This document shows, one piece after another, positions 1 through 64,000 of a DNA stretch of 64,000 nucleotides. The stretch comes from Rhodococcus yunnanensis NBRC 103083. GTDB taxonomy: Bacteria; Actinomycetota; Actinomycetes; Mycobacteriales; Mycobacteriaceae. The stretch covers positions 124,001 through 188,000 of the forward strand of contig NZ_BCXH01000001.1 in assembly GCF_001895005.1 (NCBI RefSeq), read 5' to 3'. The first letter of the stretch is position 1. Every line of letters begins with the position of its first letter. Under the pieces are notes generated by a model. It saw only the letters and a program-made list of their open reading frames with translations, did no database searches and had not been told where the DNA came from. The translations under genes and the position numbers were made by a program.

Positions 1-1140
1 GGATCGACCAGTGGACTGATGCTCACTTTCGGTGTCTTCGCAGTCGGATTTCTTGCTCGTCCGGTCGGCGCTGTGGTGTTCGGGTACTTCGGTGACAAGT
101 ACGGCAGGCGAAGCGTACTGATCTGGTCGATCGTCCTGATGGCGGTGTGTACGGTTCTGATCGGACTGTTGCCGACCTACCGCGATATCGGTGTGGCCGC
201 GCCGCTGCTCTTGACACTCATCAGAATCGGCCAGGGAATGTCGACTGCGGGTGAGACTGCCGGATCGGCGACATTCATCGTAGAACATGCTCCGAAGGAC
301 AAACGAGGACTTCTCGGTAGCTTCCAGCAGGTCAGTTCCGGTGCCGGATTCCTGCTGGCAAGTCTGGTGAGCATCGCGCTCTCGCTGGCCTTCACCGACG
401 CCCAGATCGAATCTTGGGCATGGCGCTTGCCGTTCCTTCTCGGCGCCGTCACCGGACTCGTTGCTCTGTACATCCGCATCGGCGTACCCGAGTCCCCAGA
501 ATTCGATCGAGGTAACACGACGGGCGTGGATCGCCCGAATCCGCTCAAGGTGCTGGCTGCGACATCGTTGCTCGCGACGGTCAGGTCGGTGTTCCTGATC
601 AGTCTGCTCGTGATCGGGTACTACATGTTCCTGACCTACGTTCCGACATTTCTGCGGAAAGTCGTCGGCGTGGCGACATTCCATGCGCAGCTGTCGAATC
701 TGGTCTGTCTCGGTGTGTTCGTTCTGTGCATTCCGTTCTTCGGACGGCTGTCCGACCGCGTCGGTCGTCGCCCGGTGCTGATGACAGCGGCGATCGGATT
801 CATGGTGGGATCGGTGCCGCTGATCGCATTGCTGGCAACCGGCTCGCTCCCGGCCGTGTACGGAGGACAGATCGTCATTGCTGTGCTTCTGGCTGCCGTC
901 GCGGGTGTCATGCCCGCGACCCTTGCCGAGATGTTCCCGACGAACGTGCGGTTCTCCGCCATGTCCATCGGGTGGAATTTCTCGAACACACTGTTCGGCG
1001 GTACCGCGCCTCTCCTGGCGACGCTTCTCATCTCGTCGACGGGAATCGATTTTGCGCCGGCCTTCCTTGGCGTCGTCGCGGCAGTGTTGTGCTTGGTGAT
1101 CGTCGTCCCGATGAAGGAAACACACAAAGCTGCGCTGTAG
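1..1140 (+). CDS. MFS transporter, metabolite:H+ symporter (MHS) type, 5'-truncated by the window edge
   Basis: Inner-membrane secondary transporter, probably a proton-coupled importer of a small organic acid. The frame is open from base 1, so the true start lies upstream and the first membrane segment or part of it is missing; the first internal ATG is at 19. Visible hallmarks are the MFS loop 2-3 motif (GYFGDKYGRR, near codons 27-36), the MHS-like RIGQG and GETAGSATFIVEH segment, and the second-half counterpart GRLSDRVGRRP, followed by more hydrophobic helices up to LCLVIVVPM. About 379 codons are present; full MHS proteins are usually about 430 residues. Its stop codon lies inside a 16-bp tandem repeat. 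Substrate unknown; neighbouring oxidoreductases suggest it feeds a catabolic route (inference). Confidence 0.85.
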   Translation, partial: GSTSGLMLTFGVFAVGFLARPVGAVVFGYFGDKYGRRSVLIWSIVLMAVCTVLIGLLPTYRDIGVAAPLLLTLIRIGQGMSTAGETAGSATFIVEHAPKDKRGLLGSFQQVSSGAGFLLASLVSIALSLAFTDAQIESWAWRLPFLLGAVTGLVALYIRIGVPESPEFDRGNTTGVDRPNPLKVLAATSLLATVRSVFLISLLVIGYYMFLTYVPTFLRKVVGVATFHAQLSNLVCLGVFVLCIPFFGRLSDRVGRRPVLMTAAIGFMVGSVPLIALLATGSLPAVYGGQIVIAVLLAAVAGVMPATLAEMFPTNVRFSAMSIGWNFSNTLFGGTAPLLATLLISSTGIDFAPAFLGVVAAVLCLVIVVPMKETHKAAL

Positions 1141-1183
1141 TCAAGCTGCGCTGTAGTCAAGCTGCGCTGTAGTCAAGCTGCGC
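1127..1183. repeat. 16-bp tandem repeat, about 3.5 copies, spanning the MFS stop codon
   Basis: The unit aagctgcgctgtagtc repeats from 1127 with a partial last copy ending near 1183. The TAG of the first copy (1138-1140) is the stop codon of the MFS gene, so each full repeat adds another in-phase-looking TAG-containing unit to the 3' end. It sits in the gap before the FMN reductase gene. Confidence 0.9.
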
Positions 1184-1212
1184 CCGCACGCATACCCATG
1201 AGGAGAAGAAAG

Positions 1213-1782
1213 ATGGCCACACCATACGTTCTCGGAATCGGCGGATCGACGCGTCTCGGATCCTCCACCGAGCTGGTTGTACGTGGGGTTCTGGCGCATG
1301 CGTCCGATTCCGGCTGCCAGACAGAGATGTTCGCGGGACCCGATCTGGTGTTGGCGCCGTACGAACCAGGCAGAGAACTGGATCCAGCGGCGGCGAAGTT
1401 GGTCGCTGCGTTTCGACGAGCCGACGCCATCGTGATCGGATCACCGGGATATCACGGATCCATCTCCGGGTTGGTGAAAAACGCTCTCGACTACACGGAA
1501 GCACTGCGAACGGACGAGAGAGTCTATTTCGACGGGTTGGCTGTCGGGTGTGTCGCGACCGCATTCGGATGGCAGGGCGCCGTCAACACGCTGTCCACCC
1601 TTCGGCAGATCACGCATGCCCTTCGCGGCTGGCCCACACCTCTCGGCATCGCACTCAACACCTCTGACAAGTCTCTGTTCGAAGGGGGCCAGGTCGTCGA
1701 TGCTGCTGTCCTGGAATCGATGTCGATGATGGCAGACCAGCTGAAGACCTTCGCGCAACGGAGACAATTGCAGCAGGCTTGA
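1213..1782 (+). CDS. NADPH-dependent FMN reductase family protein (flavodoxin-like)
   Basis: Predicted 189-residue cytoplasmic flavoprotein that would reduce FMN with NAD(P)H and could supply reduced flavin to flavin-dependent monooxygenases. The N-terminus VLGIGGSTRLGSSTE is the phosphate-binding loop of this family (GS.R.gS), and IGSPGYHGSISGLVKNALDY is its second conserved flavin-binding segment, near residues 75-95. The ATG at 1213 is preferred over the one at 1198 because gaggagaa lies just upstream of it. It follows the MFS gene by about 70 bp on the same strand, so co-transcription is possible. Quinone reductase or chromate reductase activity are alternatives. Confidence 0.85.
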   Translation: MATPYVLGIGGSTRLGSSTELVVRGVLAHASDSGCQTEMFAGPDLVLAPYEPGRELDPAAAKLVAAFRRADAIVIGSPGYHGSISGLVKNALDYTEALRTDERVYFDGLAVGCVATAFGWQGAVNTLSTLRQITHALRGWPTPLGIALNTSDKSLFEGGQVVDAAVLESMSMMADQLKTFAQRRQLQQA

Positions 1783-1848
1783 CACCGAAGTGTTCCGCGC
1801 AGGCGACGAGCGTCGCCTGCGCGGAATTCCGCTCACGCGGACTTCTCG

Positions 1849-2979
1849 TCAGACGGTCGACGTCGAACTCTCCAACGGCGAGGCCTGCTTGCTACGCGTT
1901 GCACCGGGGTTGTTGGACAGGCCGTGGTGCAGCTCCGGACGTCGTAATTCCTTGTACGCAGCGATGATCGGACTCAGTTCGGTGGGACTGCTTCCGTGCA
2001 TGATGACGCCGTCGACCCCGAGATCGAACTGGCGATCCACGAGTTCGGCGCATGTCTGCGCCGTGCCCACTGCGGCCGCACTCAGCCACTCGGCAGGAAT
2101 CAAAGTCTGAATGTGCCGCAGTTGGTCAGGGGTGGCAATCGTGTCGATCGCACCGCGAATGGAGCGAACCGTGTCGTCGGCTCTGAATCGTTCGAGAACA
2201 CTCGGGTCCCACCCGTTGGTCTTGACCATGAGATCGCCGTACCCCTGCAGGTATCCGGACAGGCGACCGACCGTCTTCATCAACACGGCGTCCTCGGGCA
2301 GATCGCTGAGCACCGTGGCGTAACACGACCAGATCCGAACCTCCGAAGGGTCACGACCGATCCTCTCGCACTCGTCGCGTACGGTCTTGACGCACTTGGC
2401 CGTCGTTTCGTCGCTGAAGAACGTATGGAGCACGATCGCGTCGAAAGCCCGTGCGGCGAGCTTCAGCGTCTGAGGCCCGAAGGCCGTGATCAGCAGGGGG
2501 GTCTTCCATTTGGGCTTGGGCTGGATGAGCAGCCTGGGCCAGGTTCCCGCTGGACCGTCGTGATCGAGGACCGGTTCACCGTCGAGTACGCGCCGTGCAA
2601 CGCCTGCGAAATCTTCGAGTTGTGCAGTGGTCGGAGGCTCCAGTCCGAGTCCACGCAGACTGGAGACGATCCCTCGTCCGATTCCGAGTGTGTAGCGCCC
2701 ATGTGTCAGCGCTTGCATCGTGGTCGCGTGCGCTGCGGTGACGGTGGGGGCACGGAAGTTTTGATTGGTGACCCCGGTGGCGATTCCGAGTGTCGTCGAT
2801 ACGGCCCCGAGTGCCCCGCTGATGGTTGCAGCTTCCTTCAAATTCAGGCGTTCCGAAACGAATGCGCTCCCGATTCCGAGAGCCTCGGCGACACGGGCCT
2901 CCTCGATCAGGTCTCTGGGTTCGGTAGCGCCGCCGGCCAGAGCGTAGAAACCGATCTCGGGTAGAGACAACTGCTCCAT
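1849..2979 (-). CDS. LLM-class F420-dependent oxidoreductase
   Basis: Luciferase-like monooxygenase-fold protein of 376 residues, probably using F420 (or FMN) to reduce or oxidise an organic substrate in the cytoplasm. Supporting segments are EIGFYALAGG at the N-terminus, EARVAEALGIGSAFVSERL (first helix-strand unit), TLGIATGVTNQNFRAPTV, HGRYTLGIGRGI, and PLLITAFGPQTLKLAARAFDAIVLHTFF near the middle, all typical of the TIM-barrel LLM family. The ATG at 2979 is chosen over 3006 because aaagga precedes it by seven bases. It is convergent with the FMN reductase gene and divergent from the kinase-like gene at 3268. Precise substrate unknown. Confidence 0.85.
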   Translation of the reverse strand: MEQLSLPEIGFYALAGGATEPRDLIEEARVAEALGIGSAFVSERLNLKEAATISGALGAVSTTLGIATGVTNQNFRAPTVTAAHATTMQALTHGRYTLGIGRGIVSSLRGLGLEPPTTAQLEDFAGVARRVLDGEPVLDHDGPAGTWPRLLIQPKPKWKTPLLITAFGPQTLKLAARAFDAIVLHTFFSDETTAKCVKTVRDECERIGRDPSEVRIWSCYATVLSDLPEDAVLMKTVGRLSGYLQGYGDLMVKTNGWDPSVLERFRADDTVRSIRGAIDTIATPDQLRHIQTLIPAEWLSAAAVGTAQTCAELVDRQFDLGVDGVIMHGSSPTELSPIIAAYKELRRPELHHGLSNNPGATRSKQASPLESSTSTV

Positions 2980-3267
2980 GTTCAAATCCTTTGCGAGCTC
3001 ATTCATTTCGACGGCACGACCGGCAATGACGTTGCGGCGGTGCGCAGCGCATCCAATGCCGGCCTCGATGGGTTCCAGGGTGTTCGGTTGTATAGATTAC
3101 GATGATACTCTAGAAGCGACAATGATCACATCTCCGGTGGCAAGGGTCCGAAGTGGTGACTGGTATGGCCAGTCAACGTGGCCGAATGCTACTCGAGTCT
3201 GTCGGGATGCAACGGCGACCGGTTCGGTCGGCGGGGAGTCTCACCACCACGAATCGAGTATCAGTAC

Positions 3268-4323
3268 ATGAGAATCACAGATGTCGACACCCAGTGGCTC
3301 GAGCGCAGCCTCGATCTCGAGTCCGGCAGCGTTTCGAACCTCAGCTATGAAGGGGTTGGTGCTGGGCAGGTTGCTGATACATATCGAATCTCGTTCGATC
3401 GAGATGGTGTCCGCGCGGACTCGTTGGTCCTGAAAATCACGTCACGTGACGAATCCAGCTCCTCGACCGGTCGGAGCGAGCAGAACTACCTACGGGAAGT
3501 TCGCTTTTATCAGGATCTGATGGAGTCGGTCAAGGTGCGCTCTCCTCGTTGCTTCCATGCGGAGATCACCGACGATGCAACAGAGTTCGCATTGTTGCTC
3601 GAGGATCTCTCGCCCTGCACCATCGGGGATCAGCTCGTGGGTTGCACCATTGCCGAGGCCGAGCTCGTAGTCGATGAAGCCGTCAAGTTGCACGCGCCGG
3701 TATGGGGTGCGCCCCAGCTGAAAGAATTGCCTTGGCTCCCCACGGTTCGCAGCTTCGGCGCAGCCGAGTTGGCGTACTGGCCCAAGGTGATGGACCGAGT
3801 TCGGGCACGCTTCGACGGCGAGATCGACGAGGAACTGCTGAAGGTGGGCGACGTCTTCTATCAGAACGCGGCAGGCTATCTCGAGCTTCAGCGGCGGGCG
3901 CCGTGGACACTGCAGCACGGTGACTTTCGCCCCGACAACCTACTTTTCGGCGCCAACGCTGGATCGGTGCCCGTCGCAGTGCTCGACTGGCAGACCGTGC
4001 AACGCGGTCCAGGTGTACTCGATCTTTCGTTCTTCATCAGCGGCGCATTGACCACAGAGCTACGGCGAGCTCATGAACGGGAACTGGTAGCGCGCTATCA
4101 CGACGGGCTTCGTGCGCTCGGCGTGCTCGACTACTCCTTGGACGATTGCTGGCGGGACTACGTGAGGTTCTCGTTCCAGGGGTACTTCGTCGGGGTCGGG
4201 GCGGCAATGTCCGTCAAGCAAACCGCCCGAGGCGATCAGGTTTTCGCTTCGATGATTCGCCGAGCCGGTCAGCACATTCTCGACCTCGATGCGCTCTCCG
4301 AGCTGAGCGCTGTTCGAGCGTAG
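3268..4323 (+). CDS. Aminoglycoside phosphotransferase/ecdysteroid-kinase-like phosphotransferase
   Basis: Protein-kinase-fold small-molecule kinase of 351 residues. The catalytic loop LQHGDFRPDNLLFG (near residue 225) and the metal-binding LDWQTVQRGPGVLDLSFF match the APH family HGD....N and D.. motifs; LVLKIT is the likely ATP-binding lysine strand. Related actinobacterial proteins phosphorylate unknown metabolites and are common in catabolic clusters; antibiotic resistance is less likely given the EcKL-like layout. The ATG at 3268 gives the usual N-terminus (MRITDVDTQWLE); the frame stays open upstream to 3178 but that part looks like leader. A strong hairpin follows the stop. Acceptor substrate unknown. 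Confidence 0.75.
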   Translation: MRITDVDTQWLERSLDLESGSVSNLSYEGVGAGQVADTYRISFDRDGVRADSLVLKITSRDESSSSTGRSEQNYLREVRFYQDLMESVKVRSPRCFHAEITDDATEFALLLEDLSPCTIGDQLVGCTIAEAELVVDEAVKLHAPVWGAPQLKELPWLPTVRSFGAAELAYWPKVMDRVRARFDGEIDEELLKVGDVFYQNAAGYLELQRRAPWTLQHGDFRPDNLLFGANAGSVPVAVLDWQTVQRGPGVLDLSFFISGALTTELRRAHERELVARYHDGLRALGVLDYSLDDCWRDYVRFSFQGYFVGVGAAMSVKQTARGDQVFASMIRRAGQHILDLDALSELSAVRA

Positions 4324-4340
4324 GTAACTGCTGTACGTAG

Positions 4341-4376
4341 TTGTCCCCGGCCAGGAGTCGTCTTGGCCGGGGACAA
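4341..4376. terminator. Bidirectional hairpin terminator
   Basis: Perfect 13-bp stem (4341-4353 with 4364-4376, core ttgtccccggcca) and a 10-base loop between the convergent kinase-like gene and nitronate monooxygenase gene. It is long enough to serve both strands. Confidence 0.85.
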
Positions 4377-4428
4377 ATCTATGTATACCTGTTCGACGGC
4401 GCAGAATTGCCTGCGCGATCGTGGCGTA

Positions 4429-5522
<1,094 letters not shown>

Positions 5523-5577
5523 TGCGACCGGATCAACGGTTTTCATCGTCGCTGGGGCGGGCAAAAAAATAAACCGT

Positions 5578-5593
5578 CGAATTGGCCAATTCG
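5578..5593. promoter_or_regulatory. Perfect 16-bp palindrome CGAATTGGCCAATTCG
   Basis: Uninterrupted palindrome with no coding role, between the two copies of the shared motif. Flanking AACCGT and GGTT extend the symmetry with a one-base slip. Candidate operator; the binding protein is unknown. Confidence 0.5.
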
Positions 5594-5617
5594 GTTGCAA
5601 CTTGTGCTGAACCATCT

Positions 5618-5631
5618 ATCATTTAGATGAT
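5618..5631. promoter_or_regulatory. Shared operator-like motif, copy 2 (ATCAT-TTAG-ATGAT)
   Basis: Perfect 5-bp arms, centre TTAG, followed by T to give ATGATT. It lies about 197 bp upstream of the BVMO start and 109 bp from copy 1, so the two sites could also bind cooperatively. Confidence 0.6.
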
Positions 5632-5753
5632 TCTCATCGAGCCTGGTACACGATCCTCTTCGATGCTCAGGGTCCGCGGCGTATCGATCGTCCCCGAACT
5701 TGCACACCGGGCATGCGAGTTCGGTTCCAGGTCGATCGCATTCGACGCTGTAA

Positions 5754-5783
5754 CGGTTGCCCCGGACCGAACCGGGGCAACCG
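5754..5783 (+). promoter_or_regulatory. GC-rich hairpin in the BVMO leader
   Basis: Twelve-base perfect stem (CGGTTGCCCCGG at 5754-5765 with its complement at 5772-5783) and a 6-base loop, ending 44 bases before the BVMO start. No T-run follows, so it is not a classical terminator; an mRNA-stabilising or attenuating leader structure is possible. Confidence 0.5.
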
Positions 5784-5827
5784 CAGAGCGCATTGCTTGA
5801 TAGACACGACAGAAGCGAGAGTGGTAC

Positions 5828-7624
5828 ATGACCATCACCGAAACCGAGTTCGACGGTTACACGCTGGAGGGCTTGCGCGAGAAGTACAAACACGAACGAG
5901 ATCGCCGGATTCGCAGTGACGGCTTGGGGCAATACCGCGCCACGAAAGGCGAGTTCGGCTATTACGCCAAAGATCCGTACACCGAGCAAGTCGAGCGCGA
6001 GCCCAAGACCGATTCGGTGGAGGTGCTGGTCGTCGGAGGCGGGTTCGGTGGGCTCGTAGTCGCGGCGCACCTGAGAAAAGCGGGTATCGAGTCGATCCGT
6101 ATGTTGGACGAGGCGGGCGACTTCGGCGGCACGTGGTACTGGAACAGGTACCCCGGAATCCACTGTGATATCGAGTCGTACTCCTACATGCCGTTGCTCG
6201 AGGATGTCGGAACCGTTCCCAGCATGCGATACGCGCCGGGGGAGGAGATCCGCCAGCACGCCATGGGCATTGCAAAGAAGTTCGATCTCTATCGGGAGGC
6301 TCTGTTCCACACCCGAGTCACCGAGCTCACATGGGACGAGAAGGAGGAGAACTGGCTGGTCAGCACCGATCGTGGCGATCGAATGCGAGCCCGATTCGTT
6401 CTCACTTCCTCGGGGACGCTCACGCAGCCGAAGTTGCCAGGAATCCCCGGCATCGAGAACTTCAAGGGCCACACCTTTCACACGAGTAGGTGGGACTACG
6501 GTTACACGGGCGGCGACCAGTTCGGCGGGCTCACCGGGCTCGCCGACAAGAAGGTCGCGGTTGTCGGCACTGGTGCGACCGGTATCCAGGTCATCCCGTT
6601 CGTCGGTCGGGACGCGCAGCAACTGTTGGTCTTCCAGCGCACTCCATCGACCGTGGATGTCCGCGGTCAGCGACCGACAGATCCTGAATGGGCTGCGTCG
6701 CTGAAGCCAGGTTGGCAGAAGGAGCGGATGGACAACTTCCTCGCGGTGGTGTCAGGTGAACCGGTCGAGGTCGATATGACTGCTGACGGGTGGACCTCCA
6801 CAGCGGAGCTACAGAGGAAAGTTGTCACGGGACGGATCGACTCGGCGCTTCCGACGGATGAGCGGGAGCGAATCGAAGAAATCGTCGACGCCACGAAGAT
6901 GGCCGGGATCCGCGCCCGCATCGATGAGGTCGTGACCGATCCGGAGACGGCAGAGAAGCTCAAGCCGTGGTACCGCTACATGTGCAAGCGGCCTACCTTC
7001 AGCGATCTGTATCTCCAAACGTACAACCGCGACAACGTCACTCTCGTGGATACGGCGGATCACGGTGGGATCACCCGCATGACCGAGAACGCAATCGTCG
7101 TCGGCGACACCGAATACGAAGTCGATTGCGTCATTTTCGCAACCGGTTTCTTCAGTGGCGTCTCCGGAGTGATGTCAGGCGATCTGCCGGTGCACGGACG
7201 CGACGGAAAGGTGCTGTTGGAATCGTGGGCATACGGGCCACGTACCTTGCACGGATTCATGTCGCACGGGTTTCCCAACCAGTTCCACCTCGGTCCCGTG
7301 CAGAATGCCAACTCCGTCAACTTCACTCATATCTTGCAGGACCAGGCAGAACACCTTGCTGCCGTCATCGCGAAGGCCCGCGAACTGGGTGTCCGCGTTC
7401 TGGAGCCGACTGCAGATGCCGAGGCCAGATGGGTCGAGACCATTCAGACGAGTGCACACGACTCCTCGGTGTTCTTCAACGAGTGCACACCGGGTTACTA
7501 CAACCAGGAGGGCATGCCGATTCCGTTGAAGGTGACATACGACCCGGGTCCCTTCGCATTCCGGCGGGTGCTCAGTGAATGGCGAGAAAATGGTCTGGCA
7601 GAAGTGTTGGGCCCTATTTCGTAA
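5828..7624 (+). CDS. Baeyer-Villiger monooxygenase, long type I form
   Basis: FAD- and NADPH-dependent enzyme of 598 residues that would insert oxygen next to a ketone to give an ester or lactone. First Rossmann motif VVGGGFGG (68-75), the type I BVMO fingerprint F.G...H...W as FKGHTFHTSRW (212-222), and the NADPH-binding VVGTGATG (245-252) are all present, as is GGTWYWNRYPG (100-110). The roughly 60-residue N-terminal extension before the FAD motif resembles large-ring or aryl ketone BVMOs of about 600 residues. It is monocistronic: 400-bp regulated leader upstream, and a 15-bp stem terminator directly after the stop. Likely converts a cyclic ketone into the lactone hydrolysed by nearby SMP-30 or esterase proteins (inference). 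Confidence 0.93.
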   Translation: MTITETEFDGYTLEGLREKYKHERDRRIRSDGLGQYRATKGEFGYYAKDPYTEQVEREPKTDSVEVLVVGGGFGGLVVAAHLRKAGIESIRMLDEAGDFGGTWYWNRYPGIHCDIESYSYMPLLEDVGTVPSMRYAPGEEIRQHAMGIAKKFDLYREALFHTRVTELTWDEKEENWLVSTDRGDRMRARFVLTSSGTLTQPKLPGIPGIENFKGHTFHTSRWDYGYTGGDQFGGLTGLADKKVAVVGTGATGIQVIPFVGRDAQQLLVFQRTPSTVDVRGQRPTDPEWAASLKPGWQKERMDNFLAVVSGEPVEVDMTADGWTSTAELQRKVVTGRIDSALPTDERERIEEIVDATKMAGIRARIDEVVTDPETAEKLKPWYRYMCKRPTFSDLYLQTYNRDNVTLVDTADHGGITRMTENAIVVGDTEYEVDCVIFATGFFSGVSGVMSGDLPVHGRDGKVLLESWAYGPRTLHGFMSHGFPNQFHLGPVQNANSVNFTHILQDQAEHLAAVIAKARELGVRVLEPTADAEARWVETIQTSAHDSSVFFNECTPGYYNQEGMPIPLKVTYDPGPFAFRRVLSEWRENGLAEVLGPIS

Positions 7625-7650
7625 TTCTCACAACAGATCGGCCGAGTTCG

Positions 7651-7685
7651 AATCGAGCGAGTGCGCACTGCGCACTCGCTCGATT
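7651..7685 (+). terminator. Hairpin terminator after BVMO
   Basis: Perfect 15-bp stem (7651-7665 with 7671-7685) and 5-base loop, 27 bases after the BVMO stop. Unusually long and GC-rich. Confidence 0.85.
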
Positions 7686-7757
7686 CGTTGTTGTCTCGAT
7701 TCGTTGTTGTGACGCCATTGTTTCGGTCGGGCCGGATCGGCGCCACAACGCACGAAA

Positions 7758-7785
7758 CGGCCCTGCACTCGTCAGTGCAGGGCCG
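7758..7785 (-). terminator. Hairpin terminator after SMP-30 gene
   Basis: Perfect 12-bp stem (cggccctgcact at 7758-7769 with 7774-7785) and 4-base loop, between convergent genes. With the hairpin at 7651 it gives one terminator per strand. Confidence 0.8.
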
Positions 7786-7846
7786 AAGGCGATATGCGAA
7801 ACCGATTGTCCAGGTTGGAATTCGGAGAAACCGACCGCAGCCGAGA

Positions 7847-8764
7847 TCAGGGTTGGTAGTTCAACCGATGACCGGGCCATGGCCACTGCGCGGCGTAGAG
7901 TGTCCCGCGCCCACCGGAGGTGATGTAGATGGTGTTTCCATCGGGTCCGCCGAACGCCGCGCATGTGACCGAGGGGTCCGTCAACGGCACGGGGAGAAAC
8001 CCGAGTTCGGTTCCCTCGGGGCTGATTACGCGAATCCCGCCACCGAGGAGGTCGGCGACGGCGATGTTGCCTGCGCCGTCGACAGCGAGGCCATCCCAGA
8101 ACCAGGCGTCTTCCTTGCCTATTTCAGCATGGTGAAACAGGTCGGGTAGGTCGACGAGCTTGCCAGGTCCGACAACTTCGAATGCACGCAGCCGACCCGT
8201 GAACGTCTCGGACGAGTACAGGCGCGTGCCATCCGGTGACAAGCCGAGGCCGTTGGGGGTGACGATGTTGGACGTGGCGACCTGAATCGTCTTTGCCAGG
8301 GGATCGAAGTAGTACACGGCTCCGTTGACGGTGTCGGCGATGTACGCGCTGCCGTGGGCATCGAAGACGATGTCGTTCAAGGACCTCAGGCGTTGACCGT
8401 CGCACTCGGTGAAGAGTTCTTCGTACTCGCCGGTGACCGTGTCCACCCGGTGGATGAATCCGCCCTCGTTGCCCTCAGCGATCGCGACAGGCCCTACGGT
8501 GCCCTCGCCGGTTTCGGCAAATGTGAAACCGCCACTGCTACCGACGTAGAGCGCGCCGTCAGGACCGAACGCAGCGCCGTTGGCTCCGCGTCCAATGGGC
8601 GCAACTACAGTCCTGACTCCGTCCTGACTCACGCGCACCACCGCGCCACCGTTGACCTCGCAGACGAACACCGAACCATCGGGGCCGACGACAGGGCCCT
8701 CGGGAAAATTCAATTCCGTTGATATAGCCCGGATATCGGATGATTCGAACATCGGCACGCTCAT
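7847..8764 (-). CDS. SMP-30/gluconolactonase-like (LRE) beta-propeller hydrolase
   Basis: Six-bladed propeller lactonase-like protein of 305 residues. Seen: NFPEGPVV (metal-binding Glu of the family), RSLNDIVFDAHGSAYIADT (conserved Asn-Asp), TPNGLGLSPDGTRLYSSET, and DGLAVDGAGNIAVADL with the catalytic Asp region. Members hydrolyse sugar lactones, but in catabolic clusters they often open lactones made by BVMOs. No signal peptide, so cytoplasmic. A second member of the family lies at 37077. It shares a strand with the esterase gene upstream (about 180 bp gap), so lactone opening and ester cleavage may be coupled functions (inference). Confidence 0.85.
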   Translation of the reverse strand: MSVPMFESSDIRAISTELNFPEGPVVGPDGSVFVCEVNGGAVVRVSQDGVRTVVAPIGRGANGAAFGPDGALYVGSSGGFTFAETGEGTVGPVAIAEGNEGGFIHRVDTVTGEYEELFTECDGQRLRSLNDIVFDAHGSAYIADTVNGAVYYFDPLAKTIQVATSNIVTPNGLGLSPDGTRLYSSETFTGRLRAFEVVGPGKLVDLPDLFHHAEIGKEDAWFWDGLAVDGAGNIAVADLLGGGIRVISPEGTELGFLPVPLTDPSVTCAAFGGPDGNTIYITSGGRGTLYAAQWPWPGHRLNYQP

Positions 8765-8944
8765 TTCGTTGACTGTGGGCAGTTAGGCGCATGTGCTAAC
8801 TGAATCCAGGTGATCATTGAGATCTTTGACACACTTAGTGTGCCTTTACCGATCGCCCGCGTCAACAGGGATGTCTCCCAATCGGTGATACTTCTCGGTT
8901 TTCGCGGGCGGCACCCCGTGCTGGCGACTGTCGGGTGCGGCGAG

Positions 8945-9898
8945 CTACCGAGGGGGAATGCCGAACGCCCGGCGCAGAGCTGCGGTGAGATCGTCTTCCT
9001 GCCGCTTCGACACCGCCGCCTGCTGTACGAGAGTCGACCCGTGGAACGTTCCTGGATACAGCGCCAGCTCGGTCGGGACGTTCGCGTGAGCCAACCGCTG
9101 TGCGTAGTCGATGCCCTCGTCACGAAGCGGATCGAACTGGCACGCCGTGACGTACGCCGGAGGCAGTCCGGTCAGATCCGTCGCTCGGGCAGCTGCTGCG
9201 TACGGTGACACGGAGTCGGTTCCTCTGATCCCGGCGGCGCCCAGGTAAGAGTCCCAGCTGAACTCGGTGCCCTGCCTGGTCAGCATCGGTGTGTCGGTGT
9301 AGTCGCGCATCGAAGGAGTGTCGAGGCGATCGTCGAGCTGCGGAATGCCCAGGTACTGGAAGCACAGGGCAGGCCCGCCGCGATCACGGGCGATCAAGGC
9401 CACTGCTGCTGCCAGACCCCCACCTGCACTGCCTCCGCCGACCGCCAGACGCGTGACGTCGATACGCAGCTCGTCGGCAGACTTCGAAGCCCAGAGCAGA
9501 GCTGCATAACAGTCTTCGACCGGGGCAGGGAATGGATTCTCCGGTGCGAGTCTGTAGTCGACGGAAATGACAACTGCGCCAACCGTATCGGCAATTCTGC
9601 TGCAGTCGCCGTCGAACATCTGCACGTTGCCCGCGATGTAGGCGCCGCCGTGAATGTAGACAAGGCACGGAAGTACTCCGTCTGCATTGCGCGGGGTGTA
9701 GATACGGACGGGGACGTCCGGGGCCGAATCGGGTCCGAGCACCGTGATGTCGCGAATATCGATGTTGTCGTTCGCCGCGATCGACAACTGCGCGGTGATG
9801 CTGTCCTGCAGCTTGCGCAAGCCGACGTAGTCGGTGGGATCGTGCGACGGGATCATCGAAACCCATGGGGCGATCTCGGGGTCGATCGAATAAGTCAT
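8945..9898 (-). CDS. Alpha/beta hydrolase, HSL-type esterase/lipase
   Basis: Serine esterase of 317 residues of the hormone-sensitive lipase family. Seen: oxyanion motif IHGGAYIAGN (82-91), nucleophile elbow GGGSAGGGLA with Ser near 157, acid FDPLRDEG near 255-262 and catalytic His in PGTFHGS near 286. The start at 9898 has ggagcc upstream. Likely cleaves short-chain esters, plausibly those formed by BVMO action or acyl detoxification (inference). No signal peptide. It reads toward the SMP-30 gene; the 180-bp gap between them holds an ATCAT half-site at 8813 but no convincing full operator. Confidence 0.88.
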   Translation of the reverse strand: MTYSIDPEIAPWVSMIPSHDPTDYVGLRKLQDSITAQLSIAANDNIDIRDITVLGPDSAPDVPVRIYTPRNADGVLPCLVYIHGGAYIAGNVQMFDGDCSRIADTVGAVVISVDYRLAPENPFPAPVEDCYAALLWASKSADELRIDVTRLAVGGGSAGGGLAAAVALIARDRGGPALCFQYLGIPQLDDRLDTPSMRDYTDTPMLTRQGTEFSWDSYLGAAGIRGTDSVSPYAAAARATDLTGLPPAYVTACQFDPLRDEGIDYAQRLAHANVPTELALYPGTFHGSTLVQQAAVSKRQEDDLTAALRRAFGIPPR

Positions 9899-10029
9899 CG
9901 TGGCTCCTCGGGGTGCGGACTGTGTGTCCCTGGAAGTATCCGTCAGCGTCGGCGCAGGGCGACAGCCGTCATGTGTCGGGAAATGGGCACTCTGGGCCCG
10001 CCATCTGGCGATTGTCGTAGCCTGTGGTG

Positions 10030-11019
10030 ATGGAGGGCCTACTGCTCAGATTGACCCAACTGGACGCGGTTGCCGAGAATGCCGTGCGTGTCATCGGGTT
10101 CTTCGATCAGTTGACGACACGTCGTGTGAGTCTCGAGACTCTCGTGGCCGAGGCGTCTCGGCTGGCAGAGTGCCCCGTAGGGCTGGTCACGGACGACTGC
10201 CCGGCGCCGGAAAAGGCAATCGTCCATGTGCTGGCCGATGGGACTGGAGCTTGGTTGTCGAGGGTGGACAGCATCGCTCCTCTCGACGACATCCTCGTGG
10301 AACGGTTGGCGATGTCGGCGTCGATTCTGTGGCGCCACGACGGTTCTCTCGTGGGACCGTCGGATGCCGAGTTGGTTCGGACGTACCTGTCGGAGGCGTC
10401 CTCTGCGGCCGATCGTTCACGCGCCTCGAGCTTGCTGGGCTTCGACCCCGACGCACTGGTCAGCGTTGTCGCGCTCGATGTCGGCCGAGACGCGGTCGTC
10501 GAAATTGCAGAATCGTTGCGGGGCCGATATGCCGACATAGGTTCTCTGCACGCAGTGTTGACGGCCAGTGCAAGTCTCGATCTCGGATCGGACGTGCGGG
10601 CAGGGGTCAGCCCGGCAATGGCGGTTCTGGACGGGCCGACGGCGTGGCGTCGTGCTCGCACGGCGATGCGAATGGCACGCGCGGCACGTCGGATCGTGTA
10701 CTGGAAGGACTTGGGTTCACTCGCGCCGATCATCGAGCGACTGCGGCTCGAAGACATCGACGACGTTCCCGACGTGGTGACGCTGGATCTCATCGAGGCG
10801 GCGGCCGGTGGGCCGGACACCATGGACATTCTCACGGCGTTCTGTGCCTCCGACTCGGTGCGGCACACAGCAGCGGCGGTGTACCGACACCACAGCACCG
10901 TCGCGAGTCGCCTCGCGCAGATAGGCGACCGGATGGGTTTCTGCCTCACGACCGTGGAGGGCAAGGAGCGCCTACGCCTTGCTCTGCTACTGCGTTACCT
11001 GCGCGGTTCGGTGGCGTAG
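10030..11019 (+). CDS. PucR-family transcriptional regulator
   Basis: Regulator of 329 residues. The C-terminal PucR helix-turn-helix is clear: DILTAFCASDSVRHTAAAVYRHHSTVASRLAQIGDRMGF followed by RLRLALLLRYLR; the segment before it resembles a GGDEF-like or CdaR linker domain, and the N-terminus has no recognised sensor. Start may be the GTG at 10024 or the ATG at 10030; the ATG is given. It is divergent from the esterase gene (125-bp gap) and may regulate it. A bidirectional terminator follows. A second PucR protein lies at 27072. Confidence 0.85.
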   Translation: MEGLLLRLTQLDAVAENAVRVIGFFDQLTTRRVSLETLVAEASRLAECPVGLVTDDCPAPEKAIVHVLADGTGAWLSRVDSIAPLDDILVERLAMSASILWRHDGSLVGPSDAELVRTYLSEASSAADRSRASSLLGFDPDALVSVVALDVGRDAVVEIAESLRGRYADIGSLHAVLTASASLDLGSDVRAGVSPAMAVLDGPTAWRRARTAMRMARAARRIVYWKDLGSLAPIIERLRLEDIDDVPDVVTLDLIEAAAGGPDTMDILTAFCASDSVRHTAAAVYRHHSTVASRLAQIGDRMGFCLTTVEGKERLRLALLLRYLRGSVA

Positions 11020-11056
11020 GTAACGCAGCGGATTCCTACATCGCGAAATGCGAACG

Positions 11057-11085
11057 AACCCGGCCACGATCATCGTGGCCGGGTT
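11057..11085. terminator. Bidirectional hairpin terminator
   Basis: Perfect 13-bp stem (aacccggccacga at 11057-11069 with 11073-11085) and 3-base loop, between the PucR gene and the convergent MMPL gene. Confidence 0.85.
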
Positions 11086-11100
11086 CACTCGCATTCTGTG

Positions 11101-13353
11101 TCAGGCTTCGTGCCGAGCTGACTGCAGCGGATGACCTGCGGAATGCGACGCTCCTGCCATGGCGAGTTCCGGGGTGTCGAGTTTGTCGGTCAACGCCTCA
11201 CCTTCGATGTCGAGGTTGGGCAGCAGGCGATCGAGCCACTTGGGTAGCCACCACATCTTGTCGCCGACGATGGCCATGATGGCGGGGACGATCATCATGC
11301 GTACGAGGAATGCGTCGGCGAGGATACCGATGGCCAGCGCGAAGCCGATCGTCTTGATGATCACCTGGTCGGTGAGTGCGAATCCGGCGAAGACTCCGAA
11401 CATGATGACCGCGGCAGCGACGACGACGCGTGCGCTGTGCTGGAATCCGACGATCACTGCCTGCTTTGCTTCGGTTCCGTGAACGTAGGCCTCACGCATG
11501 CGGCTGACGAGGAAAACCTCGTAGTCCATGGCCAGACCGAAGAGGATGCCGGTGAGCAGCAGCGGGAGGATGAACACGACTGGGGAGGTCGTATCGACTC
11601 CGATGAGATCGGCCAGCCAACCCCACTGGAAGACCGCAACAGTCGCGCCGAGTGAGATTCCCACCGACAGAAGGAAACCGAAAGCGGCCTTCAACGGGAC
11701 CAGGATCGAGCGGAAGACCAACATGAGGAGAATGAAGGCAAGTCCGACGACGACGGCGAGGTAGATCGGGAACACGCTGGTGAGTTCGTCGGCGATGTCG
11801 ACGCCTACTGCTGTCTGTCCGGTGACGAGCGCCCGAGCGCCGGTATCGGCAGGGAGGTCCGACAAGGTGTCGCGGATGTTCGACACGAGTTCCTTGGTGG
11901 CGGTATCCGAAGGGCCACTGACAGGAACGATCTGGACCGTGGTGAAACCGACCGCGTCGAGTTGCGGCGCGAGTGCCTCGGGAACTGGTGCAACGATTGC
12001 GGCGACGTCGCTGTCGAGTGACCGCAATTGCTGTACGGCGGTGTTGACCGCAGCGACCGGGTTGGCAGCATCGGCGGTGTCGATGACCACGACGAGTGGA
12101 CCGTTGGCGCCTGCACCGAAGTTGTCGGCAATGGTGTCGAAGGCGACGCGGCTGTCGGTGCCCGACGGTGCGACTCCGTCGTCGGGCAGGGCAAGTTCCA
12201 TCGACGCGATCGGAAGCGAGACCACCCCGGCCACCAGGAGTCCCGCAATGAGCGCGGCGACCTTGTTCTTGCTCACTGCCTCGACCCACCGTTGGCCGTT
12301 GGAGCGAACGTTCGTGTCTTCGGGGTCGCGACCCTCGAGGCCCTTGATCTTTCCGCCGAGGACCTTCGTGCCGGCGAAACCCAGGATCGCAGGCAGCAGG
12401 GTGAGGGCTACGAGGACCGCAATGAGGACCATGAAGGCGCCGCCGAGACCCATCTGGGTGAGGAAGCCGATGCCACACACGGACAGGCCTGCAAGGGCGA
12501 TGATGACGGTCAGACCGGCGAAGATGACTGCGCCACCGGCTGTTCCGACGGCTTTACCTGCAGCTTCGTCGAGCGGGCGTCCGTGTTTCACCTCGCTTTG
12601 GTAGCGCGACATGATGAACAAGGCGTAGTCGATACCGACCGCAAGGCCGAGCATGGTTCCGAGTGCGGAGGTGACCGAGCTCAAGGTGACGAACGCGCTG
12701 AGCACGGTGATGCCGAGGATTCCGATACCCACCCCGATCAAAGCCGTGAGTAGCGGCATCCCGGCGGCGACGAGTGAGCCGAAGGTGATGGCGAGGACGA
12801 TGACCGCAACACCGATGCCGATGAGCTCACCGAGGGGGACCTCTTGCTCGGGTGCGGTGGCACTGCCGCCGACGGCGCTGTTGATGCCGGCCTCGGTAGC
12901 GAGGTCTTTGCCGCTCTCGAGAGCGGCGGTGTCGGTCTCGACTATGTCGGTGACAGGAATGTTGTAGGTGATCGTGGCGTAGGCGGCGCGGCCGTTGTCC
13001 GAGACCGTGCCCGTGGTGAACGGGTCGGTGACCGATTGCACGTGATCGGTCCGGGTAGCGGCGAGCGCCTCGGTGATCGCTTGCTGATTTTCAGGGGTGG
13101 TGAGTGACTGCCCCTCGGGCGCTTCGAAGACCATCCGTGCGGTTGCACCGTCCGCGGTTTGGCCGCTGCGATCGGCAATGAGGTCGAAGGCCTCGGTCGA
13201 CTCGATGCCGGTGAGAGAGAACCCGTCATCTGTCTTCGTGTCCAGGGTCGATGCACCCGCAATACCGATGAGCAGGAGCCCGACCCAGATCGCCGCAACG
13301 AGCTTGCGGTGTACGAAGGACCACCTGCCCAACCTGAATAGATGCCACGCCAT
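11101..13353 (-). CDS. MMPL/RND-type membrane transporter
   Basis: Integral membrane exporter of 750 residues with two MMPL halves, each with a large extracytoplasmic loop and a cluster of helices. The N-terminus MAWHLFRLGRWSFVHRKL is followed by a first helix; the conserved AVGIDYALFIMSRYQSE (first half) and LLTGILFGLAMDYEVFLVSRMREAY (second half) contain the Asp-Tyr of the proton relay. Family members move lipids, siderophores or drugs across the mycolate envelope. Start 13353 gives the canonical N-terminus and has gagagg upstream; 29 further codons to 13440 are open but overlap operator sequences. Two GTAGTnACTAC palindromes upstream suggest repressor control. Confidence 0.9.
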   Translation of the reverse strand: MAWHLFRLGRWSFVHRKLVAAIWVGLLLIGIAGASTLDTKTDDGFSLTGIESTEAFDLIADRSGQTADGATARMVFEAPEGQSLTTPENQQAITEALAATRTDHVQSVTDPFTTGTVSDNGRAAYATITYNIPVTDIVETDTAALESGKDLATEAGINSAVGGSATAPEQEVPLGELIGIGVAVIVLAITFGSLVAAGMPLLTALIGVGIGILGITVLSAFVTLSSVTSALGTMLGLAVGIDYALFIMSRYQSEVKHGRPLDEAAGKAVGTAGGAVIFAGLTVIIALAGLSVCGIGFLTQMGLGGAFMVLIAVLVALTLLPAILGFAGTKVLGGKIKGLEGRDPEDTNVRSNGQRWVEAVSKNKVAALIAGLLVAGVVSLPIASMELALPDDGVAPSGTDSRVAFDTIADNFGAGANGPLVVVIDTADAANPVAAVNTAVQQLRSLDSDVAAIVAPVPEALAPQLDAVGFTTVQIVPVSGPSDTATKELVSNIRDTLSDLPADTGARALVTGQTAVGVDIADELTSVFPIYLAVVVGLAFILLMLVFRSILVPLKAAFGFLLSVGISLGATVAVFQWGWLADLIGVDTTSPVVFILPLLLTGILFGLAMDYEVFLVSRMREAYVHGTEAKQAVIVGFQHSARVVVAAAVIMFGVFAGFALTDQVIIKTIGFALAIGILADAFLVRMMIVPAIMAIVGDKMWWLPKWLDRLLPNLDIEGEALTDKLDTPELAMAGASHSAGHPLQSARHEA

Positions 13354-13431
13354 GGTGATGCCTCTCGTTCGCAATCTCTTGTCTGCGCGCCGATGGGCTG
13401 CACCGGCACAAGAGGAAGCGTAGGCCAAATC

Positions 13432-13474
13432 GGTAGTCACTACCAGGCGTAGGCACCGTGTCAGTAGTCACTAC
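13432..13474 (-). promoter_or_regulatory. Paired GTAGT-C-ACTAC palindromes before the MMPL gene
   Basis: GGTAGTCACTACC at 13432-13444 and GTAGTCACTAC at 13464-13474; the centres are 31 bp apart, about three helical turns. They lie 80-120 bp upstream of the MMPL start. Typical of a TetR-like dimer pair; no candidate regulator adjoins them. Confidence 0.55.
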
Positions 13475-13498
13475 CGACATCGATGTACGTAGAACAAC

Positions 13499-13538
13499 GA
13501 CATCACGCCGCAGACCCGATGGGCTGCGGCGTGATGTC
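13499..13538 (-). terminator. Hairpin terminator after the DUF3068 gene
   Basis: Perfect 15-bp stem (13499-13513 with 13524-13538), loop acccgatggg that can pair further. It lies 22 bases beyond the stop of the minus-strand DUF3068 gene. Confidence 0.85.
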
Positions 13539-13559
13539 GATTCAGGAGTTCGGGCTGGG

Positions 13560-14579
13560 TCAGGTGGCCGAGGTCGGTCGTGTCGGGCGAGTCAGAAGTC
13601 GCACGGCCAGGATGGCAAACACGATTCCGAGTACCAGTAACGCCACTGGAATCCACGTCGTGACCAGCGGTAGCTGGGAGTCGGACTCGTCCAGATCCGA
13701 GATGCTGGACGAAACAACCGACCTGTCCATCTCCAGCTTCGTGATCGACGCGGGTACCGGAATATCCTGTCCCGGCAGTTCGAAGACTGTGGTCACGGTC
13801 GTCGTGCCGATTTGATTGACAATGCTGCCCAGCGTGGGATCGACCCAGATCTCGGTCTTGTCGGCCTGCGAGAACGAGACGGGCACCTGCTCGGGTGCGG
13901 AGTCGAGGAGCACTGCTGGGATCCCGAGGGCGAGCAGTGCGAGTTTCGGCGCGGTAGTGCCGTCGGTTCCGAACCGGGGTCCGAGATTTTCCTGCAGGAC
14001 ATGCAGAACGTCGGGATTGCGCACCGGTCCCGAAGCATCGGTGGTGTAGATATCGAGTGTTCGACCGCTCTTCGACTTGGTGCCCTGGTACTCGAGCGGT
14101 TGCGCCTCCTGTACCACGGCGTTGTACGTCGTCAGGTTCTCGTGGTTCGAGTTGGGCGGAAAGTTGACGGTGACTCCACCCTTCTGATCGATGACGGACA
14201 TCCCCGCGGGCGGGTCGGTCTGCTCGAAAGTGCTGCGGTTCACGGCGTAGGTGAACGAGGTGTTCGAAATCGGCTGAGAGTCGACTGCACGCGGAGTCAA
14301 ATAGGTCTGGGTGTCGAACGAGACGACGCCGGAGTCGTCGGACAACGACCGCACGGACGATGTCGTAGCCGCCTCGACGGGAAGGGTGATCATGGCCCCG
14401 CCCGCAGCCGGGTCCGGGTTGGGGATACTCAATGTCCCGACGAGGATAATCTCTCTATTGAATCTGTCGGACAATTCGGTAAGGCCAGGGGCCACCGAAA
14501 ATCGGAGTATTGCGGCCACCGCGACGAGCAGTAATCCAAGAATGAAGAAAATCGATCCCGTCAGCTTTCCGGCTTTCAT
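13560..14579 (-). CDS. DUF3068 (PorA-family) membrane-anchored protein
   Basis: Envelope protein of 339 residues found in mycolic-acid bacteria. One N-terminal membrane helix (SIFFILGLLLVAVAAILRF, near 9-27), a large extracytoplasmic domain rich in Thr/Ser and beta strands, and a second helix near the C-terminus (VTTWIPVALLVLGIVFAILAV), ending in a short basic tail. Family annotation as a porin is by naming; function is not established. The ATG at 14579 is preferred: gagga lies nine bases upstream, while the frame extends to a TTG at 14588. Neighbour to the MMPL gene on the same strand but separated from it by a terminator, so probably its own unit. Confidence 0.8.
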   Translation of the reverse strand: MKAGKLTGSIFFILGLLLVAVAAILRFSVAPGLTELSDRFNREIILVGTLSIPNPDPAAGGAMITLPVEAATTSSVRSLSDDSGVVSFDTQTYLTPRAVDSQPISNTSFTYAVNRSTFEQTDPPAGMSVIDQKGGVTVNFPPNSNHENLTTYNAVVQEAQPLEYQGTKSKSGRTLDIYTTDASGPVRNPDVLHVLQENLGPRFGTDGTTAPKLALLALGIPAVLLDSAPEQVPVSFSQADKTEIWVDPTLGSIVNQIGTTTVTTVFELPGQDIPVPASITKLEMDRSVVSSSISDLDESDSQLPLVTTWIPVALLVLGIVFAILAVRLLTRPTRPTSAT

Positions 14580-15257
14580 CTTGTTCAATCCTCAATCATA
14601 GTGGTCGGTGGAGTGATCGCATCGATTCGAGCAATCGATCCACGTGCTGACGGATGCTCGCGACGGTGTGATTGTGAAGTGTCACTGCGTAACTGCGCAA
14701 TTGACTGTAAGACGTCATTGACTGTCCGAATTGAATCGGCCGAAATAGCAGCTGAACCATTTCTCGGAAGCAACGACTTGATGGACTATAAGCGCGAACC
14801 AAGTTGATGTCGAGAGAAATCTCGAAATTGAAAGGACCGTCTTTTTTCTTGTTACTGGTGGTGTTCTTTACAATCCATGTTCAGCGGGAATATGCCCGTC
14901 GACGCCATTTCCGACACTGCTGGCTGAAAACGAGATCGACCGTGAAAACGAGACCGACCCGGAAAAGGAGACCACCGATTCGGTGCACTGATACTGCTGC
15001 CTGATGCGATCCCAGGCGCCTTGCCCCTTCAGTGCCGCCTGGGGAGTCGTCGCTCGGATGGTTGTGAGGCAATCTCGAGACTCTCCACGCAGAACGTGAG
15101 ATAGTAAGTATTACAATCATTTCGAGGCGTCCATGTCCGGGTGCTGATCCGGGATGCATGCAGGCAACACGTGGCCGACGGGAACGGCCTGGTCAGGAGT
15201 TCGGAAGTGGAGTCGTCGTGGGGGTGTGGTGCCGCTCGAGGGCTGAGCCTCGTGCGG
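14580..15257. other. 678-bp region without a supported gene
   Basis: AT-richer than its surroundings. A 66-codon frame at 14807-15004 has a hydrophobic stretch and an Arg-rich tail, but its second half is made by an 18-bp direct repeat (14925-14960, tgaaaacgagayCGACC-like) and it lacks a ribosome site, so it is not called. An ATCAT half-site occurs at 15117. Nothing else is recognised. Confidence 0.6.
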
Positions 15258-15851
15258 CTACCGCCCGCTCTTCGTGGTGGCCACTCCGTTGCGGAGTTGC
15301 CGCATGGACTCGCCGATGATTCGTTTGGCTTCGGCATGGGGGGTGTCCACCGCGGCAAGCTGAATTATGTTGGAGTACAGCCCCTGATACGACAGTGCAA
15401 GAACATCCACGTCCGAGTCGGGAACCAGATCTCCTTGCAGGGCTGCATCTTTCAGGGTCGAATGAACCCGCTCCAGTACCCGATCGACGCTGTCGAGTCG
15501 GCCACCGTCGTGCGATGCAAGGGCTCGGTACAGTGCCTGGACGTTCGCGAGATCGGCGTAGAAGATGTCGACGCAACCCAGGTAGAAGTGTTCGACACGA
15601 TCCAGTGGTCGCTTGCCTTCCGACTCCGTGAACAGTGCGTGCCACTTGTCGGCGATACGTTGCCCGAAAACCTGGTTGACGAGGTGGGCCTTGTTGTCGG
15701 CGTACAGAAAGACGGTTCCCTGCGCCACCCCTGCGCGAAGAGCAACCTCGCGGATGGTCAGAGCCGCAACTCCTACTTCGTCCAGCAGAGTTCCAGTAGC
15801 GCGAAGTACGGCCTCGCGTCTGGCCTCACTGTTCTCTTCTCGTGTTCCCAC
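15258..15851 (-). CDS. TetR-family transcriptional regulator
   Basis: Repressor of 197 residues. The N-terminal domain is a standard TetR HTH: REAVLRATGTLLDEVGVAALTIREVALRAGVAQGTVFLYADNKAHLV (near residues 12-58). The C-terminal ligand domain is generic. It is divergent from the P450 operon, and the 133-bp gap carries two AACnnGTT palindromes, so it most likely represses the ten-gene operon and itself, released by a pathway intermediate (inference). The core operator resembles the KstR type, but this protein was not recognised as KstR. Confidence 0.88.
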   Translation of the reverse strand: MGTREENSEARREAVLRATGTLLDEVGVAALTIREVALRAGVAQGTVFLYADNKAHLVNQVFGQRIADKWHALFTESEGKRPLDRVEHFYLGCVDIFYADLANVQALYRALASHDGGRLDSVDRVLERVHSTLKDAALQGDLVPDSDVDVLALSYQGLYSNIIQLAAVDTPHAEAKRIIGESMRQLRNGVATTKSGR

Positions 15852-15927
15852 TGTGCAGATGCTAGCTGGTGCCGGGTTGTTAGGGGAGCCGCACTTGACG
15901 GAGATTGTGAGCCCGATTACGTTCTAA

Positions 15928-15952
15928 TGAACATGTTCAATGAACACGTTCA
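15928..15952. promoter_or_regulatory. Double TetR operator-like site, TGAACATGTTCA and TGAACACGTTCA
   Basis: A perfect 12-bp palindrome at 15928-15939 and a near-perfect one at 15941-15952, centres 13 bp apart, in the gap between the TetR gene and the P450 operon. Both contain AACnnGTT, the core also seen in KstR operators of mycobacteria and rhodococci (established knowledge). Confidence 0.7.
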
Positions 15953-15984
15953 GCGAACGCAGTAGTGTGTCTTTGAGGAGTGAC

Positions 15985-17283
15985 ATGACCACGATCGAGA
16001 GTTTCGATCCCGCCTCGCTCGAGGCCCGAACCGATCCTTGGGAGTTCTACCGCTGGCTGCGGGACGAGCACCCGATCTACTACATCGAGAAGTACGACAT
16101 GTGGTTCATCTCCCGCTTCGAAGACATCTGGATCACGATGGCCGACACCACGTTGCCGTTGTACGGTCGCGAGGTCACCCACATGCGCACCTCGCAGCTG
16201 CTGGTGACAAATAACGGAAACGTTCCACCGAACCGAGTAGCCCAGCTTCCTGGTTTTCCGAACGTCGACTCGCCCGACCAGGGCGCACTACGCGGCCTGG
16301 TCAATCAGCCCTTCCGGCCGGGCTCGGTCCGCAAGCTGGAGGATTGGTTCCGCGACATGGTGCGAAGCGAGCTTCCCGATGTCCTCGCCCAGGGCTATTT
16401 CAACCTCACCGAAGCGCTGGGGCGTTGGTCGACTCGGACGATGTGCCGTATTGCAGGCATCGACGAATCGATGGGGCCGCGTGTGCGTGAGCTGGTCAAC
16501 GACGCATCGGATCAGACAGGTGACCCGACGCGTGAATTCGACGCCACGGGCATGGGGGAGTTGTACGGGCTGTTGGTGTCTACGGTCGCCGGTCGTCGCG
16601 CAGCCGGGGCAGACGGATCGCTTCCGTTCATCGACAAGGCGATCAAGACCGGATTTCAGGGTCGCGAGATGACCGATGTGGAGATCACCAACCAGCTGAT
16701 GACGCCGCTCGTCGGTGGGGTCGAGACCGTCCCCAAGGTTACGGCCCACGGACTGTGGGAGCTCGCGGTGCACCCCGATCAGCTTGCTGCCGTCCGTTCG
16801 GATCTGGCGTCGAACGCATCGAAAGCATTCGAGGAAGCAGCTCGGTTCTGTGGTCCGGCGCAGTCCTTCCACCGGACGGTGACCGAACGAGTCGAGGTCC
16901 TCGGTCAGGTTCTGGAGCCGGGTCAACGCGTCGGATTTCTCACCGCATCAGCAGGACGTGATCCGCGGGTCTTCACCGATCCCGACGAGTTCAGGTGGGA
17001 CCGACCGATCGAACGGACATTGGCCTTCGGCCAAGGCGATCACTTCTGCATGGGAACCCACCTCGCGCGGATGGAGGGTCGGATAATGATCGAGGAGTTC
17101 CTGGCTGCGGTGTCGGACTACGAGATAGACGAAGCCAACGCACGCCGGACCAAGTCGACGTTCCAACAAGGGTGGGACTACCTGCCCGTCACGATCAAGA
17201 GCTACCGCGATGCAGACGGGGTGGAGCAGCGACCTGCGGGGCGCACCCCGGTGCAGGGCAACGACAACGAGGATCAGCGATGA
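15985..17283 (+). CDS. Cytochrome P450
   Basis: Soluble bacterial P450 of 432 residues, the first gene of the TetR-controlled operon and its probable first hydroxylation step. Seen: I-helix GGVET (244-248), ExxR as EAAR (284-287) and heme-thiolate loop AFGQGDHFCMG with Cys355. The I-helix carries Glu-Thr instead of the usual Asp-Thr pair. Starts at 15985 with gaggag seven bases upstream; an in-frame ATG at 15940 lies inside the operator and is unlikely. Its stop overlaps the ATG of the ferredoxin gene, so the electron-transfer partner is translationally coupled. Substrate unknown. Confidence 0.93.
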   Translation: MTTIESFDPASLEARTDPWEFYRWLRDEHPIYYIEKYDMWFISRFEDIWITMADTTLPLYGREVTHMRTSQLLVTNNGNVPPNRVAQLPGFPNVDSPDQGALRGLVNQPFRPGSVRKLEDWFRDMVRSELPDVLAQGYFNLTEALGRWSTRTMCRIAGIDESMGPRVRELVNDASDQTGDPTREFDATGMGELYGLLVSTVAGRRAAGADGSLPFIDKAIKTGFQGREMTDVEITNQLMTPLVGGVETVPKVTAHGLWELAVHPDQLAAVRSDLASNASKAFEEAARFCGPAQSFHRTVTERVEVLGQVLEPGQRVGFLTASAGRDPRVFTDPDEFRWDRPIERTLAFGQGDHFCMGTHLARMEGRIMIEEFLAAVSDYEIDEANARRTKSTFQQGWDYLPVTIKSYRDADGVEQRPAGRTPVQGNDNEDQR

Positions 17284-17471
17284 AAACAAAAGTGCTGTGG
17301 GATCTGTGCGAGGGCAACGGCGTCTGTGCGTCGGCCGCCCCGGAGATCTTCGAGATCGACGACGACGACAACCTCATCGTGCTCGATGAGAATCCCCGCG
17401 AGGAACTGCGTGCATCCTACGAAGCTGCGGTCAAGATCTGTCCCAAACGCGCCCTCGTAATCGAGGATTGA
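17280..17471 (+). CDS. Small 3Fe-4S ferredoxin of P450 type
   Basis: Electron carrier of 63 residues for the adjacent P450. Cys10, Cys16 and Cys54 (LCEGNGVC and KICPKRAL) leave the position of a fourth ligand empty, as in the 3Fe-4S ferredoxins that serve actinobacterial P450s; the acidic stretch EIDDDDN is typical. Starts with ATGA overlapping the P450 stop, and its own stop overlaps the start of the reductase gene. Confidence 0.93.
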   Translation: MKTKVLWDLCEGNGVCASAAPEIFEIDDDDNLIVLDENPREELRASYEAAVKICPKRALVIED

Positions 17472-18700
17472 TGGGCCAGTCGACTCTGAACCCCGGTGGT
17501 GACGCCACGCCTTCGCTCGAGCACGTAGTCATCGTGGGAGCATCACTCGCCGGGTTGTCGGCCGCGCGGACGCTTCGAACCGAAGGCTTCACCGGACGGC
17601 TGAGCATCATCGGCGAGGAAGTACATCGTCCGTACGATCGTCCGCCACTGTCGAAGAAGTTCCTCAGTACCACGGACGGGCACTCCGACCTCGGTTCGGA
17701 CGACGTCGCGGATGCGGAATGGATTCTCGGCGTTGGCGCGTCCAGCCTCGACACCACGGCACGCGCGGTCACCCTCACCGACGGGCGCACGGTCTCCTAC
17801 GACGGTTTGGTCGTTGCTACGGGTGTCTCGGCTCGTGTCCTTCCTGGATTCGACAAGGTCGGTGTCCACACCATCCGTACGGTCACCGACGCCGACGCCT
17901 TCCGTACCGCGCTGACCGCGGATTCGCCTCGCGTCGCGCTCGTCGGCGCAGGATTCATCGGCGCCGAGATCGCCTCGACCTGTGTGGCACTGGGGATCCC
18001 GGTTACCGTGATCGAGGTGTCCGAGGTCCCCTTCGAACGCTCCCTCGGCTCTGCTGTCGGCGCCGAACTCAGCAGGTTGTACGTCCGCCACGGTGTGGAC
18101 CTCCGAGCAGGCCATTCGGTTTCGGCAGTCCTGGGCGACGAGGCGGTGACCGGACTTCGGCTCGACGACGAATCGGTTGTCGACGCCAACATCGTCGTAC
18201 TGTCCGCGGGCGCCGTTCCGGCTACCGCGTGGCTCGAATCTTCCGGACTGCCTCTCGACAACGGTGTCGTGTGCGACAGCACACTTCAAGTCGTGCCCGG
18301 GATCGTTGCCGCGGGAGATGTGGCGAAGTGGCCCAACGCGCGATTAGGCGAGTTCCGTCGCGTCGAACACTGGGAGAACGCAATCACCAGCGGTGAGCAC
18401 GCCGCCCGTACGTTGCTCGGCGCGAGCGAACCGTACGACACCGTTCCGTGGGTGTGGTCCGATCAGTTCGGTTTCAAGCTGCAGTTCATCGGATCGAGCA
18501 TCGATCACGACGAGATCTATCTCGACTCGACACTCGACGACGGTGGAAAGCTGCTGGCTCTCTATCGAAAAGGCGACCGTCTCATCGGCGCCTGCGGCAT
18601 CCGCCGCACCAAAGCAGTACTGTCGCTGCGCGAATCCGTGGGGCAGCCAGGATCGTGGACGTCCGCGATCGAACAATTCGCATCCAGGAGTGAAGTATGA
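17471..18700 (+). CDS. Ferredoxin reductase, FAD/NAD(P)H-dependent (rubredoxin-reductase-like)
   Basis: Flavoprotein of 409 residues that passes electrons from NAD(P)H to the ferredoxin. Seen: FAD motif VVIVGASLAGLSAARTL at the N-terminus, RPYDRPPLSKKFL, second Rossmann motif VALVGAGFIGAEIAS near 160, and the FAD-binding VAAGDVAKWPN near 280. The ATG at 17471 shares its A with the ferredoxin stop TGA. With the two preceding genes it makes a complete class I P450 system. A similar reductase occurs at 35056 with a different ferredoxin type. Confidence 0.92.
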   Translation: MGQSTLNPGGDATPSLEHVVIVGASLAGLSAARTLRTEGFTGRLSIIGEEVHRPYDRPPLSKKFLSTTDGHSDLGSDDVADAEWILGVGASSLDTTARAVTLTDGRTVSYDGLVVATGVSARVLPGFDKVGVHTIRTVTDADAFRTALTADSPRVALVGAGFIGAEIASTCVALGIPVTVIEVSEVPFERSLGSAVGAELSRLYVRHGVDLRAGHSVSAVLGDEAVTGLRLDDESVVDANIVVLSAGAVPATAWLESSGLPLDNGVVCDSTLQVVPGIVAAGDVAKWPNARLGEFRRVEHWENAITSGEHAARTLLGASEPYDTVPWVWSDQFGFKLQFIGSSIDHDEIYLDSTLDDGGKLLALYRKGDRLIGACGIRRTKAVLSLRESVGQPGSWTSAIEQFASRSEV

Positions 18701-19515
18701 CCCGCGAGAACACCTTGCCCTACGAGTCGTCGACACCTACCGCATCCAGTTCACCTGTCAATCCTCTGCGAGTTGCACTGGCGAGCAAGGCTGCAACGGT
18801 CGGACCGTGGGTCATCACGACCGACCCGGCGACCGTCGAGGTTCTCGCCAAGACGGCCGTCGATTTTCTGATCTTCGACTGCCAGCACGGACCGCACGAC
18901 CTCGCCACCGTAGGACCGCTTCTTCGGGCGGCCGCCATCCACTCGAAGGCCACTTTGGTTCGGGTTCCGTCGTCGGACCCATGGATCATCATGCGCGCGC
19001 TCGATCTCGGCGCGGCGGGTGTCGTGGTGCCGATGGTGAACAGCGCTGAGGAAGCCGAGATCGCCCGAGCTGCAACTCGTTACCCGCCACTCGGAAACAG
19101 GTCGTACGGCCCGCTTCGGCCTGCTCCCGGTAACGTCTTCGACGCCGCGGACGGCCCGGTGGTGTTCGTGATGATCGAGACGGCCGCAGGCCTGGCAGCT
19201 GTCGAGGAGATCGCCGCGGTCGTCGGTATCGACGGGCTGTTCATCGGGCCGGTCGATCTGGCGCTCGGAGTGGGCGCGATGACCGACGGGGACCTGCAAG
19301 CAGGACTTGCTTCGCCGTTGCTTCGCGAAGCGACCGGCACGATCGCCGGTGCCGCCGCACGGAGCGGCAAAATCCTTGCTGGAGCTGTCTTCTCGCCCGA
19401 TCACGCGCGTGGAATGGCGAAGGCGGGAATGACACTGCACGTACTCGGCACCGACACCGGATGGCTCACCGCGGGCGCCGCAGGTCTGGCGCAACTCGGC
19501 TCGGAGTTGACCTAG
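18697..19515 (+). CDS. HpcH/HpaI-family class II aldolase/lyase
   Basis: Metal-dependent aldolase of 272 residues that would cleave a 2-keto or 2-hydroxy acid with a C-C bond retro-aldol step, releasing pyruvate or an alpha-keto acid. Seen: FDCQHGPHDL (catalytic His region), LVRVPSS, VVVPMVNSAEEAE, GNRSYGP, FVMIETAAGLAAVEEI with the metal-binding Glu, and GLFIGPVDLALG with the metal-binding Asp. A 25-30 residue N-terminal extension precedes the barrel. ATGA overlap with the reductase. Places a carbon-carbon cleavage step inside the P450 operon. Confidence 0.88.
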   Translation: MTRENTLPYESSTPTASSSPVNPLRVALASKAATVGPWVITTDPATVEVLAKTAVDFLIFDCQHGPHDLATVGPLLRAAAIHSKATLVRVPSSDPWIIMRALDLGAAGVVVPMVNSAEEAEIARAATRYPPLGNRSYGPLRPAPGNVFDAADGPVVFVMIETAAGLAAVEEIAAVVGIDGLFIGPVDLALGVGAMTDGDLQAGLASPLLREATGTIAGAAARSGKILAGAVFSPDHARGMAKAGMTLHVLGTDTGWLTAGAAGLAQLGSELT

Positions 19516-19569
19516 TCCTCTCGTTGGACAAGCCCACCGCACACGACTCAACTATTCGACGGAGATTTC

Positions 19570-20523
19570 ATGAAAGTCGTTCTGACCAATCCGAACATGA
19601 AGCTCGACCCGCGGGTCGCAGGCGACCTGCTCGCCCTTGCCGAGGTCGTCAACGCACCCGACACCACCGCAGAAGGCATCCTGTCCGTGGCGCGCGATGC
19701 CGATGCCCTGATCGTGGGGGTCGAGAACATCCGCGAGCCGCTGATCGCAGAGTTGGCCGAAGCCAAGGTGATTCACAGGATGGGCATCGGAGTCGACTTC
19801 ATCGACATTCCTGCTGCCACTGCCAAGGGAATCCACGTCACCAACGTTCCCGACGCCAACTATCGCGAGGTGGCAACCCATGCCCTCGCGATGATTTTCT
19901 CGCTGACCCGTCAGTTGAAGCGTTGGGACCAGGATGTCCGCGCGGGCGTGCCGATGAACTTCAAGATCGGGATGACACTGCGCCGACCCGAGTCCCAGCG
20001 GGTGGGCATTCTCGGACTCGGCCGAATCGGTAGCCATGTGGCGCGCGTGGTCGCTGCCGCGGGCTACGAGGTAGTCGGTTACGACCCGTTCATCGACGCG
20101 GATGCCGCTGCCGAGCGCGGTGTCACCTGGTTGCCGCTCGACGAGGTGATCGCCACGTCGAACGTGTTGTCCATTCACATCCCGTTGACCGACGAGAACC
20201 GCCACCTCATCGACGCCGCGGCCATTGCGACGATGCCGAAAGGCGCTGTCGTCGTCAATGTCTCGCGTGGCGGCCTGATCGACGAGGACGCACTTGCCGA
20301 TGCGCTGGCATCGGGACACCTGTCGGGAGCGGGCATCGACACGTTCGAGATCGAGCCGCTACCGACCACCAGTCGTCTGCTCGAATTCGACAACGTTCTG
20401 TTGAGCCCACACGCGGCACATTTCAGCACCGAATCGATGGGCGAGACCTTCACGAAATCGTTGGACGAGGTGACTCGGGTGCTCAAGGGGGAGGCGCCCA
20501 CGTATCCCGTCAACCGCATCTGA
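19570..20523 (+). CDS. D-isomer-specific 2-hydroxyacid dehydrogenase (phosphoglycerate dehydrogenase-like)
   Basis: NAD(P)-dependent dehydrogenase of 317 residues interconverting a 2-hydroxy acid and a 2-keto acid. Seen: HRMGIGVDFID (substrate domain), VGILGLGRIGSHVARVVAAAGYEVVGYDP (nucleotide-binding), NVSRGGLIDEDAL with the catalytic Arg, TFEIEPLP with the Glu, and LLSPHAAHFS with the catalytic His. ggag lies five bases before the ATG. It fits with the preceding aldolase: one makes or uses a 2-keto acid, the other its hydroxy form (inference). Confidence 0.9.
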   Translation: MKVVLTNPNMKLDPRVAGDLLALAEVVNAPDTTAEGILSVARDADALIVGVENIREPLIAELAEAKVIHRMGIGVDFIDIPAATAKGIHVTNVPDANYREVATHALAMIFSLTRQLKRWDQDVRAGVPMNFKIGMTLRRPESQRVGILGLGRIGSHVARVVAAAGYEVVGYDPFIDADAAAERGVTWLPLDEVIATSNVLSIHIPLTDENRHLIDAAAIATMPKGAVVVNVSRGGLIDEDALADALASGHLSGAGIDTFEIEPLPTTSRLLEFDNVLLSPHAAHFSTESMGETFTKSLDEVTRVLKGEAPTYPVNRI

Positions 20524-20560
20524 GCCCTGCATCACCGAGACCATGGAGACGAGCCGATCG

Positions 20561-21358
20561 ATGAATTTCCCCGATTACGAGAACAAGCGAGTGATAGTGA
20601 CCGGAGCGTCGTCCGGTATCGGCGCCGCGGTGGCGAAAGCCCTCGTCGACCTCGGTGCAGAAGTACACGGCGCCGGTCGACGTAAGCCGGAGGTCGACGT
20701 CGCGTCGTTCCAGACGCTCGATCTCACCGACCCTGCCTCGATCGAGGCCGCGGTGAGCGGGATCGGCGGCCACGTCGACGCACTGTTCAACTGCGCAGGC
20801 GCGGTGCCGATGCTCCCGGCGATCGAGATCCTGCAGGTGAACTATCTCGGAACTCGCCTGCTGACCGAATTGGTCGTCGCGAACATGTCCGAGGGCGGCG
20901 CCATTGTCAACGTCTCCTCCGACGGTGGATACGGCTGGCGTAAGAAACGCGAGCTGCTGATCGACTTTGTCTCCCAGAAAACGTTCTCCGATGGTGCGGC
21001 CTGGTACGAGAAGAACGAAGAGGCTGCAGGACATGCCTATTCGTTCGGCAAAGAAGCGCTCAACATGTGGACGATGGTGCAGTCGGCAACGCTGATCACG
21101 GGCGGGATCCGAATCAACACGGTCAGTCCAGGCGCGGTGCAGACACCGATGCTGGAGGCGATCGAGGACGCGTTCACCTCGGCGTCGATCGATCCGGTCA
21201 CCTTTCCCAGCGGTCGACGCTCGACCGCGGAGGAGCAGGTGGGCCCGATACTGTTCCTGGGCAGTGACAGCGCGTCCTACGTCAACGGCGCCGACATCGC
21301 CGTGGACGGCGGCTTCTGGGCGAGCCTGTCCGTGTCCGGCGCCCTCTGGAACGAGTAG
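20561..21358 (+). CDS. Short-chain dehydrogenase/reductase (SDR)
   Basis: NAD(P)-dependent alcohol/ketone oxidoreductase of 265 residues. Seen: VTGASSGIGAAVAKAL (cofactor loop), FNCAGAVP (NNAG-like), IVNVSSDGG (catalytic Ser), HAYSFGKEALN (catalytic Tyr and Lys, YSFGK), and C-terminal NGADIAVDGGFWA. An insertion between the Ser and Tyr (GYGWRKKRELLIDFVSQK) is longer than usual and resembles 3-alpha-hydroxysteroid-type members. The upstream ATG at 20543 adds six residues and cannot be excluded. Probably oxidises the alcohol made by the P450 (inference). Confidence 0.88.
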   Translation: MNFPDYENKRVIVTGASSGIGAAVAKALVDLGAEVHGAGRRKPEVDVASFQTLDLTDPASIEAAVSGIGGHVDALFNCAGAVPMLPAIEILQVNYLGTRLLTELVVANMSEGGAIVNVSSDGGYGWRKKRELLIDFVSQKTFSDGAAWYEKNEEAAGHAYSFGKEALNMWTMVQSATLITGGIRINTVSPGAVQTPMLEAIEDAFTSASIDPVTFPSGRRSTAEEQVGPILFLGSDSASYVNGADIAVDGGFWASLSVSGALWNE

Positions 21359-21368
21359 GAGAAGCCTG

Positions 21369-22346
21369 ATGAGCTCATCGAAACAAGCGAAGACGTGGCT
21401 CGGCACCGACGACAAGTTCGTGCGGTTGCGCAAGATCGAGACGCTCGACCCGCAGACCGACTTTCGTGAGATAACGGAGCTGTTCTACACCGACTTCCAG
21501 TCCGTCATGGTCGTTCAGGGTGTCGCAGGTCTTCTGTTCACCTACTCGGCTCCTCGAATGTCTCGAATTCTCAGTGCCTCGAGGCAGCTGGAGCACCACA
21601 CGGCGAAGCGATACGTCGACACCGCCACGTTCAACGCGGCAGTGATGCAGAACGGGCTCAACACAGGTGACGGGCGAGAGGCGGCACGACGCGTCAACGC
21701 CATGCACCGTCAGTACGACATCCACCCCCAGGACTTCGTCGCAGTCGGGTGTGACGTGCCGGCGACGTCGCTCGACCTGGCCGAGCGTTTCGGATGGCGC
21801 CCAGTCACCGACATCGAGCGCGAGGGAGTGCTCAGGCACTACACGCTCGAAGCCCGGGCATTCGGCTCGCACGATCCGATGCCGGACACCATGGACGGTG
21901 TTCGAGCGTTCTGGAATCACTACCTGGACACCCAGGCCACGTTCGAACCCCAGAACAAGGCACTGACCGATGCGCTGATGACATTCATGCCTACCCTCGT
22001 GCCGGGGCCGCTCAAGCGAATCATCAATCCGATTCTGACCGCCCAGGTCGACCCGCGAATACTGAGGGCATGTGGTCTGCCTGTTCCCTCTCGGTTGCGG
22101 AAGGGCTTGTCCACGGCATTCGTGAAGTCGCTCGGCAAGAGTGACCCGAAGCCCGACTCGTACACCTCGACGACGCTGTCCGACCTGAGGGACAAGATCT
22201 ATCCGAACGGGTGGTCCATCCAAACCCTCGGGACGCACCTCAAAGAGCACAAGGATCCAGCAGCGCACGCAACGCCGGCAGCGACGGCAGATGCAGCAAC
22301 ACCGGTGGACGCACATGCCGAAACGGCAGAGAAAGGCCAGTCATGA
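21369..22346 (+). CDS. MpaB/DUF2236-like putative heme oxygenase
   Basis: Helical protein of 325 residues resembling the DUF2236 family, whose known members include the fungal MpaB oxygenase and rubber-cleaving Lcp, both acting on isoprenoid chains. Matching features are the REAARRVNAMHRQY segment, the following FVAVGCDVPATSLDLAERFGW, and the long helical C-terminal half with AFWNHYLD. The C-terminal 35 residues are Ala/Thr-rich and probably disordered (AHATPAATADAATP). Starts at 21369 with aggag upstream; its stop overlaps the next ATG. The family call rests on pattern memory only, so the oxygenase role is tentative. Confidence 0.55.
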   Translation: MSSSKQAKTWLGTDDKFVRLRKIETLDPQTDFREITELFYTDFQSVMVVQGVAGLLFTYSAPRMSRILSASRQLEHHTAKRYVDTATFNAAVMQNGLNTGDGREAARRVNAMHRQYDIHPQDFVAVGCDVPATSLDLAERFGWRPVTDIEREGVLRHYTLEARAFGSHDPMPDTMDGVRAFWNHYLDTQATFEPQNKALTDALMTFMPTLVPGPLKRIINPILTAQVDPRILRACGLPVPSRLRKGLSTAFVKSLGKSDPKPDSYTSTTLSDLRDKIYPNGWSIQTLGTHLKEHKDPAAHATPAATADAATPVDAHAETAEKGQS

Positions 22347-23335
22347 GTTCCGTCGACACGGTCCGTGGGCCCGTAGCCCTCGACGCCCTCGGTCAGACGC
22401 TCGCACACGAACACATCCTCTTCACCGATTCCGAGTTCGCACGGTTCTACCCCGAGCTCGCGTGGGGTGGTGAACGCAGCGCAGTCGTCGATGACGTCGT
22501 GCAGAAATTGCAGGCGGTTCGTGACCGGGGGATCGACTCCGTGCTGGACTGCACTGCAATCCTCCACGGCAGGGACATGGACTTCCTCAAGGAGGTCAAC
22601 GACCGGGTCGACCTCAACATCATCGTCTCGACCGGCATCTACACCTTCGACTATCTGCCTCACCACATCGCGTCGACCTCCAGGTTCACCAACAGTTCCG
22701 ACGACATTCTCACGCGGATGTTTCTGCGGGACTTGACCGTTGGAGTCGGAAACTCGGGAGTCCGGGCACAGTCGATCAAGGTTGCCGTCGACAAAGCCGG
22801 GTTCACGCCGAACATCGAACGTATCTTTCGTGCGGCTGGAAAAGCCTCGGCAGAGACCGGCGCGCCCATCACAGTGCACACGCATCCCGCGGACCGGCAG
22901 TCGGCGAAAGCTCTGGAGATACTGACCGGGGAGGGTGCCGATGTACGGACGATTGTGGTCGGGCACAGCGGTGACACCACCGATCTCGACTATCTGCGCG
23001 AAATCATCGACGCGGGTGCAATCGTCGGCAGTGACAGGTTCGGCCTGTACCTCATACCGGGTACGGCGTCGGAGGAAGAGCGCATCGATGCACTCGTCAC
23101 GCTGGCGGGGGAGGGCCGGGCTCATCGCATCGTGCTCTCGCACGACGTCGTGCTCTACTCCGATTGGTCCGAGCCGGGTGCGCTCGACAAGGTCGAGGCC
23201 TTGAAGTCATGGGTTCCCACCCGCATCAGCGATATCATCCTGCCCGCTCTACGGGCAAAGGGTCTGCCCGAGGCCGAGATAGAGAAGATGATGGTGACTG
23301 CACCCGCATCGCTGTTCGTCAACATCGCACGTTGA
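22343..23335 (+). CDS. Phosphotriesterase-family (PTE-like) metal hydrolase, possible lactonase
   Basis: Amidohydrolase-superfamily enzyme of 330 residues with the PTE two-metal site: HEH (22-24), Lys146 (QSIKVA, carboxylated bridge), VHTH with the next His ligand (178-181), His208 in VVGHSGD, and Asp268 in LSHDVV. Natural members are mostly lactonases, and the pathway context favours hydrolysis of a lactone or ester rather than an organophosphate (inference). ATGA overlap with the preceding gene. No signal peptide, unlike classical secreted PTEs. Confidence 0.88.
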   Translation: MSSVDTVRGPVALDALGQTLAHEHILFTDSEFARFYPELAWGGERSAVVDDVVQKLQAVRDRGIDSVLDCTAILHGRDMDFLKEVNDRVDLNIIVSTGIYTFDYLPHHIASTSRFTNSSDDILTRMFLRDLTVGVGNSGVRAQSIKVAVDKAGFTPNIERIFRAAGKASAETGAPITVHTHPADRQSAKALEILTGEGADVRTIVVGHSGDTTDLDYLREIIDAGAIVGSDRFGLYLIPGTASEEERIDALVTLAGEGRAHRIVLSHDVVLYSDWSEPGALDKVEALKSWVPTRISDIILPALRAKGLPEAEIEKMMVTAPASLFVNIAR

Positions 23336-23474
23336 CGCAGTCGGTGAACAGTTTCTCGGTTCCCTGAGTCGGCACGCGACAGAGGTCTATCCCTGGTGAT
23401 CAGTCCCTTGTCTCATGATGGCAAGGCTGATCGGTTCAGGTGAAAGCAGCACCAGCACAGTGGAAGAGGAACAC

Positions 23475-24389
23475 ATGAACCAACTCGAAGGCGAAGTTGC
23501 CATCGTGACCGGAGCCGGTCGAGGTATCGGACGGGCTGTCGCGATTCGCCTCGGCGCGGAAGGTGCGTCGGTTGTCGTCACGGCGCGCTCGCCCGACCAG
23601 GTCGCCGAGACTGTTTCGATCATAGAAGCCGCAGGCGGACATGCCGTGTCGACGACAGCCGATATCGGCGACGTCGATTCGGTGCGGGCTCTCGTCGAAT
23701 TCACCGAGACGAGTTTCGGTCCGCCGTCCATCCTGGCCAATGTCGCGGGCGGCGGTGTTCCCGGCACCAACGGCCGTTTTGTCGACCTGGAGCCCGAGGC
23801 GATCGTCCGTGGCGTGAACATCAACTTGATCGGCGCGATGCTCGCGACCAGGTTGGTGCTGCCGAGCATGGTTGCCGCCGGGCGTGGTCGGATCATCAAT
23901 GTGTCGAGCGGGGCCGGCATGATCGGGATGCCGTTCATCGTGCCGTACGGTGTGTCGAAGACCGGTCTGCTGCGTTTCTCGGAGCAGGTTGCCCTCGAAT
24001 TGGAGGGCACCGGAGTGTCGATCTTCACGATCACACCGGGCAATGTCGTGTCCGCGCTGACGGGATCGATGTATTCCTCGCGTGCAGAGCTGGCCGCCGA
24101 TCCGCCCGAAGGTCTCCCGTGGCTCTACCCGGCGGGCCACGAGCTGGAGGAGAGTGGGTGGTACCCGCCGGAGCGGACGGCCGAACTGTGCTCCTTCTTG
24201 TCGTCCGGCAAGGCGGACGCGGTGTCCGGACGCTTCTTCTCCGTCCACTACGACGAGTCGGAGATCGTCGCGCAGGCAGAACGTGTCGTGCGCGACGAGC
24301 TGTACGTATTGCGAGTTCCGACGCTCGAAGGACTCGAAGCATCGCATGTGTACGGCGACCACGCGGGCTTGGCCAGTGGTCAGCAGTAG
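23475..24389 (+). CDS. Short-chain dehydrogenase/reductase (SDR)
   Basis: NAD(P)-dependent oxidoreductase of 304 residues. Seen: VTGAGRGIGRAVAIRLG, LANVAGGG, IINVSSGAGMIGM (Ser) and VPYGVSKTG (catalytic YGVSK). The C-terminus is longer than in a minimal SDR by about 45 residues. ATG at 23475 with gaagagga upstream. It follows the PTE-like gene by 139 bp on the same strand; no terminator is seen in between, so it is taken as part of the operon. Confidence 0.88.
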   Translation: MNQLEGEVAIVTGAGRGIGRAVAIRLGAEGASVVVTARSPDQVAETVSIIEAAGGHAVSTTADIGDVDSVRALVEFTETSFGPPSILANVAGGGVPGTNGRFVDLEPEAIVRGVNINLIGAMLATRLVLPSMVAAGRGRIINVSSGAGMIGMPFIVPYGVSKTGLLRFSEQVALELEGTGVSIFTITPGNVVSALTGSMYSSRAELAADPPEGLPWLYPAGHELEESGWYPPERTAELCSFLSSGKADAVSGRFFSVHYDESEIVAQAERVVRDELYVLRVPTLEGLEASHVYGDHAGLASGQQ

Positions 24390-24434
24390 CGGTACTTCCA
24401 TCACCCAACCCGATCACACGTAGAGGTCGTTTCC

Positions 24435-25208
24435 ATGTCACTGAACATTCCGACAGAGTTGAATCCCGTTCTCGGCAACCGATACCCGCATCGCCCGCGC
24501 ATCCTTTTCGTTCTCCGTAAGAAGTCGTCGGCCTCGAAGGAGGCCTTCGAGCAGGCACTCACCACGTGGCGCAGTGAGAGGCCGTCGGGTGTGAGCATCG
24601 GTTCGCTGTCGGCGCGCGCAGGCGTGCAGGTCGAGGAGCGTCAGGAAGACGTAAGCGGTCGATTCCGTCCGGCGGGGGTCGAAGTGACCTCGTGGGATGG
24701 ATATGTCTCGCTGGATCTGGAGAACTTCGACCCGAAAGACACCGACTTCGAAAGCTTGCTCGCCGCGAGCACAGGTGCGCTCGATTCGCTCGACGACGTC
24801 GTGGATCGTTCGGCCTCGCTCACTCTGTTCGGAGTGGCCAACCTGGTGATCCCGGGCGGCGGACCGTACTCGATGCTCCTGATACTCGACCGCAAGGATC
24901 ACCTGTCGATCGAAGAGTTCAACGACTGGTGGATTCGGCACGGCAACGACCACCGCAAGGCGTATGTCGGGCAGGCGGGCTACCACCAGCTGCACATCGC
25001 TCCCGAGTTCAACAAGTTGGCAGCAGAGGCATCGGGAACATCGACCACCGACCTGTGCATCATCGACCTGATGTATCTCGCCGATCTCGACGATGCGTTC
25101 GCGAACACGTTCGAGCCCGGTGGCCCGGAGGCCAAGGCGATGAGCGCCGACGTCGCAGGCAATGTCTCGATGGCCGAGGTCGGCGGAAGTCTCTTCCGCG
25201 AGGTCTGA
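24435..25208 (+). CDS. EthD-domain protein
   Basis: Dimeric alpha-beta-barrel protein of 257 residues with two ferredoxin-like halves. The EthD signature is clearest in the second half (YSMLLILDRKDHLSIEEF, NDWWIRHGNDHRKAY). EthD proteins accompany P450 systems such as the ether-degrading eth cluster, where EthD is needed but its activity is not defined (established knowledge). Here it is the last gene of a P450 operon, directly before a strong terminator, which repeats that association. Confidence 0.75.
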   Translation: MSLNIPTELNPVLGNRYPHRPRILFVLRKKSSASKEAFEQALTTWRSERPSGVSIGSLSARAGVQVEERQEDVSGRFRPAGVEVTSWDGYVSLDLENFDPKDTDFESLLAASTGALDSLDDVVDRSASLTLFGVANLVIPGGGPYSMLLILDRKDHLSIEEFNDWWIRHGNDHRKAYVGQAGYHQLHIAPEFNKLAAEASGTSTTDLCIIDLMYLADLDDAFANTFEPGGPEAKAMSADVAGNVSMAEVGGSLFREV

Positions 25209-25236
25209 TCCCGAGGATCCGACCTACCCGATCCGG

Positions 25237-25278
25237 GCCCCCATGCGGCTGCGAACAGCGCCGCATGGGGGCTCTTTT
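25237..25278 (+). terminator. Rho-independent terminator of the P450 operon
   Basis: Perfect 13-bp GC-rich stem (gcccccatgcggc at 25237-25249 with 25260-25272), 10-base loop, then tcttttc. The clearest terminator in the window; it closes the unit that begins at 15985. Confidence 0.92.
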
Positions 25279-25332
25279 CATGATGTGCTGATCTGGTGCG
25301 TCAGGTGTTCGCCGGTGTTCTGGGCCGTGCTC

Positions 25333-26970
25333 TCACGCGGGCGCGGACTGGAGTGCCGGTGTCAGGGTGAACCCCGCATAACCGGCGGCTGCTACCTCGT
25401 CACACGACTGTCGGTAGGGGCCCATTCCGCCGACGTAGGGCATGAAGACCCGAGGCTTCCCCGGGACGTTCGCGCCTTGGTACCAGTTTGCGACCTTGGT
25501 GAGGAACGACCTCTTCGATCGTTCGTTCACGTGGTCCACCCAATCGTCCTGAGCCTGCGGCTGTGCTTCGACTCGTGCAATGTCGTTGCGCGCGACGTGA
25601 GCGATCAGGTCGTGAATCCAGTCGACGTGTTGCTCGATGGACACGATGACGTTCACAAGGACAGAGGGACTGCCTGGGCCGGTGATGAAGAAAAGGTTGG
25701 GAAAGCCCGCAGTCGACAGGCCGAGCAGAGTTCTCGGTCCGGCGGCCCATGCATCCCGCAGAGATTCACCACCGACACCCTTGATGTCGATCGCGAGCAC
25801 AGCACCCGTCATGGCGTCGTAACCGGTGGCGAAGACGATGACATCGAACTCGTATTCCTGCTCACCGGCGACGATGCCGGCCTGTGTGAGCCTTGTGATC
25901 GGGGTGTCACGGACATCGACGAGCGTGACATTCTCTCGATTGAACGTCGTGTAGTAGTCGGTCCCGAGGCAGATGCGCTTGGCGCCGATGGGGTAGTCCC
26001 TCGGGGTCAGGTGCGCCGCAAGTTCGGGTTCGTCGACGTACGCCAGAATTTGCTCACGTGCATAGTCGGCAAGAATCGTATTGGCATCCAAGTTCACACT
26101 GGTATCGGTGAAGGTGGCCATGACGTCCGTGCCGCCCACGGACCATCGACGATCCATTTCTGCGCGCCTGGCGGACTCGTCGAATTCGAGGGCGCTGCCG
26201 ATCGGCAGTTCGACGATGGTGCCTCCGTACGAGTGCCTGCACTCCTCGCGCAGCGTCTGATAATCCGACTTGATGTTCGCGACGTGAGCTGGAGCCAAGG
26301 GGCGGTTCCCCGCAGGAATGACAAAGTGTGGTGTCCGCTGAAAGACCGTGAGATGTCCTGCTGTCCGTGCAATCTCGGGGATCGCCTGCACACCGGAGGA
26401 CCCGGTTCCTATCACCGCGACACGCTTGCCTGCCAGGTCGGCGCCATCGTGCGGCCACCGCCCCGTGTGCAGTAGTTCGCCTGTGAAATCAGCCGATCCC
26501 GCGATGTCCGGGACACGTGAGGAGGACAGACAGCCGACGGCGGAGATCAGAAATCTCGCCCGCACCGTTTCGCCGGTGTCGGTGCGAACCACCCAGGTGT
26601 TCTCGCTCTCGTCGAACTCGGCGGAATCGACGGAGGTGTCGAACGTGATGGTCTCTCGCAGGGCGAAACGATCGGCGACATGGTTGGCGTAGGCAAGGAT
26701 TTCCGGCTGAGTTGCGTAGCGCTCGGTCCAGTCCCACTCTTGCTCCAGTTCCTCCGAGAACGAGTACGAGTAGTACATCGACTCGACATCGCACCGGGCT
26801 CCCGGGTATCGATTCCAGAACCAGGTGCCCCCGACGTCGCTGGCACGCTCGAACACGCGGACATCGAGGCCGAGCTCGTCGCGAAACCGACGAAGCGCGT
26901 ACATCCCTGCAAAACCTGCACCGATGATGACGGCGTCGACAGTCGGATCGGCTTCGGGTGACGTGGTCAC
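25333..26970 (-). CDS. Baeyer-Villiger monooxygenase, cyclohexanone-monooxygenase type
   Basis: FAD/NADPH enzyme of 545 residues. Seen: IIGAGFAGMYALRR (15-28), GGTWFWNRYPGARCD (47-61), the BVMO fingerprint FTGELLHTGRW (162-172) and NADPH motif VIGTGSSG (186-193). Size and motif spacing match CHMO and steroid-monooxygenase-like members. Different lineage from the 598-residue BVMO at 5828, so probably a different ketone. It is convergent with the P450 operon and lies on the same strand as the PucR gene (about 100 bp downstream of it), suggesting control by that regulator (inference). Confidence 0.93.
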   Translation of the reverse strand: MTTSPEADPTVDAVIIGAGFAGMYALRRFRDELGLDVRVFERASDVGGTWFWNRYPGARCDVESMYYSYSFSEELEQEWDWTERYATQPEILAYANHVADRFALRETITFDTSVDSAEFDESENTWVVRTDTGETVRARFLISAVGCLSSSRVPDIAGSADFTGELLHTGRWPHDGADLAGKRVAVIGTGSSGVQAIPEIARTAGHLTVFQRTPHFVIPAGNRPLAPAHVANIKSDYQTLREECRHSYGGTIVELPIGSALEFDESARRAEMDRRWSVGGTDVMATFTDTSVNLDANTILADYAREQILAYVDEPELAAHLTPRDYPIGAKRICLGTDYYTTFNRENVTLVDVRDTPITRLTQAGIVAGEQEYEFDVIVFATGYDAMTGAVLAIDIKGVGGESLRDAWAAGPRTLLGLSTAGFPNLFFITGPGSPSVLVNVIVSIEQHVDWIHDLIAHVARNDIARVEAQPQAQDDWVDHVNERSKRSFLTKVANWYQGANVPGKPRVFMPYVGGMGPYRQSCDEVAAAGYAGFTLTPALQSAPA

Positions 26971-27071
26971 GAATTCTCCTTCAGTGGTGTTCCTCTTTCT
27001 CGATCTTCGGCTACCTGGCTCGATTCGTCAGCGGGCAGTCGGCGCAGAGAACTCGCCAGTCGGCGAGCTGT

Positions 27072-28322
27072 TCAGAAGAGGGCGTGGGATGCGAGAAGTC
27101 GGTGGAGCGTCAGAGTCAGCAACAGACGTGAGCGTCCGTACGGTTCGGTGCACGAGAAACCGAGAATCTTCTCGGCTCGTTCGACTCGATGGCCCACCGA
27201 GTTGTGATGCATGTGTACGACGCGGGCGGCCTTGCGCAGAGAATCGTGGGAAGCGACTGCCAACAGAGTCGGGATGATGTCGGATCCGACTTGCTTGCAG
27301 AGTTCTTCCAGCCGAACGACGTCGGGATTGCTCGCGAGTTCACGCGCGGTCAGTTGTTCGGCGAGAATTTCGTACGCGCCCAACCTGCTCGAGGGAACTA
27401 TCACGGATGTGCCGCCCTCCGGCGGCTTGTCCGAACGCACGCTCGGTATCGCGAACCGCAACGCATTGACACTGTGCCGCCAGGCTTCGGCAAGTCCCGA
27501 AGGTGAAGTGGGACGGGAGATACCGCCGCGAAGTCCGATCGGAACGACAAGTTCGTCCACTGAGTCGAAGGAGGTTGCGATGACGATGTGCACCCGATCG
27601 ATGAGAGCGTGATGCGCTCCTGAGCCGGTCGCTCGTATCTGACGCACCACTTCGTCGACGCCCGCGCTGTCGCCGAACAGAGCCAACGCGGTCAGTACCC
27701 CGGTGGACCCGAGACCGAGTCGCCTCAGAGCGCTCGCTCGCTCCTGGTCCGAGGCGTCAGGACTGACCAGAAGCCTGACATCGGCCGATGCGCCGCGTGG
27801 CTCCCATCGCGCCTCCGCAACGAGTACCACGGTCGCCAGATGGGCCACGATTCGCTCGATATCGGTCTGGTTTGCGTCCACCGCTGGCGCATCGATGGAC
27901 GCGATCCAGACCGATATCTCGGAACCCAGGTAGCGCCTGCCGATTTCGGCTGTGTCGGTGGTGTCGACCGAACCGTTCGGGTCGACTACGAGTCGTCCGG
28001 TGGACGGGGCCTGGACACCCACGGAGAACCCGAGGGACGCCGCCGCGCACCCGACGACCTTCTTGACGTCCGTCGTCGGCTCCAACGCGCACTCGTCTAT
28101 ACGCCGAAATGCGGTGTTCAACGGATCGGTGTCCAACGGGTCGGTGTCCAACGGGTCGGTGTCCATCAGTGAGTACGCAGCGGGACTGCTGTGCACGGTC
28201 ACGACGTCGAACCGTGTGTCGACATCGTAGAACTTTGCACCATTGTCCCGCATCCTTTCTCGCGTGCCGATCGTCGCTATCGGACAATACCGGCTGAGGA
28301 AACTCATTGTGAGGCGCTTCAC
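27072..28322 (-). CDS. PucR-family transcriptional regulator with a short Asp-Thr-Asp-Pro-Leu repeat
   Basis: Regulator of up to 416 residues. The C-terminal PucR HTH is clear: DIIPTLLAVASHDSLRKAARVVHMHHNSVGHRVERAEKILGF, then RLLLTLTLHRLL. The middle resembles the CdaR/GGDEF-like region of the first PucR gene. Near the N-terminus a 15-bp DNA repeat encodes DTDPL three times. Start is uncertain: GTG at 28322, ATG at 28307 or ATG at 28253; the outer limit is given. Divergent from the branched-chain-type importer (85 bp), whose expression it probably controls, along with the BVMO behind it (inference). Confidence 0.82.
   Translation of the reverse strand: MKRLTMSFLSRYCPIATIGTRERMRDNGAKFYDVDTRFDVVTVHSSPAAYSLMDTDPLDTDPLDTDPLNTAFRRIDECALEPTTDVKKVVGCAAASLGFSVGVQAPSTGRLVVDPNGSVDTTDTAEIGRRYLGSEISVWIASIDAPAVDANQTDIERIVAHLATVVLVAEARWEPRGASADVRLLVSPDASDQERASALRRLGLGSTGVLTALALFGDSAGVDEVVRQIRATGSGAHHALIDRVHIVIATSFDSVDELVVPIGLRGGISRPTSPSGLAEAWRHSVNALRFAIPSVRSDKPPEGGTSVIVPSSRLGAYEILAEQLTARELASNPDVVRLEELCKQVGSDIIPTLLAVASHDSLRKAARVVHMHHNSVGHRVERAEKILGFSCTEPYGRSRLLLTLTLHRLLASHALF
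28114..28158. repeat. 15-bp tandem repeat inside the PucR gene (3 copies)
   Basis: Units at 28114-28128, 28129-28143 and 28144-28158 of gtgtccaacgggtcg (first copy with two changes), plus a partial fourth. In phase with the minus-strand gene, so copy changes keep the reading frame. Confidence 0.9.
28309..28322. promoter_or_regulatory. Imperfect palindrome GTGAGGCGCTTCAC at the PucR start
   Basis: Twelve of fourteen bases are symmetric. It lies over the distal PucR start codon and 85 bp before the importer gene, so it could be an autoregulatory site. Alternatively it is simply coding if the GTG at 28322 is used. Confidence 0.35.
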
Positions 28323-28354
28323 ATCCTACTACTTGGTCTGCTATAAATATCGCA

Positions 28355-28368
28355 ATCATTCAAAAGAT
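28355..28368. promoter_or_regulatory. Shared operator-like motif, weaker copy (ATCAT-TCAA-AAGAT)
   Basis: Perfect left arm, one mismatch in the right arm, 38 bp before the receptor start and just after a TATAAAT box at 28342-28348 that looks like a -10 element. Confidence 0.4.
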
Positions 28369-28406
28369 CAAGTTCTACGTGTGTCCTTCTGAGATCTGGG
28401 AGCATC

Positions 28407-29636
28407 ATGCCTGCCAAGAACACTGCCGTCAGATTGCTCGCACTCGTGTTTGCGACCACCGTCGCGCTTACCGGATGTGCGTCGGACGAGGAGTCCGACA
28501 CCGAGTCGCCCGGCGACGCGGCGCAGCCCTTCAGAGTTACCTTCATCGCGTCTGTCAGCGGACCGCTCGCACCGTTCGCAATAGCCCACACCGCTGCGGT
28601 GAAGGCTGCGGCCGGCGTCATCAACGACGAGGGCGGAATCCTCGGTCGCCAGGTAGAGGTCACCATCGTCGACGACGGCGGTGAGGCGACCAAGGCCGTC
28701 AATGCCGCACAGTCGATCGTGAACGAGGACGTGTTGCCCGACGTCGTCATTCCGGGGAACTTCAGTGCATCGACAATTCCGGTCTTGCCGATCTTCGCGC
28801 GGGCCGACATTCCGACGGTGTCCATCGCGACAGCGTCGGAAGGTAACGATCCCGAGAAGTACCCCCTCAACTTCGGCGTCTCCAATACACCCGCGCAGAG
28901 CATGAAGGGCCTGACGGACTACCTGAAAGAGGAGGGCATTGCCTCGATCGCAGTCGTCGCTGCCAACAACGAAACCGGCCGCTCGACGCTTGCGACATTG
29001 GAACAGAACGCTGAGGCCGAAGGGATCTCGATCACCGATTCACAGTCCCTCGACTCCTCTACGGTCGACGCGACCGCGGCGCTCTCGAAGCTGCAGTCGA
29101 GCAACCCTGAGGCTCTCGTCGTGATCGGACTCGGCGGTGCGCTGCCGGGAACTGTCTTCAAGGACCGCACCAAGCTTGGCTGGGACATTCCCACGATCAC
29201 CGATGTCACCACCACCTCTACCGATCTCGTCACCCTGGCCGGTGGATCGCAGAATCTGAACAACGTTGTCGAACAGGAACTTCACTACGCCGTGGTAGGT
29301 GATCCTCTGCAGGCGACCGACGCGTTCGGCAAATTCCTACCCGCGTACCTGGAACAGGATCCGAAGCCGGGCCTGCCGATGGGCGCGTTGGCTGCAGGCT
29401 GGGGCGCGATGTCGTTGATTCAAGGCGCCTTCGACGCAGCAGGATCCACGGACCCCGACGAGTTCAAGTCAGCGGCCGAGAGCCTGACGACCGAGGATGC
29501 GCCGCTGTGGTTCCAAACGCCCGGGCCGTCGCTCGGATTGTCGCCGGACAACCACTACGTGGACTACGGCTCCTACGTCTATGCGCCGGCGGGCCCGCGG
29601 GACAGCACAGGCAGTCTCACCGTCGCGGCCGAGTGA
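28407..29636 (+). CDS. Branched-chain-type ABC transporter substrate-binding lipoprotein, copy 1
   Basis: Periplasmic-binding-protein-like receptor (type I, LivJ-like) of 409 residues. Signal peptide and lipobox MPAKNTAVRLLALVFATTVALTGC end in Cys, so it is membrane-anchored. Mature part begins with an acidic linker, then QPFRVTFIASVSGPLAPF and GGILGRQVEVTIVDDGG, typical of this class that binds amino acids, aromatic acids or other small carboxylates. gggag precedes the ATG. It is closely related to the receptor at 33141 over most of its length; both keep the NAAQSIVN..DVVIPG segment. Confidence 0.9.
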   Translation: MPAKNTAVRLLALVFATTVALTGCASDEESDTESPGDAAQPFRVTFIASVSGPLAPFAIAHTAAVKAAAGVINDEGGILGRQVEVTIVDDGGEATKAVNAAQSIVNEDVLPDVVIPGNFSASTIPVLPIFARADIPTVSIATASEGNDPEKYPLNFGVSNTPAQSMKGLTDYLKEEGIASIAVVAANNETGRSTLATLEQNAEAEGISITDSQSLDSSTVDATAALSKLQSSNPEALVVIGLGGALPGTVFKDRTKLGWDIPTITDVTTTSTDLVTLAGGSQNLNNVVEQELHYAVVGDPLQATDAFGKFLPAYLEQDPKPGLPMGALAAGWGAMSLIQGAFDAAGSTDPDEFKSAAESLTTEDAPLWFQTPGPSLGLSPDNHYVDYGSYVYAPAGPRDSTGSLTVAAE

Positions 29637-29649
29637 ACAGGGACAGAAC

Positions 29650-30519
29650 ATGACACTACTGTGGGCCGGTCTTGCGACCGGTGCTGTGTACGCCCTCGTC
29701 GGACTTGCGTTCACCATCGTGCTCACCTCGTCCGACGTGTTCAACTTCGCGCAGCCTCAATTCGTCATGCTGGGAGCATTTCTCGGATACTGGGGCCTGT
29801 CGGAGACGTCCCTGCCGCTCGTCGTGATCGTCGCCGGCACGTTGATAGTCGGTGCTGCCCTCGGTTATCTGGAGGAGATCATCGCTATTCGGCCACTCCG
29901 GAAGCGTCCGAACGCGGGATACGCGGTCCTGGTCACCACGGTCGGTTTCTCGGTTGCGTTGAACGGTCTCGCACTCGTCATCTGGGGCAGCACGCCGGCT
30001 CCCGTATCGGTTCCCAACGCCGACAAGATATTCCATATCCTCGGCGGCTCGGTCAGTGTCATCGATCTGGTGCTCATCACCCTCGCCCTGGTGGTCGGCC
30101 TGTCGCTGCACTACGCAGCACGACGCACCAGCTGGGGGATGGCGGGACGAGCAATTGCAGCGGACGGAGATCTGGCCGTGGCCCGCGGAGTCGACGCGCC
30201 TCGCTTCAAGACGACCGGATTCGTACTGGCAGGCGCATTCGCTTGTGCGGTAGGTGTTTTCATCGGTGCCAAACTTTCGGCGAACATCAACCTCGGAAAT
30301 TCACTGGTCATCCTCGGGTTCGTCGGCCTCGCCGTCGGTGGGATGGGCAGTTACGTGGGGGCTCTCGTCGGAGGACTCGTCATCGGCGTCATTCAGGTCT
30401 TGACGAGTCGCTACATCGGAGCCGAATACGAACTCGTCGTGCTCTTCGTCGTGCTTCTGTCCATTCTCCTGTTACGGCCCGCCGGGATTCTCGGTGGCCG
30501 ACAATTCCGGACGGTGTGA
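29650..30519 (+). CDS. Branched-chain-type ABC permease (LivH-like)
   Basis: Membrane permease of 289 residues with about eight helices, starting LLWAGLATGAVYALVGLAFTIVL and containing the EEIIAIRPLRKR cytoplasmic loop and GGMGSYVGALVGGLVIGVIQ near the C-terminus, both typical of LivH. It follows the receptor gene by 13 bp. Pairs with the fused LivM-LivG protein next to it. Confidence 0.9.
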   Translation: MTLLWAGLATGAVYALVGLAFTIVLTSSDVFNFAQPQFVMLGAFLGYWGLSETSLPLVVIVAGTLIVGAALGYLEEIIAIRPLRKRPNAGYAVLVTTVGFSVALNGLALVIWGSTPAPVSVPNADKIFHILGGSVSVIDLVLITLALVVGLSLHYAARRTSWGMAGRAIAADGDLAVARGVDAPRFKTTGFVLAGAFACAVGVFIGAKLSANINLGNSLVILGFVGLAVGGMGSYVGALVGGLVIGVIQVLTSRYIGAEYELVVLFVVLLSILLLRPAGILGGRQFRTV

Positions 30520-30521
30520 TC

Positions 30522-32318
30522 ATGCTTTCTCGTCTGCACAGGCCAGGGTTCGGCTGGTGGCTTCCGCCGCTGATCGGGGCCCTGCTCATCGGCGGTTCCC
30601 TCGTGGTCACCGGCCACGGTGACCAGCGCGAGCTTGCGCTGGTGGCGATCTACACACTCGTCATTTCCGGCCTGAATTTTTCATTCGGCTACGGCGGTGA
30701 ACTGGCTTTCGGACAGATCGCCATGCTTGCCGCGGGTGCGTACACGACCGCGATACTGAACGTGCACGGCCACACCGACATCCTGCTTGCGCTTGTGCTC
30801 TCGGTGGCCGCAGCGGCAGTGGTCGGATTCATTTCCGGAATTCCCTCGATCCGGTTGAGCCACTGGTCGCTTGCGATTACATCTTTCTTCTTGGTGCTGT
30901 TGGTGCCGAGCTTGATTCAGGTGTTCGAATCGCAGACCGGCGGCTTGATCGGCTTGGTGATGCCGGAGTCGGCAACCCTGTTCGGCTCCGAGCTCGAATG
31001 GGAAGGCTTCTACATCTTCGCCATGGTGGTGGCGCTGATCTGGCTCGTTGTGATGCGGAATCAGATTCTGTCGCGACGAGGTGCGGGTCTGATCGCCATG
31101 CGCGAGAGTCCTCAGTTGGCCTCCTCGCTCGGCCTCAGTGTGTACCGCCAGAGGATGTACGCCTACATCATGGGCAGTCTGCCTGCAGGTGCAGCCGGAT
31201 GCCTGATGGCGCAACTCAACGGTTTCGTTTCGCCGGATACGTTCACACTGTCGCTCGCAATCGCGGTGCTTGCCGGATCTGTGGTGGGTGGTGTGTCCAG
31301 TGTCTACGGCGCCCCGCTCGGTGCCTTGATCCTGGTTCTCGGACCGTTGCAGGCGTCGGCGTTCGACCGATACTCGTTGTTGGTCTACGGCGTGTTCCTG
31401 CTGCTGGTGGGAGTGCTGTTCGCCAGTGGCCTTGCCGGCGTACTGCGACTCGGAACCGGCAAGCTGCTCAGGCGGGTTGCGCCCGCCTCGCCCGTGGAAG
31501 CAGCGCTGCTGGGCGACGCTCCTGCCCTCGCGATTCCGGGCGAACAACTCGTGGTCGACGGGATCGTCAAGTCCTACGGTGGGGTCCGTGCGCTCGACGG
31601 TGCGGGAATCGTTGCCGAACCAGGGCAGATCACGGCCGTCATGGGTGCCAACGGTGCCGGAAAGACCACTCTCCTCAACGCTGTCTCCGGATTCGTCGCG
31701 GTCGAGGACGGCACCGTCGAACTAGGAGGAAAACCGCTCGGCGGCCAACCGGCACACGCTGTTGCGCGGCGAGGAGTCAGCCGCACGTTCCAGACCCCGC
31801 TGATTCCGCGAGGCATGACAGTCCTCGAGGTTGTTGTCTCCGGCCGTGTCACGGCGGGACGGGTCGGCCTCGTGTCCACCATCCTTCGTCTGCCGTCGTT
31901 CCGTTCGGCTCACCGCGCAGATCTGGAAGCCGCGAGAGCAGCCCTGTCCTTCGCCGGATTGCTACACCTCGCCGACCAGGATGCGCAGAGTCTGCCGCTC
32001 GGTACCAGGCGTCTGTTGGAGGTGGCTCGGGCCGTGGCGCGAGAGCCCAATGTGGTTCTGCTCGACGAACCTGCTGCGGGTCTCGACGACGTGGCGCTCG
32101 GTGAGTTGGACAACCTGCTGCGCCGTACGCGTGATGCCGGGGCGACCATCGTGATCGTCGAGCACAACGTCTCGTTCCTTCTCGGCCTTGCAGATCAGGT
32201 CTTCGTGATGGATCTGGGTGCTGTATTGGCAAGTGGGACAAGCGAAGAGATTCGAGACCATCCCGAGGTGGTAGCCACCTACCTCGGTCGCCGTAGACCC
32301 ACGCCGGAGGTATCATGA
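30522..32318 (+). CDS. Fused branched-chain-type ABC permease-ATPase (LivM-LivG)
   Basis: Single 598-residue polypeptide combining a LivM permease (residues about 1-310: multiple helices, FSFGYGGELAFGQIAMLAAGAY, SLGLSVYRQRMYAYIMGS) and a LivG ATPase (about 340-598). ATPase motifs are Walker A MGANGAGKTTLL, signature-like QSLPLGTRRLLEVARAVA (LSGG replaced by LPLG), Walker B VVLLDEPAAGLDD and IVIVEHNVSFL. Starts ATG 30522, two bases after the LivH stop. The join QALAIPGEQLVVDGIVKSY-like linker is short (near residue 325-345). Such fusions occur in some actinobacterial importers. Confidence 0.9.
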   Translation: MLSRLHRPGFGWWLPPLIGALLIGGSLVVTGHGDQRELALVAIYTLVISGLNFSFGYGGELAFGQIAMLAAGAYTTAILNVHGHTDILLALVLSVAAAAVVGFISGIPSIRLSHWSLAITSFFLVLLVPSLIQVFESQTGGLIGLVMPESATLFGSELEWEGFYIFAMVVALIWLVVMRNQILSRRGAGLIAMRESPQLASSLGLSVYRQRMYAYIMGSLPAGAAGCLMAQLNGFVSPDTFTLSLAIAVLAGSVVGGVSSVYGAPLGALILVLGPLQASAFDRYSLLVYGVFLLLVGVLFASGLAGVLRLGTGKLLRRVAPASPVEAALLGDAPALAIPGEQLVVDGIVKSYGGVRALDGAGIVAEPGQITAVMGANGAGKTTLLNAVSGFVAVEDGTVELGGKPLGGQPAHAVARRGVSRTFQTPLIPRGMTVLEVVVSGRVTAGRVGLVSTILRLPSFRSAHRADLEAARAALSFAGLLHLADQDAQSLPLGTRRLLEVARAVAREPNVVLLDEPAAGLDDVALGELDNLLRRTRDAGATIVIVEHNVSFLLGLADQVFVMDLGAVLASGTSEEIRDHPEVVATYLGRRRPTPEVS

Positions 32319-33040
32319 CCGCGACCGAACCGCTGCTGTCGGTCCAATCGCTCCGCGTCGGTTACGGAGATCTGACCGCTGTGTGGGACGCGAGCCTGGA
32401 CTTGATGCCGGGGCGTGTTCTTGCACTCGTCGGACGCAACGGTGCAGGCAAGTCGACCCTGCTGCTCGGCGTCACAGGCCTGCTCCGGCCTACCCAGGGC
32501 AGAGTTCTTCTCGGCGGCAGAGACATCACCACGGTTCCGCCACACCGCCGCGGGAAGCTCGGTTTGTCCCTCGTCATGGAGGGCAAGCGGGTGTTTCGTC
32601 CGCTCACGGTCGAGGAGAACCTCAAAGTCGGCACCTTCTCGCAGGGCGCGAGCCGCAAGGAATCGGCGGCACTCATCGACGAGATGTACCAGCGCTTCCC
32701 GATGCTCGCCGAACGCCGCACGAAGATGGCAGGGGATCTCAGTGGCGGACAACAACAGTCACTGGCAATCGCGCAGGCACTGATGAGCAGGCCGAAGGTG
32801 TTGATGCTCGACGAACCGTCGAGCGGTTTGGCACCGTCGGTCATCGATGGCGTGTTCGATCTGATCGGCACTTTGAAGAAGGACGGAATCGCGATCCTTC
32901 TTGTCGAACAACTCGTGGCCGACATGCTCGGTGGAGTCGCCGACGACGTCGTCGTACTCGACGGAGGCCGGGTCGTGCTCTCGGAGCCGGCGGACAGTCT
33001 CACCGTCGAGCGATTGGCCGGGCTCGTCTACACCACCTGA
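32315..33040 (+). CDS. Branched-chain-type ABC ATPase (LivF-like)
   Basis: Cytoplasmic ATPase of 241 residues. Walker A GRNGAGKSTLLLG, signature LSGGQQQSLAIAQAL, Walker B LMLDEPSSGLAP and the LivF marker VMEGKRVFRPLTVEENL are all present. ATGA overlap with the fused gene, so synthesis is coupled. Completes the importer: receptor, LivH, LivM-LivG, LivF. Confidence 0.93.
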   Translation: MTATEPLLSVQSLRVGYGDLTAVWDASLDLMPGRVLALVGRNGAGKSTLLLGVTGLLRPTQGRVLLGGRDITTVPPHRRGKLGLSLVMEGKRVFRPLTVEENLKVGTFSQGASRKESAALIDEMYQRFPMLAERRTKMAGDLSGGQQQSLAIAQALMSRPKVLMLDEPSSGLAPSVIDGVFDLIGTLKKDGIAILLVEQLVADMLGGVADDVVVLDGGRVVLSEPADSLTVERLAGLVYTT

Positions 33041-33140
33041 GGGCCCTCTCGAATCACTGTGTTGTGCCGCCTGTTCGGTCCGATTCATTCGTCCATGGGA
33101 TGTGCTCGACGTCCCTCCCTCGATCATTGGAGTTCGACAA

Positions 33141-34361
33141 ATGCAAGTCAAGAAAATCACTGCAGCTGTATTGACAGTCGGCCTGTTCGCTCTCGCTGGA
33201 TGCAGCTCGGACGACAGCGGCGGATCAGGGTCGGGAGACGACGCGTCGCAACCGTTCCGGGTAACCTACGTGACCTCCACCAGTGGTGCGCTGGCTCCGT
33301 TCGCGGCCGCGGTGACGGCATCGCTGACCGCCGCGGTGAAGCAGATCAACGTCGATGGCGGAATCCTGGGTCGTCAGGTCGAGGTCACCACGATCGACGA
33401 TGGCAGCGAACCGACCAAAGCTGTCAACGCTGCGCAGTCGATCGTCAACGGTGACGACACACCGGATGTCGTCATTCCCGGGATAGCGAGCATGACGAGC
33501 ATTCCGACGCTTCCGATCTATGCGCGCGCGAACATTCCGACGGTGAGCACCGGTACCTCGACCGAAGGTAACAAGCCGGAGGAGTACCCGCTCAATTACG
33601 GTGTGTCGAACACTCCGGCACAGAGCATCACGGCGCTGTTGGGACACCTGAAGGACGAGGGTAAGACCTCCATCGCGGTGGTGACGGTCAACAACGAGGC
33701 CGGGCAGTCCACGCTGAAGACGCTGGAGTCGGAAGCAGCTGCTGCCGGGATCACCATCACCGATTCGCAAGCACTCGAAGCCTCGACAGTCGATGCGACA
33801 GCGGCGTTGTCGAAGCTGCAGGCCGGCAATCCGCAGGTGTTGGTCGTACCAGGGATACAGGGTCCTCTGGTGGGGGCGATCTTCAAGGACCGAGTCAAGC
33901 TCGGTTGGGATGTGCCGACGTACACGGACGTCGTCACCACGGCGAACGATCTGGTATCGGTTGCCGGTGGTCAAAGCAATCTGCAAGGCGTGACGCTGCA
34001 AGAGGTGCCGTACGGAGTCGCAGGTGACCCGACGCGAGACACCGAGGCATTCGACAAGTTCGTCACCGGATTCAAGGCGGAGATGCCTGATCCGGTGCTG
34101 CCGATGGGCGTGCTGGGAGCAGGGTGGAGTGCCATGGCGTTCACGCAGGGTCTGTTCGACAAGGCGGGATCGACCGATCCGGACGATCTGGCAGCAGCGG
34201 CATACGAACTGAAGACGACCGACGCGCCGCTGTGGTTCCAGACACCAGGGCCGTCGTTCGGCATCGACAGCGACAACCACTACGTGGTCTACGGCCAGTA
34301 CGCCTATGCGCCTGCCGGGCCACGTGACGACATGGGAAGCCTTCTGCCCAGCGCGAACTGA
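33141..34361 (+). CDS. Branched-chain-type ABC substrate-binding lipoprotein, copy 2
   Basis: Second LivJ-like receptor of 406 residues for the same importer. Lipobox is VGLFALAGC; the Ser/Asp/Gly-rich linker is followed by QPFRVTYVTSTSGALAPFAA, a close relative of copy 1 (28407). The conserved segments include NAAQSIVNGDDTPDVVIPG and EGNKPEEYPLNYGVSNTPAQS. Positioned 100 bp after LivF on the same strand. Two receptors probably broaden the substrate range or separate related ligands (inference). A very long terminator follows. Confidence 0.9.
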   Translation: MQVKKITAAVLTVGLFALAGCSSDDSGGSGSGDDASQPFRVTYVTSTSGALAPFAAAVTASLTAAVKQINVDGGILGRQVEVTTIDDGSEPTKAVNAAQSIVNGDDTPDVVIPGIASMTSIPTLPIYARANIPTVSTGTSTEGNKPEEYPLNYGVSNTPAQSITALLGHLKDEGKTSIAVVTVNNEAGQSTLKTLESEAAAAGITITDSQALEASTVDATAALSKLQAGNPQVLVVPGIQGPLVGAIFKDRVKLGWDVPTYTDVVTTANDLVSVAGGQSNLQGVTLQEVPYGVAGDPTRDTEAFDKFVTGFKAEMPDPVLPMGVLGAGWSAMAFTQGLFDKAGSTDPDDLAAAAYELKTTDAPLWFQTPGPSFGIDSDNHYVVYGQYAYAPAGPRDDMGSLLPSAN

Positions 34362-34375
34362 TCACGAGTATCTCG

Positions 34376-34424
34376 GTACGACTCTGGCGACGAGGACATG
34401 ACATCCTCGTCGCCAGAGTCGTAC
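34376..34424. terminator. Very long hairpin terminator (21-bp stem) after the importer operon
   Basis: Perfect stem of 21 bp (34376-34396 with 34404-34424) around a 7-base loop. It lies 15 bases past the second receptor stop and faces the convergent HtaA gene, so it may act on both strands. Confidence 0.88.
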
Positions 34425-34444
34425 TGATCCGAAAGGCACTGGGG

Positions 34445-34509
34445 TCGAACGGAAATCCCTGGACCGAACGGAAGTCCGTGGGTCGAAGGGGCAACGCTGG
34501 GCCGAACCG
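34445..34509. repeat. Degenerate 19-bp tandem repeat, about 3.4 copies
   Basis: Units begin at 34445, 34464, 34483 and 34502; each starts tcgaa or ccgaa and ends near ggg. It fills the gap between the terminator and the HtaA stop. No coding role seen. Confidence 0.7.
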
Positions 34510-34522
34510 TAGATGCCGAGAA

Positions 34523-35059
34523 TTACACGGGAGGGCTGTTGCGGACGATGTGAATTGGATCGAGGAGCTCGCCGACGGCGTACACGCCGCCGAGCAGGCT
34601 CACGCCGGCCTCGGTCAGCCGGGCACCGAGTGTCACGGACGAATCGGTGATCTCAGCAGGTCCGACCAGCTCCGCGATTGTTGCACGCCCCTCACGGCGA
34701 GGTTGCGCAGCGATGGTGATGCGAGGGGTGTCGTCGAAGAGAATTTCGATGTCGCCGAGGTGAAAGTCCATCACGCCGAAGTGAGCCCAGAAGTGTGCGG
34801 ATCCTCGGAAGGCCAGTCCAGCGTTGTGTGTGGTGGCTACGCCCTCGAAGACGAACCGTGACTCGGCGTCGACACCCACTTCGCGGCGGGTGATCTTGCC
34901 GTCGTCGATCGACTCGACATACTCGGTGAAGCTGCTACGCAAAGCCCAATGCAGCGTTGTCTGTTCGGACGGCCACAGTGGGTCGGACAGGCGCAGTGGG
35001 TTGGACGGGCGCAGCGGGTCGGAGGGACTCGAATCGCCAGCACCGACGCCGGCAGTCAC
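34523..35059 (-). CDS. HtaA-domain protein without signal peptide
   Basis: Protein of 178 residues with one HtaA domain (residues about 33-150): LHWALRSSFTEYVESIDDGKITR, ESRFVFEGVATTHNAGLAFRGSAHFWAHFGVMDFHLGDIEI, RITIAA. HtaA modules bind heme in secreted or anchored corynebacterial proteins (established), but here there is no signal peptide or anchor. The N-terminus is a low-complexity PSDPLRPSNPLRLSDPL repeat encoded by an 18-bp DNA repeat. Start is GTG at 35059, overlapping the reductase stop (GTGA), so it is translated with the ferredoxin and reductase. Role unknown. Confidence 0.72.
   Translation of the reverse strand: MTAGVGAGDSSPSDPLRPSNPLRLSDPLWPSEQTTLHWALRSSFTEYVESIDDGKITRREVGVDAESRFVFEGVATTHNAGLAFRGSAHFWAHFGVMDFHLGDIEILFDDTPRITIAAQPRREGRATIAELVGPAEITDSSVTLGARLTEAGVSLLGGVYAVGELLDPIHIVRNSPPV
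34965..35018. repeat. 18-bp tandem repeat encoding the HtaA N-terminal tail (3 copies)
   Basis: Units at 34965-34982, 34983-35000 and 35001-35018, plus a partial fourth. In phase on the minus strand; each encodes the six-residue unit SDPLRP or a close variant. Confidence 0.85.
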
Positions 35060-36333
35060 GGGACAGGGACCGTGGTGGCTGGATCCTCGACGAGGATGTC
35101 TTTGAGCTTGTGTGCGTCGTCGGCGAGTTTGTCGACGTCGACGTGGCGACCTACGGCGGTGCGGGCACCGACGTAGTCGCGCATGTGGTTGAGGGTATCG
35201 ACCGCGACGATGATGCTGCCGTCCAGATAGACCACTGAGAAGCTTCCGGAACTGGGGTCACCTCGCACGACTGTGGCGTCGTAACCGAGGGCCAGGCCGA
35301 CAGTCTTGAATTTGATGTCGTACTGATTGGACCAGAACCATGGCTGCGGGTCGTACGCGACAGCATTGCCGATGATCGACTGCGCGACACCCTTGGCCTG
35401 TTCGACAGCATTCTGAATCGACTCGAGACGCACCCTGCCTGCGGGGTGTCGGTCGTAGGGGAAGGTGACGCAGTCACCTGCGGCGAAGATGTCCGTGATG
35501 CTCGTCCTGCCGAAACCGTCCACATCCACGGCGCCGATGCCGGCCGCGCCTGCGTCGAGCAGGGGAGCGACCGAGGTCACGAGTCCGACTGCCACGAGGA
35601 CGTGGTCTGCGGAGATCTGCTCTCCGGTTGCGAGGGTGACGCCGGTGACCTGCCCGTTGTGGCCGTCGATCCGGGTCACCTGAGAGTTGCGATGGACGTC
35701 GACGCCGGCTTCGGTGTGCCTGCGGAGGAAGTATTCGGATACAGCGGTACCGGTCACCCTGGCCAGCAGCCTGTCCTGGGCCTCGAGCACCGTCACGCGG
35801 ATGCCTGCAGTGCTCAGCACCGCGGCGGCCTCCAATCCGACGAAACCGCCACCGACGATGACGTAGTGCTCGGCCGAGGCAAGTGATCCCTTGATGTCGT
35901 GGGCATCCTCCAGAGTGCGCAGATTGTGCACTCCGGCAAGGTCTTCTCCCTCGATTCCCAGACGGCGGGCGGAACCACCTGCAGCCCACACGAGCGTCGA
36001 GTACGTGATCGACAGACCTCCGTCGGTGCCGACAGACTTGGTGGCTGGGTCGATCCGGACGACTTTCTGCCCCAGAAGCAGGCTCACGCCGGACTCAACC
36101 CAGTACTCCGCGTCGCGGATGAGCAAACTGTCCTGAGTTGCTTCACCCTTGAGGTAGGCCTTGCTCAGGGGTGGTCGCTCGTACGGTGGAATGTCCTCGG
36201 CATTGACGATGGCGATCGTGCCGTCGAATCCGTGGCTGACGAGCTCTACTGCGACGTGTGCGCCTGCATGCCCTCCGCCGACGATGACGACATCGAAGGT
36301 GAGCTGCCGATCCGAGTCCGAGGCGGTTGTCAC
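35056..36333 (-). CDS. Ferredoxin reductase, FAD/NADH-dependent (putidaredoxin-reductase-like)
   Basis: Flavoprotein of 425 residues transferring electrons from NADH to the 2Fe-2S ferredoxin encoded just before it. Seen: FDVVIVGGGHAGAHVAVEL, PPYERPPLSKAYLKG, YVIVGGGFVGLEAAAVL and DIFAAGDCVTFPYD. The GTG at 36333 overlaps the ferredoxin stop as GTGA and gives the usual length; the frame is open to 36384 but those codons overlap the ferredoxin gene. It could feed the P450 at 40506, which has no own ferredoxin (inference). Confidence 0.9.
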   Translation of the reverse strand: MTTASDSDRQLTFDVVIVGGGHAGAHVAVELVSHGFDGTIAIVNAEDIPPYERPPLSKAYLKGEATQDSLLIRDAEYWVESGVSLLLGQKVVRIDPATKSVGTDGGLSITYSTLVWAAGGSARRLGIEGEDLAGVHNLRTLEDAHDIKGSLASAEHYVIVGGGFVGLEAAAVLSTAGIRVTVLEAQDRLLARVTGTAVSEYFLRRHTEAGVDVHRNSQVTRIDGHNGQVTGVTLATGEQISADHVLVAVGLVTSVAPLLDAGAAGIGAVDVDGFGRTSITDIFAAGDCVTFPYDRHPAGRVRLESIQNAVEQAKGVAQSIIGNAVAYDPQPWFWSNQYDIKFKTVGLALGYDATVVRGDPSSGSFSVVYLDGSIIVAVDTLNHMRDYVGARTAVGRHVDVDKLADDAHKLKDILVEDPATTVPVP

Positions 36334-36629
36334 GGAACTGTGACCTCGATTTCCGTCATGGTGTCGCGCAGGGTGAGCTGACATCCGAGTCGACTGGCGT
36401 CGGTGCGGTCCTCGGCAAGTTCGAGGAGATCCTCTTCCTCCTCGGACGCGGGGCTGAACCCTTGCGGTTCTTCGAGGTACACGTGGCAGGTGGCGCAGGA
36501 CAGCTCACCGCCGCACTCGCCGTCGATCCTCGGTAGCTGGTGCTGCGTGGCGACCTGCATTATGGAGTCGCCTGGTGCGCCCTCGACGGTCACGACCTGG
36601 TCGTCGACTCTGAACAGAACCTTCACCAC
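36330..36629 (-). CDS. 2Fe-2S ferredoxin, adrenodoxin/putidaredoxin type
   Basis: Electron carrier of 99 residues. Cluster ligands C39, C45, C48 and C83 in CGGELSCATC and GCQL match the vertebrate-type spacing C-x5-C-x2-C...C; the acidic stretch EEEEDLLELAEDRTD is the usual partner-docking helix. GTG start with aggagg upstream. First gene of the ferredoxin-reductase-HtaA unit. Confidence 0.93.
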   Translation of the reverse strand: MVKVLFRVDDQVVTVEGAPGDSIMQVATQHQLPRIDGECGGELSCATCHVYLEEPQGFSPASEEEEDLLELAEDRTDASRLGCQLTLRDTMTEIEVTVP

Positions 36630-37076
36630 GAGACGATCCTCCTATATCAGTTTCAAACTGGGCTCGGTGCTCGACTTACTCGCCAAGCCCTCGCTGACAG
36701 GCTGGGCGAGCAATCGGCCAACCGTGCTCATGGTCGATGCAAGCGCGATGAGTATTGCCCGTGACTCATCGTAGGTCGGTTCCAATAGATTGTAAAGATT
36801 GAGAGTTTAAAGACGAGTGGTCGGCTCGGCGGCAGCACGGGAGCGGCTCGGCACTCGGGTTGTCGACGATCGGTGAGATCCGATCGGAATCTCCTCGAGT
36901 GGATCCTCAGCATACTGTCGGTCGATCGGGCTCCGGCTTGTCGGGTGGCGGAGCGCGAGTGCCGATCCGACGGCGCGTCGTGGCTGTGTCGAATCGACGA
37001 CCCAATCGAGTGGTCGTTGTTAATATTTTCAATGATTACATTGACGGTTGCTGTTCGATCCCAGGGAGGACTTGCG
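36630..37076. other. 447-bp divergent region before the ferredoxin and SMP-30 units
   Basis: No convincing gene; open frames here lack codon bias and homology. It contains the palindrome CAGTTTCAAACTG (36648-36660) next to the ferredoxin ribosome site and an AT-rich segment TAATATTTTCAATGAT (37021-37036) before the SMP-30 gene, similar to one at 42938-42951. Confidence 0.55.
36648..36660. promoter_or_regulatory. Perfect 13-bp palindrome CAGTTTCAAACTG
   Basis: Six-base arms around one base, about 19 bp upstream of the ferredoxin GTG and just before its aggagg. Position suits a repressor site overlapping the transcription start. Confidence 0.45.
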
Positions 37077-38024
37077 TTGGGCGAATCCGAGATTGTCGTA
37101 TCCGAAATTGCGGTAGGCGGGGAAAGAGAACACGAAGCGCGCTCGGTGGCCACAGGATTTTCGTGGCCGGAGTGCCCGCGGTGGCACAACGGTCGGATGT
37201 GGTTCACCGACATGTACACAGGCACGCTCAGAGTCGTCGACGAGTCGGGGAATGTCACTGTCACGATCGATGCGTCCGGCCGGGCGGACGCTGCCGGCGC
37301 GCCCATTGCGCTCGGCGGATACGGGTGGCTACCTGATGGCCGTCTGATCGTCGTATCGATGTTCGAACGGTTGTTGCTGGTTCACGATGGGCCGGATTCG
37401 ACGTCGCTTTCGGTCTACGCGGATCTGACCGGAGTGGCGCCATTCCCGATCAACGACATGGTCGTCGCAGCCGACGGATCCGCATACGTCACGCAGTTGG
37501 GATTCGACTACTTCGCCGGCGGCGATCCTGTGCCGTCTCCGATAATTCTTGTCGACTCCACCGGACACGCCACCGAAATGAACTCCGCCAGGCCGCTGTT
37601 GGGCGCAAACGGTATCGCGATTTCTGCCGACGGCCGTCAGGTCTACACAGCCGAGGCATTCGCGAATCGGATCGTCGTGATGGATCGGTCGAATGACGGT
37701 GAGCTGAGCGGGAGTCGCGACTTTGTCGAATGTCCTTCTCTGCCAGACGGTATTTCGCTCGACGACGAAGGTGGAGTGTGGGTCGCAATGCCGGGAAGTG
37801 GGCGCGTCGTTCGGTTCTCGGGTGAGGGCATCGCCACCGATTCGGTGCTCATCCCGCTGCAACAAGGCCTCGGTTCAGCGTGTCTGCTCGGCGGACCGGG
37901 TCGAAGCACTCTCTATGTCACGGTGGGTACGGCCGTCGAAGACCAGGCCGAGTCGGTACTGAACAATGCGGGCAGTATCTGGTCTGTCGATGTCGGTTAC
38001 AGCGGAGGAGCCACGCGGCCGTGA
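37077..38024 (+). CDS. SMP-30/gluconolactonase-like beta-propeller hydrolase, copy 2
   Basis: Six-bladed lactonase-like protein of about 315 residues. Seen: FSWPECPRWHNGRMWFTDM (metal Glu), INDMVVAADGSAYVTQ (Asn-Asp), GANGIAISADGRQVYTAE and LPDGISLDDEGGVWVAM. Cytoplasmic. The TTG at 37077 is preferred because gggagga lies six bases upstream; an ATG at 37032 is in frame but has no ribosome site. Same fold as the protein at 7847 but clearly divergent, suggesting a different lactone. A terminator separates it from the convergent crotonase gene. Confidence 0.85.
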   Translation: MGESEIVVSEIAVGGEREHEARSVATGFSWPECPRWHNGRMWFTDMYTGTLRVVDESGNVTVTIDASGRADAAGAPIALGGYGWLPDGRLIVVSMFERLLLVHDGPDSTSLSVYADLTGVAPFPINDMVVAADGSAYVTQLGFDYFAGGDPVPSPIILVDSTGHATEMNSARPLLGANGIAISADGRQVYTAEAFANRIVVMDRSNDGELSGSRDFVECPSLPDGISLDDEGGVWVAMPGSGRVVRFSGEGIATDSVLIPLQQGLGSACLLGGPGRSTLYVTVGTAVEDQAESVLNNAGSIWSVDVGYSGGATRP

Positions 38025-38033
38025 GTTGACACG

Positions 38034-38074
38034 TCCGAGCGGAACCGATCTTCGACACGCGGGTTCCGCTCGGA
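38034..38074. terminator. Hairpin terminator between SMP-30 and crotonase genes
   Basis: Perfect 13-bp stem (tccgagcggaacc at 38034-38046 with 38062-38074) and 15-base loop, between convergent genes. Confidence 0.75.
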
Positions 38075-38093
38075 TGTCACGAAACCGATCGGA

Positions 38094-38882
38094 TCAGCGG
38101 CCGGTCCACCGAGGTGGACGCTTTTCGAGGAATGCGGCGACACCCTCGTGCACATCTTCGGTCGCGTTGACCGCATCAGTGCCCTCGCGGCTCAGTCTCC
38201 AACCGACCGAGTCGTCGGCCCAGGTGCCCTGGACGACGATTGCCCTGGTCGCGCGGACCGCCACGGGTGCATTGGCAGTGATTCGCCTGGCAAGTGCGCG
38301 CGCGGCCTCGAGGACCTGACCGGGTTCGGCCGACACGTTGACCAGCCCGTGCCGCTCGGCGGTCGCGCAATCGATCGGGTCGCCGGTCAATGCGGCTTCC
38401 ATGGCGAGGTTGAACGGGATCTTTCGTCCGAGGCGGAAGTTGCCACCCGCAGCGGCGACGAGGCCACGCTTGACTTCCGGGATCCCGAAGGTCGAGTTCG
38501 TTGCCGCAACGATGAGATCGCACGCGAGCGCAATCTCTGCACCGCCGGCCAGGGCTGGGCCCTCGACCGCAGCGATCAAGGGCTTGGTCCGGTCGCGTTT
38601 GACGATTCCGGCGAATCCACCACGCTCGGTCTGCATGAGTGCGGCTTCGCCGCGCCCGACTGCACGCAGATCGGCGCCTGCGCAGAACACCGGGGGAGTG
38701 CCGGTGATGATGGCGACCCAGGCGTCGTCGTCCGCCTCGAACGCATCGATGGACGCTTCGAGCCCGTCCGTCACAGGGCCGTCGACAGCGTTGCGTGCCT
38801 TGGGACGGTCGATCGTGATGGTCACGATGTGCTCGGCGATCTCGTAACGAACGAACTCGCCCGTCTCGGGGATGTTGGTCAT
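38094..38882 (-). CDS. Enoyl-CoA hydratase/isomerase family (crotonase)
   Basis: CoA-thioester enzyme of 262 residues. Oxyanion hole segments VFCAGADLRA and GPALAGGAEIALACD are intact, and IPEVKRGLVAAAGG keeps a Glu at a usual catalytic position. Likely hydrates or isomerises an enoyl-CoA in the acid degradation part of the pathway. ATGA overlap with the SDR upstream, so coupled. The frame is open far upstream, but only this start gives the crotonase N-terminus. Confidence 0.88.
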   Translation of the reverse strand: MTNIPETGEFVRYEIAEHIVTITIDRPKARNAVDGPVTDGLEASIDAFEADDDAWVAIITGTPPVFCAGADLRAVGRGEAALMQTERGGFAGIVKRDRTKPLIAAVEGPALAGGAEIALACDLIVAATNSTFGIPEVKRGLVAAAGGNFRLGRKIPFNLAMEAALTGDPIDCATAERHGLVNVSAEPGQVLEAARALARRITANAPVAVRATRAIVVQGTWADDSVGWRLSREGTDAVNATEDVHEGVAAFLEKRPPRWTGR

Positions 38883-39592
38883 GCCGATGCCTCGTTGTTG
38901 GAGGAGCCGCCGACGGGGATTCGTCCGTATGGCCCTCTGGCCGCTGCGCGGACGTCGATCTCGCCGACTTGCACGTACGGCGGAAGCGTAGTGAGCCAGC
39001 GCACCACCTCGGCGACATCCTCGCTGGTGAGGGACGCGTAGGGCTTGACGGTGTCCTCGACCATGCCGGTTTCGACCGGGCCGGGCGAGACGACGTGGAC
39101 GTTGATCCCGTCCCGTTCGAGTTCGTTGCTCAATACAGCTGCGAGTGTGTTCATGCCGGACTTCGCTGCGGCATAGGCGCCGGTGCCACGCATCGCAAGC
39201 TTGGGCGCGATCGACGAGATCAGAATGATCCGTCCGCCCGGACGCAGCGCAGGCAGGCTCGCTCGCACCAACACGTAGGCCGATCGCAGATTGACCCGGA
39301 TGACGTTGTCGAAGTCCGCGAGGCTCTGCTCTGTCAACGACTGCGGATTGAGCACACCGACCGAATGCACGATGACGTCGATCTCGCCTGCCGCGTCGAC
39401 GACGCGTGCGGTGACGGCCTCGTCGGCGCAATCGCCTGCAACGGCAGTGGCTCCCAATTCATCGGCGATGGTCTGTAGTTCGACCTCGCGGCGAGCGTTG
39501 AGGACGAGTTCGTAGCCTTCGGCGTGTAGGGCGCGGGCGCATGCGCCCCCGATACCACCGGTGGCGCCGGCGACAATAGCGCGTCGGCTCAT
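38879..39592 (-). CDS. Short-chain dehydrogenase/reductase (SDR)
   Basis: NAD(P)-dependent enzyme of 237 residues. Seen: IVAGATGGIGGACARAL, VHSVGV (an atypical NAG region), ILISSIAP (Ser) and GAYAAAKSGMN (catalytic YAAAK). It precedes the crotonase with an overlap and has its own promoter region carrying a version of the shared motif. Together they could perform hydration and hydroxyacyl-CoA oxidation, as in beta-oxidation (inference). Confidence 0.88.
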   Translation of the reverse strand: MSRRAIVAGATGGIGGACARALHAEGYELVLNARREVELQTIADELGATAVAGDCADEAVTARVVDAAGEIDVIVHSVGVLNPQSLTEQSLADFDNVIRVNLRSAYVLVRASLPALRPGGRIILISSIAPKLAMRGTGAYAAAKSGMNTLAAVLSNELERDGINVHVVSPGPVETGMVEDTVKPYASLTSEDVAEVVRWLTTLPPYVQVGEIDVRAAARGPYGRIPVGGSSNNEASA

Positions 39593-39637
39593 GCGCGGCC
39601 TCCTTGAGAGTGTGGGAAGTGATGATGAATTAGACTA

Positions 39638-39651
39638 TATATATAGATGAT
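39638..39651. promoter_or_regulatory. Shared operator-like motif, weaker copy (TATAT-ATAG-ATGAT)
   Basis: Right arm ATGAT perfect, centre ending TAG as in other copies, left arm diverged. It lies 46 bp upstream of the SDR start, inside a run of alternating TA that could be a -10 region. Confidence 0.4.
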
Positions 39652-39693
39652 AAGGGTTGTGTAGGCGGACAAGGTGGTCGCCTGAGGTAGCGG

Positions 39694-40476
39694 TCAGATG
39701 TCGCTTTCCAGAACCTCGACCGATGCTCCTTGATCGCCGACATACGGCTGCGACTTCTGCAAATGCTCACGCATTGCCTCGATCGCGCCCAAGGCGTCGC
39801 CCGCGGCGATCAACGACACAACGCGTCGATGTGCCTTGACCACACCACGTTGATATCGGGCATCGGGGTAGTTTCCACCGGCCGAACGTCGGACTGCCCA
39901 TTGACGCTCCTGAGAGCTCCACACCGACTCAAGTGCGCTGGTGACGATCGAGATCGAGGTGTTGCCGCACAGTTCGACTATGGCTTTGTGGAACTGGAGT
40001 GCACACGAGGTGAATTCGTAACTCTTGCCGATCTCGACGGTGTTGTCGTCGACGAGTGCGTCGAGCGTGTCGATTGCGTCCTGTCGGGCGGGTCCGACCA
40101 GCCCGGCGACGAGACCCGCACACATGGGTTCGAGAATCTCACGCGCGGCTGCGACGTCGGCGACAGTGGCAGCGCGCGATTGCAGCGTGAGTCCAAGGTG
40201 GTAGGCGGCACTCTCGGAAGTCGGGGCCTGTACTACTGCACCACCGAGCTTGCCCCGCCGGATGCGGAGCAAGCCCTCGGTTTCGAGAATGCGGACAGCT
40301 TCGCGAAGACTTGGACGGCTGACCGAGAATTCCTCCACGAGATCCGCTTCGCGTGGGAGTTCGTCACCGTCGTGCAAGTCCCCGCCGATGATGCGTTTTC
40401 GTAGTTGAGCGGCCACTAGTTCGGCCATGCGAGGTACGCGAGGGGGGATCCCGGTGTGCCCGTTCGGTTTGGACAT
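39694..40476 (-). CDS. GntR-family regulator, FadR/FCD subfamily, copy 1
   Basis: Regulator of 260 residues. Winged HTH near 14-80 (VAAQLRKRIIGGDLHDGDELPREADLVEEFSVSRPSLREAVRILETEGLLRIRRGKLGGA) and an FCD ligand domain with likely metal-binding His in FHKAIVELCGN, KAHRRVVSL and MREHL. Its DNA-binding domain differs from that of the regulator at 58146 at only a few positions, so the two should read the same operator. It follows the P450 gene by 29 bp and may be co-transcribed with it. Confidence 0.92.
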   Translation of the reverse strand: MSKPNGHTGIPPRVPRMAELVAAQLRKRIIGGDLHDGDELPREADLVEEFSVSRPSLREAVRILETEGLLRIRRGKLGGAVVQAPTSESAAYHLGLTLQSRAATVADVAAAREILEPMCAGLVAGLVGPARQDAIDTLDALVDDNTVEIGKSYEFTSCALQFHKAIVELCGNTSISIVTSALESVWSSQERQWAVRRSAGGNYPDARYQRGVVKAHRRVVSLIAAGDALGAIEAMREHLQKSQPYVGDQGASVEVLESDI

Positions 40477-40505
40477 CGGCTCTGGTTCTGCCCCGGTGCC
40501 GCGCC

Positions 40506-41771
40506 CTAGGTCCTGACGATCTTGCCCGAGTGCAGCGGGACGTTCGCAAAACCCGACACGGCCGTATCACGGAGCCAGCGGGGTTCGCCGGTGAGCCTCA
40601 GCTCGGGCATGCGTGAGAACAGGATCGGGTAGCACGCGGCGAGTTCGAGGCGGATCAAGTTGCGGCCCAAGCACTTGTGGATTCCCTCACCGAAGGACAA
40701 GTACTCGTTGGAAGTGCGAGTGACGTCGAACTCGAGCGGGCGTTCGAACTGCGTCTCGTCGCGGTTCGCGGAAATCACCAGAAGCGACACCCAATCACCG
40801 GAGCGGATTCGCTTGTCGCGCAAATCGAAGTCCTCGTTGGCGACACGCGTCAGGCTGCGTGCCGGGCTGGCGAATCGAATCGATTCGTCGACGGCGCCCA
40901 TCACCAGTGACGGGTCGTCGAGGATCGCCTGACGCTGGCTGGGATTGGACAACAGCTGCCAGGTGCCCACACTCAGCGCATGGCGGGTGGTGTCGAAGCC
41001 GCCGAGGATGAGCGCCACGACGACCTGGCGTGCTTCGCGTGGGCTCAGCAGCTCGTGATCGGCCTTCATCTGGCTCAGTATCGTTGCGAAGTCGTCCTTC
41101 GGGTTCGCACGTCGATCGGCGACGAGTCGCTCGCCGTATTCGAGCAATTCCTGGTAGGCGTTCCTGAATGTCGTCAAGGGGTCGTTGTCGACCATGAACC
41201 GAGCGTCGTGCGACTCGATGACGCGTGACGCGGTCAACTGCAGATAGTCCCACTCTTCTCGCGGCACCCCGAGCAACCGTCCGACCACCATGACAGGCAG
41301 CGCAGCGGCAACGTCGTCGACGAAGTTGAAATCGACGTTGTCGTCGATCTTGTCGATGATCTCGTTGACGTACGAGGCGATGTCGGTGCCGAGGCGCTTG
41401 ACGGCGGGAACGCTGAAGTGCTTGTTCAACGGGCGTCGATACACCGAGTGCAGTGGGTCGTCGAGGTAGTCCAGTCGAGTGTCGTAACCCATTTCCATAC
41501 GGCGTTCGGCCGTGGTGCGGGACGGAACGCGGGGCATCCGGGCCCCCTCGCGGTTGCTCAGCAGCTGCGAGTTCTGCAATCCCCACTTGACGTCCTCGTA
41601 CTTGGAGACGACCCAGAACGGGCGCCCGTAGTTCGAGGCGTTGACCAGGCGCACGGGATCGGAATCGCGCAGCTCCTTGAAGGCGCTGAGGTAATCCAGC
41701 GACCCGTACCAGTCCGGGTCCATCAACAGCTCGTCGATGGCACTCAGATCCGTGCTGACATCGATACTCAT
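40506..41771 (-). CDS. Cytochrome P450
   Basis: P450 of 421 residues. I-helix GGFDTT (257-262), ExxR as ESIR (296-299), heme loop SFGEGIHKCLGRN with Cys367. Unrelated closely to the P450 at 15985. No ferredoxin overlaps it, but the VanB-type reductase upstream (41924) and the ferredoxin unit at 35-36.6 kb are candidate partners. The GntR gene lies just downstream. Hydroxylation substrate unknown. Confidence 0.93.
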   Translation of the reverse strand: MSIDVSTDLSAIDELLMDPDWYGSLDYLSAFKELRDSDPVRLVNASNYGRPFWVVSKYEDVKWGLQNSQLLSNREGARMPRVPSRTTAERRMEMGYDTRLDYLDDPLHSVYRRPLNKHFSVPAVKRLGTDIASYVNEIIDKIDDNVDFNFVDDVAAALPVMVVGRLLGVPREEWDYLQLTASRVIESHDARFMVDNDPLTTFRNAYQELLEYGERLVADRRANPKDDFATILSQMKADHELLSPREARQVVVALILGGFDTTRHALSVGTWQLLSNPSQRQAILDDPSLVMGAVDESIRFASPARSLTRVANEDFDLRDKRIRSGDWVSLLVISANRDETQFERPLEFDVTRTSNEYLSFGEGIHKCLGRNLIRLELAACYPILFSRMPELRLTGEPRWLRDTAVSGFANVPLHSGKIVRT

Positions 41772-41879
41772 GCGCTCGATCTCCCTACTGGGTTCTATGG
41801 TGAAGCATGGTGACTTGTTCGCCTACTGTCCAGCTCGCCTACTGTATGACTCCAATCACAGCGGGCGATCTCTTTCAGT

Positions 41880-41892
41880 GTAAATCATTTAC
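41880..41892. promoter_or_regulatory. Perfect 13-bp palindrome GTAAATCATTTAC
   Basis: Six-base arms around one base, about 109 bp upstream of the P450 start and just after the reductase stop. It contains AAATCATTT, related to an arm of the shared motif but with different symmetry. Possible operator of the P450-GntR unit. Confidence 0.45.
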
Positions 41893-41923
41893 TGCGAAGA
41901 TTCAGAATTTCCGCGCCGTTCCG

Positions 41924-42883
41924 TCACAGGTCGAGGACGAGGCGTGATCCGGTGCAGCGGCTCACGCAGATCATCATGGTGTCGCCTGCCGCGCGCTCGT
42001 CGTCGTCGAGGTAGGAGTCACGGTGGTCGACCGTGCCCTCGATGACTGCGGTCTCACACGTGCCGCAGTATCCGTCCTCGCACGAGAATGGAATATGGGA
42101 TACGAGCGGGCGCAGTGCAGTCAGAATCGACTCGTCGGTGCCGACGGTGACCGAGACGCCGGATCGCGTGGCGACAACCTCGAACGTCTCGCCGGTGATA
42201 TCTCCCGCCGACTCACCGACGAAACGCTCGATGTGCAGTTCTGCGGCAACGCCCTGGGTGATGTGCAGCTCGGTCAACAGATCGAGCATCGGCGTCGGAC
42301 CGCACGCGTACACGGCGGCGCCTGCGCCCAGTCGTCCCATTTCCGCAGCGAAATTCGGACGCCCCTCGACGTCGTCGGCGAACACGCTGACGCGATCGGA
42401 ACCGAGGGCCACGACGGAGTCGAGAAACGCCATGGAGGCTCGTGTGCGTCCGCCGTACACCAGGCGCCATGGAGTTCCCGTGGCATCTGCGCGGCGAATC
42501 ATCGGAAGCATCGGGGTGATTCCCACCCCGCCGGCGATGAACAAATACTCGGTGGCGGGCTCCAGGGTGAAGTTGTTACGAGGCAGACCCACCGAGATGT
42601 CCGATCCCACGCTCACGCCATCATGGAATTCTGCCGAACCGCCACGTCCAGCAGGTTCACGCAGCACGGCAATCTCGTAGTGCGAGGGGTCATCGGGATC
42701 GCTGCACAGTGAATAGTGGCGTACAAGCCCGGAAGGGAGCACGATCTCGATATGCGAACCGGGTTCCCACGGCGGCAAGGGAGCTGCAGTCGGGGATTCG
42801 AAACGTGCCAGGACGATCGCGTCCGCGACGAGTTCTGCCTGTGTCACTCGAAGCGTGTCGTAGCGGGTTTCGGTCGAGGCCAC
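41924..42883 (-). CDS. Phthalate-dioxygenase-reductase/VanB-type oxidoreductase
   Basis: Iron-sulfur flavoprotein reductase of 319 residues. Flavin-binding RHYSLCSDP near 57, NAD-binding GGVGITPM and YACGPTPML, then a C-terminal plant-type 2Fe-2S domain CEDGYCGTC followed by MICVSRC. Such reductases feed P450s, Rieske oxygenases or demethylases. GTG at 42883 with gaagga upstream is preferred to the frame extension to 42907. Next gene downstream is the P450 (152-bp gap), a likely partner. Confidence 0.9.
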   Translation of the reverse strand: MASTETRYDTLRVTQAELVADAIVLARFESPTAAPLPPWEPGSHIEIVLPSGLVRHYSLCSDPDDPSHYEIAVLREPAGRGGSAEFHDGVSVGSDISVGLPRNNFTLEPATEYLFIAGGVGITPMLPMIRRADATGTPWRLVYGGRTRASMAFLDSVVALGSDRVSVFADDVEGRPNFAAEMGRLGAGAAVYACGPTPMLDLLTELHITQGVAAELHIERFVGESAGDITGETFEVVATRSGVSVTVGTDESILTALRPLVSHIPFSCEDGYCGTCETAVIEGTVDHRDSYLDDDERAAGDTMMICVSRCTGSRLVLDL

Positions 42884-42946
42884 GTGTTCTTCCTTCCTTC
42901 GGGACACATGTCGAATCGGGACATCCGAGGTGCTCGTAATATTTTG

Positions 42947-42960
42947 ATGATAGAAATGAT
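42947..42960. promoter_or_regulatory. Shared operator-like motif, weak copy (ATGAT-AGAA-ATGAT)
   Basis: Right arm perfect; left arm has one change from ATCAT so it reads more as a direct repeat. It lies between the reductase and the divergent SDR gene. Confidence 0.3.
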
Positions 42961-43097
42961 TGGAATCGCAGCGCTACGGTACTCCTGGAAGCGTGAGGCC
43001 GAGTCCGAACGTCGATCTAATTTCGATACCGGAAGTCTAGTTTATTTGTGAGCATCGAGTCGCGGCAGTCGTGCGGCGGACGAAACATGGAGGAAAA

Positions 43098-43868
43098 ATG
43101 CAGGGTCTGACCGGCAAGAGAGTGATCGTGGCAGGCGGAGCGACCGGTATCGGCGCCGCGACGGCGGAGCGACTGACGGAGGCGGGCGCAGCCGTCGCCA
43201 TCGGTGACGTCAACCTCGAACGCGCTCGTGAGACTGCCGATCGTCTCGTCGCCGCGGGCGGCAAAGCGACCGCAATCGAGTTCGACCTGTCCGACGACCG
43301 TTCGGTCGAGGCCTTCATCACCGAATCCGCTGGATTCCTCGGCGGCGTGGACGGCCTTTTCAACGTCGGCGCAGAAATGACGCCCGCTGTGTTCAAGAAC
43401 GACCTGACCGCCATCGACACCGACATGGAGATCTGGAAGAGGGTTCTCGACGTCAATCTGCTCGGATATGCACGCACTATCAAAGTCGCGTTGCCTCTGA
43501 TGCTCGAGTCCGGTGGAGGCTCGATCGTGAACACCTCGTCCGGCGCTGCCTTCAACGGGCTCAACAATCGAGTCGCCTACTCGGCGTCCAAAGCGGGTGT
43601 GAACGCCCTCAGCCGCCATGTGGCAACTGTGTGGGGCCGCGAGGGAGTTCGCTGCAACAGCGTCATGCCGGGAATGGTCATCGGCGAGACGCAGAAACGC
43701 ATGAACCATCACGAGCTGCACGCGGAGATCATGAGCCGGATCCGTAGCCCGAGACTCGGTGCACCGTCGGACATCGCCGCGATCGTCACATATCTGCTGT
43801 CCGACGACGGCGAGTGGGTCAATGGGCAGTCGTGGAACGTCGACGGCGGACTCAGCCTGAGGGACTGA
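43098..43868 (+). CDS. Short-chain dehydrogenase/reductase (SDR)
   Basis: NAD(P)-dependent enzyme of 256 residues. Seen: VIVAGGATGIGAATAERL, LFNVGAEM, IVNTSSGAAFNG (Ser), VAYSASKAGVN (catalytic YSASK) and C-terminal NGQSWNVDGGLSL. ggagga lies a few bases before the ATG. TGATG overlap with the esterase gene after it, so the two are coupled: alcohol oxidation with ester cleavage (inference). Confidence 0.9.
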   Translation: MQGLTGKRVIVAGGATGIGAATAERLTEAGAAVAIGDVNLERARETADRLVAAGGKATAIEFDLSDDRSVEAFITESAGFLGGVDGLFNVGAEMTPAVFKNDLTAIDTDMEIWKRVLDVNLLGYARTIKVALPLMLESGGGSIVNTSSGAAFNGLNNRVAYSASKAGVNALSRHVATVWGREGVRCNSVMPGMVIGETQKRMNHHELHAEIMSRIRSPRLGAPSDIAAIVTYLLSDDGEWVNGQSWNVDGGLSLRD

Positions 43869-45067
43869 TGGCGTCGACGCAGAAAGAGGAGACGTCCAGA
43901 TCCTCCTCGTCGGCGCTTCTTCGTGACGCGCTCGGCCGCTCGATCGAGCTGGGTGAGCGCGGAATTCAGGTGGCCGTGACGGTCGGCGGCGATCTTGTCG
44001 CCGAGGCGAGCGCGGGAATCGCCGACCCCGGTGGCAGGCAGGTCGACGCGCGCACGTTGTTTCCGATCTTCTCGGTCACGAAGGCGGCGACCGCGGTGTC
44101 CGCGCACGTTCAGATCGAACGTGGCCTGATCGATCCCGACGAGCCGATTGCTGCGTACTGGCCCGAGTTCGCGCGACACGGCAAGGACCGAATCACACTC
44201 GGCCACGTCCTCGCTCACCAGTCGGGTATCCCTCAGATGCCGCCGACCGTCACGCCGGAGCTGATGTGCGACTGGGACTGGATGATCGACCAGATCGAGG
44301 ACTTCCGGCCCTACTTCGAACCCGGGACGGTCAATGCCTATCAGGCCATCGTCTTCGGTTGGTTGGTCGGCGAGGTCGTGCGCCGCACAGATCCACAGGG
44401 GCGTCCCTTCGGACGATTCGTCCGAGAAGAGATCTTCGCCCCGATCGGGATCGACGACTTCTGGATGGGGATCCGTCCCGAGGACATTCCGCGTGTCGGG
44501 GTTCTCGTCTCCGACCTCGAGGGCCCAGGGGGAGTGGCAGTCGAGGGCGCGACCGAGGTCAGCGTTGCGGCCAAACCCGCTGCCATAGGACTCGATGCGC
44601 CGGTGCACAACCGTCACGACGTGTGGCAGGGTTGCCTGCCTGGTACCGGCGGGATCGCCTCGGCGTCCGCCGTCGTCCGCTTGTTCGCACTTCTTGCGGG
44701 CGAGGGAGAGTTGGGCGGACGACGTCTGCTCTCGCCGGCCCGCGTGCGTGATCTGTTGCGCCCGCGAGACATGAGCGAGATTCCGGATATGGTTCTCGTC
44801 GGAGGAAACCGATGGTCGCCGCCACTCGGAGCAGGCGGATTCTGGCATGGCGGAACAGTGTTCGGTGACGGACCAGGCGTGCTGTGCCACGCAGGCCTCG
44901 GTAACTCGATCGGATTCGCTGACATCGACAAGGGCTACGCCGTCGGACTCACGCATAACCGGTTGTTCACCGATGGCAGCGTCATGGGTGAACATCCATT
45001 CGCCGCGATCGTCGCCGCAGTCGAGCGCATCGTCGAATCGCACAGCAGTCAGCAACAGCGATCATAA
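43868..45067 (+). CDS. Beta-lactamase-fold serine esterase (class C/EstB type)
   Basis: Serine hydrolase of 399 residues. Catalytic SxxK is FSVTKAAT near residue 75; the second motif is NAYQAIVFG with Tyr; FWHGG near the C-terminus is the third-strand motif. Without a signal peptide and next to an SDR, it is more likely an esterase or lactonase than an antibiotic-degrading enzyme (inference). It shares its start with the SDR stop (TGATG). Confidence 0.85.
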   Translation: MASTQKEETSRSSSSALLRDALGRSIELGERGIQVAVTVGGDLVAEASAGIADPGGRQVDARTLFPIFSVTKAATAVSAHVQIERGLIDPDEPIAAYWPEFARHGKDRITLGHVLAHQSGIPQMPPTVTPELMCDWDWMIDQIEDFRPYFEPGTVNAYQAIVFGWLVGEVVRRTDPQGRPFGRFVREEIFAPIGIDDFWMGIRPEDIPRVGVLVSDLEGPGGVAVEGATEVSVAAKPAAIGLDAPVHNRHDVWQGCLPGTGGIASASAVVRLFALLAGEGELGGRRLLSPARVRDLLRPRDMSEIPDMVLVGGNRWSPPLGAGGFWHGGTVFGDGPGVLCHAGLGNSIGFADIDKGYAVGLTHNRLFTDGSVMGEHPFAAIVAAVERIVESHSSQQQRS

Positions 45068-45400
45068 GCCTTCGTGAACAGTCCGTAGCAGGCGAAATCG
45101 TCGCTGCCCGAACCCGTTATGTGGACGCCTTGCCTAGCCAACGAGATTCGACCTCGCCCACGGTGTTCAGGTAAGCCTCAGCTTAATTCGCAGATTCTCA
45201 AAAGCAACAATTCGGACACTTAGTTCCGAGCGTTCGCTTTCCGGGTAGACGAAGTCGGGTGACGTACGCCATAATCGTGCAATAGCGACAAACATCTCAA
45301 TCATTTCCATCGTCTTAATTGATGGGCTTGTTCGCACTTCACGACAGCCGGGCGCTTCGCGGCTTTCTGCTGTCCATGTATGACACGAAAGCGGAGTTGG
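45068..45400. other. 333-bp leader of the Dpp-type importer operon
   Basis: No gene seen. It contains an ATCAT-TTCC-ATCGT version of the shared motif at 45300-45313 and otherwise featureless sequence. The 3' end may include the first ATG at 45380, which lacks a ribosome site. Confidence 0.55.
45300..45313. promoter_or_regulatory. Shared operator-like motif, weaker copy (ATCAT-TTCC-ATCGT)
   Basis: Left arm perfect and preceded by A; right arm two changes. It is 88 bp before the likely start of the permease gene at 45401. Confidence 0.35.
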
Positions 45401-46354
45401 ATGATTCTCAACGTCTCGAAACATCTGGGCCGCGGTCTACTGGTCGTTCTCTTGGTTGCACTCGCCGTTGTCGTCCTGTTGAGCTTCGCGCCTGGTTCGG
45501 TTGCTCAAGTCATTCTGGGAGAGAACGCAACCCCGGACGCGGTTGCTGCGCTCGAATCGAAGATGGGACTCGATGTCCCGTTGTGGACGCAGTTCTACAA
45601 CTGGATCGTTGCTGCGGTACAGGGTGATTTCGGCACGTCGCCGTTGACGGGCCAGTCGGTGACGACGGCCATCATCGAACGTCTTCCGGTCACCGTGCAG
45701 CTGGCTGCGATGGGACTCATCATTGCACTCGCGGTGGCAGTTCTCATGGCAGTGGCATCGGCGTCGCGTCCGGGCGGCACGGTCGACCGAGTCATGAACG
45801 CGTTTTCTGCGGTGTTCCTGTCCGTCCCCGCATTCATCGCAGGTCCGATCTTGATCTACTTTCTGGCAATCAAATTGCAGCTCTACCCTGTATCGGGCTG
45901 GGCGCCGATCAGCGAAGGAATAGGGCCGAACCTGCAGAGCGCATTTCTGCCTGCGCTTGCCATCGCGTTGGCGGAAATTGCAGGGTTCCACCGACTCCTG
46001 CGTAACGACCTGATCAGCACGCTCCGTGAGGACTACATCGCCTCGGCACGCGCCAAGGGAATGTCGCCGACATACGTCATGTTCCGGCACGCGCTCCGGC
46101 CGTCGTCCTTCTCCTTGATCACGGTTGCAGGAATCAGCCTCGGCCGCCTGATCGGTGGCACCGTGATCGTCGAATCATTGTTCGGGCTACCTGGTTTGGG
46201 GCAACTCATCTCCTCGTCGATCACCGCTCGCGACGTGATCATGGTTCAGGGAATCGTGGTCTTCATCGCGATCGTGTACGTCGCCATCAACACCTTCGTC
46301 GACCTCAGTTACGGACTGATCGACCCGAGAGTCAGAAAAGTGGCAGGAGCATGA
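45401..46354 (+). CDS. Peptide/nickel-type ABC permease (DppB-like)
   Basis: Membrane permease of about 317 residues, six helices. The N-terminal helix GRGLLVVLLVALAVVVLLS is followed by the large outer loop ending GDFGTSPLTGQSV and the conserved EAA-like loop REDYIASARAKGMSPTYVMFRHALR. The C-terminus SLFGLPGLGQL..SSITARDVIMVQG matches DppB. ATG 45401 has ggag close upstream; 45380 is also open. First gene of a seven-gene importer operon. Confidence 0.92.
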   Translation: MILNVSKHLGRGLLVVLLVALAVVVLLSFAPGSVAQVILGENATPDAVAALESKMGLDVPLWTQFYNWIVAAVQGDFGTSPLTGQSVTTAIIERLPVTVQLAAMGLIIALAVAVLMAVASASRPGGTVDRVMNAFSAVFLSVPAFIAGPILIYFLAIKLQLYPVSGWAPISEGIGPNLQSAFLPALAIALAEIAGFHRLLRNDLISTLREDYIASARAKGMSPTYVMFRHALRPSSFSLITVAGISLGRLIGGTVIVESLFGLPGLGQLISSSITARDVIMVQGIVVFIAIVYVAINTFVDLSYGLIDPRVRKVAGA

Positions 46355-47253
46355 CCGACACCATAATTCATGACCGAACCGGTGCCGAGGACGTCGGCGA
46401 GCCCAAGCCCGCCGCAGCTCTCGTCGCGCCGGTCAAGAAGAAGCGCTCCATTCTCGTATGGTTGTCGATCGGCTGGTTGGTGGCCATCGTCGGGGCAGCG
46501 TTGCTGGCCAATGTCCTGCCCTTGGCGTCGTATGTGACACCCGTTGCTGCACCGAGACTCTCGCCGTCGTTCGGGTCGTTCGACCTGCTACTCGGTACCG
46601 ACACGCTCGGTCGGTCGATGATGTCCCGGATCATCTACGGTGCTCGCGTCTCGCTGGTGGTCGGCGCTTGTGCCGGACTGATCGGTTTTGTCATCGGGTC
46701 GTTCGTCGGCCTCGTCGGCGGATACTTCGGCAAGCGCTTCGGGTGGTTCGTGACACTGCTGGCGGATGCAATGCTCGCGTTCCCCCCGCTGATCCTGCTG
46801 CTGGCGCTGTCATCGATTCTGACGCCGAGCATCAGTACAATCCTCTTCGGCCTCACCCTGGTGGTGATTCCAGGGTTCATTCGCCTCGCTCGAGCCAACA
46901 CGATGGCATGGTCTTCTCGTGAATTCGTCAGAGCAGCGCGCAATATGGGTGCAGGTCATTCGCGGATATTGTTCAAGGAGATCTTGCCCAACGTCATTGC
47001 GCCGCTGTCCGCGTACTTGCCGATCATCATGGCCGGATTGATCGTCGCGGAAGGATCGCTCAGTTTCCTCGGGTTGGGAATCCCACCGCCGCAGCCCAGC
47101 TGGGGAGGAATGATCGGTGATGGGAAAGACGCGATTGCGGACTACCCGCACTTGGTATTCGTACCCGCCGTGGCAATCTTCTTCACGGTATTTGCGCTCA
47201 ATCAGGTCGGTGACCACCTGCGTTCGAAGTTCGATCGAACGATGCAGGACTGA
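46351..47253 (+). CDS. Peptide/nickel-type ABC permease (DppC-like)
   Basis: Membrane permease of 300 residues with a hydrophilic N-terminal tail of about 35 residues. Seen: LLGTDTLGRSMMSRIIYGARVSL (DppC mark), the EAA loop SREFVRAARNMGAGHSRILFKEILPN, and EGSLSFLGLGIPPPQPSWGGMIGDG. ATGA overlap with DppB. Confidence 0.93.
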   Translation: MTDTIIHDRTGAEDVGEPKPAAALVAPVKKKRSILVWLSIGWLVAIVGAALLANVLPLASYVTPVAAPRLSPSFGSFDLLLGTDTLGRSMMSRIIYGARVSLVVGACAGLIGFVIGSFVGLVGGYFGKRFGWFVTLLADAMLAFPPLILLLALSSILTPSISTILFGLTLVVIPGFIRLARANTMAWSSREFVRAARNMGAGHSRILFKEILPNVIAPLSAYLPIIMAGLIVAEGSLSFLGLGIPPPQPSWGGMIGDGKDAIADYPHLVFVPAVAIFFTVFALNQVGDHLRSKFDRTMQD

Positions 47254-47334
47254 TTTTCGAATGTGCAGTCCATTCAGCCGAACAATCCCTATTCCCGCTG
47301 TCGCGCGAATTCGGACCTCATCCGAAAGGTTTTC

Positions 47335-48918
47335 ATGTTTCGCCACAAACGCTTGATGCTCTTACTCACCGCAGTCGTTTCGGCAACACTTGTACTGACA
47401 GCGTGTGGCGGTGCCGGAGGAGGAACTGCAGGTAGTTCGACATCGGGCTCCGGTGCGGATGTGGGCGATCCCGTCGCCGGTGGGGTAGGACGTATCTACC
47501 AGGTCAGTGAACCCCGCAGTCTCGACCCGGCGGCACTGGCGAACAACTGGGCCAACTACGGCTTCCTCGGAAACGCGCTGTACGGCACGTTGATGGTCAA
47601 CGACACCGAGACCTTCGAGATCGAATACAAGATGGCCGAGGACTTTTCGACCACCGACGGCGGCAAGACGTTCACTCTGAAACTGCAGCCGGATCTGAAG
47701 TTCTCCGACGGAAGCCCACTCGATGCTGCCGCGGTGAAATTCAACTGGGACCGCACGCGTGAACCAGGTCTGGGAACGACGTCGCAGCGCTATGCCGTCC
47801 AGATCGCCGACAACACTGTTCTCGACCCGACGACCCTGAAGGTCACTCTCGTCGAACCGAATCCGCACTTCGGCCAGATCGTGTCGAGCAGCATCCTGAA
47901 CTGGATCGCCTCACCGGCCGCGTTGGCACAGGATCGAGCTGCGTTCGACGCGGCTCCGATCGGCGCAGGCCCGTTCACACTGACCAGCTGGACCCGTCAG
48001 AACACCATCGAGCTCGCCAAGAACCCGACCTACTGGGACGCGCCGAAACCGTATCTGGACACCCTCACCCTTCGCTCGTCGGCCGACACGAACCAGCGGT
48101 ACAACACCCTCACCACCGGCGGCGTCGACCTGACGGTGGAAACCAGTTGGGAGACCCTCGCCAAGGCAGAGGACGCTGATCTGACGACGGACATCGCTCC
48201 GATGGGCGGTGGCCAGTACCTCGCATTCAACTTCCGGCGTGCCCCGTTCGACGACGAGCGTGCCCGACGCGCAGTAGCTCTGGCGGTCGACGTCGACGCG
48301 TTGAACGTGGCAATCACGAACGGCAAGGCCGAGATTCCGCAGACTCTGTTCCCCGAGTCGTCACCGTTCTACAGCGACATCTCGTTGCAGAACACCGACA
48401 AGGAAGAAGCGCAGCGGTTGTTCGACGAGCTCGCTGCCGAGGGCAAACCGGTCTCGTTCACCTTCACCGCGTTCCAAGCCGTCAAACCTGCCGCAGAGGC
48501 AGTGCAGGCCCAGCTCAGTGCTTTCGACAACGTCGACGTCAAGGTAGATGTCGTGGAATCGACCGCGGGTCAGCAGATTCAGGCTGCTCATGACTTCGAC
48601 ATGATGGTCACGGCCGCCATGGTTCAGGATCCGGACTCCGATCTGTGGAACATGTTCAACGGTGCTGCGTTGCAGAACTTCACTGGCGTCGACGACCAGG
48701 AGCTGACCGACGCCCTCGATGCAGGACGCGTGTCCGAATCCCAAGAAGAGCGTAAAGCCGCCTACGACATCGTCCAGCAGCGGTTCGTCGATACCGTCGT
48801 CGGTGTGTGGTACTCACGCGTTCCGCCGGCGACGATCGCCAACACGAACGTGCACGGAATACAGCTGTACGGATACGGGTCCTTGCTGCCCGAAGAGCTG
48901 TGGATCACCCAGAAGTAG
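47335..48918 (+). CDS. Peptide/nickel-type ABC substrate-binding lipoprotein, receptor A
   Basis: SBP_bac_5 receptor of 527 residues. Lipobox VSATLVLTAC with Cys24, then a Gly/Ser-rich linker GGAGGGTAGSSTSGSG. Mature body has RSLDPAALANNWANYGFLGNALYGTL and the family segment TFTLKLQPDLKFSDGSPLDAAAVKFNWD. Almost identical in long stretches to receptor C (50603), while receptor B between them is more diverged. Ligand unknown; family members bind peptides, opines, sugars or metal chelates. Confidence 0.93.
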   Translation: MFRHKRLMLLLTAVVSATLVLTACGGAGGGTAGSSTSGSGADVGDPVAGGVGRIYQVSEPRSLDPAALANNWANYGFLGNALYGTLMVNDTETFEIEYKMAEDFSTTDGGKTFTLKLQPDLKFSDGSPLDAAAVKFNWDRTREPGLGTTSQRYAVQIADNTVLDPTTLKVTLVEPNPHFGQIVSSSILNWIASPAALAQDRAAFDAAPIGAGPFTLTSWTRQNTIELAKNPTYWDAPKPYLDTLTLRSSADTNQRYNTLTTGGVDLTVETSWETLAKAEDADLTTDIAPMGGGQYLAFNFRRAPFDDERARRAVALAVDVDALNVAITNGKAEIPQTLFPESSPFYSDISLQNTDKEEAQRLFDELAAEGKPVSFTFTAFQAVKPAAEAVQAQLSAFDNVDVKVDVVESTAGQQIQAAHDFDMMVTAAMVQDPDSDLWNMFNGAALQNFTGVDDQELTDALDAGRVSESQEERKAAYDIVQQRFVDTVVGVWYSRVPPATIANTNVHGIQLYGYGSLLPEELWITQK

Positions 48919-48968
48919 AACTTCTGCAATCGACTGAATCACTGTTCCCGAGTCTCGAAAGGTCGACC

Positions 48969-50555
48969 GTGTCTCGACGTATTGGACCCCTGATCGTCTT
49001 GGTCGCGGCCGCGTGTTCTCTGGCGCTCGCGCTGACCTCGTGTGGCGGCGCAGGAGGGGGAACTGCGGGAAGTTCGACGCCGGAACTCGATGCCGATCAG
49101 GGTGACCCGGTGGCGGGCGGTAACGGGCGCATCCTGCAGCCGAACGAGCCGCGGAGTCTCGATCCGGCCGCGCTGGTGAACAACTGGGGCAACTACGGAT
49201 TCATCGGTAATGCGATCTACGGGACGCTGTTGGTCAATGATCCCGAGTCGCTGGAGATCGAGTACAAGATGGCCGAGGACTTCTCGACTACGGACGGTGG
49301 CCGCAGTTTCACATTGAGACTGCGGCCCGAACTCCACTTCACCGACGGCACGCCCCTCGATGCGAATGCCGTCAAATTCAATTGGGACCGGATGCGCGAT
49401 CCGGCTCTTGGCACCAGTGCCGCACAGTCCGCCGTTCAGATCGCCGACAACGAGGTCGTCGATACGCGCACACTGAAAGTGACGCTGGCCGAGACGAATC
49501 CGCACTTCGGACAGGCAATTGCAACCAGTCCGCTGAACTGGATCGGATCTCCGACTGCTCTTGCGCAAGATCGGGCTGCATACGATGCGGCGCCGGTCGG
49601 CGCGGGGCCGTTCATGCTGACCGAATGGACGCGTCAGGACTCGATCGAACTGTCGAAGAACCCGGCCTACTGGGATGCGCCGAAGCCGTATCTGGACACC
49701 ATCACACTTCGCTCGTCGCCGGATACGACTCAGCGGTTCAACACGGTCAGCACGGGCGGGGCCGACTTCACCGTGGAGACCAACTGGCAGACCGTGGCCA
49801 AGGCCGAGGAGGCCGGGCTTCCGACCCAGGCGGTGGAACTGGGTGGTGGTTCTTATCTCGCGATGAACTTCGCGCGAGCGCCGTTCGACGATCCTCGCGC
49901 CCGCCGGGCAGTCATGCTGGCGACGGACGTCGATGCACTCGATCTCGCTGTGTACGACGGCAAGGCGCAGGTTCCGGAGACGATGTTCCCGAAGAGTTCG
50001 CCGTACTACAGCGACATTCCGTTGCAGAAGTACGACAAGGACGAGGCACAGAAATTGTTCGACGAGCTTGCTGCCGAGGGCAAGCCGGTTTCGTTCACCT
50101 TCACCTCGTACCAGGCGCCTGACGCCAAGGCTGCGGCCGAGGCGTTGCAGGCACAATTGAGCGCTTTCGACAACGTCGAGGTTCAGGTCAGCATCGTAGA
50201 ATCGACAGCTCTGCTGGTGCTTCAGTCCAAGGGTGATTTCGACATGCTGGTCGGTGGAGGTTCGGTGCAGGACCCGGATTCCAAATTCACGAACCTGTTC
50301 CAGAGCGGCTCGCCGGGCAACGTCCAGGGAATCGACGATCCGGATCTGGACCGGGCACTGCAGGCCGGTCGGATAGCGGAGTCGGTCGAGGACCGCAGAG
50401 CGGCATACGACGCCGTGCAGAAGCGACTCGTCGAGCTCGATGTCGGAACCTTCTACTCGCGTCTGGTCCCCGTCTCGGTGACCGGCAAGAACGTTCACGG
50501 CGTCGAGATGTACGGACTGGGATCGACTCTGCCCGAACAGCTATGGATCTCCTAG
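48969..50555 (+). CDS. Peptide/nickel-type ABC substrate-binding lipoprotein, receptor B
   Basis: Second tandem receptor, 528 residues. GTG start at 48969 with aaagg upstream; lipobox SLALALTSC. Linker GGAGGGTAGSSTPELDAD; body shares RSLDPAALVNNWGNYGFIGNAIYGTLLVND and the later QAQLSAFDNVEVQVSIVEST with A and C but is visibly more different. The DNA shows weaker identity too. It probably binds a related ligand. Confidence 0.93.
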   Translation: MSRRIGPLIVLVAAACSLALALTSCGGAGGGTAGSSTPELDADQGDPVAGGNGRILQPNEPRSLDPAALVNNWGNYGFIGNAIYGTLLVNDPESLEIEYKMAEDFSTTDGGRSFTLRLRPELHFTDGTPLDANAVKFNWDRMRDPALGTSAAQSAVQIADNEVVDTRTLKVTLAETNPHFGQAIATSPLNWIGSPTALAQDRAAYDAAPVGAGPFMLTEWTRQDSIELSKNPAYWDAPKPYLDTITLRSSPDTTQRFNTVSTGGADFTVETNWQTVAKAEEAGLPTQAVELGGGSYLAMNFARAPFDDPRARRAVMLATDVDALDLAVYDGKAQVPETMFPKSSPYYSDIPLQKYDKDEAQKLFDELAAEGKPVSFTFTSYQAPDAKAAAEALQAQLSAFDNVEVQVSIVESTALLVLQSKGDFDMLVGGGSVQDPDSKFTNLFQSGSPGNVQGIDDPDLDRALQAGRIAESVEDRRAAYDAVQKRLVELDVGTFYSRLVPVSVTGKNVHGVEMYGLGSTLPEQLWIS

Positions 50556-50602
50556 GAATCACCGGCCGTGTGCCCGATCTTCGTCGAACAGAGAGGCTGA
50601 TG

Positions 50603-52210
50603 ATGTTTCGACGCAAAACCGCGTGGACCGCCCTGTGCGCGGCGGTGTTCTCCGCGGCGCTGGTGCTGACCGCGTGTGGCGGTGCCGGAGGAGGAACCGC
50701 GGGTAGTTCGACATCGGGTAGTTCGACATCGGGTTCCGGTGCGGATGTGGGCGATCCCGTCGCCGGTGGGGTAGGACGTATCTACCAGGTCAGTGAACCC
50801 CGCAGTCTCGACCCGGCGGCGATGGCGAACAACTGGGCCAATTACGGCTTCCTCGGAAACGCGCTGTACGGCACGTTGATGGTCAACGACACCGAGACCT
50901 TCGAGATCGAATACAAGATGGCCGAGGACTTTTCGACCACCGACGGCGGCAAGACGTTCACTCTGAAACTGCAGCCGGATCTGAAGTTCTCCGACGGGAG
51001 CCCACTCGATGCTGCCGCGGTGAAATTCAATTGGGACCGTATGCGTGAGCCAGGTCTGGGGACGACGTCGCAGCGCTATGCCGTCCAGATCGCCGACAAC
51101 ACTGTTCTCGACCCGGCGACACTGAAGGTCACTCTCGTCGAACCGAATCCGCACTTCGGTCAGATCGTCACCGTCAGCGTGTTGAATTGGATCGCCTCAC
51201 CGGCCGCGTTGGCGCAGGATCGAGCTGCGTTCGATGCGGCTCCGATCGGTGCAGGCCCGTTCACGTTGACGAAATGGACGCGCCAGAACACCATCGAGCT
51301 CGCCAAGAACCCGGCCTACTGGGACGCGCCGAAGCCGTATCTGGACACTCTCACTCTGCGTTCGTCGGCCGACACGAACCAGCGGTACAACACCCTCACC
51401 ACCGGCGGCGTGGATCTGACGGTGGAAACCAGTTGGGAGACCCTCGCCAAGGCAGAGGACGCTGGTCTGACGACGGACATCGCTCCGATGGGCGGTGGCC
51501 AGTACATCGCGTTCAACTTCCGGCGTGCACCGTTCGACGACGAGCGTGCCCGACGCGCAGTAGCTCTGGCGGTCGATGTCGACGCGTTCAATGTCGCCGT
51601 GTCGAACGGCAAAGCCGAGATTCCGCAGACTCTGTTCCCCGAGTCGTCGCCGTTCTACAGCGACATCTCGTTGCAGAGCACTGGAGACAAAGAAGAAGCG
51701 CAACGGTTGTTCGACGAGCTCGCTGCCGAGGGCAAGCCGGTCTCGTTCACCTTCACCGCATTTCAGTCCTCCGAGGCGACATCGGCTGCGGAGGCAGTGC
51801 AGGCGCAGCTGAGCGCTTTCGACAACGTCGACGTCAAGGTCGATGTCGTGGAATCCACAGTGGGTCAGCAACTGTCGGCTGCCAAAGATTTCGACATGAT
51901 CGTCAGTGCAGTGCTGGTACAGGAGCCGGATTCGGACCTGTGGAACTTGTTCCATCAAGCAGCGCCCGCCAATTTCACCGGTATCAAGGACCAGGCGTTG
52001 AGCGACGCGCTCGATGCAGGACGCGTGTCGGAATCGCAAGAAGAGCGAAAGGTGGCGTACGACATCGTGCAGGAGCGTTTTGCTGCAACAGTTCCCGGCA
52101 TTTGGTACGCCAGGGTCCCGACGTCGGTCGTGGCCGGTAGCAACGTCCACGGCGTGCAGTTGTACGGCTTCGGATCTGCTTTGCCCGAGGAGCTTTGGAT
52201 CTCCGAATAG
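50603..52210 (+). CDS. Peptide/nickel-type ABC substrate-binding lipoprotein, receptor C
   Basis: Third tandem receptor, 535 residues. gagagg precedes two adjacent ATGs (50600, 50603). Lipobox ALVLTAC; its linker has an extra GSSTS unit from a 15-bp DNA duplication (50701-50730). DNA of the body matches receptor A base for base over long blocks, diverging more toward the C-terminus (FQSSEATSAAEAV versus FQAVKPAAEAV). Confidence 0.93.
   Translation: MFRRKTAWTALCAAVFSAALVLTACGGAGGGTAGSSTSGSSTSGSGADVGDPVAGGVGRIYQVSEPRSLDPAAMANNWANYGFLGNALYGTLMVNDTETFEIEYKMAEDFSTTDGGKTFTLKLQPDLKFSDGSPLDAAAVKFNWDRMREPGLGTTSQRYAVQIADNTVLDPATLKVTLVEPNPHFGQIVTVSVLNWIASPAALAQDRAAFDAAPIGAGPFTLTKWTRQNTIELAKNPAYWDAPKPYLDTLTLRSSADTNQRYNTLTTGGVDLTVETSWETLAKAEDAGLTTDIAPMGGGQYIAFNFRRAPFDDERARRAVALAVDVDAFNVAVSNGKAEIPQTLFPESSPFYSDISLQSTGDKEEAQRLFDELAAEGKPVSFTFTAFQSSEATSAAEAVQAQLSAFDNVDVKVDVVESTVGQQLSAAKDFDMIVSAVLVQEPDSDLWNLFHQAAPANFTGIKDQALSDALDAGRVSESQEERKVAYDIVQERFAATVPGIWYARVPTSVVAGSNVHGVQLYGFGSALPEELWISE
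50701..50730. repeat. 15-bp tandem duplication in the receptor C linker
   Basis: gggtagttcgacatc twice in a row, in frame; receptor A has one copy. A recent length change in a disordered linker. Confidence 0.9.
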
Positions 52211-52239
52211 TCGACGCGTAAAAAAAGGATCGCATCATC

Positions 52240-53253
52240 ATGAATACCCAGCCACTTCTCTCGGTGCGCAACTTGCGTGCCCACATCGGAACACCACGAG
52301 GTGTCGTCCGTGCCGTGGACGACGTGTCCTTCGATCTCGCAGGGGGCCAGTCGCTGGGGATCGTGGGTGAGTCCGGTTCCGGCAAATCCGTTCTGGCGCG
52401 CGCTGTGATGGGCCTGATGCCCGCCCGATCCGGGCGCTCCGGGGAGGTGACCTTCCAGGGGCGTGACCTGCTTGCGCTGACGAAAAAAGAGAAGCTGGAG
52501 GTCTGGGGCAAGCAGATCGCGATGATTTTCCAGGATCCTGGACGGTCACTCAATCCGGTGATCAGAGTCGAACGTCAACTCACCGAGGGGATGCGTCGGC
52601 ACCTGGGTGTGAGTCGCTCGGAGGCGCACAGCCGGGCGCTGTCACTTCTCGACGAGGTGGGAGTACCCGATCCCGAGCGCCGGCTGACGAACTACCCGCA
52701 CGAGATGTCCGGGGGTATGCGTCAGCGGGTGATGATCGCGATCGCTCTCGCCTGTGAGCCGGACTTGCTGATTGCAGACGAGCCGACGACTGCGCTCGAC
52801 GTCACGATCCAGCGGCAGGTGCTCGATCTGCTCCGTCGCGTGCAGCGTGACCGAGGTACCTCCATGATGCTGATCAGCCACGACCTCGCGGTCGTCGCAG
52901 GCAGAACGGACAGAGTGTCGGTCATGTACTCGGGACGACTCGCCGAGATCGGGTCGACCAGAGAAGTATTCGAGAACCCACGGCACAGGTACACGCACGC
53001 GCTGCTCGGCGCAACACCGACGATCGACCACGCGCGCCACGCGCCACTACGGTTGATCACCGGTTCTCTTCCCGATCCGACGGCTCCGCCCGAGGGGTGC
53101 CGCTTCCAGCCACGCTGCGCGTTCGCACTCGGTGAATGTTCGACTCCCGGTCTGGAATTGACGTCCGTGGGTGCGGATCACGATGTCGCCTGCTTGAATC
53201 CCGTCGTCCTGCAGGAGACGGCAATATCCGGAGGTACTTCAGATGGCCGGTAG
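52240..53253 (+). CDS. Peptide/nickel-type ABC ATPase (DppD-like)
   Basis: ATPase of 337 residues. Walker [12 protein letters not shown], signature [16 protein letters not shown], Walker [15 protein letters not shown], and the C-terminal oligopeptide extension [26 protein letters not shown] with the usual Cys cluster. Follows receptor C by 29 bp. Confidence 0.94.
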
Positions 53254-54232
53254 TGGAACTGCTCATTTGCGCGGTGACGGCGCCTTGCTCAGTGTCGAGG
53301 ATCTCGTCGTGGAATACCCGACGAGTTCTGGGACCGTACAGGCGGTCTCGAAGATCAGCTTCGACGTCATGGCGGGGGAGACCCTGGGCATAGTGGGCGA
53401 ATCGGGTTGTGGAAAGTCCACCACCGGCCGAGCTGTTCTTCGGCTCGACCGCGTCACGTCGGGGCGGATCCGGTTCGGTGAAGAGTGGATCGAACAGGCC
53501 GACGAGTCTCGAATGCGGACCCTACGCCGCGACATGCAGATGATCTTCCAGGATCCCGTCGCATCGCTCAATCCGCGCCGGTCCGTCAAGGACATCGTCG
53601 TGGAAGGACTGGCGGTCGCGGGTGCACCAGCCGCCGAGAAGGCCTCGACCAGTGCTGCTGTGCTCGAACAGGTCGGACTGTCCGGTGAGCGCTACGCCGA
53701 GATGTTGCCGCGAAATCTTTCCGGCGGGCAAGCGCAGCGTGTGGCCATAGCTCGGGCGTTGGCACTCAATCCACGTCTGCTGATCTGCGACGAGCCGGTG
53801 TCGGCCCTGGATGTTTCGGTGCAGGCCCAGATTCTCAACTTGATCGAGGAGCTCAAGGCCGAGTTCGACCTCACCGTCGTCTTCATCGCACACGATCTCG
53901 GTGTCGTGCGCACCGTCAGCGACAACGTGATGGTGATGTATCTGGGCAAGGTATGCGAATTCGGCGACTCCGTGGAGGTCTACGACGATCCCGCACATCC
54001 GTACACCCGTGCGCTGCTGGATTCGGTGCCATTGACCGATCCGGACAAGGGCTTCGCCGGGCCTGCGCTCGAGGGTGACGTTCCATCACCGCTCGCGCCG
54101 CCGACCGGGTGCCGCTTCCGCACTCGATGCCCGCTCGCACAGGACAAGTGCGCGGCCGAAGAGCCGAAGATGCGCGAGGTTCGCCCCGGGCAGTTCGCAG
54201 CGTGCCATTTTCCACTTGCCGCGGCGAGCTGA
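53243..54232 (+). CDS. Peptide/nickel-type ABC ATPase (DppF-like)
   Basis: ATPase of 329 residues, partner of DppD. Walker A GESGCGKSTTGRAVL, signature NLSGGQAQRVAIARAL, Walker B LLICDEPVSALDVS and C-terminal PTGCRFRTRCPLAQDKC. Overlaps the DppD gene by 11 bp; ggagg lies upstream of its ATG. Last gene of the importer operon; no clear terminator follows. Confidence 0.94.
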   Translation: MAGSGTAHLRGDGALLSVEDLVVEYPTSSGTVQAVSKISFDVMAGETLGIVGESGCGKSTTGRAVLRLDRVTSGRIRFGEEWIEQADESRMRTLRRDMQMIFQDPVASLNPRRSVKDIVVEGLAVAGAPAAEKASTSAAVLEQVGLSGERYAEMLPRNLSGGQAQRVAIARALALNPRLLICDEPVSALDVSVQAQILNLIEELKAEFDLTVVFIAHDLGVVRTVSDNVMVMYLGKVCEFGDSVEVYDDPAHPYTRALLDSVPLTDPDKGFAGPALEGDVPSPLAPPTGCRFRTRCPLAQDKCAAEEPKMREVRPGQFAACHFPLAAAS

Positions 54233-54268
54233 ATCTCTCCCGACCATCGGTAGGTGGTCCTTGACTAA

Positions 54269-54282
54269 ATTATCTAGATGAT
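54269..54282. promoter_or_regulatory. Shared operator-like motif, strong copy (ATTAT-CTAG-ATGAT)
   Basis: With flanks it reads AATTATCTAGATGATT, one change from the ideal palindrome. It lies 89 bp upstream of the VOC gene and just after the importer operon. Confidence 0.6.
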
Positions 54283-54371
54283 TACTGTCGAACTTCGAAG
54301 CCGCAACGTACCGCTGCATCAAGTATCACTGCTGCATCCAGTATCACTGCACACACCATGAGGAGACGCTG

Positions 54372-55376
54372 ATGAGCGATAACACAGGCGCGGCGTCGAC
54401 CGCGATCACGCTGGGCCAACGAATCCTCAGACTGTCACACGTCGTCATCAACGTGTCCGACGCCGAGAAGTCGCTCGAGTTCTACGAAACTTTCACTCCA
54501 CTTCGCGCGGTGGGGAAGTTGAACGCTCCTCGGCAGCGTTTCGGATCTCTCGGCATCGAGAGCGGTGAGTTCGAGGGCTACGTTCTCAACGACGGAACAG
54601 CGGGTCGTCCGACATCGGTGCACATCGTCGAGTGGAAGACTCCAGAGCCGGTGGGATCGCCGTATCCGGTCTTCTGGCATGTCGGGTTGGGGAAGCTCGG
54701 GTTCGGCACCAAGGTGCCGCCGGAGGAAAGATTGGCGCATCTCCGCGAGCACGGTGTCGAGACGACGAACAAGGAGATCGTTCGCGGCTACATCTCGATC
54801 CTCGACCCCGATGGCACTGTGGTGTCCTTCTATCAAGATGGCGACAAGTCGGCTCGTCACGACCACTGGGTCCATGTCAATGCTGTGGTGACCGACCGCG
54901 AACGCGGTGCCGGCTTCTTCCGCGACGTGCTCGGTCTCGAGCAACACCTGGACGTGACCACCGATCGGCCGATCGCTGTGTCACAGGGGCCTGGATCGGA
55001 TTTGTCGCAGTGGTCGTCTCACCTGTTCGCGCCCCGAGGCGATACTCGGGTGAGCGTGGACATGACTCAACCGGTCTTTCCTGCCCCATCGCCCGAAACG
55101 TCGACGCCGTACCAGGAAGCGAACAACCTGGGTATCTCACGTGTTGGGTTCGAGGTCGACGACCTCGATGCGGCGTACTCGCTGCTGCAGGCATCTGCAG
55201 AGATCGGTGCGGCTCCAGGGATCGTCGATCCGCCGGAGACGTGGGATTTCGGTCCCGAGTTCGGCACCCGTCGCGTTCTCGGTTTCCGGGATCCTGACGG
55301 CATCAGGATCGAGTTCTTCGAGAAGCCTCCTCGCCCCGAGTCCAGCTTCCTGCACTTCTCCCCGCCCGAGGACTGA
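54372..55376 (+). CDS. VOC-superfamily protein (glyoxalase/extradiol dioxygenase fold), two domains
   Basis: Protein of 334 residues with two tandem VOC modules: LSHVVINVSDAEKSLEFYETF (from about 21) and HWVHVNAVVTDRERGAGFFRDVLGLEQHL (from about 165), with C-terminal LGFRDPDGIRIEFFEKP. The layout resembles extradiol dioxygenases, but all three metal ligands could not be confirmed by eye. Could cleave a catechol or act as an isomerase or lyase. Followed by the epoxide hydrolase gene 55 bp downstream, likely co-transcribed. Confidence 0.8.
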   Translation: MSDNTGAASTAITLGQRILRLSHVVINVSDAEKSLEFYETFTPLRAVGKLNAPRQRFGSLGIESGEFEGYVLNDGTAGRPTSVHIVEWKTPEPVGSPYPVFWHVGLGKLGFGTKVPPEERLAHLREHGVETTNKEIVRGYISILDPDGTVVSFYQDGDKSARHDHWVHVNAVVTDRERGAGFFRDVLGLEQHLDVTTDRPIAVSQGPGSDLSQWSSHLFAPRGDTRVSVDMTQPVFPAPSPETSTPYQEANNLGISRVGFEVDDLDAAYSLLQASAEIGAAPGIVDPPETWDFGPEFGTRRVLGFRDPDGIRIEFFEKPPRPESSFLHFSPPED

Positions 55377-55431
55377 CGCCGGTCCGAGTTCCCGTCCGCT
55401 GATGCGGTCGGGCGAAAGGAACTGCACAGCT

Positions 55432-56571
55432 ATGACACCGACGCCGTTTCGTATCGACGTGCCGCAGACGGAGGTCGACGAGCTCCGACGAAGGTTGGCG
55501 GACACGCGGTGGCCCGACGAGAGGCCGGTTGGCGCCGAGTCCGGAATCTCCCACGCCACGTTGGGACGACTGTTCCGGCGCTGGCGTGACGATTACGACT
55601 GGTACAGCCACCAAGCCGAGTTGAATCGGTACCCCCAGATCGTCACCGAGATCGACGGGCAGAAGGTGCACGCCGTGCACGCTCGCTCCGAGCGTCCAGA
55701 CGCCGTCCCGGTGATTCTGCTGCACGGGTGGCCGAGCACTTTCGCGGAGTACCGCTTGCTGATCGAGCCGTTGATCACGCCGCCGGACGAGAGTGATCCC
55801 GCTTTTCACGTCGTGATTCCATCGCTTCCGGGATTCGGCTTCTCGACTCCAGTGGATCGGGTGGGGTGGAACAACCCACGCCTTGCGGATGCGATGGCCG
55901 AGTTGATGGCGCAGTTGGGTTATGACCGCTACCTGGTGCACGGATCCGATATCGGGCAGGCCGTCGGTGAATTCATCGCCACCGCGCATTCGAGGCACGT
56001 GCGCGGACTGCACGTGCATATGGGCGGGGTGAAGTTGGCAGGGGAGAACGCAAGTTCCGAACCACGAGACGATCTGGAGCGCCGAGCATTTGCGAAGAAC
56101 GCCGAGTACGCGGCCGCCAAGGCCGGTTACGCGGTGTTGCAGGCGACGCGTCCGGACACGCTCGGGTACGCATTGACCGATTCTCCGATCGGTCAGCTCG
56201 CGTGGATCGGTGAAAAGTTCTACGAATGGGGCGACCCCGACCATCCAGTCGATATCGACGACATCCTCACTGCGGTGTCGATCTATTGGTTCACCCGGAC
56301 TGCCGCCTCGTCGGCCCGCTTCTACAGCGAGGAGTATTCCACCAGATCTCCTCGGCCGTACGTCGGTGTACCCACCGCGGTGTCCGCGTTTCCGCACGAC
56401 ATCGTTCCCCCGGTACCGCGTTGGGCCGACAAAGAATTTCACATAACGCAGTGGACCGACATGCCGGCCGGTGGTCACTTCGCGGCTCTGGAGGTGCCCG
56501 AGTTGGTTCTCGGCTCCCTCCGGCGTTTTGCTGCGTCGCCTGCCGTTGCAAGCTCGGTCACGTCTCGTTGA
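55432..56571 (+). CDS. Epoxide hydrolase with EHN N-terminal domain
   Basis: Alpha/beta-fold hydrolase of 379 residues. The EHN domain is at 5-110 (DELRRRLADTRWPDE, YDWYSHQAELNRYPQI). HGWPS (98-102) forms the oxyanion site, HGSDIG gives nucleophile Asp173, and GGHFAALE near the C-terminus supplies the His. The usual HGGDWG is replaced by HGSDIG. Hydrolyses an epoxide to a diol (or acts on an ester). The epoxide could come from one of the P450s (inference). Confidence 0.9.
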   Translation: MTPTPFRIDVPQTEVDELRRRLADTRWPDERPVGAESGISHATLGRLFRRWRDDYDWYSHQAELNRYPQIVTEIDGQKVHAVHARSERPDAVPVILLHGWPSTFAEYRLLIEPLITPPDESDPAFHVVIPSLPGFGFSTPVDRVGWNNPRLADAMAELMAQLGYDRYLVHGSDIGQAVGEFIATAHSRHVRGLHVHMGGVKLAGENASSEPRDDLERRAFAKNAEYAAAKAGYAVLQATRPDTLGYALTDSPIGQLAWIGEKFYEWGDPDHPVDIDDILTAVSIYWFTRTAASSARFYSEEYSTRSPRPYVGVPTAVSAFPHDIVPPVPRWADKEFHITQWTDMPAGGHFAALEVPELVLGSLRRFAASPAVASSVTSR

Positions 56572-56593
56572 TTCTGTGCTCGGGATCACAATT

Positions 56594-56620
56594 AATTACG
56601 GTACGATTTGTACCGTAATT
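56594..56620. promoter_or_regulatory. Inverted repeat AATTACGGTAC-gattt-GTACCGTAATT
   Basis: Perfect 11-bp arms, 5-base spacer, between the epoxide hydrolase and the FAD oxidoreductase genes. AT-rich ends and no T-run argue for an operator rather than a terminator. It is 73 bp before the next start. Confidence 0.55.
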
Positions 56621-56692
56621 GGGCAGTTAGTTCAGTCCAGGGAAGCGATGTGACGGGACACCGTCGCCGCAGTCGACGAAGGAAGTAGTGGT

Positions 56693-58087
56693 ATGGCATT
56701 CGATCACGCAATTGTGCTCGGCGGGAGCATCACCGGACTGCTCGCCGCTGCGGCAGCAGCAGGCGAGTTCGAGCGGGTGACGGTCGTCGACCGGGATGAA
56801 CTCATTGTCGACGGACCGGATGCAGAGAATTCCCGTCGCGGAGTTCCGCAGGGAGACCAGGTACACCATCTCCTCGCTCTGGGCGCCGAGCGCATCGAGG
56901 ATCTGCTTCCAGGTTTCGACAAGGATCTTCTCGCTGCCGGTGGCGAGCGCCACGACAACCTCGCTGGGTTCGCGGCATGGATGAGGAGTTCATGGCGTGT
57001 GCGCTTCGAGAGTGATCTGGCGCTGACGTGCTTCACGCGTCCGTTGTTCGAGTCGGTCATCCGCAAACGAGTACTTGCTCTACCCAACGTGACAGCACTC
57101 AAGAGCGTGGTCTCCGGTCTGATCGCCACCGAGGACAACGGCACCATCATCGGTGCGCGTGTCAAGAATGCGCCGGACGGGCAGCTCCTCGGTGACCTCG
57201 TCATCGATGCGACCGGCCGTGGCACCAAGACCCCCAACTGGATTCAAGATCTCGGGTACGCCCGCCCCGAGGAGTCCCATCTTCGGGTGTACATGGGATA
57301 CACCTGTTACCGAGTGGAGATTCCGGAGGGGATATTCACCGACGGTGTCGTCTCGGTCGCCAGTCCGTCGGCCGCTGATGCCAAGAGCACACGCAGCATC
57401 GTGGTGTGGCCTTGTGGCAGGGGACAACACATCGTCGTCGCGTTCGGAGCATTGCGTGAGTATCCGCCGACCGACCTCGCGGGAATACAGGAACTGGCCG
57501 ACTCGTTGGATGTGCCCCTCCTTGGTGAGGCCATCCGATCGGCCAAGGTACTGAGCGAGCCGAAGCACTACCAGATGCCGGGCGATCAGCGCATCCTCTG
57601 GGAGGAGTTGGACCGACGCCCCGAGGGATTCGTCGTTCTGGGCGACGCTGTGGCCTCGTACAACCCGGCGTACGGCCAGGGAATGACGATGGCCGCGGTC
57701 GGCTCCGTCGAACTACGTGCAATTCTGCGCCAGGCGAGTGGCGACATCGTCGGCGTTGCAGACGCTTTCCAGAAGGGTCTCGCGCCGCACGTCGATATGG
57801 CGTGGAACAACGCGCTCGGAATCGACTCGACCTATCCCGGCGCCGAGTACGAGAACCTGACGCCGCCGCAGCCCGCGCCTCCGGAGTTCTCGGCGGCATT
57901 CGTCGGACTGCAGTCCGAGGATCCCGAAGTTGCCCTCGGCGCTCGATTGGCCATGCACTGGATGGACAACAGCTACATCACGACCGACTCGATCCAGTCG
58001 AAGATCGCCGCGTGGATCGAAGAGGGACGTCAGCCCAAGCCGGAGTCGACCGACCCCACGGTGATCCCCCGACTCGTTCGGGCCTAG
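56693..58087 (+). CDS. FAD-dependent oxidoreductase, aromatic-hydroxylase/halogenase-like
   Basis: Flavoprotein of 464 residues. FAD motif VLGGSITGLLAAAAAAGEF (8-26) is a GGSxxG variant, VIDATGRGTKTPNW and the FAD-ribityl segment FVVLGDAVASYNPAYGQGMTMAAV (near 316-339) are typical of group A flavin monooxygenases and halogenase-like relatives. No Lys motif of true halogenases (WxWxIP) was found, so a monooxygenase or dehydrogenase is preferred. A separate promoter is suggested by the palindrome at 56594. Confidence 0.82.
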   Translation: MAFDHAIVLGGSITGLLAAAAAAGEFERVTVVDRDELIVDGPDAENSRRGVPQGDQVHHLLALGAERIEDLLPGFDKDLLAAGGERHDNLAGFAAWMRSSWRVRFESDLALTCFTRPLFESVIRKRVLALPNVTALKSVVSGLIATEDNGTIIGARVKNAPDGQLLGDLVIDATGRGTKTPNWIQDLGYARPEESHLRVYMGYTCYRVEIPEGIFTDGVVSVASPSAADAKSTRSIVVWPCGRGQHIVVAFGALREYPPTDLAGIQELADSLDVPLLGEAIRSAKVLSEPKHYQMPGDQRILWEELDRRPEGFVVLGDAVASYNPAYGQGMTMAAVGSVELRAILRQASGDIVGVADAFQKGLAPHVDMAWNNALGIDSTYPGAEYENLTPPQPAPPEFSAAFVGLQSEDPEVALGARLAMHWMDNSYITTDSIQSKIAAWIEEGRQPKPESTDPTVIPRLVRA

Positions 58088-58090
58088 CCA

Positions 58091-58126
58091 CGCTGCTGGG
58101 CCTGCACTCGCGTACAGGTCCAGCAG
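58091..58126. terminator. Imperfect hairpin terminator
   Basis: Arms ctgctgggcctg and caggtccagcag, 12 bp with one G-T pair, between the FAD oxidoreductase and the convergent GntR gene. Confidence 0.55.
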
Positions 58127-58145
58127 GGTCGTCGTCGTGGTGTCT

Positions 58146-58928
58146 TCAGAGATAGTTCTCGAGGACCTCGATAGGTGCATCCTGATCGCCGACGTAGGGC
58201 TGCGATTTGTGCAGATGCTCACGCATCGCCTGCGACGCTCCTGCCACATCACCTTCGGCGATCAGCGAAACGACTCGCCGATGTGCCTTGATGACATCAC
58301 GTTGATACTTGGCAATCGGATAGTCACCTCTGGCAGTTCGCCGCACTGCCCATTGGCGCTCCTGAGAACTCCACACCGACTCCAGCGCGCTCGTCACGAT
58401 CGAAATCGATGTATTGCCGCACAGATCCACGATCGCATCGTGGAATTCGAGGGCGCACGCAGTGAATTCGTACGCCTCTCCCACGATGTTGTCGTTGTCC
58501 TCGACAAGCTTCGTCAATCGTTCCAGGGCTGCCTTGCGTGCGGTCCCCTTGAGCCCGGCCACCATTCCAGCGCACGTGGGCTCGAGAATTTCGCGAGCAG
58601 CAGCGATATCGGCGAGCGTCGTGCCACGCGACTGCAGCGTCAATCCGAGGTGGTACGCGGCACTTTCGGGTGTCGGGACCTTGACGAACGCGCCACCGAG
58701 CTTGCCGCGTCGAATGCGCAGAAGGCCTTCGGTCTCGAGAATGCGGACGGCTTCACGAAGGCTGGGCCGACTCACCGAGAACTCCTCGACGAGATCCGCC
58801 TCACGCGGAAGTTCGTCGCCGTCCTTCAGGTCGCCGCCGATGATGCGCTTGCGAAGCTGGGCAGCCACCAGGTCCGCCATGCGTGGCACCTGTGGGGGGA
58901 TGCCGGGGTGTCCGTTCGGTTTGGACAT
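58146..58928 (-). CDS. GntR-family regulator, FadR/FCD subfamily, copy 2
   Basis: Regulator of 260 residues, paralogue of 39694. The first 80 residues (MSKPNGHPGIPPQVPRM through RIRRGKLGGA) differ from copy 1 at only a few positions, and so does the recognition helix (FSVSRPSLREAVR, identical). The C-terminal FCD half is less conserved, so the two probably respond to different ligands while reading the same DNA. It may autoregulate through the motif at 58971-58984. Confidence 0.92.
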   Translation of the reverse strand: MSKPNGHPGIPPQVPRMADLVAAQLRKRIIGGDLKDGDELPREADLVEEFSVSRPSLREAVRILETEGLLRIRRGKLGGAFVKVPTPESAAYHLGLTLQSRGTTLADIAAAREILEPTCAGMVAGLKGTARKAALERLTKLVEDNDNIVGEAYEFTACALEFHDAIVDLCGNTSISIVTSALESVWSSQERQWAVRRTARGDYPIAKYQRDVIKAHRRVVSLIAEGDVAGASQAMREHLHKSQPYVGDQDAPIEVLENYL

Positions 58929-58970
58929 GGGCTCTCATTCTGCCGTGGTCAGAGACCGAAAGCTATCGTA

Positions 58971-58984
58971 TCTATTTAGACGAT
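58971..58984. promoter_or_regulatory. Shared operator-like motif, copy before GntR 2 (TCTAT-TTAG-ACGAT)
   Basis: Centre TTAG as in the BVMO copy, right arm one change. A second inverted repeat ctatcgt/acgatag (58963-58969, 58980-58986) surrounds it. It is 43 bp upstream of the GntR start. Confidence 0.45.
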
Positions 58985-59039
58985 AGTATCCCGAACACGA
59001 TTCGGTCGTATCTACACGCCCGGCTTCCGCAGAATTCGC

Positions 59040-59903
59040 TCAACTCCCATTCCGACGCGCTGACCAGTCGGGAGACACGCTGTCCAAGTCCGAAGTGATG
59101 CGAAGCGGGAATGCGGGGGAGCGGCGTTCGAGGAACGCGGCGACACCTTCGCGAACCTCGGCCGACCTACCCAGTTTGAACACGGCTTCGGAATCGAGCC
59201 TGTGGGCGTCACGAGGAGACGCGGCTCCGGCCATCTCCCACAACAGTCGCTTGCTGATGGCAACTGCGACCGGCGAGGTGTTCGCGGCGATCTCGCGTCC
59301 GAGGGCGAACGCTGCGTCGAGCAGCTCTCCCGGCGCATGGATGCTGCGGACCAGACCTGCGGCGTGAGCATCGGCAGCACTGATCACACGGCCGGTGTAG
59401 ATCCACTCCGCAGCGGTCTGATGGCCGACCGCTCGCGGCAGAAACCAACTGGAGGCGCATTCGGCGACGAGCCCGCGTTTGGTGAAGACGAACCCGAATC
59501 GTGCTGTCTCACTGGCCAATCGAAAATCCATGGGCAGAGTGATGGTGGCGCCGATGCCGGCCGCGACACCGTTGATCGCACCGATGACGGGTTTGACCGA
59601 GTCGAGTACCCGCAATGCGGCGAAGCCTCCGGGATCGAGATGCTCGGCTGCGTCGAACTCCGACGCGGCATCATCGAGGTTGAATGTGTCCCCGGCATCG
59701 GAGGACAGGTCTGCGCCTGCGCAGAACGCCTTGCCTGCCCCGGTGACGACGATGGCTCGCACGTCGTCGTTCGCGTCGGCTTCGTCGAATGCGGCCTTCA
59801 GGTCGTCGACCATCTGGGCGTTGAAAGTGTTGAGGGCGTCGGGCCGATTGATCGTCATGATTGCGACGCGGTCCTGCACCTCGTAGAGGAATTGCTCACT
59901 CAT
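59040..59903 (-). CDS. Enoyl-CoA hydratase/isomerase family (crotonase)
   Basis: Crotonase of 287 residues. Oxyanion segments AFCAGADLS and INGVAAGIGATITLPMDFRLAS; the usual downstream Glu position (E at TKRGLVAECASSW) is present. Last gene of the minus-strand unit after the amidohydrolase (13-bp gap). Likely acts on an enoyl-CoA made by the acyl-CoA ligase of the same unit (inference). Confidence 0.88.
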   Translation of the reverse strand: MSEQFLYEVQDRVAIMTINRPDALNTFNAQMVDDLKAAFDEADANDDVRAIVVTGAGKAFCAGADLSSDAGDTFNLDDAASEFDAAEHLDPGGFAALRVLDSVKPVIGAINGVAAGIGATITLPMDFRLASETARFGFVFTKRGLVAECASSWFLPRAVGHQTAAEWIYTGRVISAADAHAAGLVRSIHAPGELLDAAFALGREIAANTSPVAVAISKRLLWEMAGAASPRDAHRLDSEAVFKLGRSAEVREGVAAFLERRSPAFPLRITSDLDSVSPDWSARRNGS

Positions 59904-59916
59904 GGTCGGATTCCTC

Positions 59917-60726
59917 TCAGCGCGCCAGCTGCGGCCACAGGTCGACAGCCGCGTCGCCGAGATACTCCTCGAGTACGCCGGGTCGAAGCTCGAGCGCTTT
60001 TGCTTCGGTGAGGCAACGTTCGAACCCGATCACCGGGTAGTCGGTAGCCCACATGATCTTCTTACGGCCCCGCGTGTTCATGTAGTAGATCAATTCCTGC
60101 GGAAGGTACTTCGGTGCCCACGCAGATGTCATCAAGTACAGATTCGGGTACTTCAGCAACAGTTTGATCGCTTCCGCCCACCATGGGTCGGCCCCGTGCT
60201 GCATGACGACCTTGAGCTCCGGGAAGTACTGCAGAACCTCGTCGAGATGCAGCGGCTGCTGCGGTGCCGCAGGCATTCTCGGTGCGGGGAACCCGGTGTT
60301 GAGACCGACCGGTACGCCGAGCTCGATACATTTGGCGAACACCGGGTAGTACACCCGATCGCTCGGCGGCAACCCGACCTTGAACGGCACCATCCGAACG
60401 AGGATTGCTCCGTGGTCCTTCACCGCGCGCTCGATCTGACGCAGGGTCTCCATTCCGCCGCGCGGATCGACCTCGATCGAGAACGAGAATCGGTCGGGGT
60501 ACGCGTCGACGAACTCGAGCACGCCGGGCCAGAAGTCGTCCATCGCACTGAGGATTCCGTGATCGATGCCGAGCCGGTCGAACTCGGCGACAAGACTATC
60601 CGGTGTGAGCTTCTCCTGCTGAGCAAGCCCTGTCTTGAACGTCTCACCGAGCGCGTGGTTGACATACTCGGGCGCATCGTCCGGGGCGTAGAAGACAGGG
60701 TTGACGAACGCGTCGATCGTTGGCAT
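59917..60726 (-). CDS. Amidohydrolase-2-like TIM-barrel protein lacking the N-terminal HxH
   Basis: Protein of 269 residues resembling the decarboxylase/hydrolase family amidohydrolase 2. Retained: VVMQHGADPWW (metal His), IMWATDYPVIGFERCL (catalytic Asp). The N-terminal metal-binding DxHxH is replaced by IDAFVNP, so metal binding must be altered or absent. It lies between the acyl-CoA ligase and the crotonase genes, which argues for a decarboxylase or hydrolase acting on a CoA-pathway acid (inference). Confidence 0.75.
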   Translation of the reverse strand: MPTIDAFVNPVFYAPDDAPEYVNHALGETFKTGLAQQEKLTPDSLVAEFDRLGIDHGILSAMDDFWPGVLEFVDAYPDRFSFSIEVDPRGGMETLRQIERAVKDHGAILVRMVPFKVGLPPSDRVYYPVFAKCIELGVPVGLNTGFPAPRMPAAPQQPLHLDEVLQYFPELKVVMQHGADPWWAEAIKLLLKYPNLYLMTSAWAPKYLPQELIYYMNTRGRKKIMWATDYPVIGFERCLTEAKALELRPGVLEEYLGDAAVDLWPQLAR

Positions 60727-60777
60727 ACGGTGATTCTCTCTTTCGGGCGGGTCTCGGGGGAGCAGGGGCTCGGAACG

Positions 60778-62376
60778 TCAGGAGATCAGAGCGGCTGCTT
60801 CGAACCGGCGCTTGAGCTCGTACTTGCGGATCTTGCCGGTCGAGGTGCTCGGCAGCTGATCGAGTAGATGAATTTCGGCAGGCACCTTGTACCTGGCCAG
60901 GCGCTCGGCGCAGAAGTCACGCAGGTCCTGCTCGGTCACCCCGGCGCCGGGGTGAACCACGACGAAGGCAATTCCGATCTGCCCCAGGGTCTCGTCGGTG
61001 ACCCCGACAACCGCGACGCCTTCGACGTCGTCGTGCGAGGCGAGCGTCGTCTCCGCGTCGATGGTGTAGATGGTGACTCCGGATCGTTTGTACGCGTCCT
61101 GATTTCGGCCGACGATGGTGATGTATCCGCGCTCGTCCATCTTGGCGAGGTCGCCGGTGCGTAGCCACCCGTCGACGAACGCCTTCTCGGTGGCGGCCGG
61201 GTCGTCGAGGTAGCCGATCGTGGTGCAGTCGGTCTTGATCAGGAACTCGCCGATGTTGCCCGGCTCCAGCTCGGTCTTCAGGTCCTCGGCATCGACGATG
61301 CGGGCCTCTCCACCGGGGTGGATGGTGCCGATCGTGGTCGACACATCTTCCATCGGGGCACCGAGCGGGGTGTACGCGGCCGAGCCGGCTTCGCTGAGTC
61401 CGTAACCGCCCAGGAGTTGCGCGTCGGGTGCAACGGCGCGGATACGGTCGGGGAGGGTAGGTGAGAACGTCGTTCCGCCGATCTGGACGATCCGCAGTCG
61501 CGACAGATCTGCAGGGGTGGTCGCCAGGCCGGCGAGCAGCATCTCGTACTGGGCCGGAATGCCCTGGAGATGCGTGCACCCATCACGATCGATGCGCGTC
61601 AGGATTGTCGCGACGTTGAATCGTTCTTCGAGAAGCAGACCCGACCCTGCGCACAGAGGCACCATGGCTTGGTGCCAGCAGCCGTGAATCCAGTACAGAG
61701 GACCGGAGAAGATGGAGCGATCCTCGGGGCCGAGCGTCAGGTGCTCCGCCCATCGGCGCCCCGCCGTCACTATCGACCGATGGGTCTGCAATACCCCTTT
61801 GGGATTGCCGGTGGTACCCGATGTGTAGATGACGAGCGCTACATCGTCGCCTGTCACCGATGCCGCTTGCGCACGCACGAAGGCCGGTTCGACTGTTTCG
61901 GCAGCATCGACGATCGACTCCCACGAGTGAACGCCCTCGGGCCAATCGCCTGCGCCGACACCGATGAGCAATTCGGGAGAGGTTCCCCCGAGTACCTCGC
62001 GTAGGTTTCCGATGGTGTCGTGTCCGACCACTTCACCGGCCCAGATGAGGGCGTCGACGCGCGCATGTTCGATCAGGTTGGTCAGCTCCGAGGGGGTCAA
62101 CATCGTGTTGAGCGGAACGAGCCACGCTCCGAGCGACGTGACGGCGTACTGGATCTCGAGCCACAGTGAGCGGTTGCCCATGTGGAGGGCGACGCGGGAT
62201 CCTCGTCCGATGCCGTGCGCAGACAGGCCTCGCGCGATGGTCTCGACACGTCTGTTCAGCTCACCGAAGGTGACGACGTCGTCCTGGAATCCCAACCAGA
62301 ACCCATCGGGCCATCTGTCGGCGGCGGCGGCCACCACGGACGGGATAGTGTCGCGTCGCACCTGTTCGCTCGACAT
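60778..62376 (-). CDS. AMP-dependent acyl-CoA synthetase/ligase
   Basis: Enzyme of 532 residues that adenylates a carboxylic acid and joins it to CoA. Seen: IYTSGTTGNPKGVLQTHRS (P-loop, 183-201), LLGGYGLSEAGSAAYTP, GWLRTGDLAKMDERGYITIVGRNQD and the C-terminal STSTGKIRKYELKRRF with the catalytic Lys. The ATG at 62376 gives the standard N-terminus; codons up to 62523 are open but look like leader. First gene of a ligase-amidohydrolase-crotonase unit; it would activate acids released by the lactonases and esterases (inference). Confidence 0.92.
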   Translation of the reverse strand: MSSEQVRRDTIPSVVAAAADRWPDGFWLGFQDDVVTFGELNRRVETIARGLSAHGIGRGSRVALHMGNRSLWLEIQYAVTSLGAWLVPLNTMLTPSELTNLIEHARVDALIWAGEVVGHDTIGNLREVLGGTSPELLIGVGAGDWPEGVHSWESIVDAAETVEPAFVRAQAASVTGDDVALVIYTSGTTGNPKGVLQTHRSIVTAGRRWAEHLTLGPEDRSIFSGPLYWIHGCWHQAMVPLCAGSGLLLEERFNVATILTRIDRDGCTHLQGIPAQYEMLLAGLATTPADLSRLRIVQIGGTTFSPTLPDRIRAVAPDAQLLGGYGLSEAGSAAYTPLGAPMEDVSTTIGTIHPGGEARIVDAEDLKTELEPGNIGEFLIKTDCTTIGYLDDPAATEKAFVDGWLRTGDLAKMDERGYITIVGRNQDAYKRSGVTIYTIDAETTLASHDDVEGVAVVGVTDETLGQIGIAFVVVHPGAGVTEQDLRDFCAERLARYKVPAEIHLLDQLPSTSTGKIRKYELKRRFEAAALIS

Positions 62377-62601
62377 GGCTGCTGTGTACCTCCGGATATC
62401 GGTCCTGCGTTGATCGCGGGTGCTCACGACGCCGGCTGGTGCAGCGAGTTCTGGAACAGCGGCATCGAGGAGCCTCACCCTGATCGTTATCGTATCAAAG
62501 ATATTGATGCTTCGGATCGACATTCAGGGCGTCTTTCCTGCGGCTGCGCGACGCGCATGGTTGTCGCAGCGTAGGGAGGAACGCTACGATCGCGATTCGT
62601 A

Positions 62602-62615
62602 ACTATCTAGATGAT
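62602..62615. promoter_or_regulatory. Shared operator-like motif, strong copy (ACTAT-CTAG-ATGAT)
   Basis: Centre CTAG and right arm perfect. In the divergent region between the ligase unit and the crotonase-LLM unit, 50 bp before the latter. Confidence 0.6.
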
Positions 62616-62651
62616 TGTTATAGCTCGACAAGGAGAAAGTAGGTTCGGACC

Positions 62652-63449
62652 GTGGAGCACAATCTGATCGTCGAACGGTCGGAGGGCGTAGTGACTGTCT
62701 TTCTGAACAGACCCGCGAAGATGAACGCGCTCTCTGCGGGCTTGATGGAGGACCTGAGGGCTCTGTGGCTCGAACTTGCTGCCGACGCGGACGTTCGGTG
62801 CGTCGTCGTGACCGGCTCCGGACGCGGATTCTGCTCGGGCGCGGATGTCGATCTGCTGGCCAGTGATCGGTCCGACGAGAATCGAACGGTCGAGGAAGAG
62901 CTCGCGTTCCTGCCGGGTGACCGTCTCGATGTTCCCGTCATCGTCGCCGTCAACGGCGTCTGCGCAGGCGGCGGACTGCATTTCGTGGCCGATGCAGATA
63001 TTGCCATCGCCTCGACCTCGGCCACATTCCTGGACCCGCATGTGAACGTCGGGCAGGTGACCGCACTCGAACCACTGACCTTGCTGCCGCACATGCGTCC
63101 GGATGCACTGCGGCGCATGGTGCTTCTCGGATCGGCCGAACGTCTCGATGCGGCAGCTGCCGAACGCGCCGGGCTCGTATCGGAGGTCGTGCCTCCCGAG
63201 GAACTGTTGGACCGTGCGCACGCACTTGCTGCGATGGTGGTCAAGGGTTCGCCGACGGCCATCGCAGTGTCGCGAACGATACTGCGCACAGCACAAGCGG
63301 ACGGCCTGTCCGTGCACCTCGAGAACGGCTGGAACGTGCTCCGCGCCCACTGGAATCACCCCGACTCCGACGATGGACCGCGGGCGTGGTCGGAGCGTCG
63401 CGAACCTCGATGGGAACAGCGGACCATCGACGCCGAGGACAGCAAGTGA
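62652..63449 (+). CDS. Enoyl-CoA hydratase/isomerase family (crotonase), non-canonical catalytic region
   Basis: Crotonase of 265 residues from GTG 62652. Oxyanion segments GFCSGADVDLL and VNGVCAGGGLHFVADADIAIAS are typical, but the usual PE..LG catalytic part reads FLDPHVNVGQVTALEPL, without the expected Glu. It may perform another crotonase reaction (isomerase, hydrolase or lyase). GTGA overlap with the LLM gene, so the two are coupled. Confidence 0.85.
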   Translation: MEHNLIVERSEGVVTVFLNRPAKMNALSAGLMEDLRALWLELAADADVRCVVVTGSGRGFCSGADVDLLASDRSDENRTVEEELAFLPGDRLDVPVIVAVNGVCAGGGLHFVADADIAIASTSATFLDPHVNVGQVTALEPLTLLPHMRPDALRRMVLLGSAERLDAAAAERAGLVSEVVPPEELLDRAHALAAMVVKGSPTAIAVSRTILRTAQADGLSVHLENGWNVLRAHWNHPDSDDGPRAWSERREPRWEQRTIDAEDSK

Positions 63450-64000
63450 AACTGGGAGTGATGCTGAGCGGTGACGTCGCGGCGATGCCTGCGCGCGCCC
63501 GGTTGGCCGAGGACATCGGCGTCGAATCGGTATGGCTGGCCGAGCACTTGGCATGGCCGACGGAGAACGACTCGACCTATCCGTACACCGAGAGCGGCCG
63601 AGCACCTGTACAGGATGGACGTTTCGCGACTCAGGACCCGTGGGTGGCTCTTGCCGCCATCGCGCACGCGACCGAACGTGTTCGGCTCGGTACGAGCGTG
63701 TACGTACTGCCGCTTCGGGATCCACATGTCACGGCGCGCGCGGTGAGCACGCTCGACGTACTCAGTGGCGGCAGGACGGAGCTGGGGATCGGGGTCGGCT
63801 GGTTGGAAGAAGAGTTCGTTGCCGTGGGACAACATTTCCGGACCCGAGGTGCGCGAACGAACGAGATCGTGCAGATCCTTCGCGGACTCTTCTCGGACGG
63901 TGACTACGCCCACGAAGGCGACCACTATTCTTTCCCGTCGCTGTGCTTCGAACCCAAGCCGCCCCAGGGTGATCTGCTCCCCATCCTCGCGGGTGGCGAA
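63446..64000 (+). CDS. LLM-class F420-dependent oxidoreductase, 3'-truncated by the window edge
   Basis: The frame is open from a GTG at 63446 to the last base (185 codons, no stop). Translation begins VKLGVMLSGDV and contains RLAEDIGVESVWLAEHL, DPWVALAAIAHATERVRLGTSVYVLP, HVTARAVSTLDVLSGGRTELGIGVGW and LRGLFSDGDYAHEGDHYSF, all standard for this family. GTGA overlap with the crotonase stop. Probably a reductase or monooxygenase of the same pathway. It is the second LLM gene in the window and not closely alike to the one at 1849. Confidence 0.9.
   Translation, partial: MKLGVMLSGDVAAMPARARLAEDIGVESVWLAEHLAWPTENDSTYPYTESGRAPVQDGRFATQDPWVALAAIAHATERVRLGTSVYVLPLRDPHVTARAVSTLDVLSGGRTELGIGVGWLEEEFVAVGQHFRTRGARTNEIVQILRGLFSDGDYAHEGDHYSFPSLCFEPKPPQGDLLPILAGGE

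Follow-up and report, generated by a model that had tools for sequence, protein, structure and literature searches.

Results

The 64,000-nucleotide stretch of Rhodococcus yunnanensis DNA analysed here (the window) contains ten co-directional open reading frames, all on the + strand, that run from an operator flanked by a TetR-family gene to a hairpin with a short T-run (Table 1). This agrees with the first-pass annotation, which had described ten genes in one direction, and nine of them have clear families. Pfam assigns genes 1–9 to P450, single-cluster ferredoxin, pyridine-nucleotide reductase, HpcH/HpaI, 2-Hacid_dh, SDR, MPAB_Lcp_cat, PTE and SDR. The many ATGA overlaps reported earlier are found at three of the nine junctions (P450/ferredoxin, reductase/aldolase and MpaB/PTE), while the ferredoxin/reductase junction is a 1-base overlap and the other five are gaps of 54, 37, 10, 139 and 45 bp. 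Transcription as a single unit is thus presumed only, because the 139-bp gap between the PTE and second SDR (SDR2) genes could hold an internal promoter.

Table 1 Features of the operon and its immediate flanks, in window coordinates.
Feature	Position	Strand	Basis
TetR-family repressor (predicted), divergent from operon	15258–15851	-	TetR_N 1.5e-9; KstR equivalog cut-off not reached
Putative operator, six alternating GTTC/GAAC half-sites, including GAACATGTTC and GAACACGTTC 13 bp apart	15921–15958		sequence motif
Cytochrome P450 with ExxR, GGVET and FGQGDHFCMG motifs	15985–17283	+	PF00067; alignment with mycobacterial family
63-aa single-cluster ferredoxin (CEGNGVC...CP)	17280–17471	+	Pfam, motifs
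Ferredoxin reductase	17471–18700	+	PF07992, PF14759
HpcH/HpaI class II aldolase	18697–19515	+	PF03328; TIGR02311 under equivalog cut-off; solved relatives
D-2-hydroxyacid dehydrogenase	19570–20523	+	PF02826, PF00389; motifs
SDR (SDR1), coniferyl-alcohol dehydrogenase subfamily (3alpha-HSD-like)	20561–21358	+	NF009092 273.7 bits, above cut-off 242; solved match 1fjh
MpaB/Lcp-type oxygenase (predicted)	21369–22346	+	PF09995 3.3e-19; H113 invariant, 12-row alignment
Phosphotriesterase (PTE)-family hydrolase, probable lactonase by sequence	22343–23335	+	PF02126
Classical SDR (SDR2)	23475–24389	+	PF00106 6.4e-45
257-aa orphan protein, gene 10	24435–25208	+	no Pfam match at E≤10
Intrinsic-type terminator, hairpin 25235–25274 then TTTTC	25235–25279	+	fold energy

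An AACnnGTT-type operator is present at the divergent promoter. GAACnnGTTC occurs twice (15929–15938 and 15942–15951), so that the doubling noted in the first pass is real, but the term "paired" does not fit an array in which six half-sites alternate. No further exact copy of the double motif occurs in the 6.37-Mb genome, with ~0.0009 copies expected from base composition; loose matches (≤3 mismatches) number 70 on each strand genome-wide, and 10 for the reversed control pattern. The motif of KstR, the regulator of cholesterol catabolism, has an AACnnGTT-type consensus, and the earlier label "KstR-like" is justified by the half-site letters only. The KstR regulon differs from the window both in its repressor, since the TetR protein is excluded from KstR by its NCBIfam score (37.6 bits, cut-off 280), and in the window's six half-sites in a row.

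At the distal end, the region 25205–25290 folds at -44.2 kcal/mol, compared with a mean of -28.0 for shuffled sequences (z -5.1). The hairpin is therefore strong, although calling the terminator "textbook" overstates it a little because the T-run is short. An automatic scan listed no terminator, perhaps because a bulge beside the loop breaks the stem.

The P450, ferredoxin and reductase are encoded together with their family motifs, as a class I three-component system. Judged by its sequence relatives, the P450 family spans mycobacteria, other actinobacteria and alphaproteobacteria; no function for it was found in the literature searched. The aldolase has the family domain and motifs of the HpaI (4-hydroxy-2-oxoheptanedioate) and GarL aldolases, including the His/Arg and Glu/Asp residues that we take to be catalytic and metal-binding, respectively. 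It scores 129 bits against the HpaI equivalog of the homoprotocatechuate pathway (TIGR02311, cut-off 368.8 bits) and 124 bits against that of GarL (cut-off 407 bits), which makes a different substrate likely.

The MpaB-type protein shares its Pfam domain (PF09995) with MpaB and the rubber oxygenase Lcp, the latter a catabolic enzyme, and at E≤1 it has no match among solved Lcp or MpaB chains. Unlike either, it would act beside a P450, a lactonase and an aldolase. In the PTE-family enzyme, residues H22, H24, K146, H179, H208 and D268 are invariant in an 11-row alignment and complete the HxH, Lys, His, His, Asp set, presumably the binuclear metal site of the family.

Gene 10 had been called EthD-like, an assignment that we withdraw: the protein matches neither the EthD family (PF07110) nor any other Pfam family at E≤0.001 or even at E≤10. 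It likewise fails to align with the profile of the mycobacterial NIPSNAP-like proteins (probability 0.2), and its AF2 model is uninformative (pLDDT 35). The gene is found in one of 37 genomes of the genus, that of the window itself. No relatives beyond this genome were detected among the 37, 61 and 328 genomes searched or in plasmids, and none of 73 pattern matches in genome contigs was confirmed.

The exact ten-gene order was not found elsewhere in the genomes and loci searched, an outcome that the first pass had named as counting against its reading; the gene set is nevertheless partly conserved. Seven of the ten genes lie together in Actinoplanes lutulentus, with identities of 61% (PTE), 59% (MpaB), 63% (SDR) and 44% (P450). 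A scan for the P450 family returned 242 relatives, and the best 80 of these 242 were examined with their loci, using representatives that came partly from those same loci; 69 of the 80 are mycobacterial and hence not independent. In 70 of these best 80 loci an HpaI gene is found no more than 7 kb from the P450, and a cut contig does not explain six of the ten loci that lack it. HpaI, a lactonase and a counted oxidoreductase are all within this distance in 55 of the 80, where lactonase means PTE or the unrelated SMP-30 and oxidoreductase means any of four families (with Zn-ADH presumed to act on the hydroxy acid). Among the 11 non-mycobacterial loci of the best 80, a lactonase is present in nine, an oxidoreductase in ten, HpaI in nine and all three in eight; many of the families in these loci were confirmed with Pfam. 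The exceptions are one locus without a lactonase (L066), one without HpaI (L100) and one without all three (L081). In the window, all four module functions lie within 7 kb of the P450. Ten control loci (200 kb in total, a small set) lack HpaI and SMP-30 as well as all four kinds of oxidoreductase. As a further background figure, the whole genome of the window has three HpaI-type genes at E≤1e-10, one of them that of the operon.

HpaI-type aldolases are in general not rare: 587 of 72,556 plasmid records have a match. The other plasmid matches comprise 37 records for PTE, 14 for MpaB, 17 for the P450 and two for SDR1, with identity below 60% throughout. No plasmid matches the first 25 kb of the window, and a search of the remaining 36 genomes of the genus with the PorA flank gave nothing at E≤1e-40. 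MpaB and PTE neighbourhoods from other actinobacteria (L056–L065) contained nothing beyond the fetched gene at the control-scan thresholds. Weak matches were seen to the P450 (27–29%; L056, L057 and L059) and to an SDR (L061).

In Mycolicibacterium xanthum and other mycobacteria, the same P450 family (~41%) is followed by HpaI, with SDR, SMP-30 and ferredoxin genes nearby. These loci differ from the window operon in having Zn-ADH, BVMO and a NIPSNAP-like protein; 13 such mycobacterial loci of ~20 kb gave no PTE, MpaB or 2-hydroxyacid dehydrogenase match, and no characterisation of this arrangement was found in the literature searched. In the aldolase tree, the window and A. lutulentus enzymes group together (87/93), while with midpoint rooting the M. 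xanthum aldolase groups with paralogues (91/86). The P450 and HpaI distance matrices of 11 loci are not significantly correlated (rho 0.14, a value reached in 1099 of 5000 permutations). Taken together with the position of the M. xanthum enzyme, this points to the possibility that the aldolase was recruited on more than one occasion. The window P450 and HpaI sit on long branches, hence their function may have shifted.

Discussion

The operon is real, unusual and probably catabolic, and its general kind is already known. We consider it somewhat better than an even bet that the ten genes form a catabolic operon induced by its substrate and represent a divergent version of a recurring module of P450, lactonase, hydroxyacid oxidoreductase and HpaI aldolase. 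Their products probably oxidise a cyclic natural compound, open the ring and degrade it to fragments for central metabolism. A cyclic isoprenoid or steroid-like substrate, as suggested in the first pass, is one candidate. The recurrent clustering suggests a single sequence of oxygenation, lactone formation, opening, hydroxy acid oxidation and cleavage. The TetR repressor would sit on the six-half-site operator until a ligand, either the substrate or an intermediate, releases it. Served by its own ferredoxin and reductase, the P450 could then hydroxylate a cyclic compound, and the SDRs would oxidise the resulting alcohol(s). The MpaB-type haem oxygenase may carry out a second oxidation, or a C=C or C-C cleavage, leading to a lactone that the PTE-family enzyme would open to a 2,4-dihydroxy acid. 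Oxidation of this acid by the D-2-hydroxyacid dehydrogenase would give a 4-hydroxy-2-oxo acid, which the aldolase might split into an aldehyde and either pyruvate or a homologous 2-oxo acid.

The camphor (cam) and cineole (cin) operons combine a P450 and dedicated redox partners with an alcohol dehydrogenase, a second oxygenase and lactone opening, and the camphor operon is under TetR control. The window operon has in common with them the P450 with its own partners, alcohol dehydrogenase, a second oxygenase and predicted lactone opening, as well as TetR in the camphor case. It differs in that an MpaB-type oxygenase replaces the BVMO inside the operon, and an HpaI aldolase and D-2-hydroxyacid dehydrogenase replace the CoA-ester steps. 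The actinobacterial estrogen (aed) cluster, in the accessible part of its description (PMC12507874), likewise has a P450 and a 2-hydroxyacid dehydrogenase. An aed-type cluster is ruled out on that partial gene list, as the extradiol 4,5-dioxygenase, decarboxylase, CoA ligase and acyl-CoA genes given there are absent among the ten.

The first-pass view that oxygenation, lactone opening and C-C cleavage are united here is borne out as gene content, and distant bacteria have the P450–lactonase–aldolase combination too, with enzymes of other families as replacements. So too is its view that this is no named pathway, within the open literature searched (titles and abstract openings), where no published pathway with such a gene cluster was found.

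Alternatively, the operon could be incomplete by itself and belong to a larger pathway, for a steroid or bicyclic terpenoid or dependent on BVMO, that extends across the surrounding region. We regard this as rather unlikely, even though a BVMO/FMO-type gene (25333–26970) converges on the terminator and BVMO-like (5828–7624, BLAST), SMP-30-like (7847–8764, BLAST) and alpha/beta hydrolase (8945–9898, Pfam) genes lie upstream. Four BVMOs at E≤1e-120 are encoded within ~117 kb of the same contig, and the mycobacterial loci among the best 80 of 242 have BVMO (50 of 69) and SMP-30 (49 of 69) within 7 kb of the P450. However, exact GAACnnGTTC is found near the start of none of these neighbours. CoA ligase, thiolase and extradiol dioxygenase are absent from the operon, although a segment would fit that too.

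Secondary-metabolite biosynthesis or modification is improbable. P450s and MpaB-type oxygenases do occur in biosynthetic clusters, and the P450 has NCBIfam matches to biosynthetic P450s, but all score far below their cut-offs. Synthase, transferase and carrier-protein domains are absent among the ten proteins; the presence of an HpaI aldolase, a 2-hydroxyacid dehydrogenase and a probable lactonase favours degradation, and other genomes show hydroxyacid-oxidase partners. Least probable is detoxification or signal quenching through lactone hydrolysis, with the remaining genes incidental: the PTE family includes quorum-quenching lactonases, yet PTE recurs beside this P450 family and HpaI in five loci (L068, the A. 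lutulentus locus, L071, L072, L096 and L098), and SMP-30 takes its place in four others (L069, L070, L100 and L138).

For the catabolic module itself, we tentatively propose, at rather less than even confidence, that the operon and its relatives constitute an undescribed actinobacterial and alphaproteobacterial route. A P450 of one family would ready a ring for lactone opening, after which a 2,4-dihydroxy acid would be oxidised and cut by HpaI to pyruvate. Lactonase and oxidoreductase families would differ by lineage, and the version shared by the window and A. lutulentus would add a second, MpaB/Lcp-type haem oxygenase step. Many environmental mycobacteria and some alphaproteobacteria carry this P450 family, and the shared gene logic leads to a specific prediction, namely that a 2-hydroxy lactone occurs as an intermediate and that the aldolase releases pyruvate. 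If true, an MpaB/Lcp-type oxygenase would join the rubber oxygenases of its Pfam family as a degradative enzyme, acting on small molecules.

Gene content and boundaries of the operon

The ten genes and their shared strand are as the first-pass annotation described. Pfam assigns the first nine to a P450, a single-cluster ferredoxin, a Pyr_redox_2 reductase with Reductase_C, HpcH_HpaI, 2-Hacid_dh, an SDR, MPAB_Lcp_cat, PTE and a second SDR. Gene 10, previously labelled EthD-like, has no Pfam match even at E≤10 and loses that label. SDR1 scores above the NCBIfam cut-off for the coniferyl-alcohol dehydrogenase subfamily (273.7 vs 242), and 3α-hydroxysteroid dehydrogenase 1fjh is the one solved structure that it matches at 1e-20. 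Family motifs were found as expected in the P450, ferredoxin and reductase, as well as in the aldolase, 2HADH, SDRs and PTE. An 11-row alignment shows no variation at the metal ligands of PTE, and a 12-row alignment none at H113 of the MpaB protein. Catalytic roles of individual residues are presumed. All nine gene junctions are tight, with a 1-base overlap at one and gaps of 10-139 bp at five; ATGA overlaps do occur, but at three junctions rather than the "many" first reported. We infer that the ten genes share a single transcript.

The boundary signals proposed earlier are present, although their details required correction. Six alternating GTTC/GAAC half-sites separate the TetR and P450 genes. 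In the 6.37-Mb genome, the operon's copy of the exact double palindrome is the only one, against an expectation near 0.001; the four-half-site core has an expectation of 0.00 in shuffles of the window. Allowing ≤3 mismatches, the genome contains 70 matches per strand vs 10 for the reversed pattern. The repressor itself is not KstR, scoring 37.6 bits vs a curated cut-off of 280. At the 3' end, a hairpin is followed by TTTTC, and folding of 25205-25290 gives -44.2 kcal/mol (z -5.1); a simple terminator scan did not list this hairpin.

Features of the operon region and of related loci
Sequence	Position	Strand	Feature
Window	5828-7624		BVMO-type gene
Window	7847-8764		SMP-30-like gene
Window	8945-9898		alpha/beta hydrolase gene
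Window	13560-14588		PorA-type porin gene, adjoining an MMPL transporter gene
Window	15851 (start)	-	TetR gene
Window	15921, 15929, 15935, 15942, 15948, 15955		operator half-sites
Window	15985 (start)	+	P450 gene, GAGGAG just 5' of start
Window	24435-25208	+	gene 10 (257 aa)
Window	25235-25274		3' hairpin
Window	25333-26970		BVMO-type gene
Window	47263-52210		three ORFs in a row, downstream of an ABC-transporter permease gene
Own genome, contig C1	34646-150970		four BVMO-type genes (E≤1e-120)
L068	9723-9977		small Cys/His protein, directly upstream of P450
L066	8707-8880		small Cys/His protein, one gene before P450
L028 (Mycolicibacterium xanthum)	9482-10192		NIPSNAP-like protein

A recurrent P450-HpaI core

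A search of 84,980 species with the P450 family profile gave 242 relatives, the best 80 of which were analysed: 69 mycobacterial (two labelled Mycobacteriaceae only) and 11 others (Trujillonella, Actinoplanes, Nocardia, two Actinomycetospora, two Acidimicrobiaceae MAGs, two Novosphingobium, a Brevundimonas MAG and a Sphingomonadaceae MAG). Among these best 80, an HpaI aldolase gene lies ≤7 kb from the P450 in 70 loci, and 55 combine HpaI with a lactonase and a counted oxidoreductase. Short or cut contigs account for four of the ten loci without HpaI (L084, L095, L108, L136); the absence has no contig explanation in the other six (L076, L081, L087, L100, L132, L135). At the same thresholds, ten control loci (200 kb in total) fetched for MpaB or PTE contained no HpaI, SMP-30 or 2HADH, and no counted oxidoreductase of the FAD, FMN or Zn types. 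HpaI-kind aldolases number three in the own genome at E≤1e-10, the operon's included, and 587 of 72,556 plasmid records carry such a gene.

Within 7 kb of the mycobacterial P450s are HpaI (61/69), Zn-ADH (66/69), SMP-30 on the opposite strand (49/69) and BVMO (50/69). Of the 80 loci, 63 have a NIPSNAP-like protein next to the P450; Pfam matches the L028 example weakly (E 0.002, below cut-off).

Lactonase, oxidoreductase and HpaI are all present in 8 of the 11 non-mycobacterial loci, with the parts exchanged. PTE and HpaI are joined by Zn-ADH in L068, L096 and L098, and by 2HADH and an FMN oxidase in L071 and L072; SMP-30 and HpaI are joined by an FAD oxidase (L069), an FMN oxidase (L070) or both (L138). 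L066 has 2HADH and HpaI without a lactonase, L100 SMP-30 and an FAD oxidase without HpaI, and L081 none of the three. Pfam confirmed the Zn-ADH (L068, L096), FMN (L071, L070), SMP-30 (L069, L070, L138) and FAD (L069, L138, L100) assignments. BLAST alone identified the 2HADH and HpaI genes, the remaining L072 and L098 genes, the L100 SMP-30 and the L138 FMN gene, and BLAST plus the 11-row alignment the PTE genes. This gene content suggests a conserved chemistry of lactone, hydroxy acid, oxo acid and retro-aldol steps; one P450 family and one aldolase family accompanied by lactonases and hydroxyacid enzymes of varying descent is the pattern that such conservation would produce.

Closest relative and possible shared history

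L068, from Actinoplanes lutulentus, largely keeps the gene set, with identities of 61% (PTE), 63% (SDR1), 59% (MpaB), 58% (ferredoxin), 45% (HpaI), 44% (P450) and 42% (reductase). The exact order is not conserved, since the L068 genes form two divergent units on either side of a LysR gene; Zn-ADH is present there and 2HADH has no match. The small Cys/His protein of L068 and L066 is weakly DUF1059-like (E 0.12) and was not seen in the window operon.

The window and L068 aldolases group together (87/93), and the window P450 and aldolase both have long branches. Repeated aldolase recruitment is possible, because P450 and HpaI distances are uncorrelated across 11 loci (rho 0.14; 1099 of 5000 permutations as high) and the mycobacterial aldolase clusters with paralogues (91/86, midpoint root). 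This possibility weighs more against common descent of the module than against its functional reading.

The distribution suggests an accessory operon. Searches for gene 10 hit 1/37 genomes of the genus, 1/61 relatives and 1/328 of the order, each time the own genome, and MpaB at E≤1e-45 was found in 1/397 of the order. At 1e-15, MpaB matches occur in 67/296 genomes of the class, where the top five other rows have identities of 33-35%; PTE at 1e-30 occurs in 7/61 relatives (other six rows 32-41%). The P450 at 1e-60 occurs in 19/325 genomes of the class, 18 of them from a single genus (38-42%), presumably Mycobacterium in the GTDB sense. The neighbourhood looks species-specific because the PorA left flank, at E≤1e-40, is likewise confined to 1/37 genomes of the genus. 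Operon GC content is no different from that of the remaining window.

Proposed mechanism and surroundings

The operon would be catabolic and under TetR control. The P450 would hydroxylate, the SDRs oxidise and MpaB oxygenate the compound, giving a lactone for the PTE enzyme to open; 2HADH would produce a 4-hydroxy-2-oxo acid, and HpaI would release pyruvate or a homologue. The neighbouring BVMO-type, SMP-30-like and alpha/beta hydrolase genes may be part of one wider capacity with the operon; no exact operator motif was found near their starts, and the protein encoded at 25333-26970 shares 30% identity with the mycobacterial BVMO.

The upstream BVMO-like, SMP-30-like and hydrolase trio, 6-10 kb from the operon, resembles one near the mycobacterial P450-HpaI core. 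The four C1 BVMO-type genes lie within about 117 kb, which makes this an oxygenase-rich region, and one is 75% identical to the 25333-26970 gene. Elsewhere in the window, the three consecutive ORFs have alike C-termini, with lipoprotein-like starts on the first and third, and are perhaps triplicated substrate-binding proteins.

In the titles and abstract openings of open-licence literature, the search words used returned no description of such a cluster. The operon is real and somewhat unusual, and its kind, P450-initiated catabolism, is ordinary; the recurrent core is its interesting, testable part.
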